Assembly: GCF_000003605.2 (NCBI RefSeq)
Contig: NW_003140812.1
Span: forward strand, 762,842 to 826,841
Direction: 5' to 3'
DNA: 64,000 bases
Source: Saccoglossus kowalevskii
Taxonomy: Eukaryota > Hemichordata > Enteropneusta > Harrimaniidae
In this document: piece after piece, positions 1 to 64,000 of the stretch
Position numbering within the stretch: the first letter of the stretch is position 1
How the letters are laid out: every line of letters starts with the position of its first letter
Translations under genes and position numbers: made by a program
The notes under the pieces: model-generated
What the model was told of the DNA's origin: nothing
The model's input: only the letters and a program-made list of their open reading frames with translations
Databases searched by the model: none

Positions 1-240
1 TGACAAAGCATGTCCAAAATACATCATTTTCAAAAAACAAGATGGCTGCCAGTCGGCCATTTTGAATCGAATCGCTTAAACCACTGCATGTGCATATGTC
101 CCACATAAAGTACTAGGCACATGCAAAGAATGAACGGAATCGGTCCAAGGGACTCTGAGATATGACTCCGGACGGACGCACGGACGCACAGAGACCGAAT
201 TATAAGTCCCCGTTTTCGGACTTCGTCTGAACGGGGACTA
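1..240. mobile_element. 3' end of a repeat family with GGCCATTTT palindromes and a terminal hairpin
   Basis: The window starts inside this element. A palindromic core (ATGGCTGCCAGTCGGCCATT) lies near 40-62. GGACGGACGCACGGACGCAC follows, then a hairpin at about 205-238 (AGTCCCCGTT pairing with AACGGGGACT), ending in CTAA. The same end recurs at 9201-9232 and, decayed, at 2745-2782. The layout (core repeats, hairpin, CTAA-like end) resembles Helitron/Helentron-derived non-autonomous elements; that class is inferred. Confidence 0.5.
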
Positions 241-1314
241 AATATAATAAAGTTTGAGCAAAAATAATTAAATATGACTACGTAGCTGTTAAATCTCTTT
301 AAAGGCAGTTTGACATCTTAGGAAGAGCTTGCAAATGTATTTACTGAATTCCATTCCAGTGTATTTGTTATCTTGGTTTTAAACACTTGGCAAAATTCCA
401 TTCTCGAAAGCGACATGGACATGAATAAAAAAAATTACCACATTTCAGCCATTTTTGTCTTGAAATGTATTGAGAAACATTTTCAGGTTTTTAGATGAAC
501 AGGTCATTAATTTGACAAGAGTACTTGTATGCAAACTTTCAACTAAATCAGGCAGGCAATATATTATTGAGAAATCAGCACAGACATGAGTGTCACCATT
601 TGGTCATTTTTATTCAAATTCAAAAAATAGGATGTTTATTTGTAACCCAATATGCATGACCTTGATGCAAAGTTTGAGTGAGTTTGCCATGTTCATCTGC
701 GAGAGGTGAAATGGTCCCAGACATGGTTAAGTATCTTGAGAAAACCAAAATGGCCACCAGTCAGCCATGCTTTGATCAAATGGTAAAGAAAATTGATTTG
801 CATATGTAAGTCATCATACATGGTCTATGTGAAAGTATATATCTTAGAAATGGTATTTGTATGCAAGCACCGACTGAAAGACGGAACCAAAATTAATAGC
901 CACTGATTTTGAACTTTATTCGAAATGAGGACTAAAAATGAGCAAGTCACAAGTTTCAAACTTAAATGAGCATGATGACAAGAAGGAAGAGTCACAGTTA
1001 AACTCAAGAAATTTAGTTCTGAATTTGAGTCAAATAATCTCATATTTTGTCATACATGCTTTCATACATCAGCATCAGTACACTGGATGCTATACTGTAT
1101 ACATGTATATATTCAGCTGTATGTACTTTCTTTTAACCACAAAACATTACAGCTAAAGTAATAAACATTTTTGTGATTCACTGATTTCATGGCATTTGAG
1201 AGGAATAATTTTCCAAATGTCACTGACACTCCATAACGTAGAACCCCAGAGGAATAGTTATTACGACGAAATTTGTAAAAGTTTGTCTTGAATTAAAGCA
1301 GTAAGATAATTTAC
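241..1314. other. Intron sequence left of exon 4
   Basis: I see no gene here. Around 600-840 is a diverged piece of the same repeat family as 1-240 (an AAAATGGCCACCAGTCAGCC core near 748-767). The rest is AT-rich and unstructured to the eye. The next exon of the CARD gene was looked for on the minus strand and not found. Confidence 0.5.
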
Positions 1315-1557
1315 CTTTATCACTGGATTCAGCATTCTCTGCGGCGTTCATCTTGTCAGTGTCTGTTTCATCAACATTCAGTGTCACCATCAGTTTTGTA
1401 TTACTCTCACATTGGACATTATTTGTGATCACGTTGGTATCCTCATCGATAGTTTGACATTTTTCAGCATTGTTGGCACCAGTCACTAATTCAATTGCAT
1501 CAGCTGATGCTCTGTTAAGATCATTGGAAACATTTCCACTACTGCTTGCATTGTCAC
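1315..1557 (-). CDS. Tandem-CARD receptor, exon 4 (acidic Asn/Ser linker)
   Basis: This exon has 243 bases (81 codons), again phase 1 at both ends, with acceptor ACTGTGCAG|GTGACA and donor GATAAAG|GTAAAT. It encodes a hydrophilic segment rich in Asn, Asp, Glu, Ser and Thr, with no predicted fold (it begins DNASSSGNVSNDL and ends NAAENAESSDK). Its composition suits the flexible tether between CARDs and helicase in RIG-I-like receptors. The open frame in lower coordinates runs into intron. The next exon is not in the window: I checked 1-1314 on the minus strand and found only repeat-like sequence. Confidence 0.6.
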
Positions 1558-1609
1558 CTGCACAGTATATACAGTCAATGTCAGTGCATTCTTATCCTCA
1601 TGTTATCCT

Positions 1610-2080
1610 CCCACTCTCACTATGATATCCCCTACCTCTCACTCCAATGTTCCCTTTCCTCACTCAGATGTCTTCTACATCTCACTCCGATGTCCCCTCC
1701 CTCTCACCCTGATGTCTCCTCCCTCTCACTCCAATGTCCCCTGCCTTTCATGTCCCTCCTTCTCACTCCAATGTCCCCTCCCTCTGACTATGATATCCCC
1801 TACCTCTCACTCCAATGTCCCCTTTCCACACTCAGATGTTCCTCCCTCTCACTCTAATGTCTTCTCCCTCTCATTCTGATGTCCTCTCACTCCGAAGTCC
1901 CCTCCCTCTCACTCCAATGCTCCTTCACTCTCACTCTGATGTCCCATTCCTCTCACTCTGATGTTCCCTCCCTCTCACTCTGATGTCCCCTCCCGCTCAC
2001 ACTGATGTCCCCTCTCACTCTGATGTCCCCTCCCTCTACCTTTGATGTCCCCTCCCTCTCACTATGATGTCCCCTACCTA
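1610..2080. repeat. CT-rich minisatellite (about 18-22 bp unit)
   Basis: Imperfect tandem copies of a pyrimidine-rich unit like CTCACTCTGATGTCCCCTCC repeat more than 20 times in the intron between exons 4 and 3 of the CARD gene. The strand asymmetry is extreme (almost no G outside GATG). Open frames across it in all phases are by-products of the repeat. Confidence 0.9.
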
Positions 2081-2351
2081 TCTCTCCATTATATATCCAC
2101 TCATTCTCACTCATTCTTTTTGCTTTTGATATCCTTATCTTCACTAGTACTTTGCAAACCCTAGCTCTCACACTGATAACTCACATACATACCATATTTT
2201 ACCATCATGCACCACGTTCACACAATTATTTCCTTACAACCCAGTTCAGATTTCAGTGCCAAATAATTACATACACTCATGTGACAGACATGATATGAAG
2301 AGTTTATATTTGTGCGGTTCCTTCTTATTACATTCATAATGCATTTCTAGC

Positions 2352-2785
2352 ATGAAAAATGATAATCAGCCAAATGTGTTATGTAATGTATGTGTAAAGT
2401 TTGAGCATGATCACTTCTGTCATGTTAGCAATATTGTTCCAAAAACAGCATTTGTTAAAATCAGACAGCCATTTAGAATAAAATCTGGGAAGAATAATGC
2501 CATGCATCAAGCACTCATTATGTTTAATGGACACACCAAATTTGAATGAAATATGTCCATGCATGATTGAGATCTGGTTTCAGAATGGAAGAAATGCTTA
2601 ATTGACAATCTTGAAACGGATCATGAAACAAATGCATGAGCATATGTATGGTATGATGCGTGTGTGAAGCATAAATGAAATCGGCCCAGGTACATGTATG
2701 TCTGAGATAGAGGTGCGAACGTACGGACGGACACATGTTATAAATCCTTGTGTTTCGAAATACATCCAATTGGGAACTAATAAAT
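2352..2785. mobile_element. Diverged copy of the GGCCATTTT/hairpin repeat family
   Basis: Its phrases match the copy at 8395-9232: an attempt at the AAACAAATGCATGAGCATATGT motif, GAAATCGGCCCAGG, TCTGAGATAGAGGTGCGAAC and an end reading GGGAACTAAT. The terminal hairpin is degenerate. It lies in the intron between exons 4 and 3. Confidence 0.45.
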
Positions 2786-2841
2786 TTGCAACACCACTGT
2801 GCTATTTATATGAGTATATCAATCATACTCAATTCATTTAC

Positions 2842-2904
2842 CTGCTATAGGATTAGACCTGCCAATCTTATCAGCAGCAGCAATACCTGCATTCAATTCT
2901 TTCT
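2842..2904 (-). CDS. Tandem-CARD receptor, exon 3 (linker micro-exon)
   Basis: This 63-base exon (21 codons, phase 1 in and out) lies between a TTCTAG acceptor and a GCAG|GTAAATG donor. It encodes an Ala- and Gly-containing linker (KELNAGIAAADKIGRSN). Phase and splice sites fit both neighbours exactly, which is the main support. No domain is visible. Vertebrate RLRs also have a low-complexity linker between the CARDs and the helicase. The acceptor is ambiguous by two bases (AG|AG), but only the outer AG keeps the frame. Confidence 0.6.
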
Positions 2905-3063
2905 CTAGAATCAATAGTAAATATTAAACATAATTAACTATAATATGATCGGTGACCTGACCTTCCTTCAATCATGCTACTTCTTTTAAACTTGGAACTG
3001 ATTTGTCAGTATGGATGACAAGATTACTTCGATCAAAAAGGTACAAATAGATATACTACTGTC

Positions 3064-3228
3064 TTAAAGCGGGAGGGTCGTCACCTGCGCACGCGCAGGA
3101 ATTGAGTCACAAGCCACGATAACAACACACGCTAAAAACACAAAGGCTCATGGGTAGACGCTTGTTTGTAAAAAGTGACACGCTATGGCCATCTGACGCA
3201 TGTGCAGGTGACGACTCCCCCGCTTTAA
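3064..3228. mobile_element. 157-bp MITE flanked by TTAA
   Basis: The inverted ends are about 24-27 bp. The left reads AGCGGGAGGGTCGTCACCTG; the right, reverse-complemented, reads AGCGGGGGAGTCGTCACCTG. TTAA stands at both sides (3064-3067 and 3225-3228). A TTAA target duplication is the hallmark of piggyBac-type transposition, so this is likely a non-autonomous piggyBac-like element. The interior is unrelated and non-coding. Confidence 0.7.
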
Positions 3229-3493
3229 GGAGGTTTGAGCCAAAATATAATATTTTTGGTAATACAAGTTGGCATTTCTCAAAATTTTTTCTCTGTGACA
3301 TAGGATGAAAAAGTCATAAATTATTGATATGCAATATAATATTGTAATATAGTTTCAAAAAATTGAAATATAATCAAGTTTCCATGGTGATACTATAGTT
3401 TTCCATTATATACAATGGGAGGTTATCTCCCATAATGCATTGCATATATGTGCAAAATTTGAATTCAGCTTGGAATACATTAACTGAACATAC

Positions 3494-3862
3494 CAGCTTT
3501 GATTTCATCATCATCATCATTGTTATCATCTGCATTGGAAGAACTGGAAGTGCCTAAAATAACATCATAAAGATGTTTAGAATCTTCTTTCAATGCAGCT
3601 AGCAATTCATCAAACCATGTTGGTCCACGCTTCACCACTCTGTAAAGCAATGTAGTAGCCGCTCTCTGAGCTCCATGTTGGTCGTAGTCATTCTTAATCT
3701 GCTGTTCATCCATTTCATTTAAACACGGGATTTTCTCACACAGAGTTCTGGCATCTATGTCTCTGACTAATGTTGGTGCCAGAGCTGATAGTAGATTTTG
3801 CTGCGGATGCATACATTTAACTTCTTTATCTCCAATCATCAGATCAGCTAAGTGTTCACAGC
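3494..3862 (-). CDS. Tandem-CARD RIG-I/MDA5-like receptor, exon 2 (CARD2 plus acidic tail)
   Basis: This exon has 369 bases (123 codons, phase 1 at both ends). The acceptor is AAGTATAG|GCTGTG and the donor AAAGCTG|GTATGT. The CARD spans roughly exon residues 17-97. The stretch LLSALAPTLVRDIDARTL resembles the start of the second CARD of vertebrate MDA5 (from memory: a Leu-rich helix, then PTLV and a charged helix). The segment WFDELLAALKED matches the Trp-containing fifth helix typical of RLR CARDs. A Ser/Asn/Asp-rich tail with a run of five Asp follows and starts the linker. The long intron between this exon and exon 1 holds most of the mobile elements of the window. This exon carries the strongest family evidence in the locus. 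I am confident of a CARD and fairly confident of the RLR class. Confidence 0.8.
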
Positions 3863-4930
3863 CTATACTTGCAAAAACAAATGAAAACTATTAATGCTAT
3901 ACAAGTAATGAAGTATCATCAAGATTGCAACTCTATATACGATGATATGCAGAGCTGAACTTCACAGTTGAGAAAAACACCAATTTTCAAGACCAAAGAT
4001 TCATAAAACGGCTTTAGCACATAGGAAGAACATAGCGAATATCAAAGAGCCCAATTAAGTCACTGTGAAGATCAAGGATCCTGGATATGCAATGAAGACC
4101 CTATTCTGCATGCAATTCACTTTTCTATTTTTTATATATAAATTAGGTTTTATTTAACACATTTCTAACAAAAAGCATCACAGAATGCAGTGGAACATCC
4201 CCAGCTTTGTGTCTTTCACTGTAGAGATCTTACAAAGAAGGTTTATACACAGCAATTTATCAGTTGGAAAATACTATTATCCCTGGAACAATTATGCTAC
4301 GGATGTAGTGGGTTAAATAATTATGACGCAAGAACACAGTGATTCTATATGACTTGCTACTTATTTGAAAGAATCATGAAATAAATAGTCGCTCAATTAT
4401 GAACCGTAGTTTTATGTATTTTGACAAAAGGTCAATTCAAAATGGCTACAAATGAAGGCTGTTACGTACGCTTTAGAAAAAGAAGTGTTTCCATCAAAAC
4501 AAGTTCCATTACCTCCTCTCTTTATTTTTTCTTTAACCTTTTCACAACTAGACTTTCATGCCCAAATTTTTCTGCACTTTTTTCTTATATTCTTCAATAT
4601 TTCTAGAAATGAACCCAAATTTTTGAGCCAAAAGACGAAAGTTAAGCTTATTTTCAGTTTTTACTCAAAAAATTTGCCTATTTTTGTCCCAATCTTCTGA
4701 AAGAAAGAGCAGACTATAAACATAGACCAAAAAGAGGGAACTGGTGGTGAAAAGGTTAATGAACCCCTTGTTTTTAATTTTTAATAGTTCCACATTTTGA
4801 TATGTATGCACCACAGGATGATTCGGCTGAAGATATTGTTTTGTCTTGGTTGTTTCTGACTTGTATTCAGTTTTTCTTCTGCTGTTTTTTTCTTCGTTTG
4901 TTAAATCAGGGAGGTGTGCAAGTGTTATTT
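3863..4930. other. Intron 1, unique AT-rich part
   Basis: No gene or clear repeat was recognised. Open frames near 4420-4700 are short, T-rich and have no similarity that I recognise. Confidence 0.5.
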
Positions 4931-4934
4931 AATA

Positions 4935-5015
4935 ACAAGCAGCCTGTCGGCTGAGATAGCTCCGCTGTTAGCAAGGCACATTTCAATTAAAGAACTGAAG
5001 ATATCATTAGATTAA
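4935..5015. repeat. Isolated terminal piece of the 157-bp-array element
   Basis: This block (GCAGCCTGTCGGCTGAGATA, then GCTCCGCTGTTAGC, ending near GATATCATTAG) recurs at 9988-10063. There it forms the left end of an element carrying 157-bp units. Here the array itself is absent. Confidence 0.6.
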
Positions 5016-5339
5016 AGAAAGCTTAGAAAGAACTCCTGTGTGCTGAGAGAGTATTGGAGACACATTAAAATTAATTCAACATTTATGATTTGCTTTTCAA
5101 GCGAGAAGCTTGGCAACTAATTTTTGTCTGCTATTTGAGATGCATAACATGAAAAAAATTTGATTCACATTATCAAAATTTATAATACATACAGAAAATA
5201 CATTTGATTTTTCATCCATGGTTTTTAGTCTAATTTATTCCAGAGCATCTCTGCAATGAATTCAATTTAAATCTGATTTTTTTTAGATGGGCTAATAATA
5301 GATAATCAAGATGCATGTTTATCAACATTAAACTAAACA

Positions 5340-6545
5340 TGTCTGTGGATTACCTCAATGAACCAAATGAATTATTATACAAATTAAGCAATTATTATGC
5401 ATAGATTTAGGTCTGTATATTGTTTCAGGGTGCACATGTAACAAAGTTTTATTATAATGTGATGATTAATCCTAACTAAATTAGTGGAAAGCTGAAAAGT
5501 AAATTATTATGCAAATTAGGTAATTATTTATAGATGTGTACATAAATCTAAAACTAATTTGATCATCACATTGTGTTAGAGTACATATGTACCAAGATTC
5601 ATTGAATTAAGATAAGTACTGTCACAGATCATCATTTTGAAATGTGATTATAACCAAAAATTATGATTTATTATGCAAATTAGGTAATTAATATGATCTG
5701 ATTTTAATTCAAAACTGAGAGGATCTGCACATTGTTCTGAAGCATCAATGTACCAAGTTTCATTGAAATGGAATAATTAGCACATTGTGAAAATCATTGT
5801 AAAAGCTGAAAATTGGCTAATTATGCAAATTAGGTAATTAATATGAACTGATTTTAATCCAAAACTCAACAGGTCTGTGCATTGCCCTGGAAAAGCTATG
5901 TACCATGATTCATTGAAATGGGATAATTAGTAACTAATTATGCAAATTAGTTGATTAATATGCACACATTTTTACTTAAAATTAATCAGGTCTTTGGATT
6001 GTTCTAGAGCATCTATGTACCAAGTTTCATTGAAAAGTAATGAAGTAATAGTACTTGAAATATCAAAAGCTGCAAATTTATTAATTATGCAAATAAGGTA
6101 ATTAATATTTCACATATCTGTCTGTTCATCGTCCTATGTACCTATGTAAGTTTCATTGAAATGTGATTATTAGTACCTGAGATATCAGTGCAAAAGGCGA
6201 AAATTTACTAATCATTATGCAAATTAGGTTAATTATATGCATGGATTTTACCCAAAACTGATCACATCTGTACATTAGTCCAGAGCATCTATGTACCAAG
6301 TTTCATCAAAATCTAATGAATGGCTCTTTAGATATCAGTGGAACAGTCAAAGAACAGCTAAAAATTACCTAATTATCATGCAAAACAGGTAATTAATATG
6401 CATGGATTTCAACCAAAACCTAATCAAATCTGTGCATTAGCCCAGAGCATCTATACACCAAGTTTCATTAAAAACCAACATACGGTTCTTGAGATATCAG
6501 TTGGACGGACAGACACACACACATACACACACACACACATACAGG
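5340..6545. repeat. Diverged tandem array, 120-160 bp unit, ending in an AC microsatellite
   Basis: About eight units each contain TTATGCAAATTAGGTAATTA (near 5507, 5665, 5820, 5939, 6085, 6215, 6380) followed by ATGTACCAAGTTTCATTGAA. The last unit runs into GGACGGACAGACACACACAC and a short CA microsatellite (6510-6541). An internal array plus a terminal microsatellite resembles Helentron-associated elements such as the bivalve Pearl family. Copies differ a lot, so the array is old. Confidence 0.7.
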
Positions 6546-6569
6546 GTAACTGCAAAGACTCCCATTGTG

Positions 6570-7423
6570 TATAGTACATGTATAGTACCCAAAAATGAAA
6601 AAAAATATTCATCAAAATTAGAGAATTGAAGATATCATCACAAAATGAACAAATCTGAGAGAGGTCCACATGTAGTACCTACGTATGTAATATCTAAGCA
6701 ATCGGACTTGTAGTTTTTAACAAGAAGTCGAAAATATCACTTTTTACCAAAAATGACAAAAATATTCATCAAAATTAGAGAAATGTAGATATCATCACGA
6801 AATGAACAAATCTGAGAGAAGTCCATATGTAGTACCTATATATATAATAGCAAAGCAATCAGACTTACGGTTTTCAACAAGAAGTCGAAAATATCACTTT
6901 TTACCAAAAACTACAAAAATATTCACCAAAATAAGAGAATTAAAGATATCATCACAAAATGAACAAATCTGAGAGAGGTCCACATGTAGTACCTATATAT
7001 GTAATATCAAAGCAATCGGACTGCGGTTTTTTAACAAGAAGTCAAAAATGTCACTTTTTTCAAAAATGACAAAAATATTCACCAAAATTAGAGAATTGAG
7101 GATATCATCACAAAATGAACAAATCTGAGAAAGTTTCACATGTAGTATCTATATATGTAATATCAAAGCAATTGGACTTTTGGTTTTTAACAAGAAGTTG
7201 AAAATATCACTTTTTACCAAAAATTACAAAAATATTCATCAAAATTAGAGAATTTAAGATATCATCACAAAATGAACAAATCTGAGAAAGGTCCACATGT
7301 AGCATCTATATATGTAATATCAAAGCAATTGGACTTGCGGTTTTTAACAAGAAGTCCAAAATATCACTTTTTACCAAAAATGACAAAAATATTCACCAAA
7401 ATTAGAGAATTAAGAATATCATC
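6570..7423. repeat. 157-bp tandem array, five to six copies
   Basis: The phrase AAATCTGAGAGAGGTCCACA (with variants) starts at 6651, 6808, 6965, 7121 and 7278, giving a period of 156-157 bases. Each unit also holds ATCACTTTTTACCAAAAA and CAATCGGACTTG. The array stops abruptly at about 7423, where the MITE at 7428 begins. Further copies lie at 10060-10700. Confidence 0.9.
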
Positions 7424-7425
7424 AC

Positions 7426-8313
7426 TATAAACAAAACTATATATCTTGAATTTGATAACTAATGGGGACTGTGCCATGCATGGCTTGTTTCATTGTGTTT
7501 TGCTCAACTGAAAATGCCTAAAACTAGATACATATTGGGAAATTAAATGTTAATTTAGTTAAATTGATCAAGAAAAAGTTCATAAAAATTGGCAATAAGT
7601 CATGTTAGGATCCAAAACAGGATAATATTTGTAGATTCTATGTGTACATAAATAGTACTAATGTTTTTCATGATGCCAAGTCAATAGTTTGTACAGTATA
7701 TGTATACATAAATTATACTTCATTGTGACATGATTCTAACATAAATGTCATGATATTGTATATATGTATATGTAAATTATACAATATTTAGGCATTTAAT
7801 CCTTTGCGAAAAATCTGTACATTTCTAGCATACAACAAATATACATTAATGGTTTTGCGTAAAGTGTGTATACAAATAATGTACTGTTGTTGACTTGTAT
7901 AAATAAAATGTACACAATTTCAAAAAAGTATACTTTTTTGTACAGAATATGTATACAATTAATATACTATTGAGACATACAATTTGGTGAAGGTTGGCTG
8001 ATCACATGTTTACTATGCCATGCCTTAGTTTTGTTGGAGAGTATGTATGATTTTGTTTAGGTAAACAGTGAGGTGTTACCTCAGCTGACCGTTTTGAGGA
8101 ATACAGCTAGACTATCTGTAATGAACTAATGTGTAATGTTTTGTTATCTGTACATGTTATCTGCCAAGTGAGTCAAAGTTCCCTACACACTACGTTCCTT
8201 TGGATGCATAATCTAGTTTTGGCATTTTCAGTTGAGCAAAACACAATGAAACAAGCCATGTATGGCACAGTCCCTGTTAGTTATCAAATTTAAGATATAT
8301 AGTTTTGTTTATA
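7426..8313. mobile_element. 884-bp MITE with about 100-bp inverted ends and TA target site
   Basis: The ends at 7428-7530 and 8208-8311 are inverted copies with only a few mismatches. The outermost 20 bases read TAAACAAAACTATATATCTT. TA stands on both sides, as in Tc1/mariner insertions. The interior has no coding capacity and contains several copies of a GTATACATAAATTATAC word. A non-autonomous mariner-type or foldback element is the likely class. The near identity of the ends suggests a fairly recent insertion. Confidence 0.8.
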
Positions 8314-8394
8314 GTAATATAGCTGGAATATAACCATGTCAGGAATATGATTATGATGATTGTTTAACATTAAAATGATTGACATTTGTATCAG

Positions 8395-9232
8395 ATCGTC
8401 AAACAAGTACTTGTCCATATTGAGAGATATTGCTCTGGAACAGCATTAATTAAAACAAAATCAGCCATTTTGAATACATGTATATATCTATAACATGATG
8501 TATAACGAATATATAAAATTTGAACATAATCAGTCAAAGCATGTCAGAGATATGGCTCTAGAAGCCTAATCATTAAAACAAAATGGCCGCCAGTCAGCCA
8601 TTTTGAATCCGACCTGAAAAATAAAATGATGTGCATCAGGAACCCGTAATGTCCAAATGTATGTACTAAGTTTGAATGAAATCCATTCATAAATGCCAGA
8701 AATGCTTGATATTTGATGATTTTTTATCACAAAAATGGCCACCATTCGGCCATTTTGAATGGGACTGTCAAACCAATATATCTGTATATCTATGACATGA
8801 TGTATAATAAATATTAAAAATTTGAACATAATCAGTCAAAGCAAGTCAGAAATATGGGTCTAGAAGCCCATTCATTAAAACAAGATGGCCGCCAGTCAGC
8901 CATTTTGAATCCGATCTGAAAAATAAAATTGTTTGCATCAAGGTCCCATAATGTCTAATGTATATACCAAGTTTGAACAAAATCCATATGTAACCAGCGG
9001 AGAAATGATTTTGATGATTTTTTAGCACAAAAATGGCCGCCATTCCGCCATCTTGAATCAGATCGTGAAACAAATTGATGTGCATTTGTATAATATCATG
9101 TATGATGTATGTGTGATTATGATTCGTCCAGGCATTTCTAAGATACAGGTCCGGACGCACGCACGGAAGCACGGAAGCACAAGGGTCAAAACATAAGTCC
9201 CCGTTTTCGGACTGCGTCCGAACAGGGACTAA
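8395..9232. mobile_element. Helentron-like element with 150-bp units, each holding a GGCCATTTT palindrome
   Basis: Palindromic cores (AAAATGGCCGCC...GGCCATTTTGAAT) occur at 8580, 8732, 8880 and 9031, a spacing of about 150. Alternate copies are more alike (CAGTCAGCC against CATTCGGCC or CATTCCGCC), so the true unit is a 300-bp dimer. The element ends with GGACGCACGCACGGAAGCAC and a hairpin at 9201-9232 (AGTCCCCGTT and AACAGGGACT), then AAT. Assignment to Helitron/Helentron derivatives rests on structure only. Confidence 0.65.
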
Positions 9233-9438
9233 TAAATCAATATTCCTCTCACCACAATCAGTTTGTTGTACATACTTGGCTGACATATAAGTCAAACACA
9301 TACAATATAGGGTTTAATGAATGAATAGTCAATCAGTCAGGTAAGCATAAACAATTAATAAATTTGATTTGGGGCGTGTGTATCTGCCTGTTTTTATACC
9401 AAGGTCATGATTGCTTATCCTGAATTTTTGTTTAATAT

Positions 9439-9950
9439 TTATAACATATTGTTCATAACAAAATCTTCCTGAAATTTTAAGTATGTACGTAATTTGCTAT
9501 CATCTTTCATAATGTTTGATCGCCAATGATCAGTGTATTTTTGTTTCATTTGACATTTCACTTTGTTAATGAAATTTTTAGATTTTGATTCTAAGATTGT
9601 TTCCTCTGTATCATACAGTGAGTTGATTTATTTCTGTCAACATGCCTTTTATTGTTGGCATTCAAATATTACTATTATGTTGATTTTTTTGTTCATTGTA
9701 TGCCCATTTTGTTATATTGTCTTCTGGAAGTTCCCGTAGTCTTGACCATTGCTAGCATACTTGTTCAGTCCAGGAATTCTTTTACAGTATTTAAGATGTA
9801 TTTTTTCAATAGCACCTCTATCCCATTTTGTGAAATCAATTATCTCTGAACCCCAGATTTCTGCACCATATAACAATATTGGTTTGATAATGGAATTAAA
9901 TAACTTGATAAATTTTATGAATTGAGCTTTGTACAATTTTTGGTATATAA
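9439..9950 (-). pseudogene. Decayed non-LTR retrotransposon, C-terminal end of reverse transcriptase ORF
   Basis: A minus-strand frame contains FNSIIKPILLYGAEIWGSE followed by IEKIHLKYCKRIPGLNK. This is the segment just after the catalytic core in many jockey/CR1-like non-LTR reverse transcriptases (KPxLLYGxExWG, then IExxxLKxCKxxLGxN). The same frame continues past several stop codons to TDHWRSNIMKDDSKLRTYLK and ends at a stop at 9439, matching the usual WHSQ-SSKLRTY-like tail. It therefore seems collinear but inactivated by point mutations. The catalytic YxDD part is missing. The element is not functional. Confidence 0.75.
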
Positions 9951-9987
9951 AAGTGTTCCAAATATGGGATACTTATTGTATAGACAT

Positions 9988-10795
9988 GCAGCCTGTCGAT
10001 TGAGATAGCTCTGCTGTTAGTAATGCACATTTCAATTAAAGAACTGAAGATATCATTAGAAAATGAATAATATGTATAGTATCAAAGCAATCGGACTTGC
10101 TGTTTTCAACAAGAAATCGAAAATATCACTTTTTACCAAAAATGACAAAAATATTCATCAAAATTAGATAATTGAAGATATCATCACGAAATGAACAAAT
10201 CTGAGAGAGATCTACCTGAGGTACCTATACATGTATGTATAGTATTAAAACAATCAGACTTGTGGTTTTTAACAAGAAGTCGAAAATATCACTTTTTACC
10301 AAAAATTACAAAAATATTTATTAAAATTAGAGAATTGAAGCTATCATCACGAAATGAACAAATCTGAGAGAGGTCCACATTTAGTACCTATATATGTAAT
10401 ACAATGTATCGTAGCAATTGGACTTGTTTATATCAGTTGTTGTTTTGCGGGATTAGTGGGACAAGGGGAAAGATAAGCATTCATTTACTTAGTGGACAGA
10501 GTAAGAGTTAATTACCCATGAACACTTGGTGCAATCCATGGGATTGAGCGGTTCCCCTTTAACAAGAAGTCAAAAATATCACTTTTTACCAAAAATGACA
10601 ATAATATTCATCAAAAATGAACAAATCTGAAAGAGGTCTGCCCAAGGTACATACATGTATACACCAAGTATCAAAGGAGTAACAATTGTAGTTTTCAAGA
10701 AGAAGTCGAAAAAGAAAACATTGACGCGGACAATGACGGACAGTCACTCATATGATAAGCTCCGCTAGACAAAGTCGACAGCAGAGCTAAAAAGT
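9988..10795. mobile_element. Element carrying 157-bp units, with short inverted ends
   Basis: The left end (GAGATAGCTCTGCTGTTAGT near 10000-10020) and the right end (CGACAGCAGAGCTAA near 10777-10791) share the inverted 12-mer TAGCTCTGCTGT. Between them lie three diverged copies of the 157-bp unit and, at about 10435-10560, an unrelated insert. The right part reads GACGCGGACAATGACGGACA. This links the satellite-like array at 6570-7423 to a mobile element. Confidence 0.65.
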
Positions 10796-11901
10796 CCATT
10801 TTTGTACACTATTTGTATAGTATTTGTATACAAATCTGTTCCAAATATAGGATACTTCTTGTATACAAAGATTTTTACATAAAATATACAAATTCATTCA
10901 GACGTATACTTTTTGCACGCAAATAGTATACATCTAGAATGGCTACAGCTGCTGGTAGGATCACGTAATTAACAGGGCTGTGTCTCACAGTTAAAGGCCC
11001 AGGTATACTATACCGGTAAATACGCTTCTAAACATTAGAGATTATTTCCTTGAAAGTCACGCTGAAGTAAACAGCTCCAGCCAAGCCCCGGTAAAGATGC
11101 GTTTTCTCAAACTTACAGGTTGATTATGTCATGTCAAAGTGGATGTATGTGTCTATGAATATCACAGCAGTGATTATATATAGTATTTATGACAATAAAT
11201 AGTGTACAAGTTCAGATTTGTCGGATAAATGTCAAAAACACAAACTGGAAAAAGGGATACAACTACTAATAATGTCACATGACGTTGGGCCGCTGAAATA
11301 GGTTGGACTCTAATCTCCAAAAACATTTACACAGTTCCTAATGCTTTTATCATTATCACATAGCGGATTCAACGAAGACAATGAAAATCGTGTTTGCAAA
11401 TTTAAAAAGTTGCCACAGAGAGTACGAGCCAGAAATATCCCTATATATAGTCATGTTTTTATATGAATACAGTGTTTAGTATCGTTTACTGTTACTTTTA
11501 CTTGGTGATGAAGAGCGTATTCCGGAAATAGCGCAGCATATGACGGTAAATGGAACAGCAATGAGACTCGGACTGGATGATCTTCAGAGTTTCCGATGAC
11601 GAACCAAAAATTTTTTTTAAAACGTTACATGTGACTCAGTACGAATTAATTTACTGGCTTCTTCGTTTCTTTTATACTGGTGTTCAGGAAAATGGCAAAT
11701 TCATGCCGTAACTGTGTGCCTACACTAGAAAATGTACACTAGTCGGCATCTAGCAGTTTTATTTTGTGTTACAAGTGACTGTGATCAGTCATAAGGTTTT
11801 CGTACGCAGTGATGCATCGTCTCAAATTTATTATCTTTACTATTGCCACGTATCAGTAACAGCATTTATGCGAGTGAAAGTGTGAACACCGTGCAGTGAA
11901 T
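10796..11901. other. Intron 1 between the array element and the LTR element
   Basis: At 10800-10935 is a patch of GTATACAAA-type words similar to the interior of the MITE at 7428-8311. No gene is seen in 10936-11901. There are no long open frames. Confidence 0.5.
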
Positions 11902-12529
11902 TATCAGGGGGGAAATCTTCTCTTCTGGGGTTCTCCACACTTGCCAGGGGGGAATCTCGTCTCGTCTCTCTATCGCGTCCCCTTGAGGTACGGGATCGGG
12001 AAAGTCACTTAAACTTTACCGTCAAATAAGACACACACAACGAAATACGGTTCAACGTTCGTGTTAGTCGGTCAGTCGAGCACTCTATAAGACGCAGCGC
12101 CCTGGGGAAAAGTCCCCAAGACTATCTAGACTCTCCTAGACTGCGTCTCTCATGGAGTTCTCTCTCTCTCCCACTCCCACTCTGAGACCAACGACTTAGA
12201 CTATTTATTACTTATTAAAAACTTAACCAATTACAAAGCAGTTTAAACACTGTAAGGCGTGGCCTTCAATCATACAGCCAATCACACTAAGTACTGAACA
12301 CGTCATATCTTTTGATTAATCGTTCACTACATTAATAACTACGAATATCAAACTTTCAGAATTAGTAGTCCGAATAGCGACGGTTATCTCGTAATTAGTT
12401 CCAAATCACTGAGTCAAGTTCTGTCCAGAACTTCAAATAGGTCGAAACGATGACAGACATAACACAGCCATTCGCTAGTAATCAACTAAATAAGTCAGTC
12501 AACAGATACGCAAAAACAAATTCATCACA
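11902..12529 (-). repeat. 3' LTR of the non-autonomous element
   Basis: This is collinear with 14027-14648 apart from a 6-base insertion (an extra CCCACT) near 12170. In element orientation it starts at 12529 with TGTGATG and ends near 11902. Confidence 0.7.
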
Positions 12530-13749
12530 CATCCCTTCACTCAAACTGAGCCATGCCTCCCGCATAACACGTTATACGGGTTAAATACAGTACTAATAAA
12601 AAGGTATAAATCAAAAAGAGTAAAACACACTGATTAAGAACTGATTATAAAGTCACAAATATCAACGGTTATAAATAAAAAAACAAGGGAAAGGCTACCA
12701 ATCGACTCACTTTTCTCAAACAGTTCGCTGAGGTAACCCTTCGCTGCACTGTCTCTCGTTACTAAGGTTACAAACTCTACATCAAAAGGTAAAAAAAAAC
12801 TAAGGTGTGGCGGTGTAACCAAGCGATCAGCCAATCGCTGCAGTCGACAGCCTGATCACGTGATTACCAGGGATGCGTCTCTCGGTTAAAGCATTGCAAA
12901 GCCGTAACTAATAAACAATGAATAAACAAGCTATTAATCAAACTCCTGTCATATACGCTTATAAACTTCAACTGAACTCACAAGTCGTTAATCTAAACAA
13001 AAGTCAAACGGCGTGGAAACGAAATGCAAAGACAAAGCTATCATAACACATTACTCCTCTGGCAAAAAAGACGGGGAAAAGCAAAAACGATAGACACTAC
13101 TAAGTTACATGTAATTCTGTCAATCATGAACAAAAGCTTGCGTTATCAAACAATAAGTATATAAGCGCACCACACTCTCATCTCGAAAAGACATTAAAAA
13201 ACGTTACAAAGGTGCTCTCAACTCAAATCAACTCAAAAAGCATCAGAAGTATTCCGGAAACAACACGTAAACTAAAACAACTCTTAAAACGTTGATATCT
13301 CTGTACTCGACAAATCTCAAAACTCTTAAAAACATGTGGGGGCATCATTCCTCCCATCATATTCCGTACTCATAAACTCATTAAATCATAAAACTTCACA
13401 AAACTCAAAACACTGTGTTGCAAATACTTGTCCACTGAGGCGCGCTTAAATCGTTATAAAGGACCTCGCACGTCACTAAATATCATTTCAAAAAAAGATC
13501 TGGGCGCTTACATAACATACAATTCAACATCACAAAAAAACGGTAAAAACGATAGGAAAAGCAAGCAAGAAATATGTTACATACTGAACAATAGTGTTGG
13601 GATTCTGGAAAAGAGTTCAACGTCTTGAGTTACACAGTGTCAGTTACAGTGTCCAGCGAGCAGTTCTCTAAGCAATACACAGATAGCTAAAGTTCTAATT
13701 CAAAGTCTATATAGCGTCTCTTCTCTTTTCGTCGCGTTAGTACAGGTCG

Positions 13750-13920
13750 TTATTTCATCATCTTGTCTTTAATGTCGCTCAATTCTTGATTATTCAGTTC
13801 TATTCGATACTCGTCCTTCCGAAGGGGCTCCGAAGTCTTCATCTCTTCAGCGTTGTTCATCGGTGTCATCCGGGTAAAGTCGTTAGTCGTCAAGCGCAGT
13901 TTCCGAGTCGTCTCTGCCAT
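13750..13920 (-). CDS. Small ORF of the LTR element, gag-position remnant
   Basis: This 56-codon ORF has a true ATG at 13920, about 106 bases inside the 5' LTR, where gag normally starts. The product is highly charged (Lys, Arg, Glu, Asp) with no zinc knuckle and no recognisable domain; it ends NQELSDIKDKMMK. It could be the first part of a lost gag or simply chance. Position is the only argument. Confidence 0.3.
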   Translation of the reverse strand: MAETTRKLRLTTNDFTRMTPMNNAEEMKTSEPLRKDEYRIELNNQELSDIKDKMMK

Positions 13921-14026
13921 CGAGCTGTTAGTTCGGTTCGCAAGAAAGACACACCTTCGCCATTTCACTTTTCTTCACAGGATCTCAATGTGTGTTAAAC
14001 ACCTGCCCAGGGTTCTCCACTCACGT

Positions 14027-14648
14027 ATCACGGGGAATCTCTTTCTCTCTGAGGGTTCTCCACACTTGCCAGGGGGGAATCTCGTCTCGTCTCTCTATCG
14101 CGTCCCCTTGAGGTACGGGATCGGGAAAGTCACTTAAACTTTACAGTCAAATAAGACACACACAACAAAATACGGTTCAACGTTCGTATTAGTCAGTCAG
14201 TCGAGCACTCTATAAGACGCAGCGCCCTGGGGAAAAGTCCCCAAGACTATCTAGACTCTCCTAGACTGCGTCTCTCGTGGAGTTCTCTCTCTCTCCCACT
14301 CTGAGACCAACGACTTAGACTGTTTATTACTTATTAAAAACTTAACCAATTACAAAGCAGTTTAAACACTGTAAGGTGTGGCCTTCAATCATACAGCCAA
14401 TCACACTAAGTACTGAACACGTCATATCTTTTGATTAATCGTTCACTACATTAATAACTATGAATATCAAACTGTCAGAATTAGTAGTCCGAATAGCGAC
14501 GGTTATCTCGTAATTAGTTCCAAATCACTGAGTCAAGTTCCGTCCAGAACTTCAAATAGGCCGAAACGATGACAGACATAACACAGCCATTCGCTAGTAA
14601 TCAACTAAATAAGTCAGTCAACAGATACGCAAAAAGAAATTCATCACA
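14027..14648 (-). repeat. 5' LTR of the non-autonomous element
   Basis: This is the upstream copy in element orientation, starting TGTGATGAAT at 14648. A CTTATAGAG word near 14210-14220 and an AATAAA word in the same repeat could serve as TATA and polyadenylation signals, but the roles are not assigned. Confidence 0.7.
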
Positions 14649-15543
14649 GAATATTTTTTTATTGTTGACCGTAGCGAGCTTGACAGTGTCTTAAGCATAT
14701 GTTCATCGTGGTCATCGCCATGGAATCGTAGTTCAACGATGCGAAGGTGGCAAATAGATATGATATGTTATTCTGCATTTCAGATGAACACTATTATTGA
14801 AATAAACGTAATTCAAAGAAATGGTCAATGCCACATCACTTTGTAACACATTCATTACGGAATGCCTAGTATGCAGCTCTGGTTTGTACTCTATGGAAGC
14901 AAGTCTGACTGACCTGTTATATACATTGATGCTTATGGGTATTAGTGCTATGAACTTGTAAATAAACTACAAATTTTTGTAAACATAGACTATGCAAGTG
15001 ATTAAGAGGACTAGATCATTAGCATAGCCACACCTCCAATAAATACTTGCCGGGGGGGGGGGGGTGAATTGTGAAGCATTGCATTTGTGAAGTTGCCACT
15101 ACTGAATACAATCAGTAAACAATCTATTCATAAAATTCCTGGAATACATGTTTATAATGTTTACTTTAAACATGCAAGTTGTTGATCCTAAATAATACTG
15201 CAACGTCATTATCCAAACGTCTGTACGCGATGTCACTACGGTAACAATTACGAAGTGATCTCGACGTGGTACACATTACAAAGGTGTCCCACCACAGACA
15301 ACTCCATCTGATGCAAACAGCTGTTAACAGAATATGCGCATAAGTGTACTCTGTTGATACCAAAGACTACATCGTACCCTGCCCCCCTCTCTACATTCGA
15401 CTCACGTTTCGGTATTTTTTAAAAGGAAAACCACATTGCGATTTGAGGAATCGTGAGCTACAGAACTGCAGCTATATAATGCTATACTATATAAATACAT
15501 TATACTGAAACTTGGAAAATAATGGAAAAAAATGATACGATAC
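14649..15543. other. Intron 1, part next to exon 1
   Basis: No gene was recognised. A G homopolymer lies at about 15051-15064. There are no repeats shared with the rest of the window that I can see. Confidence 0.5.
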
Positions 15544-15814
15544 CTTGCGTATTTTTTAAAGCGTTCATAAATTCAGCAAACGCCCCCTGTTCATCACTAT
15601 CAATGATACACTGAAGTAAAATTTCAGTCGCTTTTTGATCGTTGTGTTGGTCTTGTGCATTTTGAATACGTTGTTTCTCGCCGCTGGTTAGACAGGTCAG
15701 GTGCGGGAGAATGTTATCCGGGGACAGATCGTCGACAAGCCTACAGGCGAAAACTTCAATCAATTTTTTGTCGTTGTGGCGTTGTTGCGTAGGTTCTCCG
15801 CCGTTCAGAGCCAT
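15544..15814 (-). CDS. Tandem-CARD RIG-I/MDA5-like receptor, coding exon 1 (CARD1)
   Basis: This is the first coding exon of a putative cytosolic RNA sensor, 90 codons plus one base. In the family, CARDs pass the signal from RNA-bound receptor to the mitochondrial adaptor MAVS by CARD-CARD contact. I chose the ATG at 15814 because it has a strong context (G at -3, G at +4); the frame is open upstream to a TTG only. Residues about 13-88 form a death-fold-like pattern of amphipathic helices (KKLIEVFACRLVDDL, then NILPHL, GEKQRIQ, ATEILLQCI, AFAEFMNAL). The exon ends at CAAG|GTATCG, phase 1, and joins the next CARD exon in frame (G plus GC gives Gly). CARD1 and CARD2 each sit on one exon, as expected from exon duplication. 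A helicase was not seen; it would lie beyond the left edge. A MAVS-like or other tandem-CARD adaptor is the alternative. Confidence 0.75.
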
Positions 15815-16100
15815 GTCTGTGTTGTCCGTGTCTAAATGTCCACGTAATAAGTACCGATCGTACAAGTATATCTTGTACAGGCCGAGTGACGCAACTTTAC
15901 CTGGAAAACGGGGGAGTTTTTCATTCTAAGAATAACCGGGGAATCCCAACGTGACAGAACGTCTATAACGCAATTGTTTATTGGTCAAAATTTAGGACGT
16001 TCGATCGGTTGTCCAATCAGATAGATGGACACAAACAATAACGCTAAAGGCCGATGACGTCAGTGTGTCGACCCTGGCACGTATTTACCCGGTTACATGC
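15815..16100 (-). promoter_or_regulatory. Promoter and 5' UTR region of the tandem-CARD gene
   Basis: This GC-richer block lies upstream of the start codon of the CARD gene. It holds a perfect kB-type decamer GGGGAATCCC at 15938-15947, about 124 bases upstream of the ATG. A minus-strand CCAAT lies near 15979-15983, a plus-strand CCAATCAG at 16013-16020, and a perfect CRE-type TGACGTCA at 16057-16064. NF-kB control is a known feature of innate immune sensor genes; whether these sites are bound here is inference. No TATA box was chosen with confidence. Confidence 0.5.
15938..15947. promoter_or_regulatory. Perfect NF-kB/Rel consensus site
   Basis: The decamer GGGGAATCCC fits GGGRNNYYCC at all constrained positions. 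It lies close to the start of the tandem-CARD gene, as in known Rel-controlled immune genes. A decamer of this degeneracy can occur by chance, so position is the main support. Confidence 0.45.
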
Positions 16101-16554
16101 ACAGAAAGCGGAGTGTAAATTCCCGGTCTAAAAAAATAACGTTTCTTGGCAGCTCTCCGTCAAACATTTTGCGGTAAAAAAAAAATGCCTCAGCGCCCCA
16201 CTTTTGAAGAAAAAATGAGCAGAAACTTAAAATAATCTTATTGAAATAAAATAAGTTTTAAGAATTAAGCTCTTCTTTCCTTATACTCGTATTTTACTAT
16301 ACTTGTAATTTACATAGCCGTGGTTTTATTTCATACAAACGAATTCCAATTTATTATAACGATTATTAGCCTGTTTGTCGAAAAGAAGAATGTGCGCGCA
16401 AAATAAGTTGCAGCTGTCTGCTTGTAGTAATTTGTGAAATAACCGTGACGAAGGGGTCCAAGTGCGAGTGTCAGAATGTTCATATCATGGGCGCTCGTGA
16501 TGCAATATAATACAGTGTATTTCTAGAGCACCTCAACATGTCCATTGTGATAGT

Positions 16555-16745
16555 AATGAACAAGGGGGTCCGGGGGATGCTCTCCTTAACAATTTTGAAA
16601 TCTACACCCTCTGAAACGCTATTTCCTGCATTTTGAGGAGCAAATTTTGCTGACACAAAGGGTTTCAGATTGATTTTGCAGGGGCGACCCCCCCCCCCAA
16701 CATTTATTTCGAGGGGGCCTCTGTCCCCTGTGCCGCCGCCACTGA
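16555..16745. repeat. Dispersed repeat with GGGGGTCCGGGGGATGCTC signature
   Basis: The block contains GGGGTCCGGGGGATGCTCTC, AAATTTTGCTGACAC and a C homopolymer (16689-16698). A motif of this kind (aaatgcaggaaat followed by agcatcccccggacccc, on the other strand) recurs in many marine invertebrate genomes in my memory. The open frame across it on the minus strand is a by-product. Confidence 0.45.
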
Positions 16746-19700
16746 TAATGATTACAAAGAGGGCCGTAATTTTATTTTTTTGAGATTGCTTGTAATGTGA
16801 CCTGTGCATGTTATTCATGATATCTATGGATGGTTGTTGTTCTTCAAGTTGGTGTGTGCATAAAATCTCATGAAACCAGGGGTGTGTCCATTGAGATATT
16901 TTATGAGTGTGTCTAGTCTAGAAAGGGGTCTACTCTTTTAGTCTATACTCGGTGTTAGCAGTTCTTTAAAAAGTTAAAAAAAATACTGGCAGCGAATTGA
17001 AAAACTTCTATTAAAAAATATTTCATTATTAATATACTGGTTCTGGTGCAATAACAATAAATTTTACTGAAATCCGTGATATGACGACTTTAGAAACTTG
17101 ATATAAGGAGTAATAAAATACAAAACAAAAATTTTACTGTAAAATAGTGGATTTATTTTCCACATGCTTTAAAACAATAAGTACGTACCACAAAAAATGG
17201 AATACATAATTCTCAAAATTATTTCTATGAAGCAGAGCAATTTGGTCTCTCAAAAAATAAACATGCAAATTGTTCAATTTATAAATTAAATATTACACAA
17301 ATACATCAATTTACATTCGAAAGAAAATACAAAATTTCGCACCTTTGGTTTTTAATTTTATATACTACCGGAACATGTATATCAAAAGCATTTTTAAAAG
17401 ATATGAGCTACAGGATCACAAGCAAGTTTATTATTACATAAAAAGATTCAAAGAAAATACAAATAATTCATTATCATATTTTCTCTATTAAGTTTGTATA
17501 CACTTTATGTAAATAACTGAGGTGTGGCTATCATAAAAATAAACCATTTTTTATTTAATGACTCAACACTAAATTTTTAGTTTTTGTGAGTGTGCTTCTA
17601 AAAAGCTAATACATAAGTGTTTATAAATTGATAGTTCTTTGAATTTGTAATTATTGAAAATTTGCAATGAAAGTTCATTGAACAGTTTTGTCATCAAATA
17701 TCGACATGGACTATAGATTAATGGTCAACAAACAGTTTGAACAAGTTTTGAAGTTCAAAATGGTTGCAAAGTACACAAATGACCTTCATTATAAGTCCAG
17801 GACATGTACACTACATGCTAGGTTTATCTAGGTTAATAAGGTATTATAACTTGGGTTAATAAAGTATAAATTTCAGTTTAATATATCACAGTACAGTCGT
17901 GCATTATTTGGTTCAAAGATGTTACAATGAATAATTGACTAGAAAATACAAGAACAATGACTCACTGTACATGATAGAAAAAATAACAGTGACATTCAGC
18001 TCAACATATCATTGCACTGACGTCAACCTATGGGCAGTAAGATTATGCAGCCTAGCAGATCAATGCTTAATCCAGGGGTTTACAAGAAATTTGATAAGGT
18101 TTGAGGCCCTGACTGTGAATTGACTGAAATCAGTTAATTCAAACAGAGCAATACATTCCTTACATGTTGTCTCGTAGTTTCCAAGCAGTCCATGAACAAA
18201 AGACTGGTCAATGAACCAACGGTAAATGAAATATTCAGTTGAGTGTGAAAAATACAATGTAGATTGGCCCAAGTATATTTTTAACTGTCTAATCTAGGTT
18301 ATAGGCAATGCAGCAAGCTGTAGAATACTCAAAATTCTCAATATTTCTTGTTATAGTCCCGTCCTACAGGTCTGCCTGTCATACCTTTCAAGTCATCCAA
18401 ACAAATCAGTGTATGTCTAGTATTAGCTCTATGAAAATAAGTCTTGAACAATATTGTAAATAAAAACAGTAGCACGAAACAAGCATATATATAGCTGGAA
18501 ATTCATTTTTATTTTACCAAAAACAAAATTTCTAGCTGCCTAGGTGTTGTTTGCATAGGCGTAGTGCGACCAACTTAACATTTTATATTACATACTCAGT
18601 TGGCACCATGAATGCCATTTTAGCTCACTTTTTTATTCAAAAATTTGAAAAAAGGGGGCTGATACCCTTTTAAGTTGTTATTTTTTAAACTGACACATTT
18701 GATACGCCGTAGAATATGTAGAATTGATTGGCAATTTCTGTTTTAACATTTTTGATCAATGGGCAGACTTATGAGAACTGATAATGAATATAAACCCCAT
18801 ACACTTCCTCTAGTAGAAGTGATTCAATGTTTCTATGCTATTCATTTCTCAGGATATTACATGCACCAATGAAATCCAACTATGCAGGTAAATTTCATAA
18901 AAAAAATTAATCAGAAACAATTTTTTTATTCTTGGCTTTAGTGAGAGTATATACTTTAATGAATACATCTTATTGAATATTAAAACAAAATTAAAACTGT
19001 CACTCGTCAATTTTTTCTACAACAGAAGCAAACAATTTATTTTAGCCAGGTAATTTGGCCTGTTACCACTGAATAACTGTATTACCNNNNNNNNNNNNNN
19101 NNNNNNNNNNNNNNNNNNNNNNNNNNNNNNNNNNNNNNNNNNNNNNNNNNNNNNNNNNNNNNNNNNNNNNNNNNNNNNNNNNNNNNNNNNNNNNNNNNNN
19201 NNNNNNNNNNNNNNNNNNNNNNNNNNNNNNNNNNNNNNNNNNNNNNNNNNNNNNNNNNNNNNNNNNNNNNNNNNNNNNNNNNNNNNNNNNNNNNNNNNNN
19301 NNNNNNNNNNAGTGAAACAATTACAATTCTGGCTCACATGCAACTCTACTTGGCCAATAGTGACACAGCAAACATTAAAAATCATTTGCAAGTCAGGATT
19401 GAGAATATACAATTCTAAATTAAATCTAAAAGGCTCTATTACACAAGTTTATCATCATGTAATTGCACTATGACAAACACACATATGGTCTTCTGACATT
19501 TAATGAGAGTAGTTTGATGAAAACAGAAATATAAAAAAATGGTCCCCTGTTGTGAACCTATACTTTAATGAACTCCAGGTCTGGGCACAACATGACAAAA
19601 GGTGAAAATGGAAATAACAATACATTTGCAATTAGTACCAAGTACATGCAGTGTGTATGCTGATCAAATATTCATCTGATTACTTGTTTCCTGGCAACAA

Positions 19701-21231
19701 ACTGGGCAAGATGTTCTCCCAAGGCTGCCTGGCTTATGACACACACACAGAAAGAATGTTCAAACATGGAATGTTGTCTAATATCCATTTAGACACTACA
19801 AACTAGGGTATGGTATTACTAGTTTCTGATTAAAAGAGTTAATAATTTATTAAGTGTTAAGCACTTGTTAACAATTCACAAGCAACATTTTTAGGGACGT
19901 TTCAAAGAAGCTCACAATTAAAAAAGTTGAAAAAACAATGAACTGAATAATGAATGGTTACTGGTATTATTCTACTGTAAATAAAAACAGCAACACGTTC
20001 AAGATGAATAGATCTTTTCACACTTGTAATTAAACACATGATGATACATGACATGACATGTATTTATGATACAAACATGTAAATATTAACCAGTCAGGAT
20101 ACTGTAAAATCTGTATTAAAAGCCTATTCTATTAAAATGGTACAATGCAACAGAGGGGATGCAGCTTCTATTAGAGCACATATGAGAAATGGTGAATTTT
20201 TGGATCTCAATTGTTCAAAAAAAATGGGTGCGGCTTCTGATACAGATTTTACAGTAGTAAACTTTGGAAAACAGAGATTTCGTGGGACCAAACAAGTAAG
20301 GTCAAGAGAAAAAAAAATGTGTGTTTCCTTTTTTTTTTACCATATTGTGAAAACTTCACAAAATAGAGCCAGAAGTTGTAGATTTTAAAGAAATTTAAAA
20401 CTATGCAAAACTGAGTAATGTAAACAACTTTAAACTTATTTATGATACTTGTATCTTTAAAAAAGAACAGTCCTTATATGTAAGAAAAACAAGTGAAACG
20501 GTATGTACCAAGAACAAAATATTAAAAAATACCTATCTGAAAAACATGTAATACCGGTAAGAACCACAACATTTTTTTTTTATATGGCCTGACCAAAATT
20601 TTATTTTCTGGCAATTTAGGTATTACCGGTACTTGTATGTAAGTAGTATAAACATCCCAACATTTTACCCCATAAAGCATTTTAGCTTAGTATTAAAAGA
20701 AATTCAAAAATATGAAAAAAAAAATTAAAAATGTGTGTAATGTTAGAACAATAGTACCATTCTGACTACTGGTAATACCGTATTTGCTTGAATAAAAGTG
20801 CACAAGTGTTTGAGAATAAAACCTGAATTTCATTTGGGAGATATAGATATAGGAGTGCCGTGAATGAATGTTTAGTGTCTGTACTGTATTTGGGGAAAGA
20901 GTTCCTTTTGTACCCTACCCTTCAACACTCTCCAATTTAATACTCCTCCTAATGACATCTATAGCTATCTAGAGGGGGCACATTCAATTGAATTGGGGTT
21001 GGGAGTGGAGGGCACAAAAGAAACTCTTTCCATGTAAAATTTCCCCAAAACAAAAATTTTGGCTTAAACAAACTTTGTACTACATGTATTACAGCAAATA
21101 AGGTATTCAGTATGATGTAAATACCATATGTACACTATTAGAAGCATATAAACCAAAAATTGTATTTGATTTATCAAATAAGACATATTTTGACCACTGA
21201 GCTACTAATAGTAAATACAGTATTGAAATTT

Positions 21232-21441
21232 GAAGTACTGTAGAATACTTTATTTTCGCTTGGAATTTATTTTCGCTGAAGGGATGATTCCGTGAAAATA
21301 AAATCCAGCGAATATACTTTTTTTCCTATATTTCACATTAAACCAATCAAAAATCAGTGAAAAAAAATTCCATACAAAACGCCCAAAAAGTCTTTTCAGC
21401 AAAAATTAATTCCAGTGAAAATAAAGTATTCCACAGTATTT
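21232..21441. mobile_element. 210-bp MITE, TACTGTRGAATACTTTATTTTCGC ends
   Basis: The inverted ends are about 45 bp. The left (21234-21280) reads TACTGTAGAATACTTTATTT then TCGCTTGGAATTTATTTTCG. The right, reverse-complemented (21395-21441), has TACTGTGGAATACTTTATTT then TCACTGGAATTAATTTTTGC. TTTGA follows or precedes both ends, a possible target duplication. Class unknown. Confidence 0.7.
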
Positions 21442-22397
21442 GATTTTCTAAAAGTTTAATAGGTCAATAACCGTCTGAATTCTAGTTGAAACCATCTAAA
21501 AATAAATGCAGGAAAGGCATATATAAAGACAAATGTATCGAGAATTAATACTATCATTTGATAGTATTTGCAAATTAAAATTAATTAACCACCTATATGA
21601 GACTGCATAGGTTGCTTCTCGTATCATTCCAGCAACTAGACAGGGGTCAAGAGCTGTCTGAACTCGTAGCCGAAACCATCTAAAAATAGATACCATCGGT
21701 AGATGCCGAAAAGGCTTATCCGTGTGTTTAGAAAATCATCACATTGGCCACAGCTTTATGTCAATATATTGAATGTCTTTTTAAGATAATTGTGAAAATA
21801 ATTATTTGATACAAGGGCGATGGAACATGGGTAATTATTAACAAACATTGGAGCTTACAATTTCTAAAACCTAGCTGTCAGTAAAACCTTTGAAATATTG
21901 CAAATGTCTGAAAACCCATAGATTCACAGCTATAGAAAAATACTCAAGTCAGAATTTATTGGATTGAATATCAGTGTTCTCAGGAGATAAAAATCAAATA
22001 TTGCGGATAATTTGCATGGATGCTGATTAATTATAAAAATCTATACATATTTGCAATGGCAAATGCTCTGGGGAAAACAGAGTACATAATTAATCTAACC
22101 GCATGGGCATTAGTTATTATAAGTTACACAACTGGGTTTAATTCATAAATACAATAAATACAACTAATTGACCATGAGTTGAGTTGAGCATGCCTTGGCC
22201 ACTGCTAGAAAATGCAATTATTATTGATAAAATGTACAAAAAAATCATCTTTAATTGTTTTATGCTTCATTTATAGCATGTTGACTTAATTAAATTCATG
22301 TTGCACATAATTTATGAATGATTTGATGCAGTGAATAAAATTACCCCCTATCTGGTCACGTCAATGTAAAAGTACATGATGGCGCTGGCAGAACAAG

Positions 22398-22518
22398 AGT
22401 AAAAGCATTAATTTTCACTGGCTTTTACAATTCACGAATTTGCTAGTGAAACAATGCGTTCAATTGTAAATAATTACAAAATTAAAACCCAGTGAATAAA
22501 TTAATGCATTTACAGTAC
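22398..22518. mobile_element. 120-bp MITE related to the 21232 element
   Basis: The inverted ends contain GCATTAATTTTCACTGGCTT (left) and, reverse-complemented from the right, TACTGTAAATGCATTAATTT. The TACTGT start and the TTTTCACTGG core are shared with the element at 21232-21441. Confidence 0.55.
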
Positions 22519-23299
22519 TCATTTCTCACCTTGGCATGTGTTTTTTTTATAGAGCAAATACAAGGTCAGTAGACTTCAAGTAGACCTTTTGATGTGCTCC
22601 ACTGTGGAATGTTGGATTATTTCAAAGAGAAATTTTATGCAAAAGGGTGCAGTAAGGCTTACCAATATTAGGATAACAAAATTCGAAATACTAAATATGA
22701 AAAAGTGTAAATACAACCAAAATAGATATTACAGCTTTCACACGACTCATGATGCAAAAATTCAATTAAACCTGTATTTCTCTACTAGTATTTTAGGAAG
22801 TCTATTTATTGTACATGGATTTTTAGTATTTTCACGTAGTAAGTCCAAATGAGAAAGTGCAGATGAACTGAAAAACACAATGTCATTATCACACGAAAAG
22901 AGGGTCCCCTCCTTCATGTTACAAGAATAAGGGTCAATCCTAATCCAATCCTTGTTATGAGTGGGTGTGTGGTTCAAAATGGTCATCATGTTTCAATAGT
23001 TTAGGGCTCCATTTTCATGTATACATATTTTTTTAAAGTATGGGTTTAACAGAATAATGAATTTTGCTGCAACACCGTGATAATTTTCAATCTATATAGT
23101 GAATGAAAATATTGGAAGATACCCTGAAATCATTTCTATTATTAATTTATACAGCTCTTAACAACGACAGTGCAGCCAACAAAGCACTGCCAGGAGCAAC
23201 TCTCACATCCACCAGTAATTGAAGGGATTCAGCACTAACATACTCTAATGCTTGTCAAATCATGGACGTACGTGGGCAATGCCTAATTTTGTCTTTCTA

Positions 23300-24349
23300 T
23301 TATTTCTTATATTTGTCCTTTGAGAGCAGCTTGCTACTTCGACCGCGGCTTTCGCGGTGAGAGTAGCCCGTCACTGGGGTGGCGGATGGATTCGCACTGG
23401 CGGAGCGTATACCACTAGACTGATGAGATGTCTTCTGTCTAAGCATAGTCCAATCAAAGGTGTAGTCGTATTGAAAGTTCAAAGTGCGAAACAGGATACG
23501 AAATAACTGACGCAGATACATATAATCGGGTGACTCTTCAAACTTCAACCCACGGCAGTAGTTTAGATACATCGCGAACTCGGCAGGAAATCCTTTGCAT
23601 AGCACTTCAACGGGGGTAGACGCCTTTTTCTCACTAATTTTTTCGTATTTCTGTTTCTTTGTAGTTGCTTTCAACCCTTGCCATGGAAGTGAAGTCCTAT
23701 TAAAATACATCAGAACGTAACCAAGGGACTCCATGTCGTCTCGTCGACTCTGCTCAACGCCAACATGAGCGTGTATACTCGCATACCTCGCCGTGCCGGT
23801 CAGGTTTTTGTCCTCTCTATACGGAATGTGCTGCCTTGTGCGGCTATCGCGATATTTTTTGGCCAGTCCGAAATCTATTAAATACAGTTGATTGCAGTGT
23901 CTGCCAATACCCATGAGAAAATTGTCGGGTTTTATGTCTCTGTGTATAAAGCTTCTATTGTGCACGTACTCAACACGGTTGATCAGCTGGTCGGCTAACA
24001 TCAGCACTGTTTTCATTGTAAAGCGGCGCGAACAGAAATTAAACAAATCCTCCAAACTCGGTCCCAACAAATCCATCACCAAGACGTTGAAATCTTTTTC
24101 CTGGCCATACCAGCGAATATGAGGCACTCCTACGCCACCTTGGAGTATTTTATATATCTTACTTTCATATAATAATTGCGGATGTCTGGCTTTCTGTGAC
24201 TCGAGCTTTACGCCGACTTCTTCGCCATTCGTACTGTTGACACCCAAGTAAATGTCGCCGAACGATCCACTGCCGATCTTGCGTACCAATTTGTACTTTC
24301 CACCGACTATGAACTCTCCGTTCGATTTTGACCCCATAAGACTAGACAT
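23300..24349 (-). CDS. CSNK1A1-like: Casein kinase 1 alpha, intronless
   Basis: This Ser/Thr kinase of the CK1 family has 349 residues and one exon. CK1 alpha primes beta-catenin and Ci/Gli for degradation and acts in the cytosol and nucleus. The ATP loop GSGSFGDIY lies at residues 26-34, the catalytic Lys at 48, HRDIKPDN at 136-143 and DFG at 159-161. The body matches vertebrate CK1 alpha closely ([44 protein letters not shown]). Oddities: VAVK is VGVK around the catalytic Lys, and the CK1 signature SIN is SIH. The C-terminal tail (about residue 310 on) is basic and Ser-rich, unlike the vertebrate tail. The frame is intact. Metazoan CK1 alpha genes normally have introns, so this is probably a retained retrogene; no poly(A) trace or target duplication remains. 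Length and start fit the family. Confidence 0.93.
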
Positions 24350-27300
24350 GATGGCTCGGCTGTGATTTGAAAAGTAACAAAAACACTATAGAAGCCAGTG
24401 GACGTCGTTGCTTTGCCGACTACTTTATAAAATGTGACACACGGAAAATATCATCTGCGCATGTCACATGTCTGCATAAATTTGCATATTTATTTTTTTG
24501 ATTTTTTGCTCGATTGTACAATGGAACAAAGAAATATTTACAGAAAAAAAAAACAATTAATTAGTAAATAGGTTTTAGTATTTAGTAAATGCATGTTAGG
24601 TGCAAAGGTGAGTAAACCACGGTTACTGGTAACCGTGGGTATACACACTGTAAACGTGTTCGACACTAATTGTATATGTCAGGGGAATCTCGAAACTAAC
24701 ACAATCAGCTGGCGTGCAAATGATAGGCAAATTATAAATGCGGCTTATTTACCGATATACTGTATATTAACTAATCATCATCAAATTCAGGGCCAATCAG
24801 CGACGGCCGATAAATTCTGTTTCAAATACCCCGGGAAAGTGTTCTCGCTTGGCATTAAAATGGCTTTTTTTGTTTTTCTGCAGGGGGAGGGGTATTCGAA
24901 CAAAAAAATTGTGGCAAAACTTTTGGAGTAAGGAGTGTATGTTTTTACTGTATAATCAAGTTAATTTTTTGTCATTTCTGGAATAGTTACGTTTACTACT
25001 AAGGGTTGAATCCTATTTTACATGTCTGTCTGTGCTAGTGACACACACAGAATAATTATAATACTCGTATCAGTTTTATGTTATATTCGATCAGGGAGCT
25101 GTATAGAAATCAAGAACATTTTCCTGGCGGCGATGATCATACGGGACAAAGGAATCGTACACAATGGTTTTATAAGGGATTACAGTCTTTAAAACAAAGG
25201 GCGTTAACTGGTATTAGAATTGGTCCAGTCTGCTTCTCATTACAGCTCCCTGGTGCGATTAACTATCATGATACAAACTTGTTATTTCGTGAATGTATGC
25301 AGAATAATTACACTGTCTGACCATGAGGGCTGGAGCATTTTCTTGATAATTTACTCTCCTACAAGATACAGGAGTGCGTTGTTGTCTGAAATAGGCCAGT
25401 TTAAGGGCGGAAGTACAGATATTTATTTATTTATGCTAAATCACGATTCAACGACCCGTCAGTCACTCAAAAGATCACCGACAGTGCCACAAACATGTGT
25501 GAAAATACAGTGCGTTAGAAAATTGTGTACCATGCCAGACTCAGAGTAAAGTCACTATTCATATAATTAACCGAAATCTGTCAACTGAAAACCAAGTCGT
25601 TCTGCGAACGTGTAAATGATCTTATGATTTGATGATCGAACGGACCTAAAAGAAAGCCACCGTGATATATTATTGACGAATAAAACGAAGTATGCAAAGA
25701 AAAAGGGAATCAACTGGAATGTGAAATGGAGGACGTAAAAGGCTGAATGATGCGCGATAAATTACTTCTTTTTTGAGTGATCGAAGGAGGAATCTGGGAA
25801 GCCACAACCTCAACGTTTAAATACAACAACATGGAGACGACCAAATCTCATCTAAATAATGTTTCAGACACAATTGCGTTGACAAAAGTGACCCTACACA
25901 AGGCTATATTATAGTATAGCATATTTTATTTGACACAAAATAATGCATGGAAAATACATCATCTATGGCCTTTATATATAATGCGATATGAAAACCAACG
26001 GTCAAGTCAAGTCGCTAACGTTAAAATTTGTCATGTGACGGAGACCGTAGAAAATATGACGCACGACGTACACCAGTGTGAGTGTGGTTAAGTGACACCT
26101 AAATTCATCAGTGAGAGGCCGTCGGAGGGGTGTTTGGCATGATTTCACCTAGAGCATCCGTTAAGTTTCCATCTTGTACCCTAATTTCTGAGGTTCAGTT
26201 GACAAAACTGGAATTCAATCGATGACGCCTTTAAATGGAGACCTTGACGCAACCCATTTTGACAGTATTATAACGGTTTCTATGACAGACATATTATGCC
26301 AGATCTCAAATTGTAATCTGGTGACATAAGCTGAAAAATTATATATAATGTATGGTGTGTACTTTTTGTTGTACTTTTTGTTTTGTTTTAAAAAGTGTCA
26401 AAAATGCAATTTTTCTTTATCATTGTGCGCTATGGAATTGTTCTAAAAATAGCAATTTTTGAAAAATATTAGGACAAGTTTTTTAAAATACCAAAAATGC
26501 TATTTCAAGTTGCGATGGAACATTAGCTTCATAATTTTACATAATAAACAAATGAACATTGTCATGCGATTTATGGCCAACTTTTTCAAAAGATTATGAG
26601 CAGGTTTCTACCTTAATGTACAACCTCAGTTTTGTTATACCTCTATATATAGGGACTGTACATATACATTATATATAGTATGCTTTCATTGTCCGCATTT
26701 CGTCGGTCGCCGTTACAAATTATACTATACTGATTACACAGGAAATGTTTTATTAAAAATAAAAATCGAAAAAAAAATCGGGCGTTAGTTATAGCTATTT
26801 CCGTTTAAACACTATATCTGAATCATTAAACTTAGAAGGCAGCGACTTCGAAGTTATTAGAGCCCATCGCTCGCGCGAACAAACGCCCTCAGCCGTTCGT
26901 CGGGACAAAACATTGCAGCAAGCGAGAAAGTTATTGAAGGAAACCAATGTATGTGTCTCCTAGCAGTTTACACCTAAAGTATGAGAAGCGAAAGAAACTC
27001 GTCACAAGAAAGCAAGAGACGATGGTAAAGATGGTAAACGAGCCTTAAAAGGAAGCAGAGGTCTCTGCCTAATATCACATCCCTGTGAGTCGTTTGAATT
27101 ATTTTTAGACTTGTCTTTTGACTTTTTTTTTTTCAATTTCCAACTGACATGTATGTGATCTCTTGTAATAGTTTATCTTTTTCCGTGCAATCCCCTTCAG
27201 GCCCTGAGCTAAAATTATTCATTTACACACAGTTTAATTACAGGGCATATAATTTGTCAAATTCTACTATATTTGTACAACTTATCTCCTCCCAACCGCA

Positions 27301-29996
27301 TTCTGATGTTAACAGCATTAAAATAAACTAGATAACAACACCCTACCCTCCGCCATGACGTTAAAAACAATAAACAACATACAAACGAGTTTCATCAATG
27401 TAGTTGGAATGTGTCAAGTGCAACATATACCGTTTGAAAACTTCAGCATCTTCCAAAATAGTTCAGTAAGAGTGCTGTGCGCACGCACCGTCTCCCACCT
27501 ATGGTTAGATCATGGGGGCAGCCATAATACTTTCTGCAATATCGGACCACGCAACACCACTGGCCAACCTACAACACAGGTTAACAGCTACAACTTCTCT
27601 GAGGAGATCATTTAGTTGGAGATGACATTTTCTGAAAAAAAAAAGCTATATAAAACTATCGAGATATTTAAATAAATGATTCACGATAAAAAACAGTTTT
27701 TGCCGGATATTTCATTATTAGCGGGTCGACACTAACACGCGTCTTCCGTATTTGTAACTGAAGCAACTGTGTAACTATTTGTTTCATTGTTGCGAGTCGG
27801 TGTTTTTACCAATCACGAGGACATGATGGCGATGATACCGTGATAATCACCCCGCAAACGACGACCAAAAAAACGATGATCACAAATTTGAAAAAAAAAA
27901 AAAAAACTACTCACAGCGTATTCTCTTGCTATATTACGGCAGCTAGATTACGCCTACAACCAAATAATAACACGTGAATATAAATGTAAGAAAAATAGGC
28001 AAAATGCTACAAGTTTTACATGAACGGCAAAACACTCACCTACTCGGAACGAACGTCAGCGCTGGAACGCCGCGTATGCGTTCCCGTGCACGTCACAATT
28101 TTAACCTCTCGTTTATGTTGTTAATCTTCAAATTAAAATAAATTAAAGCAGTCAGTGTATAAGTGGCTAACACCACGAAACATCCGGGAGTTGTTTCGGG
28201 CTATGCCCTGACCCATCAGTGTTTCTTACACGTACTCTATGGTGCAGTATATTTTACAAGACCGTTTTGGTATTATAGTCTAGTTATTATATATGTATTA
28301 TCAGAGGTACATTACTTGGAGTTTGCAACGCGCATAGTACTGTATGGTGACATCATGCTAAGATCCCATTCAAGTCTCATCTCGTAGATAGCGAGACTGA
28401 TGCTACGACCCTCTGACATGAAATAGGCGGTTAGTAATAATCAATAAAACATGTATAATAAAAAATGTAATACATCGAAAATGTACAGAAAATATAGTTA
28501 TCGCAATCCGTCATATCGTGAAAATCTATTTTGATCCACCTGGACATCCCAGTATCCTAGTTACCTCGGGCATTCGCATTTTTCTGAGTTGGAACGCTTA
28601 TGCGGGAGCGAGATTGAAACGGGATTTTGGTATCATGTCACCGTAGTTGCAAACCCCTAGTGATGTACCTCTGGTATTATGTAAGCACTCTGAATGTTAT
28701 GGAATACCTAAACCTTCTGATAAAACAAATACATACTACCACTACGTTTTGAAGTAACATATCGCATTCATATGCCACAACATAGTCCTGAAATACAATT
28801 GAGAGGGACTCTAACAGCCACAACCGTTGTACCCAGGTCCTAGAATGCAACACACGATCAATTCGTGTCATTTACATGTTTAATACGTAGGCACAAAAAA
28901 CAGTCGAATAAACAAGAAATCACCCAACATGGTATAGCTTTTTTTTTTTTTTTTTTTTTCAATGGCTTTTATATTTGATATTATTTTTGTATATCAATCA
29001 CTATAGTTTGCTGTAATACTGAGCCAAATCTATAGTCGCTCTATATATTTCGAGTCTCTGTCCCGCGAGTACACGGCCGTTCCTCTTTGTTATCACATGT
29101 ACGCCCTCAACGGTATAGTTTTTATTATATTCTGCGGCGCCCAAGGCAGAGTCAAAGTCAGCGACAGGAGACTGGAGCATGCTAGATCAAATTTACTTTT
29201 GGGGTTCAAATCGTGTTGTTAAGCACTTGGCGTTCTGTCATGTGACATGGAATACATTTATGGGAATTCGCATGGTAAATGAGATTTTTTTTCCACTAGA
29301 TATTTTATTTGGAGCGTACACAATGCATGCCAACAAACGGGAATACAATCCAAGCAGACAAATTATAATATCTGCACATGCGTAGAAGGAATACGGTGCC
29401 CAGCCATATTACCCTATACAAGGTTGTTTTGGTTCAGTATAACATGACAAATTTACAGTAAATCATAACAATAAATTAATAATAATAATAAAAAGCGTGG
29501 TTGGAAAACTGGTGACACGATCTGCATGTTTCCAAGCTTCCATGATTTGCAGGAACGTACTCAGGCTAAATTTAACAGCTCTATTAGTTGTGTGAGCTTA
29601 TAGGAAACACATAGGTACAATAAGCTTTACTACTAGTCAGACCATGCTCGTTTACATATGTATACAACTATATAGGCGATGGTAATTTAAACTGACTAAG
29701 TTGGGTGTCCAGTTCTTCATATCTTTATCATAAACATGCCACAGGTCACTGGCAGAGCTGGTCACAAATGTAATCGGAATCTGAGATGAGCACATTGCGC
29801 ATACCCTTCTGCGCATGACGCTTACAAATGCGTCACCGTCAAGCCCCATTCATTGTGTGATCAACGCGTTTGGAATCACACGCCAGTGGCGGAAACACCT
29901 AGACCATCAGGACGCGAACGAGTTATTCTGCCTTATATTAGAGCAGGGAGCTGTAATTAGAGCGACTTAGTTTGGCATTCGGGCTGTTGGTTGAAA
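24350..29996. other. Interval between the kinase and TMEM45-like gene
   Basis: No gene was proved. A CpG-richer patch at 26780-27060 contains an open frame of about 60 codons without a start, ending near 26960 (reads ...LEGSDFEVIRAHRSREQ... and stops after KETNVCVS); it could be a relic exon. Another GC-rich patch at 28046-28100 ends, on the minus strand, in a good donor (GAGTAG|GTGAGTG), perhaps a non-coding first exon. Homopolymers: A at 27890-27906, T at 28940-28961. Confidence 0.4.
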
Positions 29997-30876
29997 ATGG
30001 GCACGTTTGAAGGCCATGCACTTCCTGGTAGTTTCTTCCTCGCCTTTGGCGTCTGGTGGTGCATGAAATATTCGTACCGTCTTATTCGTAAGAATTCTAA
30101 TGTTTCCCGGCAGAAAAATGGTTCGACTCCCAACAACAAATGGGGAAGACGACTCGGAAAATGCCATGGATTATCCGCGGAGCTTGTGGAAGGAATCGTC
30201 GTTGTTATGTTCACTATTGCTGGCTTTATTCTCCGAACAATCTTGGCCGTATAAAAAATGGGCAATGTTTGACAAGAATGACCCCGGCAGACGTTTTGTT
30301 CATTCCGCTGAATGGCAACACTGCACAATGTACACGTTCTTTGGAGTTGCAGGGGCGGTGCAGATATTAGCGCGTACTTGTGTGTGTGGGTTGAAAGAAT
30401 TCGAAAAATTCTTCCTTGCGCTAGCTTATTTCGTGGAGGGCTTGCTGTTTTATTTCCACGTTCATGGCCGGACACCTCTGGACATATCCGTGCACTACAT
30501 GCTAGTTATCGCAGTAATGTTGGCCGCCGCTGTCACAGTTGCCGAGATTTGGAAAGGCGATGACCCACTTCTACCGTTCATTCGGACCGGCCTAACCATC
30601 ACGCAAGGTACGTGGTTTTGGCAAGTCGGCTTTATGCTGTACCCACCGAACGGCGTTCAGTGGGACGAAGATAGTCACTCTAATATCATGTTCGTAACAA
30701 TGGCGTTCTGTTGGCACATCGTGGCCTGTATACTCGTGATGGCAGGCGTTTATGGCATTGTGTCTCTCTGTCTGCGCTCCAAAGGAGTCTACCTTGTCCC
30801 GTACAAACAGGTTGAGGATGAATACCAGGTTGGATTAATGAGCTTGGATGATAAAGGATCAAGCGATAATGAATAA
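29997..30876 (+). pseudogene. TMEM45B-like: TMEM45-like multi-pass membrane protein, intronless, one apparent frameshift
   Basis: The product belongs to the TMEM45/DUF716 family of multi-pass membrane proteins with no settled function. The start ATG at 29997 (context AAAATGG) opens with MGTFEGHALPGSFFLAFG, nearly the family hallmark. The first frame runs through TM2 (EGIVVVMFTIAGFI) and stops at 30254. The other frame then supplies SEQSWPY, EWQHCTMYTFFGVAGA, EGLLFYFHVHGRTPLD, TQGTWFWQVGFMLYPPNG and MFVTMAFCWH, and ends at 30876. The match between frames is seamless if one base near 30231 is skipped. Total length would be about 292 residues, like vertebrate members (about 275). Everything else is intact, so a sequencing or assembly error is as likely as a dead gene. 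Vertebrate TMEM45 genes have introns; this one has none, so it is a retrocopy or lost its introns. An AATAAA lies near 30990. Confidence 0.85.
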
Positions 30877-31177
30877 TCTGCGAAATTTCATAAATTTGTA
30901 ACTGTATTCGCATGTCTTAATGATACAAACTGTTGATGCCTGTGAAACAACGTTCACTATATATTTATTTGATAAATGTGGCATATATCAATAAACAATC
31001 TGGGGCCGGGTAGGGTTTAAAAACGTTCTGGCCTAGAACAGGATGAGTATAGAACAAATCGTCATGTATTTTTTGTCTCGACAGTCATGTCATCGCTTCT
31101 GAAATTTGAAATGTAATTTCACAGAATCTCTCTCGTTTACCGATTTATATAAATGTATATGGTTGGGCTGTGTAAGC

Positions 31178-31212
31178 GGGTGGGGTGGGCGGAGCGGGGC
31201 TGGGTGTGGGTG
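31178..31212 (+). other. G-quadruplex-prone tract downstream of the TMEM45-like gene
   Basis: Six runs of three or four G are separated by short spacers (GGGTGGGGTGGGC ... GGGGCTGGGTGTGGG) within 35 bases. It lies about 300 bases past the stop codon, possibly in the 3' flank or 3' UTR. Confidence 0.6.
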
Positions 31213-33054
31213 GTGAAGTGTGCTAGTAATTGTACAGATACCGTGGTAAAATTCACTCCATTCCATCACCACACCTTGTCTATATACTTAAATTGAGATT
31301 GTGTCACTGTGTTGTGTGTCACCTTAAACTCTACAATTACATCGACACACTTTTAAATCGTAGGAGGTGAGCCCAGTCCCTAGCATATTTTAAAATAGTT
31401 AGTTCATTTGTAATAAAGCCTTGTCACGTAGTAGCATATCACAAATAAAAAATAGCTGTTCTAACGAAACGTATTGCTGCTATATTTTTCTTTTATAATA
31501 CAACAATAACGTAATATAACGGTTTGTGTAATTATTTATTTAAAGGCTATTCCCTCGATGATTCTTCAGTAATTCCCCCTCAAAATAATAAAATTGTCAT
31601 TCAAATATTTTGAAAGAAAATTACATGCATAATATTTATTACAATTAATATATATTCTATTACGTCAAACGTATATAGCGCGACTATCGCGTATTCATTT
31701 TATCGCCGTATATTATAACCGGCATATTTAGACGTTGAGGCCACCGACGGGAAATTCCATGTATCTTGCTGTCAAATGCGTTAACGAACCTTACGAAGAT
31801 TGTGAGTATATTCATTGTCGTAATTGTACTTCGAATTGTCAAGGCCAATTAACTACATTCAATGTGTAATTTGACGTATTAATAATTTTTGATTGAATAT
31901 ATTAAATTGTGAATAATTTAGCGGAGTAACCCGTGTGCATATTAATGCAGCTAGCGTTCAATTGACATGTGTTTCTTTAATGTTTAATTCACAACGTCGA
32001 CGTGCTCGTCACGGAACCTTTTTAGTTGTTTCGTGGTTGGTACATGTAGTACTGAAATGACCTTTCTAGAGGTTTGTGTCGCCGTATTATTCTTTCTTTA
32101 GATTTGTCAAATAACGCTGTCCACCGTTCTCCCAGGGACCACGTCCCACACAATACGATGCGATTTTTATAACAACGGTTCTTCTACAACAGTGTATACG
32201 AGTGTTGCCGTTAAATGGCCGTAAACCGTTCCATTTCCTTCAGGTTAATATTCGTCAGGGTGTCTATCGTACAACAAACACGCAAGTCGGACCCCGCCCA
32301 ACGTAAATGTAAACATTGACGTCTTTACATGAACTCGGTCATAAACCCACAAACCCCAGCGACCATAATATTTACACTGTCCATAATAAGATAAAAACTC
32401 GTATCGTATTACCCATCAAGTCGTTCACTACAGTACCTTCAAACTCGACCAGTGCACCATCCTCGCCCCCAACAATGATCATCTATGAACAATACAAACT
32501 AAACAGCACTCTGAGTGGACACACAGTTTAAGTCTTACGGTTGTCAAGCAAGATCTTTGAAACACGTAGTCCCACATACAGAAATTTGATGTCCGTGGCA
32601 AAGTACTGCTCATGTAATTTGCACTTAACAAATCTGGTTATACCGGCGACATCCAATGTCTGAACCCGTACTGGTCTCCCGACAGAAGACACAGACCACT
32701 AAAACACCGCTATCCCAAAAGCGCAAACGTCTCTGTTTTTTTTTTTTTAATTTAACTCGGTAGTGTGTTCATTAGACTAGAGTACTAGTAGTTTTCAACG
32801 GTGAATTAATATTGGTATCTCGAAAATAACTAATAACATTAATGATATGAAAATTGAGTACACGTATGGGTTAAATTAAAAGAAAACACACACAAATAAT
32901 GTATATTTAGGAAAATCATCTTTTTGATTAACTGGTGCCATCTCTAAATACAGATTTTACTCATTACAATAGTCGAAATAAAAACAGTTTACTTTGGACC
33001 GCGCCCTCTTGGGGTGTACACCGTCACCACTATCGTCGAAGCATTGGGTCATGG

Positions 33055-33075
33055 CACCGTCCCTCAGGGACGGTG
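33055..33075. repeat. 21-base palindrome flanked by GGTCATGG direct repeats
   Basis: CACCGTCCCT, one C, then AGGGACGGTG forms a perfect inverted repeat. It is bordered by GGTCATGG on the left (33047-33054) and GGTCATGG on the right (33074-33081). It could be a very small insertion with target duplication, a regulatory palindrome, or chance. Confidence 0.5.
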
Positions 33076-34415
33076 GTCATGGGAACAACAAAAAAAACAG
33101 CTTGCTGTTAGGTTAAGTAACTGACAATGCAATGCACCACGCACTATAAGCATATATCAAGTTATGCAAAACACCAGACCTCATCAAACCACCCTGTAAA
33201 GAAACTGAATGAGCAGCTGCAGAATCCAATTGTGTTGCCAACAATCAGTTGCACAAATAATGACGCGCGTAAATGTTGAGCGGCAGTACAACTAGCTGTG
33301 GGTTGATATATTTACTTGTGACCGTTTTTGTCATTTGTGGCACTTTCACTGCGACTCGGAGTTTTTCATAATTTGTCGAGACTTTATACTACTTTCATTA
33401 CTAACAGACAAAATATTCCAATCCTGATTTTTGCTAGGATTTACACGGCGGCGTTTGATCGGATCAAACCGTGCTCCTCTCGCCAATTACCAGGAGATTA
33501 TTTTGTGCGTTTACAAACTTATGGCCGAACGTGGTCCGAAGTTCGGCCCGTTTTGTTTAGACCCGAACTGAAATAACGACCTTGGCATCGTGTGTCTCGT
33601 TTACACTGTTTGAGCCACGTCGGGGCTCAGTCCTATCGGAGTTTATCCGAGGGTTTATTGGCGGCTCGAGCTGAATGCGTTCACATGGCCATTTTTTCTG
33701 GACGTATAAACTAGTATATCAAGTAACAATGATGTGATGGTATTAAGGTAGCGAGACTATTATTTGTGTTGAAAATTACGATTTTCACATTTATTTATTA
33801 ATTGATGAAATGCACTATAAACTTTCATATGATAAAGTCAACATAACATAGAATGTCATGTAAGTTGGTTAAAATGTAGATTTTCTGAAGGGAAGCAAGG
33901 CAGCCTCAGTAGTGTTTTCCAAAATCAACAACACAGGTTTAATCTGTGTGCCTATAAGTTTCAAAGATAAACTCAAGACAAAGCGATGTTAGGATGTGTT
34001 ATCAGTAGCTATCTGACACACAATGAGTGTTTCCAAACATTTGAGTGGTTTGTCCCCGCCCCTGTTTATTTCACAGATTAGTCATTTGCATATGAATGTG
34101 TCAGACACAAAGTCACACAGCCACTGAAAAAAAATCATTGATTTTGGTGTTTTCATATGCCGAATTTATCCAATTATAGCTATCCCATTCCTTTATTTTT
34201 TTGGTTTCCAATAACCTTACACATTTGGATGTCCCTACACATGTTAAAACAGACCTTGATGGGAAAACAAATTGATTGTGCCGATAAACAAGCTTGAAAA
34301 TCTTTGCTGTTACTTCATGGACGTTTTCTAGGAGTTTATGTTTTTCCAAATACAAGGTCTTTAACAAAAAATAACTTATACTTATTGTCGTTGGATTAAC
34401 ACCATATTTTCACAG

Positions 34416-34464
34416 CTTTAAGCACAGTCCCTCAACACCATTTGTTGAGGGACTGTGCTTTAAG
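34416..34464. mobile_element. Minimal palindromic MITE or hairpin flanked by TTTAA
   Basis: An 18-bp perfect stem (AAGCACAGTCCCTCAACA with its complement) closes a five-base loop CCATT. TTTAA stands on both sides, so the stem-loop sits exactly between TTAA sites. This looks like an end-to-end deletion product of a TTAA-targeting transposon. A structured RNA is the alternative. Confidence 0.6.
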
Positions 34465-36189
34465 GTGACAATGAGAGGAACTTGAATGTGTCCAGACAAA
34501 CTATTTCATCGATTATTTACCAACGAGTTGTGGTTTGAGTTGGGGGCAATGCGACTAAAACAGTAATTGAAATTCAGCACACTATTTTTTTTAAAACGCG
34601 TTGCTTGAATAAAACTGACCAGACACATTCAATTTACCAGACTATTGAACAACTAGGAAAAGTGAAAAAAATACTTCTTATCGCCAGCATAAATGCGTAA
34701 TTATTTTTTTTACAGAAAAAGTAATTCTTCACCTTTGATTGAGTAACGCGTCGTAGAATGCAGATACGGGCATGCAAAATACACTTGTGAAAAGCTTGAA
34801 GTCTGGCGATTCTAAACATATATACTTTCCCTGGTCTATTTGTAGTCATTTAGTCACAATTAGAAGATGAAAACAAGTTTGCAAATAAAAGTCCCGCTAG
34901 ATCAAAACTATTTGCGACGAGGTTTCAATACAAATTACGGCAACGTTTGCGTATTTATTTAGGATTCTTCGAAATTCGATTCAGCTCAGTTATTCTTTGC
35001 ATTATGTCTTCCACATTCTCGAGCAAGTGACTCGCGTGATATTTGCGACTTGGTCATACTGGCACGGTATTGTCTTTGAATGTTTATTAAAATTTTCAGT
35101 TTTGAAATAGGTTAAATCGAATATTGTCTCATGCTGCCAAAGAAGGGTCATTGTCCGAAACGTCTAGCTATTTTGAATAGTTATTTAGGACACTAATTAC
35201 TAAAAACTGCCTACGGGTTATACATCTTCCAACGATGGATCTTTTGACATTTAAAAACAATATTTGCAACTTCAATTCCAATTCATGGGTATTTTTTTTT
35301 GATAATTTCACATTCAAGCCAGAGCCGAAATTATTGTCAATAGTTTGTGGTGGGAATGTACGTTCTTATTTGACGGTTAGCAATAATTTAATTTTACTGT
35401 TACGCGGCTGTCGGGGACGGAATGAACAGCATTAGTTACTAGTATTTGTTTTCCTTCTCTCAAAGTGTAGTCGATTTCGTATTTATGGACGAGATTAGAA
35501 AGTTGTCCATTTTCAACATTTTTAGCATAACCATCGGATATTCAAATTCACACACGCAACATTCAAACAACCTTGCCACTTCAGGGCTATGCATGAACAT
35601 ATGCTCAGAGGGAGAATAAATCGTTATTTGAGTAAAACAAGTGTTTTATTTACTAATACAAGTACTAATTACTAATATGTCTGTTGCACATTGCATTATA
35701 TTGTTATTTTCATCATGAAATATAAACGTGAAATTACTAGTAAGTCGCATCGAGCATGGGATTTTTTTCAGCACATCACTGCATCTTGATGAATCCGTCG
35801 GCAAGGGCGCAATAACTATCTCCAACCATATCTGGCAAGAGCTCTCCTGTATTGGTAACACAACAAATGAAATGCGAGCAACTCAATAATTATATTTTCA
35901 CCATAAAGCAAAATAATAAACTAATAAGCTAATACAGCAAGGGGCGTGTTCTGTTCCTATCTAAATCCGCCACGGTTTTTACATATGTTTTGTAGATTGC
36001 AAGGTAGATTTGTTATTTTTTAAGTTGCATGCTATGCACTTTTCGTTTGTTATAGTAAATGTCTATGTTCAAAATAAGCAAGTGGCATTTAATTTTTTTC
36101 AGATCATTTAACTTTGACGTTCATTTACCCATATTACTATTATATAATTGCAAGAGATGTAAATTACAAAATAAATCAAAAATAGGGAG

Positions 36190-36490
36190 TGATATAAATG
36201 ATTATAGATATACCACGTGATGAATTGATTGTACATTTATTTACTGCATAAATAATTATTGATATACCACGTGATGAAGTGATTGTACATTTATTTACCG
36301 CATAAATAATTATTGATATACCATGTGATGAAGTGATTGTACATTTATTTACCGCATAAATAATTATTGATATACCACGTGATGAAGTGATTGTACATTT
36401 ATTTACCACATAAATAATTATTGATATACCACGTGATGAAGTGATTGTTCATTTATTTACCGCATAAATAGTTATTGATATACCACGTGG
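36190..36490. repeat. 54-bp minisatellite with an E-box in each unit
   Basis: The phrase CCACGTG (CCATGTG in one unit) starts at 36213, 36267, 36321, 36375, 36429 and 36483, exactly 54 apart. Each unit also has ATTGTACATTTATTTACCGC. Because 54 is a multiple of three, the minus frame stays open, but the peptide is an artefact. The last unit ends in the 14-base palindrome ATACCACGTGGTAT. The array is absent from duplication copy 2. Confidence 0.95.
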
Positions 36491-37374
36491 TATTTAATAT
36501 CGTGTGTCCGTGGTTTCAGGGACCAGTGAAAAGAGCGAATTTCGCGCAAAGGATCATGGAAGTTCTCAGGCTGAGATTTTATTGCGTCGTCACTATTTAT
36601 TCACAAGTAAGAAAGAATAGTAAGTCAACAATGTCACGAAAACATGCATGGAGACATTCATTTGATTGATTCAGCCTGGGATTGTGCCATTTACATTGGA
36701 TAGATCGTTAAAACTCGTTTTCAAGGCAACACAGGTTTGGGAATGGAAAGTACTATTGTCGGTGGTTGTTTTATATGGCGTGGTTGAATTAGTCGGCTCT
36801 CGAATCCTAGCAATGTGTCGGCTAGCATTGTATCGATGCACTAAAATTACTCGCATTCGCATTGTTTCATTGAAGTTCATGCACACGCGCGAAAGGGGTA
36901 TTGATCTCGTCCACCATATTTACTGATTGTCTCGGCGGAGATGTCATAGTTATAAAGAATGCCACATACTAAGTATAATGCGGACGTGTACTTAGTAATC
37001 TTCTCATAATGAGATTCGACTCGGTAATATCATGATACCGACAAAGTTGTCATCATAGATAACAAATCAAAGACTATAGAAGAAATGTGACTATAGAAGG
37101 AAATATGAATAACCTCAGGCTGTAATCTCACAATGCCACTTGCGTGGTGATTGTCTATCTACGGTCTTCTCGTATACATGTAAGACGAAGAAACTTAGGA
37201 AACGTTTATTTCTACCAAGCGATGTCAATGAACACTAGAGGGCCCCAAACTATTTGTAATCTGATGATTATTTGTTTTAAGACTATAAATAGACACGTCA
37301 TTATATGTGCTTTTGTTTTTGATTATAGACTGGTAATTTAGCTCTTTTGTTGTAAAAATATATCTATAAAATTA

Positions 37375-37456
37375 TGGCGGCGGTGGGATTCGAACCTACG
37401 CCATCGAAATAACTGGTGCCTAAAACCAGCGCCTTAGACCGCTCGGCCACGCTACC
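37375..37456 (-). tRNA. tRNA-Leu (anticodon UAG), with two stem mismatches
   Basis: An 82-base tRNA starts GGTAGCGTGGCCGAGCGG. The anticodon arm is CTGGT-TTTAGGC-ACCAG, giving UAG (decodes CUA/CUN), and the T arm has TTCGAAT. The A box TGGCCGAGCGG and B box GGTTCGAATCC are intact, and a T run follows for pol III termination. Compared with the sister at 42099-42180, it has an A-C mismatch in the acceptor stem (position 4 against 69) and another in the T stem, so it is possibly decaying. There is no intron. Confidence 0.85.
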
Positions 37457-39009
37457 TCTACTCTTTGTAACCCTATTACCAACAAGAATTTTAGACACAT
37501 GGCCAACGAAATGTTCACACAAGTGATTATAAAATTAATTTAATACCTTACTACCCCATTTTCACAAGATCAACCATTTTGGTTGTCATATGATAATTAT
37601 GTAATCACAGTCCTGTTGCCGGAACTTGTTCTCCTTTCGAAGCATAATTACACCGAATTTTGAGTGGGACAACAGACAGAGAAATATTTATTCAGAAGCG
37701 CAGTCATATGTCAGATATGCAAAATTGTCGACGTAATCTTTATTGAAAAATTTGTCGTGAAAATAGTATCAACAATTATTATTTGGACACGAAACTGATT
37801 GTTGTATCCCAGCAATAGTCCTTGCTCATTTTGTGATTCAAACTGAAGGCATTATGAAAAACTGAAAAACAAACAAACATTGAATACTGATAAACTGAAC
37901 CGTTCTTACGCAATTTGCATTTCTGAAATACGTGACGTAACACCGACACATAGACACGTGTCATTCAGAATAAATTGTATTGATTATTCAATAAATACTC
38001 GAGTGATAGGTTATAGTCCTCTTAGTGCGGGCAAGACAGGCAGATCACTATTGTCATAAGTACAATTGTATGTGAAACACTGGTCCCGATACAAGTTACA
38101 GGCGCCAAATCATTAATTTAACTCAGAGGTTTCTTCGGAATCGATTACTCTCTGAATTCGGCCATGTGATATTTAGTTACTTGATACTGACAGTAGTTGT
38201 TATCGAAAGTGCTGTTTTTCGAAATAGATAAAAAAAATATTTTATCGTTATCCTCAATGGCGATTTCTTGCATACTATTTGGCCGGTTTCTCGAAATATG
38301 ACTTTGCACAGCAAAAAATAATGTTTTTCATTGCCATTGTGCAGTTACAGTTACAGGTACAATTTAAACATTACATAACGTCGAGTGATATTTAAGTACT
38401 AGTAGGCTCCCTAACTTAAACACTCAGTCGTGTGCTGCCGTAGAAGGGTCATTGTCCCAAACATCTAGCTATCTCGAAGGGTTATTTAGGACACCAATTA
38501 CCAAATACTGCCTAGTAGTTATTTAACTTTAATCGATGTATCTTTTGACATTTAAAAAAATCATTTGCCACTGCAATTCCAACAACTTATTGCCGTGTGT
38601 ATTAACCCTTGTTCGTGAGCAATTTTTGAAAATTTTAGAGCTGTTTCAAACCAGAGCCGAAATTATTGTCAACAATTCTGTGTGTGAACGTTCTTATTTG
38701 ACGGTTAGAAGTTTAACGCTGACGGGGAATGAACGGAATTGTTTGCCTTCTCTCCAGTGTATTCGATTTTGTATTTATGACGAGAATTGAAAATTGTCCA
38801 TTTTCTAGATTTTTAGCACACTTTAAGGTTTTGCTGTTGCCACAACCATCGGATAATTCTTTCACATACGTTTCACACCAATAACATATCATTTCAGGGT
38901 TGTGCATGGACTTTCTCAGACGGAAAAAAGAAATTAAACAAGTGTTATTTATACAATCTATATATTTCGAAGTTACTAATATATCTGTTACATATCGCAT
39001 ACGAACAAT

Positions 39010-39759
39010 GAGTTACGGATATCGGGGTACAAACATCGAGTTACGAACATCGGGTTACGAACATCGAGTTACGGACATCGAGTTACGAACATCGAGTTAC
39101 GAACATCGAGTTACGAACATCGAGTTACGAACATCGAGTTACGGACATCGAGATACGAACATCGAGTTACGGACATCGAGTTACGAACATCGAGTTACGA
39201 ACATAGAGTTACGAACATCGAGTTACGGACATCGAGTTACGGACATCGAGTTACGAACATCGAGTTACGAACATCGAGTTACGAACATCGAGTTACGAAC
39301 ATCGAGATACGAACATCGAGTTACGAACATCGAGTTACGAACATCGAGTTACGGATATCGGGTTACGAACATCGAGTTACGAACATCGAGTTACGAACAT
39401 CGAGTTACGAACATCGAGATACGAACATCGAGCTACGAACATCGAGTTACGGACATCGAGATACGAACATCGAGCTACGAACATCGAGTTACGGACATCG
39501 AGTTACGAACATCGAGTTACGAACATCGAGTTACGAACATCGAGTTACGGACATCGAGTTACGAACATCGAGTTACGAACATCGAGTTACGGACATCGAG
39601 TTACGGACATCGAGTTACGAACATCGAGTTACGAAAATCGAGTTACGAACATCGAGTTACGGACATCGAGTTACGAACATTGAGTTACAGACATCGAGTT
39701 ACGAACATCGAGTTACGAACATCGAGTTACGAACATCGAGTTACGAACATCGAGTTACA
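39010..39759. repeat. 14-bp satellite, about 53 copies
   Basis: The unit is GAGTTACGAACATC, with recurring variants: GAACATC or GGACATC, GAGTTAC, GAGATAC or GAGCTAC. No phase of the unit contains a stop, so it creates a spurious 300-residue open frame with a 14-residue period on the plus strand. There is nothing similar at the matching place in duplication copy 1; only the flanking seed (ACGAACAATGAGTTACGGAT) hints at its origin. Confidence 0.97.
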
Positions 39760-42098
39760 ATTTGAACTTGGTTTGGCAAAAGTGGGAGTGGTTTCTAAAA
39801 TTTGGGCATGGCCATTTTTTGTAATTAAATGCTCGTAACACAATGTCTGTAACTCGAACAATTCAGCATCTCGAAAATAAGTCACATCGAACACGGGGTT
39901 TGCTTAGTCCCTTCATAACAGTTGCGGGACTGTGGCCTAGCATGACTCAGTGAATCCGTCGGCAAGGGATTTGCTATCCTGGAGCTCAGACAACTAATAA
40001 ACAGACTAACGCGAAGGTCAGACCGAAGTTTCACATTTTCCTTAGGTTAGTGATTCTCGTGGGCCCACATACATTAATAAAACAGGTCCGGGTAAAATAA
40101 AACAGAAAGTATAAAATTTAGTTGTAGGTCAAACTAAATAGCAGTGGAAATAAATCAGGTGGAAGTAAGTAATAAGCGTTCTCTCGACGCGACGTTGCTA
40201 CACACATGTACAAAATCAAAACATCACGACAGTACTATTTGGAGACCGTTATATTAATTTTGCCTAGATTTAGTTGACTGGTACACTTATTGCTCTGATG
40301 TATCATATTTTCAAAGGCTTTTTAATACACGATCGGCAAAATTTAGTAACATAAGACCAGCTTTGTTGTATAATATGAACTATTGCGACGTGAACTATCC
40401 CTATCCCAGAAAAATCGAATCACTTATTGGAAAAAAAATTGTTCCGGTAAAAGTCGTTCCCTTTTCTTAATTATACATTAAAATAAATACTATGAAGACA
40501 GACTAGACATTAAAATAATCGTTATTTCACTAAAAAAATTGCAATTTTGGCTAAAAAAATATTATTCGGCAGCTAGAAGTAAAACTGATCTAATGACTAA
40601 AATGCACGCGAGACAGAGGATTCCCGACGGATGCGTGTACTCGCCATTCGGCAAATTTCGGCAAAGCATGGGCCACCAGCGTAGCCGAAACACATGTTCG
40701 CCGGGGATTAGGCAGATTGACACCTCTAAAAATAGTGTTGACAGTCGTTAGTTATTAGTTGTCTGAGGTGCCACCCAACAACGTTAGGAACGATGTCCCG
40801 ATATTTAAATGTCGGTGGTCGTGCCACCACGCATGCGCGGGATATGGGTCTCTTATGAACAAGGGTGGCGACTTTGATTGTTGCGTACATCAACGAGACG
40901 TTACCAAGCTTAATTAGGTACTATCTTTGGTAATTGGAAGGAATCGATGAGTCACCGGTGGTAATTAGTTGACGTCGCGTCCAGGTTAAAACTCGTACTT
41001 ACGATTACATTAGAAGAGCGTGTTGGATTATGGGAAAATCAATGTTTATCAACAACAAATGTCGTACATGCTCGTCGCGACGACCGCCGTCCTTTAATAT
41101 TCCACGTCCATGATGTCAGGGACCAGTGACAGGTCTCATTCCATCAATTATGCTATCAAATCATATGGTTGTTGTTAAGCAATGGTTTCTTTCACAGTGT
41201 TTTATCTGAAATGCGATGTGTGAGGGCGTACCTCAATTACGCGAGCTGTTCGACTCGTGTGTGAAGCTTTGTTTATTGACCGTGACCGATGATCTGTGGA
41301 TCTGGGCAACTCTATATTAGACACTTCAAAACTGTCTGCTTTTCTGAGAATATTGACGGTAGAAAGACTGACAAATCTGTGTGTTTTGTTTACAACCATT
41401 TTGTAGGAGTTTGAGCCGGCCAACATGTGTTTTACTGACCAGAATTCCAATATATACATGTGGTTCAACAATATTTTAACTTTCGTAAGCCCTGAGCAAA
41501 GTGCCAGCAAGTTCCGCACAATTGGTTGTTGTAAAGCCTCGAGTTCTAATTATTTATTATGAGTAAGAAAGAATGGCAAGTCAACAATTTCACGAAATCG
41601 TTATTGAACGGCCCTTATGATTGTGCCAATTACACTTACATCGTTAAAAATACTTGCCTCGAAGGCAAAAACAGATGAAATGAACAGTACTGTTGTAAGT
41701 ATTATTTTATACCACTCGAATCTTCGTTTAAGGCAATTTTAGCTTGCAATGTTGCGTTTTCTCGGGGTTCTAGTACATGTATTCAAGGCTTTGTATATTA
41801 TGCACTAAAATTGTTCACACTCGTGACGCGTGCATGTTCATGTAGATAGCTCAGGCTGTAATCTCACGATGCCACTTGCGTGGTGACGATTTATCCACGG
41901 TCTTCTAGTATATGCTGCACTAACGAAAGCACTTAGGAAACATTTATTTCTGCTAAGCTATGTAAATTAACACTAGAGGGCGCAAACACATTTGCAATCT
42001 GATAATTATTTGAAACTCTATAAAATGTACGTTTGTTTTGTAGCAACATTATAATATTCAGCTCTTTAGTTGTAAAAATATATTTTTGCAAAATATCT

Positions 42099-42180
42099 TG
42101 GCAGCGGTGGGATTCGAACCCACGCCATCGAAATGACTGGTGCCTAAAACCAGCGCCTTAGACCGCTCGGCCACGCTACC
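42099..42180 (-). tRNA. tRNA-Leu (anticodon UAG), intact
   Basis: An 82-base tRNA with full pairing: acceptor GGTAGCG with CGCTGCC (one G-U), anticodon arm CTGGT-TTTAGGC-ACCAG, and T arm GTGGG-TTCGAAT-CCCAC. The variable arm is of the long leucine type (class II). A and B boxes match the pol III consensus and T runs follow the 3' end. This is probably the functional member of the pair. Confidence 0.95.
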
Positions 42181-42765
42181 TACGCATCACCGGTATTTTT
42201 TTAGCAACAAGAATCCAGACATCAAAGGAGGTTTGACCAAAACCTAATTTAATACCTCGCCCAATCAACTATTAATATTAGTCATTTTGACGAGATTCGC
42301 CATTTTGTTTGTTGGTTGTCACGTGATAATTATAACACATGACTGTCCAGTATTGTATTGTTCGCATGCATACACTTTCGAAGCCTATACTTAGAAATTC
42401 AGTCACATGTCACACATTTTTCTACGTGTCTCATTTGCGAAATTTGTCGTGAAAATATATAAAAAAATATACACGTGACTGATTATTGTATTCCAATGGA
42501 AAGCCTGATCTCGTCCCAGCAGCAATGTACTTACTGATTTTGCGTTTCACATATACTGAAAAAAACAAACATTGAACTAAACCATGCTTATGCAATTTGC
42601 ATTTCTCAAATACATCACGTTACACCGCCCAATGAAACCTATTCTCCAGAATAAATTGTATTGAGTATTCAATAAATTTGAATGATCAAGTGATAGGTCA
42701 CCGTCCTCTTAGTGCGGGCAAGACAGGCAGATCACTATTGTCTTATAAGTACAGTTTTATGTGAA

Positions 42766-44189
42766 ACGGGCGTAGATATATTTCATAGCGAAATTCAAAC
42801 TCCAACATGTCGATAGTAAATTGAAGTGAGGTCTGACGTCGTCCCTGGTCTAATCTACATCTATGGGCTTGACATTTTTGTTTGCGATGTTCATTTCAGT
42901 TCGAGAACAGCCCGATAGTCTAGACGAATGATTTGCTATGCAGTGTACGAATTCGCTGCATTATAACGTCTTGTAATCTTGAATTGTTCACTCTGCGTCG
43001 TCACGGTGTTCGACCGATACATCGGTCCCATACAACGTATTACTTGTATCCTCTATCTTTTTTTGAACGAAATTTGAAGATATATTGCTTGGAGACTGTT
43101 GCGGTTTATTAACGAAAAGGGAATCATAACATCAGTTTTGATACTAATTTTGAAATCATAAACTTAACTAGTATTATGGTGTAATAGCGAAAGGGTAAAA
43201 CCGTCATCCTGGAGGTCGGCACATTGTTCCGTTTCAAAGTTCGCATGTCTAAAATTGACCACCAAAGTAAAACTTTAAAATATATATTCAATTTGAGGTA
43301 TTTCCCAACATACATTAGGATTTAAAATTAACTATCGAATTATAATTATAACAAGTGAGTTTGCTAATAATTGTTCTAATGTTCAATGACACGCAGTAGT
43401 GCGGAGTTTTTATAAATAATTATAATAATAATAACAACTATCCATATTCGAATTTAACATACAATAAATAACGAACTCTTTGGTTTTCATGTAAAATAAA
43501 ATAAAATAAATGTATTTTACCCTTGGAATGTCATGTACTAACATCTTGGTTTTGGGGAATTCGTATCGAGACAAATCCATGCTACATAAAAGCATAAATA
43601 ATACTGTGAATGATAGTGAATGAAACTCTTAAAACTTCATTATGTTTATTGGACTGATGCCTGAAGTAAAGAAAACAAACAAAAATGGTCTAACATCTAT
43701 GCAAATATGCGCCAATTATTTATCAACTGCAAACTCACTGAAGGCAATATTCGTTACCGTGAATACACATAATATTGTTACATAATGTATACGCAGTATT
43801 TTAAGGCGCGAACCACAAAAAGAACATGAAATCATCCCTTCTAGGTTTATGATTAAATGGAATAGAATGCTTTTACGTGGTCGAATTTGAACATTCATAC
43901 TATAATCACACTGTGAATCGTTAAGCTGTAATAATCGAAGTTAAATGATGCCCATGATCGAGTCCAGTGGAAATACCAGGAAAAAATAGCATTATTTCTG
44001 ATACACATATCTTGTGTGTATTGATTGATTAGTGTGACATTGATATTGATTTGACAATTGATTGATTTGTCGATAATATACAAATCTACTTGATGAAAAT
44101 ATCAAATCCTTCTGGGAAAACAAAAACAATTGACTTTATTACCGCATTCTATTCATGACGTGACTTTTAATAACACATTATAATAATTA
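42766..44189. other. Non-coding interval
   Basis: I see nothing recognisable. The sequence is AT-rich, with a small AAT microsatellite near 43425-43436 and an AAAAT-type run near 43492-43507. Confidence 0.5.
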
Positions 44190-44540
44190 TAACATTAATG
44201 GCGCATCACGAGGGACGTTGCATCGTGAATGAAAGAATAATAAAATCTAGAGACAATAATCTGCATATTGTTTGTATATAGAGATGGATATTGATTATTC
44301 ATCTACTAGTACTAAGATGAAGACTGGGGTTAGACTTCAAAGTAACACCAGTGATTGATGCAGTGCATGATTCAGTAAGAGTAGATCTGAATCTACTGTC
44401 GTATTATAACTCATGGTGATAACATTGATACGCTGTTTGCTTTTTGCGGACCCGATATTGAATATACAAGCCACACACTGCCAACAACGCACAATGAATA
44501 TATGTGAAAGCTATTAGCCGATTATTACGCTCGTCAAAGC
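44190..44540. repeat. Duplicated block, copy 1 (partner at 46985-47280)
   Basis: It shares, in order, AATAATCTGCATATTGTTTG, ACCAGTGATTGATGCAGTGC, GATAACATTGATACG and GATATTGAATATACA with the block at 46985-47280. No coding frame is conserved between them. It is either a second local duplication or two copies of an unknown dispersed repeat. Confidence 0.75.
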
Positions 44541-45424
44541 CTAAATCGACTAGAATATTGTTCACATATTATAATTAGTTTCTACCGCATTTATTGTTGT
44601 TGCGCTGTCAGAACACAGTGATGTGGGATTGTATATGACCGTTCGTGGAGTTTGCACTGGCAGTCAACGTGTCAAATAGATCAGTTTGAGAAATTGAGAA
44701 ATCCTATTTGATTCTTCGTACTTTAGCATGATTCACATATATGACATATTGTACATATCGTCATACCCACAATCCCTGGGACGATGTTCGAGTACACTAG
44801 AAGCGAGTATAAATTTGAATCGATTTACTGGAATGTACGAACTAGAAGCATGTATGTGACTTTAGTGGCCGTGTTGGAAGTCGTTCAGAAAAATAGGGAT
44901 CGGCTAATATTTATTTTAGTCTAATAAATTTGGATTTCGTTAGAGCTATGTTGCTTTATGACAAGCGCATTTGTCCACTTATATATCGTACTAGACGAGC
45001 ATTAACTGAGTCTACTTTAAAACATGTCTCACAGGGGGGGGGGGTAATTTAGTCATTTGTTTATTGTACATAAAGTAAATTTTTTCTACGATACTGTAGG
45101 TACTTTAACTTAGGTAAATTCATGTCTTGATTCACGTTCCCTTAAATGCCAGATATGATAATTCGTACTGTATATAACAGTGTGAATCGTTGAACTGTGA
45201 TTACAATCAAGCCCAGTGCGCCTCATCGTCCGAATCACACGGTTTTGCTAAAGCCAGTCATTCATAATCGGCCAACAAACCTGTGCGTGATCGTGTTAGG
45301 AAAAGCTGTATTTCACCGCAGTTAAATTGAGTCATTTGATCGGGCGTGCCAAGGAGCTGGCGCTACCAATCAGCGTTGCTGTATCATAAATTTGAAGATC
45401 CGGGGGTCATCACAGATTAAAACA

Positions 45425-45553
45425 ATGGCGGCGTGTAGGCTCTGCGCTTATTCATCGGGAGAAAAGAAGAACAGAACAGAAGGTCTATGTTCGTTGACAC
45501 GTTTCCAATTGAATGAAGATTATGTTTACATATTTGTGCAAACCGTGTTTTAG
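45425..45553 (+). CDS. Possible first coding exon or short ORF (MAACRLC...)
   Basis: An ATG in strong context (AACAATGGCGGCG) opens a 42-codon frame beginning MAACRLCAYSSGEKKNR. About 50-60 bases upstream is a CCAATCAGCG box followed by a weak TATA-like CATAAATTT, giving the look of a promoter. The CxxC near the N-terminus would fit the start of a zinc-binding domain, but the frame ends at 45553 and only a weak donor (GAAG|GTCTAT) was seen. Unrecognised; it could be a first exon, a tiny gene or chance. Confidence 0.2.
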   Translation: MAACRLCAYSSGEKKNRTEGLCSLTRFQLNEDYVYIFVQTVF

Positions 45554-46984
45554 TAAACTGACAAAACTGTCGAAATAGATAACATGTCGACTTTTCCGAC
45601 CGTTTTTTCGTTGCAACTAACACATCATTTCCTTTCGAAACAGTACTAAGTTTTTTCCGTTGGTGGTCAGTAAGCTCGTTTACAGAGAAAAAGCTAGCAA
45701 CACGTTGATTCTATATTTAACCGACCTAGCGCCACGATTTTACCAAGTAATATGTCGTTTCATCATGAGTTCTGATTGGGTAAATCAAATGAGCCCAAGT
45801 GAATCTTATAATCGTTTGAGGGCGTGCGATATACAGTAAATCGTGGTGAAATCTGCCAAAGGTTAATCTTGAGGCATCGGTCGAATAAATGGTCCTTGGC
45901 TGGCGAAGATGAGTGCGCCTATTGATTATTAGAGGCAAACATAACAATCGCAATGACGTCATCATCACCGCGACTACTCGATGTAACACCTAATTAGTAC
46001 CTAATGTAGAAATATACGTTGGTAACTTGAAATAATATTAACACAATTCTAAATCATATATGTGTTCACCGTCAAATTCCCAGTCATTCTCGTTTATTTT
46101 GGAAATTTGACCAAGCGTTACGTAACATTCAATTGCTATTTTATTACTTTAATACTTTAATATTTGAATATCTAGACATATTGGTATTCTATGACAGATC
46201 CAATATATATTTAGATCTGTGTAGATATTAATATGTCTTGTACGTATCCTCCAAACATTTTCCTTTCTCTTATGGTTCATATAATTTACAAACAAATGAA
46301 GGGGAAATGCGTTTTGTATTCATCGATCACGGAATACACGATTCATCCAATATTAAGTACCATTTTTTACTCACCGTGGGGGTGCCTATTTTTTTGAATC
46401 CCATAAAACCATTTCAACAAATCACAATTTGAAGAAAAACGTCACGCTTTCGCCCCTATCAGAGTTCTTTAAGCAGGTTTAAGCCGAAATTAAAGCTATA
46501 TGTCATGTACTTTCATTAACATGTGTTCATTCATTAGGATACAGGAAAAAAAACAAAGTGGGGTCACCGGGCATTTTTTTAAGTTTCAAGAGACAGAAAT
46601 GTAATGGCAAATGGCTCAAAACTGTCATTTTTACAATGGTTTATATAGTGCGATGATTTTGTCATGTATCAAAATGTTCCTGACATGAGATAAAAAAGGT
46701 CATATATAAATTCTGATATTGCTAAAACATGAAAGAATCAGTCGTAACCAAATGCTGAGGCAAAATTTGTTGTATATACCGTTTATTAGACGTGACAAAA
46801 ATATGTTCTGGCCAGCCTCCGGGCAGAATTTGTTCGCTAACACCGCCCAATGTTGACGGAAAGGATGAACCTCACAAAATTAGTGTCCCATAAAATATGT
46901 TAGCCAAAAATAATCGCTTCCACGCCAAACATTTTTTTTTGCGCGGACAAATTGCGAAAACTATTATTCCCGATCAATCACGAT

Positions 46985-47280
46985 TGAGTCACATGCCATC
47001 TTGATGCAATCGCGTTTCAATAATCTGCATATTATTTGCATATATAAATGTATAATAATTGTCGAACACACACAATAGCCAAGGCGATTGTCAATTGATG
47101 TATGTTTTTTTTTTCATCCACATCATATATATAATATATATAAGTAAGACCAGTGATTAATGCGGTGCAGGATTCGGGTAAGAGTATATCTGAAACTTTT
47201 GTTGTATTTTAACCCCAGTTGATAACATTGATACGTTCTTTCTGTGGATATTGAATATACATGTATACGTGTAAGCTATT
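46985..47280. repeat. Duplicated block, copy 2 (partner at 44190-44540)
   Basis: See the partner block. The phrases AATAATCTGCATATTATTTG, ACCAGTGATTAATGCGGTGC and GATAACATTGATACG recur in the same order about 2.78 kb downstream. Confidence 0.75.
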
Positions 47281-47289
47281 GGTGATCCG

Positions 47290-47880
47290 CTCCGCTAGGA
47301 TTGCCATTACAGTCACTTTTGTGTGTGAGATTTACTGTGAATTTTTTGGCTCGGCCGATTTTGCTCAAAGTTGACAGGCAGGTCATACCTTCATTCTAGG
47401 TGGTAAAATCTAAAAAAAATCCTGGCCCATCGTTGCCGTAGCAGTAGCTCAAAAACTGATTTTTAATAGTTTCGCACCAAATGTATCTCATACAAATCTA
47501 GGACTAAAATCTTTTACATAGCTCATTCTACTCAGCTTGAGTGTGGGCATTAAGTTTTTTTTATATTTTCTTTTCATTACCGAGACATCTTGGTTTCGAT
47601 AAATTTTCACCAGTAACGGCATTTTAACTCTTTTTTTGGCTGGGCCGATTTTGTTTATACTTGGCTGGCAGATCATTTTAATAATTTTTATAACCGAAAA
47701 ATACGTGCTAGTAATAAAGTGAAGAGACAACTGAAGACTGAATGCTCTTTGCGGGGTCCGGTTTCAGTTATAAACCCACATTAGCTTCACGTTCATGTCC
47801 TACCATGGTAACAGCCGAAACCATGTTGTTTGTTTGTTTGACCGAAGCGGAGCGCCAAACAGCCTAGCGGCTTGCTTCTA
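47290..47880. repeat. Dispersed repeat with two internal GGCCGATTTTG units
   Basis: Two related segments (47339-47400 and 47625-47690) share TTTTTTGGCTCGGCCGATTT or TTTTTTGGCTGGGCCGATTT followed by a GGCAGGTCAT or GGCAGATCAT word. A looser relative lies at 58175-58270. The block closes with GACCGAAGCGGAGCGCCAAA near 47840. Family unknown. Confidence 0.5.
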
Positions 47881-49147
47881 ATTATTACGCACATCGAGAC
47901 GTTTGCACATTGCCGTTGATTCGTAGTTATGGTTGGTGTTGCTTTATCAGGGAAGACGATTGGAAATGATTACAAATGGTTGTTGATTACACGTTGAATG
48001 TGCCTACATTATTTTCGATTTTTGTTTCTACTCGAGCGGATAATTGCGCTTATATTCATATTTTTCGGAAGATTATATTTGAAATTACAGGACTTCATTA
48101 TGCAAATTATTGTGCAAATACCATGGGGCTAGTCGAGGATATTGCATGCTTTTCCCGTTTTATCAAGCAAAAATGAACAGAGCATCGTCTTTAATTCATT
48201 TACCTTTTATATTAAATATCTCTGTTCGCTATTGCATGTTGATATACGCACTCAATTATAATTGTTCCTCCTTCTAATAGTGTTCCATTCTTACGCGTCA
48301 TCAGGTTCATTGTTCCAAATACCATTTGAAACCTGAAAGTAAAATACCAAAGCAGAGTTTAACACACGACGCTGGCAGTCGAACAAAACTGGTTAATTGG
48401 ATGTCGACCGTCATATAATTGCCACTTAATTGTATATCTTCATTCTTTATTAATAAATCACATTTAATTAATATATTGATATCCCTTGATTGCTTTAATT
48501 CGTATTACGCGTTCAATTAGAATAAATACTAATTAAGACGAATGAGCGTTAAGTATATGCAAATTGGCATTTATTCCAACAATTATGTGGGCATTATGTT
48601 GTGATTAGAGATAATGATATAGAAAGTGGGATGGAAAACCTGGGACACAATGTCAATGCTTCGGAGTTATCTGTCGTACGTATTTTTTCATGTATTAAGA
48701 CATTTTACATAATCCATATACAAAACTTACCATATCTACATGGAATTATTCATAGTTACTTGTTTGATTATGATAACAATGTTTAGTTTGACACACTCGT
48801 ACTCAAACAACACAGAGAGAGGCGTGGCTGGGACAGCCTACTGTGGGAATTGACACATCCATATGCCGAGTTCTCAACAATTTTAACCATTATTTTAACA
48901 CATTTCCTAATCCATGATATATAAAATACAGTAAACATACAAATACTCACCGACGTACAGAACTTTGTCATTGTTAATGCCAGGTTTTGACCGGTTAGTT
49001 AGGACAACTTTCAACTGATGGAGACGAAGAAGATTCTAGTCAAAAATGTTACTTAGTACGTGAATCTGTTTTTCAGCTCGAAGACTGAATTGCCACTGCC
49101 ACCGCACATTGGGTTATCACAAGTTCTGAGATACAGAGCGAGTTGCC
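47881..49147. other. Upstream flank of the GPCR pseudogene
   Basis: I see no gene and no clear repeat. The sequence is AT-rich. Confidence 0.5.
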
Positions 49148-50135
49148 ATGGCGACAGAATTGCCGCAGAGTTATGATGACCTATACCAGAATTATTCGAG
49201 TTACGTAGACTACGACTTTTGGACTTGGAGGGGCTTCTGTCCCATACTGAAATCATTTTACATTACGGTGGGATTTCTTGGAATCGTTGGAAACGTGTTC
49301 GTCTGTGCTGTGTTTTCACAGGCAAAACAACGACGTACCTTGACAAACTATTCTAGTCTATTATTGATTTGACATCCTCAGTCGTATTTGCGTTTCAGTA
49401 CCTAGGTCCCACGTTCGACATACCACCCAACAGTTTGTCTGCAACCGTATTTTGCCGGCTGTATTGGTCGGAGATATTTCTGTGGGCAGCCATAACAACA
49501 TCATCTTTCAACCTGGCATTCTTATCTATGGAACGATACTTATGCATAGTGTACCCGGTTAGACACCGTAACTGTTTGACTAACTATAAACCAAAACTGT
49601 GGATGCTCTTCGCCTTTGAATGGATTGTTGCCATGTATGGCTTTGCTTTCATACTGGGCAGTCCTTACTGTCAACGTGGACGGAGTTAGTTGGATCAATT
49701 ACTGCTAGATTACTCTTGTTTTTCAAAATATTGTTGCAAACACTTATTCCATTATTTGTCTTGTCTTTTTCCTATGTCAATATATGGATTGCACTGAAGG
49801 GAAATGTTTGCCCCGAGTCTAGACTCAACACTGTTTCATCCGGTCTCCAAAACGTAAATCGATCAAATAAGATGGGAAAGGCCCGCAGAAATGTCATTAA
49901 AATGTTGTCCGTTGTTTCTGTAACATTCCTGTTCTGCTGGGCTCCAATGACCGTATACAACTTGTTGTATATATTTGGAATGCCTTTAGATTTTGGAGAC
50001 GACTTTTATAATGCGTCAGTGGCAATTTGCATGTGCAATATGTGTATCAATCCTGTGATATATGCGATACAATACAAACAATTCAGGAAAGGCTTCGTGA
50101 GGTTAGTGCGTTGTCGAACAGTCGAATCTCTATAA
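49148..50135 (+). pseudogene. Class A (rhodopsin-like) GPCR, single exon, broken in two places
   Basis: A seven-helix receptor of about 330 residues is spread over three frames. The frame from ATG 49148 holds an acidic, Tyr- and Asn-rich N-tail and TM1 (ITVGFLGIVGNVFVCAVF). It stops in TM2 at 49372. The next frame resumes as IDLTSSVVFAFQYLG, with TM3 ending SMERYLCIVYPV (ERY in place of DRY) and TM4 up to GSPYC. It stops at 49689. The third frame carries TM5 (KILLQTLIPLFVLSF), TM6 (FLFCWAPMTVYNLLY, the FxxCWxP switch) and TM7 (CINPVIYAIQYKQFRKGF, NPxxY). The TM2 junction lacks the usual NLAxxD spacing, so bases are missing there. The second break falls in extracellular loop 2. No introns explain the shifts. 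The ligand class is unknown; it looks like a peptide-receptor relative. Two independent breaks favour a real pseudogene over a sequencing error. Confidence 0.85.
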
Positions 50136-51770
50136 GAGGCCCGTCCGCGACGTATCATTGTGTTTATTTTGCGAACAAGGGCTAAATCAATGCCGTAACA
50201 GCGAAGCGACTGGATATTTGAAAGATTACAATAACGCACGTGGACACACTATGACATGACATATATACTAGTCAAGTAGTGATGATTTCAATTGCCAAGA
50301 AAGTGAAATAAAACAATTTCGTTTTCAATTGTTTTAATTACAAATGTTGATATTTATATATCATGCCAGTATTTACTCACTTAAGAAAAGACTTCTTTAT
50401 CTGTCTGACCAACACGCCTTTCATCATTGCTCAGCCAAATCAGCAAAGTGCCGAATCAGCTCACTCATCAGACGTTATTTTCTCTACCTTGTTTTAATGG
50501 AGGATTTGCTACATTTTCCAATGAATTGGAAATACCTACTGAGCGATAGAAGACCAAAACCTATAACACCACTCCACCACACCACCTTCAATATAGAAAT
50601 ACACATGATAGGATATCAGTATAATATTTCCATTGTGTGAGGTGGTGTTGAATGAGAGGGTGGTCCCTTGGGTCTAGAGCAAGATGTCTGCAGACAATAG
50701 GAAGTTTAACGAAACCCTACCAATCTGAATGTTTCTTCAAGTTTGAAATATTTAGAAACAAATTAATATTACGAACAGGAAACATGTCAACATGACCTTC
50801 AGATTTGACCTTCAATATATGGTGACTGTGGTGTGTTATTACAATGTTACGAAGCAGTAAAATTGAATCTAAATATATTGCCACGGTAAATTGCAGTTGG
50901 TTACAAAATGATATTTAATGTGACCTTTTTAGAAGACAGGCTGTCGACAATATAATCAAATTGTATGCAAATAATTTTGTTTGTGTGTACACAACTGCCG
51001 TTGGCGTTTAATCTTGAAATCAAGAAGATACCATTAATACGTTTGAGTCTGTCCGTAAACATACAAGTTCTAAATTCTGGAGGATTGGTATAAACGGGGA
51101 AGGGTAATCTTGCCACGCATGCTCAGTATGTGTATTGATACAGATATAAATTTACCTAAAAATTACCGAGCTACCTATAACAATTGAATGTGACAGCATG
51201 TGCTTCTGGTGCAAATGAAGCGGGTGCGGAGTAACCTTATTTCGTCTGTGAGCGCATTTTATTATGGTAATGTTATCAACAATTTCGCTCGTTCATAACA
51301 GTAGCACGACGGCTGTCGCCTTTTAATCACATAATGACTGCTATTCTATTTTGTTGTTATATGCAGTTATTATGTGTAATGTGAATTTATGTAGAAAATT
51401 ATAATATATTATTATTATATTATAAATTATCTCACGCAGAATTGGACTTAAATTGCTATATAGGACGAACATAGATTTATTATTCCCAACTCACGCAACA
51501 CTTAGTATTCTTTAATTTTCACATCAACAAAGAGAGTCACAGTTTAGGCGTTGTACACGTATATACTGTTACCCTGAACTTTAACCTTAAAAATCAAACA
51601 TAAATAGTTATAACACAAAGTACGAATACACATAAACATACGCACTGTAGCATTGTCCTTCGACATTATGTTCCTGCAATTTCTCGTGTCATGTGGGTAA
51701 AATGCAAAACATGTGTCCCAAGTTTAACGTTCATGGCTATTACTCTTTGTAGCTCAACACTGAACCCAAA

Positions 51771-51813
<43 letters not shown>

Positions 51814-52097
51814 ATNNNNNNNNNNNNNNNNNNNNNNNNNNNNNNNNNNNNNNNNNNNNNNNNNNNNNNNNNNNNNNNNNNNNNNNNNNNNNNNNNNNNN
51901 NNNNNNNNNNNNNNNNNNNNNNNNNNNNNNNNNNNNNNNNNNNNNNNNNNNNNNNNNNNNNNNNNNNNNNNNNNNNNNNNNNNNNNNNNNNNNNNNNNNN
52001 NNNNNNNNNNNNNNNNNNNNNNNNNNNNNNNNNNNNNNNNNNNNNNNNNNNNNNNNNNNNNNNNNNNNNNNNNNNNNNNNNNNNNNNNNNNNNNAAA

Positions 52098-52137
<40 letters not shown>

Positions 52138-52992
52138 GTGACCTTTTGTAGGACGATGTTTTTATAATTTTATGCAATTATTTATTTTTATTTAGCCAAC
52201 ATGTACGCGGCGACCGACGCTTGATTTTTTAGAAAGAATTATTTATATTTATTTGTCACATTAGCGGATTACAAAGTAATTGTCTGACGTGAGTAGAATG
52301 CTGGAATGATTTAATTAACGAAAGCATCAACTTATAAACGTAACGAATATTATCCCCAATACCTTTTATGTAACCTGTTCGGGTATCATTCATCAAATAA
52401 GGCAGGATTTTCTTATTTTACTCTGCGATGCAGTCAGTAGTAATATTTGAAAGCATTTTTCTTTACCTTTTTTTTCTGGAATGAGACCTTGTCGCCTTCT
52501 GAATGGACATATGCTGTGACATTAAGAAATAATTATCAGATTGTGCAACAAAGAATTTAATGTTATTTTACGAAAGAATTGTGAAACGTTAGAGGGCGAA
52601 CCATCACTGCCAGAATAAACCGTACAGATATCGCAAAACATCGATAATATAGCAAGTGACGGCAATAAACGGAAAAAACAAAAAGGAAAAAAAAATAAAA
52701 AAAAGGACAATGCACACAACGGTGCTAAAAACCCTAAAAGAACATTTTGTTTTCATGACTATATATCTTGGCTTGAATGTGTCATATAAAATATAGAAAT
52801 AAATAAAAAACAAACAAACTAGTAAGTAATATAGCGTATTTAATAAAAACGCGCAATACCTCGGATTGAGGTGTAAAATATTACCTACAGCAGAATGCGT
52901 ATTTACATAACGATGGCCATTCAAATTTACTTATACTTTGGTAAACGTCACTGCCGAGTCTAATATTTACTCGCTACCATTTGTAAGTCATC
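50136..52992. other. Interval right of the GPCR with an assembly gap
   Basis: No gene was recognised. The N run (51816-52094) sits inside an AAAT tetranucleotide repeat: identical repeat flanks it at 51770-51815 and 52095-52135. So the gap is an unresolved microsatellite. Open frames through the N run are meaningless. Confidence 0.7.
51770..52135. repeat. AAAT microsatellite interrupted by the assembly gap
   Basis: At least 46 bases of pure AAAT lie left of the gap and 41 right of it. The true length is unknown. Confidence 0.97.
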
Positions 52993-53080
52993 ATGCACAT
53001 TACGGTTACGTCATTCGAGTATTACTCTTCACTTCGTATAATAATTATCGCTGTTGTTATTTTGGAGAGTAAACATACAG
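52993..53080 (+). CDS. Candidate first exon encoding a signal peptide
   Basis: The ATG at 52993 opens a frame of 29 codons plus one base. It has a short polar start, then a hydrophobic core (RIIIIAVVIL), and ends at a strong donor, CATACAG|GTAAGTAG, in phase 1. A signal peptide exon ending in phase 1 is a common first exon of secreted or membrane proteins with shuffled extracellular domains. No downstream exon could be recognised in the window, so the call is tentative. Confidence 0.25.
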
Positions 53081-56000
53081 GTAAGTAGATATTCGATAGC
53101 TCTATATTTCTGAATACATGCATATTATTTTACATCGTGTATGCAATTTATTTCAGTATACAGTATTGTACGCCGTGGAAAGGTCGTTGTGCGTGCATGT
53201 GTTAAGTATAATATGATTACTAGCATTTATCAATTTGCTGATTCCATATATAAAATATACTTATTATGCGATATTATTATCGAGTTAGTATCAGGTTATT
53301 GTTTCGATTCAGTGTAGCAAGTTAATTGGTCTGCAGTCCATTAATCTTTCAACACATAGTAGACATACGAATTAGATAATTAGTGTAAACGCAGAACAAA
53401 ATAATTCATAGTTATTGTAGTTAGGCTATTAAAAAACTCAATATTATAATACAATTTTAGAAACAACCTTTGAATAATTATAAACAATGCACACTCCCTG
53501 ATTTGTGTTTCGGTCGCAAAGCCCCATCCATATAATTATGTACTCAGATGAAATAATTACGTGTTAAATGTGGAATTTGTACATTTGAAATGTAATGATG
53601 GGTGACATTTCCCAAACTGAAAAATCAAATTTAAAATTTCTGACATATTTAAAACAAATTTTTGCGAAATTACTTTAAAATATAAAAGACTAAAATAGAA
53701 TATTACTGAATATTACTGAAATATTACTAATATACTGAAATATTACTGAAATAAATAAACCAACTGTTTAAAAATGGCGCCCGCTACCCACAGACAGTGA
53801 GCCGAGTCGTATTGGAGGTCTGAAGACTTACAATCATCATTATCTTTCACAGTACACGGTATTTAGCATCCTTCTTCCGTTTTTAGCATGTCAGTTTTAC
53901 ATCCAACTTGTTCTTACCATTACACACGTGCCCGGGATGATAGCGACACGTTCCATATTTCAATATATTCCATATTTCAATAAACAGGAAAGCCGCGGAA
54001 TATTGCAAATCGTCAAAGTTTTCTTTACATTCTTACATTCTGTTATATAAAATGATTATTACAACAAACCAAATATCACCAATACGAAAACACGAAAAAA
54101 CAACAACATCCCAACACACTCCTACAAATGGAGTAAAAACAGTCACTCAAGCTAATGTGATGTAAATGTGCCGAAATACAGTTCGAGAGATACACACATG
54201 TCACTAGCGGGTCATATCAAATGTTGTCAACGTACCCGCACATTTTAGGTAACTCGTACATATGAAGGTTGGTCACATCCCTGAGGGGTTATACATATGT
54301 GCAAGTTTGATGCCAACCAAGGGGGATTACAACGAGGAATTTACACAGCGCGGCTGTTATGATTATGTATCAGTGAATTGTATATACATTGCGATAGATT
54401 ACTAGTATATCAATACAATATGCTACAATGAATTGCACAGTTACACTCCTCACCAAAACTGATTATGTGTCGAGTCGATGAAATTAAGCTCACTGCCATA
54501 TATAATGAAATGTACAAATAGTTCATATTCTATTATGGGCCTATATTAATTGTTAAATTGTGATCAGTGTACGTACACACATTATGACTTCCTCCCAGCA
54601 TTTTAGAATTTATTTTAACTTGGCAAAATAAATTTGCATACAAATTTGAATTACATAAATTATTCAGACCAAAGGAAACAGACACCGACAGGGAATTAAT
54701 CTCCTTAACACGTTCAATAATCCCCGTTATATTTCGGCCTCTCTTTAATTGTCTTCGACGCCCCACGTTATTGATGGTGTTGTATATAATTTCAAAATAT
54801 AAAAGCATGAATTATTAGATGATATTTTTCTCTGCACACAGTGTTCATGTAGTTGACAGGATGACATGGTAATATGATAATGAGTAATCGAAATTGGAAT
54901 GATGTGACAAGTGAGATATTATATACCTTTATTAATCATGTAACTATTTTTTATCGTAAACACGCTGCTTTTGATATTGGGCTGATATAATTTCAAACGC
55001 GCAGAGTCGCCGTACACCGCTCTTCCGTGTTTTCAACTCGCAGCGTAAAGATCACCTCAGATAAAAGGAACATCATCTTTCAACTAACTCGTTTCAGCAT
55101 CTGAGAATTTGCCCACTGGGATGCATAAAACGAAGATGCAATTTTCTTTGACTATAGCTTAATACTTTCATACTTTTGAACGTATTTTATTTTGGGAGTT
55201 AATAAACAATGTCACATTTACTTTTTTCTCTTTTTCAATTGGTAATTTCTCAGCTGTATTATATAGCTGCCATTTTGTACCCACCCATTCTCACTCTGCT
55301 ATTTTTTAAAAACTATTTTAAATATGCCACTGACATCTTCCGGGGTTTCATATCTATTGTTTTTTTTACTTTTTATATAATTCTGTCTTACTCTCGCCCG
55401 TTGCCTGGTAGGTTGCGCATGCGCAAATAGAATTACATCGCATCTGTCTGTAATTCGGGAATCGGAAATTATAGTTAGAAATCAACTGGATAAACTAAGT
55501 GAATCGGCTTCATTTTAGGGACTTTAACACGGTGATGATGCTGTTTGATTTTTCAAACTAGGCAAAACCTTTTTAAATTTCTTATTGTCGTTTATAAGAA
55601 GTTTAATTTCTTATGCCCCTTCGCCACTGTAATGTTCATCGTTTTATTTAACCATGGGAATAAATATGAAAGTTATATGGCAATTGCAAGCATATGGCAT
55701 CCTTTCGGCGTAAAAGCGATTAGAGATTGACCATATCGCCTTCAGCAGCAGGAGTCCGATATCTAAGAAAAAATAAAATACAATTGCTCATGATTATCTT
55801 TTTGCTTATTGTAGTCAAAGTAGTGGGAATTTCGAGTCATTGGAAACTAGCTGTCTAGGTAAACCTGCACTAAGCCCCAGGACATTACAACGTAATCATT
55901 AGACTCGTTAGCTACATGCAGTACCAATTAAATATAGCTATCCTAATGATATCACCCAAACAGCAAACATGCTTTGAGTCTCAGCGTTCAACTATATACT

Positions 56001-56205
56001 TATAGTATACGTATTCGAATGATGCTACATACAGTGGTCCGTACACTAATTGGGCACTTCTAGTATTAACAATATGAATAAAATGACGTACGTGTTACTA
56101 AGAAATGAATGTTCATATCAGACACATAGACTTACACCGGTATCTGTTATGGATGGATATGGATATCGCAAGACTTATGTTGGCCACGAGTGTAATTGAA
56201 TAGAC
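53081..56205. other. Non-coding interval
   Basis: No gene was recognised. A degenerate TATTACTGAA repeat lies at 53697-53755. The open frame at 55209-55430 (hydrophobic, ATG start, 73 codons) has no recognisable domain. Confidence 0.45.
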
Positions 56206-56357
56206 ATGATAATATGAGGTTATTACGAGGATACCTAAACGTATGCACGAAGACAGTACATCGGAATTATCGACAGACACGCAGCGAAGGTCGATGCGAC
56301 GGTGTACTGTCTGAGTGTATATTTCCAGGTATTCTCGTAATAACCTCAAATTACCAG
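56206..56357. repeat. Long imperfect hairpin, about 50-bp arms
   Basis: The left arm starts TGAGGTTATTACGAGGATAC and the right arm, reverse-complemented, TGAGGTTATTACGAGAATAC. Pairing goes on through GACAGTACATCGG against GACAGTACACCG. The loop is about 45 bases. It could be a palindromic MITE or a structured transcript. Both strands show short open frames only because of the symmetry. Confidence 0.75.
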
Positions 56358-59300
56358 TTGCCACTCTGTAAACACGCAAATATTAACAACGTTACTCTGA
56401 GTTACTAACACCTTCTGTATTATGCAACGGTATTATGCAATGATGAACAGTTACCTACGTTTGCTACTGGTACATACTGAACACACATGTCTTCCATGCA
56501 AAGTGACCACTTACAATCAGTAAATATCATGATATTCAATTGAATTGAGTTGTATTAAGTCCAATTAGAATGAAATCCTATATAGGGTTGCGTTTTTATC
56601 GAACTTACTAACCTACATTTTTTGTGTAACCCAAAGCTACGCACAATAGCTTAAATTAACAAACGTCTTCGTAGCGCCCCAATATGTAGGAGCTTCACCT
56701 GTACATGTGACATTAAATATACGGATGTACGAAATGCAATGGCTTCACTTTTCATGTAAATACAATGTACTGCACTATTTTGTGATCTATATGGAAAACA
56801 CGTTTTTATGAATTTTAACCGACAATAAGGAATAAAGCTGCAATTGGCTGTCCAACGAATTAGGTAAATGTGCAAAACCTAACACGAGGACATTACAAAG
56901 TCATCACTTTTCAAGTCCCAATTATAATATAATACATTGAGAATTGTTACTAAGGGTATTCAAAGAAGACTTGAAGTACAATACATACAGTCACACTCAC
57001 ACCCGCACATTGATTGTCTACTTCAGAACAATTATTAATGATAGTGCGTCATCATTATGTACTATTATGACATAAGTATTACTGAAAATGAATGTTATCA
57101 TTCGTATAAGTACAGTCACTTAAAAATAAAAGTTGTTATAATATCCGACACGTACATAGCTTCAATTAATAGGATACCTCATCTGCCATAAGAAATGTCA
57201 TGTGAATTATATAGACTGATTTTATATGACATTTTATCCAGAACATCGTAATGTCATTGACACGCGACTGTAAGCCATATATGTGTGTTGAATGCCATCA
57301 TTGTCTTCCCATTTGTGTATACTATACACCGCCACTACTAGACATAAAGGCAGGATTATTAATATGATTTTTACCTCTACTAAAAATTATGTGATCCACT
57401 CTTGTTTATGTGACGCGCTCTTTCCTATTGATATTATTCCTGCAATTATCTGATCCAGATGTAATCTGGGCTAAAACATTTAATCTACACATACGTAATG
57501 GTGAATGAAATACAATGAGATCTGTACTAATTTTAAGTTGCCATATATACGCATAGTTTGTGTAGACACGTGTTTCAACAATACATGCGTATGTACAAAT
57601 GTACAAAGTTGCATGTTCGTGATATATACATATATATTAGCTCAGAAACAAATACAGAAATTAAACTTTTCTGACCTTATCTGATATTTACACACCAAAC
57701 CAATTAGTCAAAATGTCAGACTAATAGCGGAAAAAATGGAATCATCTTGTTGTATTTGTTTTTTAGCAAGACTATAATTCAGTTGGCCAATTTGACAGTA
57801 AGTTGTCAATCGGTGAACAAGCAAGCATTATTACCTTGCGGAAAATAAAATGTGAAAGTGCAGTATTTGTTTGAATTCTATTGATTTTTTAAGTTTCCAT
57901 GTAATGAGAAGACGTGATTGGATTAATTTGTGCTATTTAAAGGCAGTTTAATTACAAGAACGGTTTTAAACTGTGTCCGTTCGTCCCTCCGTCTATTGTA
58001 TTGTCTCAGTTCATGGCTCGATCTCTTTCTAAACTTATTATATAGTTGATACATGAACGTATACACATTATCAGATTTGTTTTTTCCACTCAGATTAAAA
58101 ATGGCCGACTGGCCCTGATCTAATATAGACCCAAAACCCCACATCTTAGATGTGTAGGGCATTCATTATCTCTAGGTTTTACTGACCGATTCTGTTCAAT
58201 CTTAGAATATTGGTAACACCTGTTGGCATACTGATCATTTTTCAGATTAATTTCAAAAAATGGCCGACTGGTGACCATTTTTGCACTTTATAAAAATACT
58301 AGATTTTATTTGTGTCTATAACTTGAGAATATAATAACTAAATTTATTCAGACTTGGTACAGATGTAATATAAAACTATTATACATGAGCAAATTGATAT
58401 TTGACTAGACACTATGCAATAGACAATATTATATGCATTCGTAGACAATTGCTTTGTGGCACAATAGCAACAGAAACTTTGTGTTATAATCCAATTCACG
58501 ATGATCGACCAGCATTTTGCTTGAGGAAAATTGGCATTGTTTTGCACAATTCTGTATGGAAATGAAATTCGTAATGTCCATTCAAGTTAAAACTTGGTCA
58601 ACCGATTACTGGGTTTTAGTATAAAACAACAAAAGTTGATTTCTTTCACAATCGAATCCAAGACTGTCTACTGGCAGCTATTTTGTTCGACGAAAATAAA
58701 CTATTTCTTCCTTTTTGCAAATATCTACAATTGTGTTCTAGCGCATCAACGGAAGTTAATCTGTGTCGCAATCTAATCCAAGGTGACCGACAGAGCAGCC
58801 ATTTGGTTTTAGGTCTGACGTGTTTATTCTATTCGATATTATTACTACTTTATTTTAACCCAAAAAATGCAATAAAATGTAAACATTATAGAAGAACATT
58901 TTACAAATATGACGTTATTAAAAAAAATAGCTTTTTCATTCAAATAACGCGACAACATGAAATTAACTTCCTTTTCGTTACGCGTATGTGATAAATAAAT
59001 ACATGAGGCTTCTAATACATTTTACTCATACAATACATATAATTGCCAATGTCAGTTGATAGAACAAGCCGTGTTCTCATATATTATTGTGATATATCGT
59101 CATGGTGATAATGGCAAACGATCAATTATTATACAGATGTTCATACTTTAAACTGATTTTTGTTTGTACTAATCTTCTTAAAACCATGTAGTTATTTATG
59201 TACGTGTATTTTTAAATGTGTTTGCAACAATTGAAAATATATTTACCGTTACCATTGAAAATATAATGTTCTGCTTGATAAATAATTATATCTTAAAAAA

Positions 59301-62276
59301 AAATATATATAACTTTTTTTCGCAACATTCTTTGAAAGGAATATCTTGAAAAAGGCTGGGCCGTCGGGGCGTGATGGATACCATAATATTATTTTTTCAG
59401 CACAGCCACCCAGACCGTCGATAACGACATATATTAAAAAATAAGTACACGATGGATAATCTGCGGTTAAAATCAAAACCACGTGACGTTTGACATGCCG
59501 CTTTCAACATAGAGTGGAGACTCAGCACCTTGATCAATAAATGTTACACGCATTACAACCATTGTCCGGCTGTACACTTGCTAATTCTGTAATTGTGCTT
59601 TCATAAATAACAACACGGCTTGACCCGGTGCGTGGGGCATGCACACCGCTTTCAATGTCATTACTGTATACATATTGTAAGTACCGCAGTAAGTCTTTTG
59701 TCAACACCGCAAAGCCTCTTAATATATCAACGCTAATATATCGTGTCCCAAAAGCGCAGCGAATTCAATTAAACGATATTAATACAGTATGATTTAGTAC
59801 GTCAAAATGCAACAGTTTGTTTTGTACGTCAATGTGCTATTAATCATTCAATCATGCAAGTAGCCATACTCTTGGAACAACCACCCACCACCACAGTTAC
59901 AGCGCAAAGCAATTGACAGAACGGAAATGGTATTTAACTAGTCGAAGCTGGTTTCGTGTTAGGGCAATTAGACATCGCTTTACGTGACATGTTCCAAACG
60001 CACAATTTCACATCCGTTTATGGAATCAGTTTATATATGATAAGCGTGCGATAGTTACTAAATTGTAACATGTGACAAGTTACGACCCTCATTCATTGTA
60101 CAGGAACAGTTGTTACAATATTTTCATCGCCGAGGCATGTTGCACGAATACAGGCTTAACAACCGACGTGTGTCTGACGTCATTAAGACTAGGACTTTCG
60201 CAATCGAAACGTCGTAGCTCTGAGCGGAGGAATCACAAATTTCATGTAAGTAAGATCTTATAATACATTTCTTTGGGCGGCGTATGATAGAATGTTTTGG
60301 TTTCTTGGAGCGAAGCGCAAAGGTACATGTAATGCCGTATATGATTGTATATTATACGTAGACCTGGCAGAAGTACACAGTATTACCCGTGCAGCAAAAA
60401 TACGTTAAAACTTACTATTGAATAAGTGCAGCTGGTTTACAGATATCCCATGACAAATCGGAGAGGACTGTGAGATTTTTGTTTTAAATGTATTACTGAA
60501 CTCTACATTTAATTTACAAATAAATAATTGACGTTAGTATAGCTTACTTATGTGTTCAACGACCATTCCTTAAAATATATGATGTATTTGCAAATGGTCC
60601 TTGATGGTCGTTTTATAATAATTCATGGTGTATGGATTAAAATAAAATTACTAGCCCCATTGAAATGTATCGACCAGATGTTGTTTGGCTTAAACTGTTT
60701 TGTCGATATAAGTTTCATTGTCGCAGAGTTCATTGTAGAATTTGAAAAGACATTTTGGAAAGACTTTTTAATATTACAATATTTGTACTGCATGTATATG
60801 TAACACATTACATGTAAATAATAAAAAAAGAAAAGAATGACGACATTTAGGGGTGCCATACATTAGATTTACATTTTAACTCGCCAGTTAATCGACGGCA
60901 ACACACAAAGCAGAAATTTGTATTACTCTTTTGTCTGACATGCAATCGTGTTATACCAATTGGATTACCCATTTTAAGTACACTAAAAAAATGAAATTTA
61001 TTTAATATATTTAATAATTTAGAATACTAAGATTTTCACTGTTGATTTCAAATACGCGTAAAAATGCTGTTGCTGTTTTTTTATCAGTATGACTGAAATC
61101 TGCTCATTTACATATTTGTCGATTCAAAGGTCAACAAGTGCACTCTCCTTGACGATCATTAATTAAGCTTTCGTCGTCTAACCACGTTTTTAATCCGTTT
61201 TTACCAGCATGAGTCATTCCATACAATATAGATTTTAACAATATAATTTGTAAAAACGACGGAGTTTTAATAAATACATTCATTATTTTTGTAATGCACA
61301 ATTTAAAATCGCTCTTCGACACCTTACTGGATGCCTGAACATAATTGGGAGTTAAGATTCGCCGCCATAATCTATGGTAGTTTGCGACGAGAAAAATAAA
61401 TTTAAATTTTGATAGCACCCTCTACACAGGTATGTGACGACATTAGACTAGTTGAAAACAGTAATGATGTAATCGTATATTTTGTTAAATAAAATAAAAT
61501 AAAATAAAATAAAATAATCTCACTTGTAACATCTGCTGGAAGACAATAATATCTAACCTTCAGCACAACAGTTATTGATAAAAATCGCACAAAGCACGCG
61601 CTTAATACACTTGCATATAGCATTTTTTATTTTATACATGCAATAAAGTTAAAAAATAATCAGTTCATAAAGGTACAGCGAGAGTTACAATTCCGGTCAC
61701 GGAAAAAAACAAGCAAGCTGGCGTTATAACATATTTCAGTTGACCAGATTAATCTGAACAACTACAGACAACACATCCGGCTGCATTGTGTTTGTCTCAT
61801 GACCCAATCAGTTATTATTCTACTATGAATAGAATCTGACATGCTTTGTCACTGCGGAATTAGTTTGATAATCACAGTTTCTCGTTAATTTCGCATTTTT
61901 AGGTCGTCCAGCAATATAGGCAATATTGGCTAATTATACATACAATATTGAATATAGAACTATGTCAACTATACCATATCATATTTGTATCACTGCGAGT
62001 GAGAAGCCTGGCGCTTCTGTAAACTGATCACCAAAGAATAGGACGCCACAATATGATGATACGAGCGTCAGTACGACACTGTAAAGGCGCCACCTATCGC
62101 TGTGATGTATCATATTATTCTGTAGTATTCATAACTGACTGTTACACGACCAGACTAGATTTAACGAACGATACGGCCAATCACATTTATGTTACGTAAT
62201 ATCATATCCCCATACCCGATCTAGCAGTATAAAATACTATTACAATTTTCGGTGAGTAGCGTTTTATTATTTAAAT
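56358..62276. other. Long non-coding interval
   Basis: No gene was recognised. Noted contents: a repeat at 57945-58270 with two AAAATGGCCGACTGG words (a relative of the 1-240 family), a CRE-type TGACGTCA at 60175-60182 followed by a good donor (CAT|GTAAGTAAG at 60246), and AAAAT repeats at 61488-61516. Open frames at 58683, 60552 and 61131 lack known domains. Confidence 0.45.
61488..61516. repeat. AAAAT (AAATA) microsatellite
   Basis: About six tandem copies of a five-base unit. Confidence 0.9.
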
Positions 62277-62958
62277 TTGACTTATGCACGCTTATTGGGC
62301 CTAATTTGCCACATACGTCTGTATGAAGTGGTGTTCAAGATATACTGTGTATGTGCGCTTTTTTACTTCAATTACCTAAATACGTCTTTATGGTGTGGTA
62401 TTCACGATGTACTACATGTCGCGCTTTTGGTCCTGACTTCCCACGTACTTCGAATTCATTATGGCATATAGCATACTCAGCTATATATTGAACACCTACA
62501 TACAATCCATGTATCGTGTCTCACTGTTAATAACGCTTAACCCGCTTCTAATTAGGAAACTTCAAAGATTATTACATCATTAGTGACGTAATGGTGAACT
62601 TAGCTCCGTGATGCTACGCTTAGGCGATATTTTAATGATTGCAACCCATGACGTAAAGTATTCGATTCTACGTGGTTGCCGGTGGCAGTGTCTGGAATAC
62701 CAGATGGTTATTATCATAATACACAATTTAACATTAGGATAAATGTACCGCCGATGGCAGGTTGTAAGCCGTATGTATAAGTGTAGCATGAAATAGGCGA
62801 ATGGATATTTTTCCCTTTTTTTTTGTGGAACATGAGTAACATTCATTCACTACATCGATGTTTCTGACAGATAATACACTTTTTTCAATTCACGGCGTTA
62901 CGTTCAATTTCACACATTCCCTTGGCTTTAAAAATATTATTACCATTTCCGGATTAAA

Positions 62959-62984
62959 TTATCTATCTATCTATCTATCTATAT
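62959..62984. repeat. ATCT microsatellite
   Basis: About six copies of the tetranucleotide, running into TATATA. Confidence 0.9.
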
Positions 62985-63040
62985 ATATACTTATATCATT
63001 TGTTCAACACGTTAAGCAACACGTTAAATTACATACAGCT

Positions 63041-63135
63041 GTTATTACGGATTGTTATTGGTTATTACGGATTGTTATTGGTTATTACGGATTGTTATTG
63101 TTTATTACGGATTGTTATTGTTTATTACGGATTGT
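63041..63135. repeat. 20-bp tandem repeat, nearly five copies
   Basis: The unit is GTTATTACGGATTGTTATTG; the last copies have T in place of the first G. Near-perfect identity suggests recent expansion. Confidence 0.95.
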
Positions 63136-64000
63136 AAATTTGTAAGTACATTCGATAAATATTAGTAAGCTATTTGCTGTGTTTAAGCCTACTCTATTTA
63201 CAGCCGTCCATAAACTGCCACAATAAATTTACTACCCCTATACAGTGTGGTGTTTATTCCACCGATTTCTTTAATTGAAGTGCAGCGAATATTCTTGGCT
63301 TGTTGCCTCGTTTGTGCCAAAATGTAGATCATGCTATTGATATTTTCTTTGATCGTACGGACGCAAATGAGAAGTGCAGAAACACGTTTTAGTCGACTAG
63401 TTTGAATGAAAACACAATGTATCGGTATCTACGCCTTTGTCTTATTGCCCAGGCTCTAGTTTCTCTGTTCTGATCATAGGAGAATTAGTTTTACTGAAAT
63501 GAATGCACATTCAACAATGTTAAAAATCTGAAGCAGAGCACGATTAGACAGGCATCAATAAACGACAAAAACAAAACTGATTGAATGATAAAGACGGAGT
63601 TTTGGCAGCGGTAGAATATATGTATTCAAGATAAAACTAAGTGTTGCACAGCAATGTCATGCATACGAGATGCCAACAATTTTGACTATGTTGCCTAGTG
63701 TTCGATCCATCCATCAAACCGCAAGACCACGTAAGAGTTAGATAACATTGAACGAATAACTTTAATTGATCAAGGTCGAAAAGGGATTAAATACAATCTG
63801 TTTACAAATCTAGGATTTTCTGCCCATTAATGAAACATTAAACTGCTACCGCACAATGTATGAGAAAATTACAGAAAGAATGATTTCAGATTTTACTTAG
63901 CCTTTATAGACAATTACTGGAATGTACAATATGGTTGCCTTAAATTACATATTCATGTACAGTACACAAAATTCATATAATGTAACGTGTAGCTTTGAAA
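63136..64000. other. Right edge, non-coding
   Basis: I see no gene and no repeat shared with the rest of the window. Confidence 0.5.

Follow-up and report, generated by a model that had tools for sequence, protein, structure and literature searches.

Tandem CARD exons in Saccoglossus kowalevskii very probably begin a complete two-CARD RIG-I-like receptor gene most like MDA5/LGP2

The window analysed here, a stretch of 64,000 nucleotides from the hemichordate Saccoglossus kowalevskii (contig NW_003140812.1, positions 762,842 to 826,841), carries four minus-strand exons that encode two CARDs and a linker, which raises the question whether they are the 5' part of a RIG-I/MDA5-type receptor gene and, if so, which receptor it resembles and how its CARD exons came about. 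The coordinates and junctions of the exons are as the first-pass annotation had described them, i.e. in the splice model the four are joined in a single frame by GT-AG phase-1 junctions, with the donors GTATCG, GTATGT, GTAAAT and GTAAAT (exons 1-4 in order) and the acceptor ends TATAG, TCTAG and TGCAG (exons 2, 3 and 4). The features of the window are:

15938..15947, matching on both strands: NF-kB-like decamer GGGGAATCCC / GGGATTCCCC, 124 bp 5' of the start codon
15544..15814, minus strand: exon 1, residues 1-91, start codon and CARD1, phase-1 end (splice model, Pfam)
3863..15543, minus strand: intron 1, 11,681 bp, holding tandem repeats of 157-163 bp and 117 bp
3494..3862, minus strand: exon 2, residues 91-214, CARD2 and start of the acidic linker, phase 1 on both sides (splice model, Pfam)
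2842..2904, minus strand: exon 3, residues 214-235, short linker, phase 1 on both sides (splice model, codon use)
1315..1557, minus strand: exon 4, residues 235-316, linker, both boundaries in phase 1, followed by an exon beyond the window (splice model, codon use)

The NF-kB-like site was dropped as promoter evidence, as the window holds four such matches (at three places) versus 1.32 expected, a number reached in 7 of 100 shuffles and thus not significant. GAAANNGAAA occurs six times in the window versus 4.88 expected, and none of these matches is near the start. Runs of N are present elsewhere in the window. Beyond it, COX1 of this genome is located on C4830 and shows 7 TGA codons in frame.

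Seven further exons (exons 5-11, C3161:761338-755375) lie immediately to the left of the window and are in frame with exon 4, whose phase-1 donor leads across a gap of 2,817 bp to the phase-1 acceptor of exon 5 on the same strand. According to the splice model the whole gene has 11 exons, encodes 1,011 amino acids, ends in a stop codon and is free of internal stops in the joined frame; the window carries about its first third. The claim that every intron is in phase 1 is correct for the junctions of the four window exons, but not gene-wide, as introns 1-5, 7 and 8, i.e. seven out of ten, are in phase 1 and introns 6, 9 and 10 in phase 0. Intron 7 requires a GC-AG donor, which we count against the model.

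That the CARDs stand in tandem, one per exon, was confirmed by profile search. The whole open frames of exon 1 and exon 2 match Pfam CARD_2 with 57.9 bits (E 1.1e-15) and 57.0 bits (E 2.1e-15), respectively, and head the 14 CARD_2 places that a search of the 572-Mb genome, scoring the best candidates only, lists. As none of the 13 genome places listed for the generic CARD model PF00619 is located in the window, the gene is visible only with the RLR-type model CARD_2. Searched alone against the PDB, CARD1 finds first RIG-I (2.8e-5) and then MDA5 (1.5e-4), and CARD2 ranks MAVS first with a best E-value of 0.5, and we did not read orthology from these single-CARD matches. A profile of eight CARD sequences from the genome, including the two of the gene itself, finds the CARDs of RIG-I and MDA5 first in the PDB, followed by those of MAVS and APAF-1 with similar E-values. 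AlphaFold2 single-sequence models were obtained for exon 1 (mean pLDDT 74, five helices) and exon 2 (mean pLDDT 63); in Foldseek, RIG-I CARDs are on top for the former (E at least 0.11) and RIG-I tandem CARDs for the latter (E at least 0.057). RLR CARDs lead both lists, but the models give only mild support, as all E-values exceed 0.05.

The region of exon 3 contains no Pfam domain in the joined protein and exon 4 no Pfam family above the cut-off. Both exons were left out of the training of a codon-composition test, which used the other nine. By codon use both look coding: the score of exon 3 is reached by 51 of 4,922 length-matched open stretches, and that of exon 4 by none of 276, in each case with overlapping stretches, i.e. 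draws that are not independent.

The first-pass annotation had expected helicase and RIG-I C-terminal domain exons to the left, and exons 5-11 indeed encode DEAD/ResIII, RIG-I_C, Helicase_C and RIG-I_C-RD. The joined protein scores 107.9 bits for CARD_2 (two stretches), 84.4 for ResIII, 80.5 for DEAD, 76.2 for Helicase_C, 116.8 for RIG-I_C (PF18119; residues 541-670, between the helicase domains) and 108.0 for RIG-I_C-RD (PF11648). It retains APTGSGKT, DECH, TAS and QARGRAR, which we take to be the ATPase/helicase motifs, and its C-terminal domain keeps two C-x2-C pairs (cysteines 883, 886, 937 and 940), presumably of zinc type. The predicted protein thus combines what defines a two-CARD RLR: two N-terminal CARDs, a DExD/H helicase with its motifs, a RIG-I_C region and a RIG-I_C-RD with cysteine pairs. 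The identification as a RIG-I/MDA5-type gene is borne out by this full domain set and by a phmmer search of the PDB, in which MDA5 is the best match (580 bits, E 8.6e-173, one colinear match over residues 16-993), followed by LGP2 (563 bits) and RIG-I (421 bits). Judged from sequence, the gene is almost certainly a RIG-I-like receptor, and the window very probably holds the 5' part of a complete two-CARD member that is most like MDA5/LGP2.

MDA5 (IFIH1) shares with the gene the order CARD-CARD-helicase-RIG-I_C-RD and is colinear with it, but its CARDs are only weakly similar and the likeness rests on pairwise scores, which in the C-terminal third are 261 for MDA5, 235 for LGP2 and 170 for RIG-I. 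LGP2 (DHX58) nearly equals the MDA5 score through its helicase and C-terminal domain, but is described as lacking CARDs (PMC5557890), whereas this gene has two. RIG-I (DDX58) is alike in architecture and its CARDs are the first to be found by the CARD profile of the genome, but its overall score is lower than that of MDA5 or LGP2. The C-terminal part of a second gene of this genome (C2797) is more RIG-I-like, with 113.9 bits for RIG-I versus 82.0 for MDA5, and reaches 114.8 bits with two chains named just 'RNA helicase'. Among invertebrates, oyster CgRIG-I-1 and the canonical V1-type RLRs of lophotrochozoans, where two-CARD RLRs have been described, have two CARDs, a helicase and a RIG-I_C-RD in common with the gene, a likeness of architecture (PMC5557890 and PMC8998645). 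An MDA5-like invertebrate gene is argued against by statements in two papers, namely that the divergence into RIG-I, MDA5 and LGP2 is absent in lophotrochozoans (PMC8998645) and that invertebrate homologues are nearer to RIG-I (PMC2686710).

The domain order would be CARD1 - CARD2 - acidic/Ser-rich linker - DEAD helicase 1 - RIG-I_C - helicase 2 - RIG-I_C-RD. By analogy with MDA5 and with the oyster RLR pathway, helicase and C-terminal domain may bind cytosolic viral double-stranded RNA, the two CARDs would be brought together by RNA-driven assembly, and the assembled CARDs could then recruit a MAVS-like CARD adaptor, leading to NF-kB/IRF signalling. It is likely that the predicted sensor works through a CARD adaptor. 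The oyster has a RIG-I/MAVS pathway, in which the two-CARD receptor CgRIG-I-1 binds poly(I:C) and uses its CARDs to interact with CgMAVS (PMC5557890).

How did the two CARD exons arise? The suggestion that symmetrical exons, each with one CARD, were duplicated or shuffled is supported only in part: exon 2 is 1-1, but exon 1 is not symmetrical, because it opens at the initiator codon and has no 5' phase-1 boundary. Exon ends were read for 8 of the 14 listed CARD_2 places, two in the splice model and six by eye, and all eight leave in phase 1; moreover, a cluster on another contig (C1466) contains at least two whole CARD_2 exons that are, read by eye, also 1-1. CARD1 and CARD2 match each other with an E-value of 1e-9, but their identity is only 29%, so any duplication would be old and no recent one is shown. 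Additionally, one CARD_2 exon on C4092 has a phase-0 5' boundary that falls within the domain, the common phase may derive from a single old intron, and separate histories of CARD1 and CARD2 are argued in PMC8998645 and PMC2686710. Tandem duplication or shuffling of a phase-1 CARD exon is thus a tentative explanation, and rather doubtful. In the open-licence literature no title found addresses the intron phase of RLR CARD exons and none matched for MDA5 exon structure; the word 'phase' is absent from the main text of PMC8998645 and PMC2686710.

As introns 1-5 are all in phase 1, exons 2, 3 and 4 could be skipped singly or together with the frame kept, and a real two-CARD RLR might thus also give one-CARD or short-linker isoforms. 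One-CARD RLRs exist, e.g. the cnidarian C type (PMC8998645), and on C2922 two CARD_2 exons are each located upstream of a RIG-I_C-RD, linked by order only. All four window exons look coding, however, and we regard several isoforms, an idea drawn from the exon phases, as unlikely.

More speculatively, RLR-type CARDs may be phase-1 exon modules in this genome, with the C1466 cluster, as no RIG-I_C-RD is among the matches listed for that contig, perhaps being a multi-CARD adaptor or decoy built from like exons, and with MDA5/LGP2-like and more RIG-I-like receptors coexisting; we consider this combination improbable.

A novel tandem-CARD adaptor ending after the linker, the alternative left by the first-pass annotation, would fit the four window exons, which stop short of any helicase, and reading through the exon 4 donor would yield a short protein. 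It is nevertheless highly improbable, as the gene continues in frame past exon 4, on the same strand and phase-matched, into seven exons for helicase, RIG-I_C and RIG-I_C-RD, which make it a full RIG-I-like receptor. A pseudogene or assembly chimera, to which the long (11.7 kb), repeat-bearing first intron and the N runs could point, is least credible of all given the open frame across 11 exons, the retained helicase motifs and C-terminal cysteine pairs, and the location of all exons on a single 1.4-Mb contig.

The gene joins the two-CARD RIG-I-like receptors already known and leaves the knowledge of RLRs unchanged. It illustrates that reading splice phases in raw sequence can predict a gene running beyond the window, and the complete model of a two-CARD RNA-sensor gene is a further data point on the joining of CARDs to RLR helicases, with a 5' half entirely in phase 1, which eases gain, loss and skipping of exons. 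If MDA5/LGP2-like and RIG-I-like receptors do coexist in this genome, their split would predate the divergence of this animal from vertebrates, contrary to the lophotrochozoan tree of PMC8998645.

At the left edge of the window, a minus-strand gene encodes a complete RIG-I-like receptor (RLR) and is an ordinary gene of known type. The first-pass annotation had described four exons with matching splice sites, CARDs, and a RIG-I/MDA5-type sensor whose helicase would lie beyond the left edge, and these points are borne out: all junctions in the window are GT-AG and in phase 1, Pfam recognizes CARD_2 in the exon 1 and exon 2 frames (E 1.1e-15 and 2.1e-15), and exons 5-11, read from the minus strand of the 49 kb left of the window (C3161:762842-826841 on its contig, C3161), add DEAD/ResIII, RIG-I_C, Helicase_C and RIG-I_C-RD.

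Exons of the RLR gene (splice model)
window 15814-15544, minus: exon 1, CARD1
window 3862-3494, minus: exon 2, CARD2
window 2904-2842, minus: exon 3
window 1557-1315, minus: exon 4
C3161:761338-760943, minus: exon 5, helicase exon
C3161:760756-760563, minus: exon 6
C3161:759536-759284, minus: exon 7
C3161:758769-758578, minus: exon 8
C3161:758194-757944, minus: exon 9
C3161:757363-757052, minus: exon 10
C3161:755866-755375, minus: exon 11, with TAA stop

The start codon opens exon 1 and is the earliest in-frame ATG downstream of a stop. Introns 1, 2 and 3 measure 11,681, 589 and 1,284 bp, and the phase-1 acceptor of exon 5 lies 2,817 bp past the phase-1 donor of exon 4. The earlier claim that every intron is in phase 1 holds for introns 1-5, 7 and 8, but not for introns 6, 9 and 10, which are in phase 0; intron 7 has a GC donor. 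A 22/44/168-bp tandem repeat (window 1614-2087) lies in the intron separating exons 3 and 4, and intron 1 contains a short minus-strand frame (window 9712-9972) that by eye resembles a reverse-transcriptase tail (IIKPILLYGAEIWG) and has no match in Pfam.

Other features in the window
23300-24385, minus: protein kinase frame without intron, 361 aa (Pfam Pkinase), presumably of casein kinase 1 type and possibly a retrogene
30067-30876, plus: single-frame DUF716 protein (Pfam DUF716), which we take to be TMEM45-like
38885-39838, plus: repeat with a ELRTSSYEHRVTNI-like unit, open in three listed frames
49357-50135, plus: two overlapping frames with pieces of rhodopsin-type GPCR (Pfam 7tm_1), parted by an intron or a frame break

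A further DUF716-like frame, recognized by eye, lies left of the window on the opposite side of the RLR gene (C3161:751262-750336, minus).

The joined protein of 11 exons has 1,011 residues, in which Pfam finds two CARD_2 domains, ResIII/DEAD (about 325-495), RIG-I_C (541-670), Helicase_C (686-799) and RIG-I_C-RD (880-993), and it carries helicase motifs and two C-x2-C pairs. In a search of the PDB, its residues 16-993 aligned with MDA5 in a single colinear match (580 bits), and LGP2 scored 563 and RIG-I 421 bits. The domains added by exons 5-11, the helicase motifs and this colinear match thus establish a complete RLR. Exon 4 gave nothing over the family cut-off in Pfam, and exon 3, searched only as part of the joined protein, falls in no Pfam domain. 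Codon use was scored after training on exons 1, 2 and 5-11. Among open control stretches of matching length, 51 of 4,922 came up to the score of exon 3 and 0 of 276 to that of exon 4; these controls, taken from intron 1 and window 17000-64000 on either strand, overlap one another and include some real genes.

In the 572-Mb genome 14 CARD_2 places are listed, and the CARDs of exons 1 and 2 are the top two among them. Each had been proposed to occupy a symmetrical exon, which applies to exon 2, but not to exon 1, because the latter opens at the start codon. An alignment of CARD1 with CARD2 has 24 identical residues in 83 (29%), so low an identity that any duplication would be old, and two papers treat the two RLR CARDs as separate in history (PMC8998645; PMC2686710). 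At all eight of the 14 places that were read, the exon ends leave in phase 1, two according to the splice model (RLR gene) and six by eye, some of these with alternative donors; on contig C4092 a CARD_2 exon is entered in phase 0, inside the domain (splice sites by eye). That CARD exons are phase-1 modules, the cluster on contig C1466 included, combined with an early split into MDA5-like and RIG-I-like genes, seems unlikely to us.

Relatives in the same genome
C2797:61453-61782: RLR C-terminal part (RIG-I_C-RD row)
C2922:669263-687628: two adjoining RLR-like sets, each a CARD_2 place followed by RIG-I_C-RD (profile rows)
C1466:119765-122244: CARD_2 cluster, four profile rows in 2.5 kb

RIG-I_C-RD has five rows in the genome (RLR gene one, C2797 one, C2922 three), corresponding to three loci besides the RLR gene, one on C2797 and two on C2922. 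The C2922 domain near 677 kb is spread over two rows whose frames differ, and it is possibly broken or interrupted by an intron. Each C2922 RIG-I_C-RD has one CARD_2 place upstream, whose exon leaves in phase 1, and from their order alone we infer that each pair is one gene. The C1466 cluster consists of two whole 1-1 exons and one half-CARD exon (by eye) as well as a fourth row carrying a stop; the two whole exons begin like exon 2 of the RLR gene (G-x-x-x-L/V-A-D/E). As no RIG-I_C-RD profile row occurs on C1466, the cluster is listed here as a possible candidate for a multi-CARD adaptor.

According to two papers, RIG-I, MDA5 and LGP2 show no divergence in lophotrochozoans (PMC8998645) and invertebrate homologues are nearer to RIG-I (PMC2686710); on either account MDA5-like genes would be expected only in vertebrates. 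Judged by pairwise score, the RLR protein is nearer to MDA5 and LGP2 than to RIG-I; its C-terminal third by itself scores 261 (MDA5), 235 (LGP2) and 170 bits (RIG-I). The C2922 part near 687 kb likewise matches MDA5 best (147.5; LGP2 128.9; RIG-I 111.8), and for the C2797 end part the top scores are with RIG-I-type chains ('RNA helicase' 114.8, RIG-I 113.9; MDA5 82.0 bits).

Gene anatomy, the precedent of MDA5 and the oyster pathway together make an RNA-sensing route most likely for the RLR protein. In oyster, poly(I:C) is bound by an RLR with two CARDs, which also mediate its interaction with MAVS (PMC5557890). By analogy, viral dsRNA would be bound by the cytosolic helicase and the C-terminal domain of the S. 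kowalevskii protein, which would then assemble on the RNA, and its tandem CARDs may finally recruit a MAVS-like adaptor.
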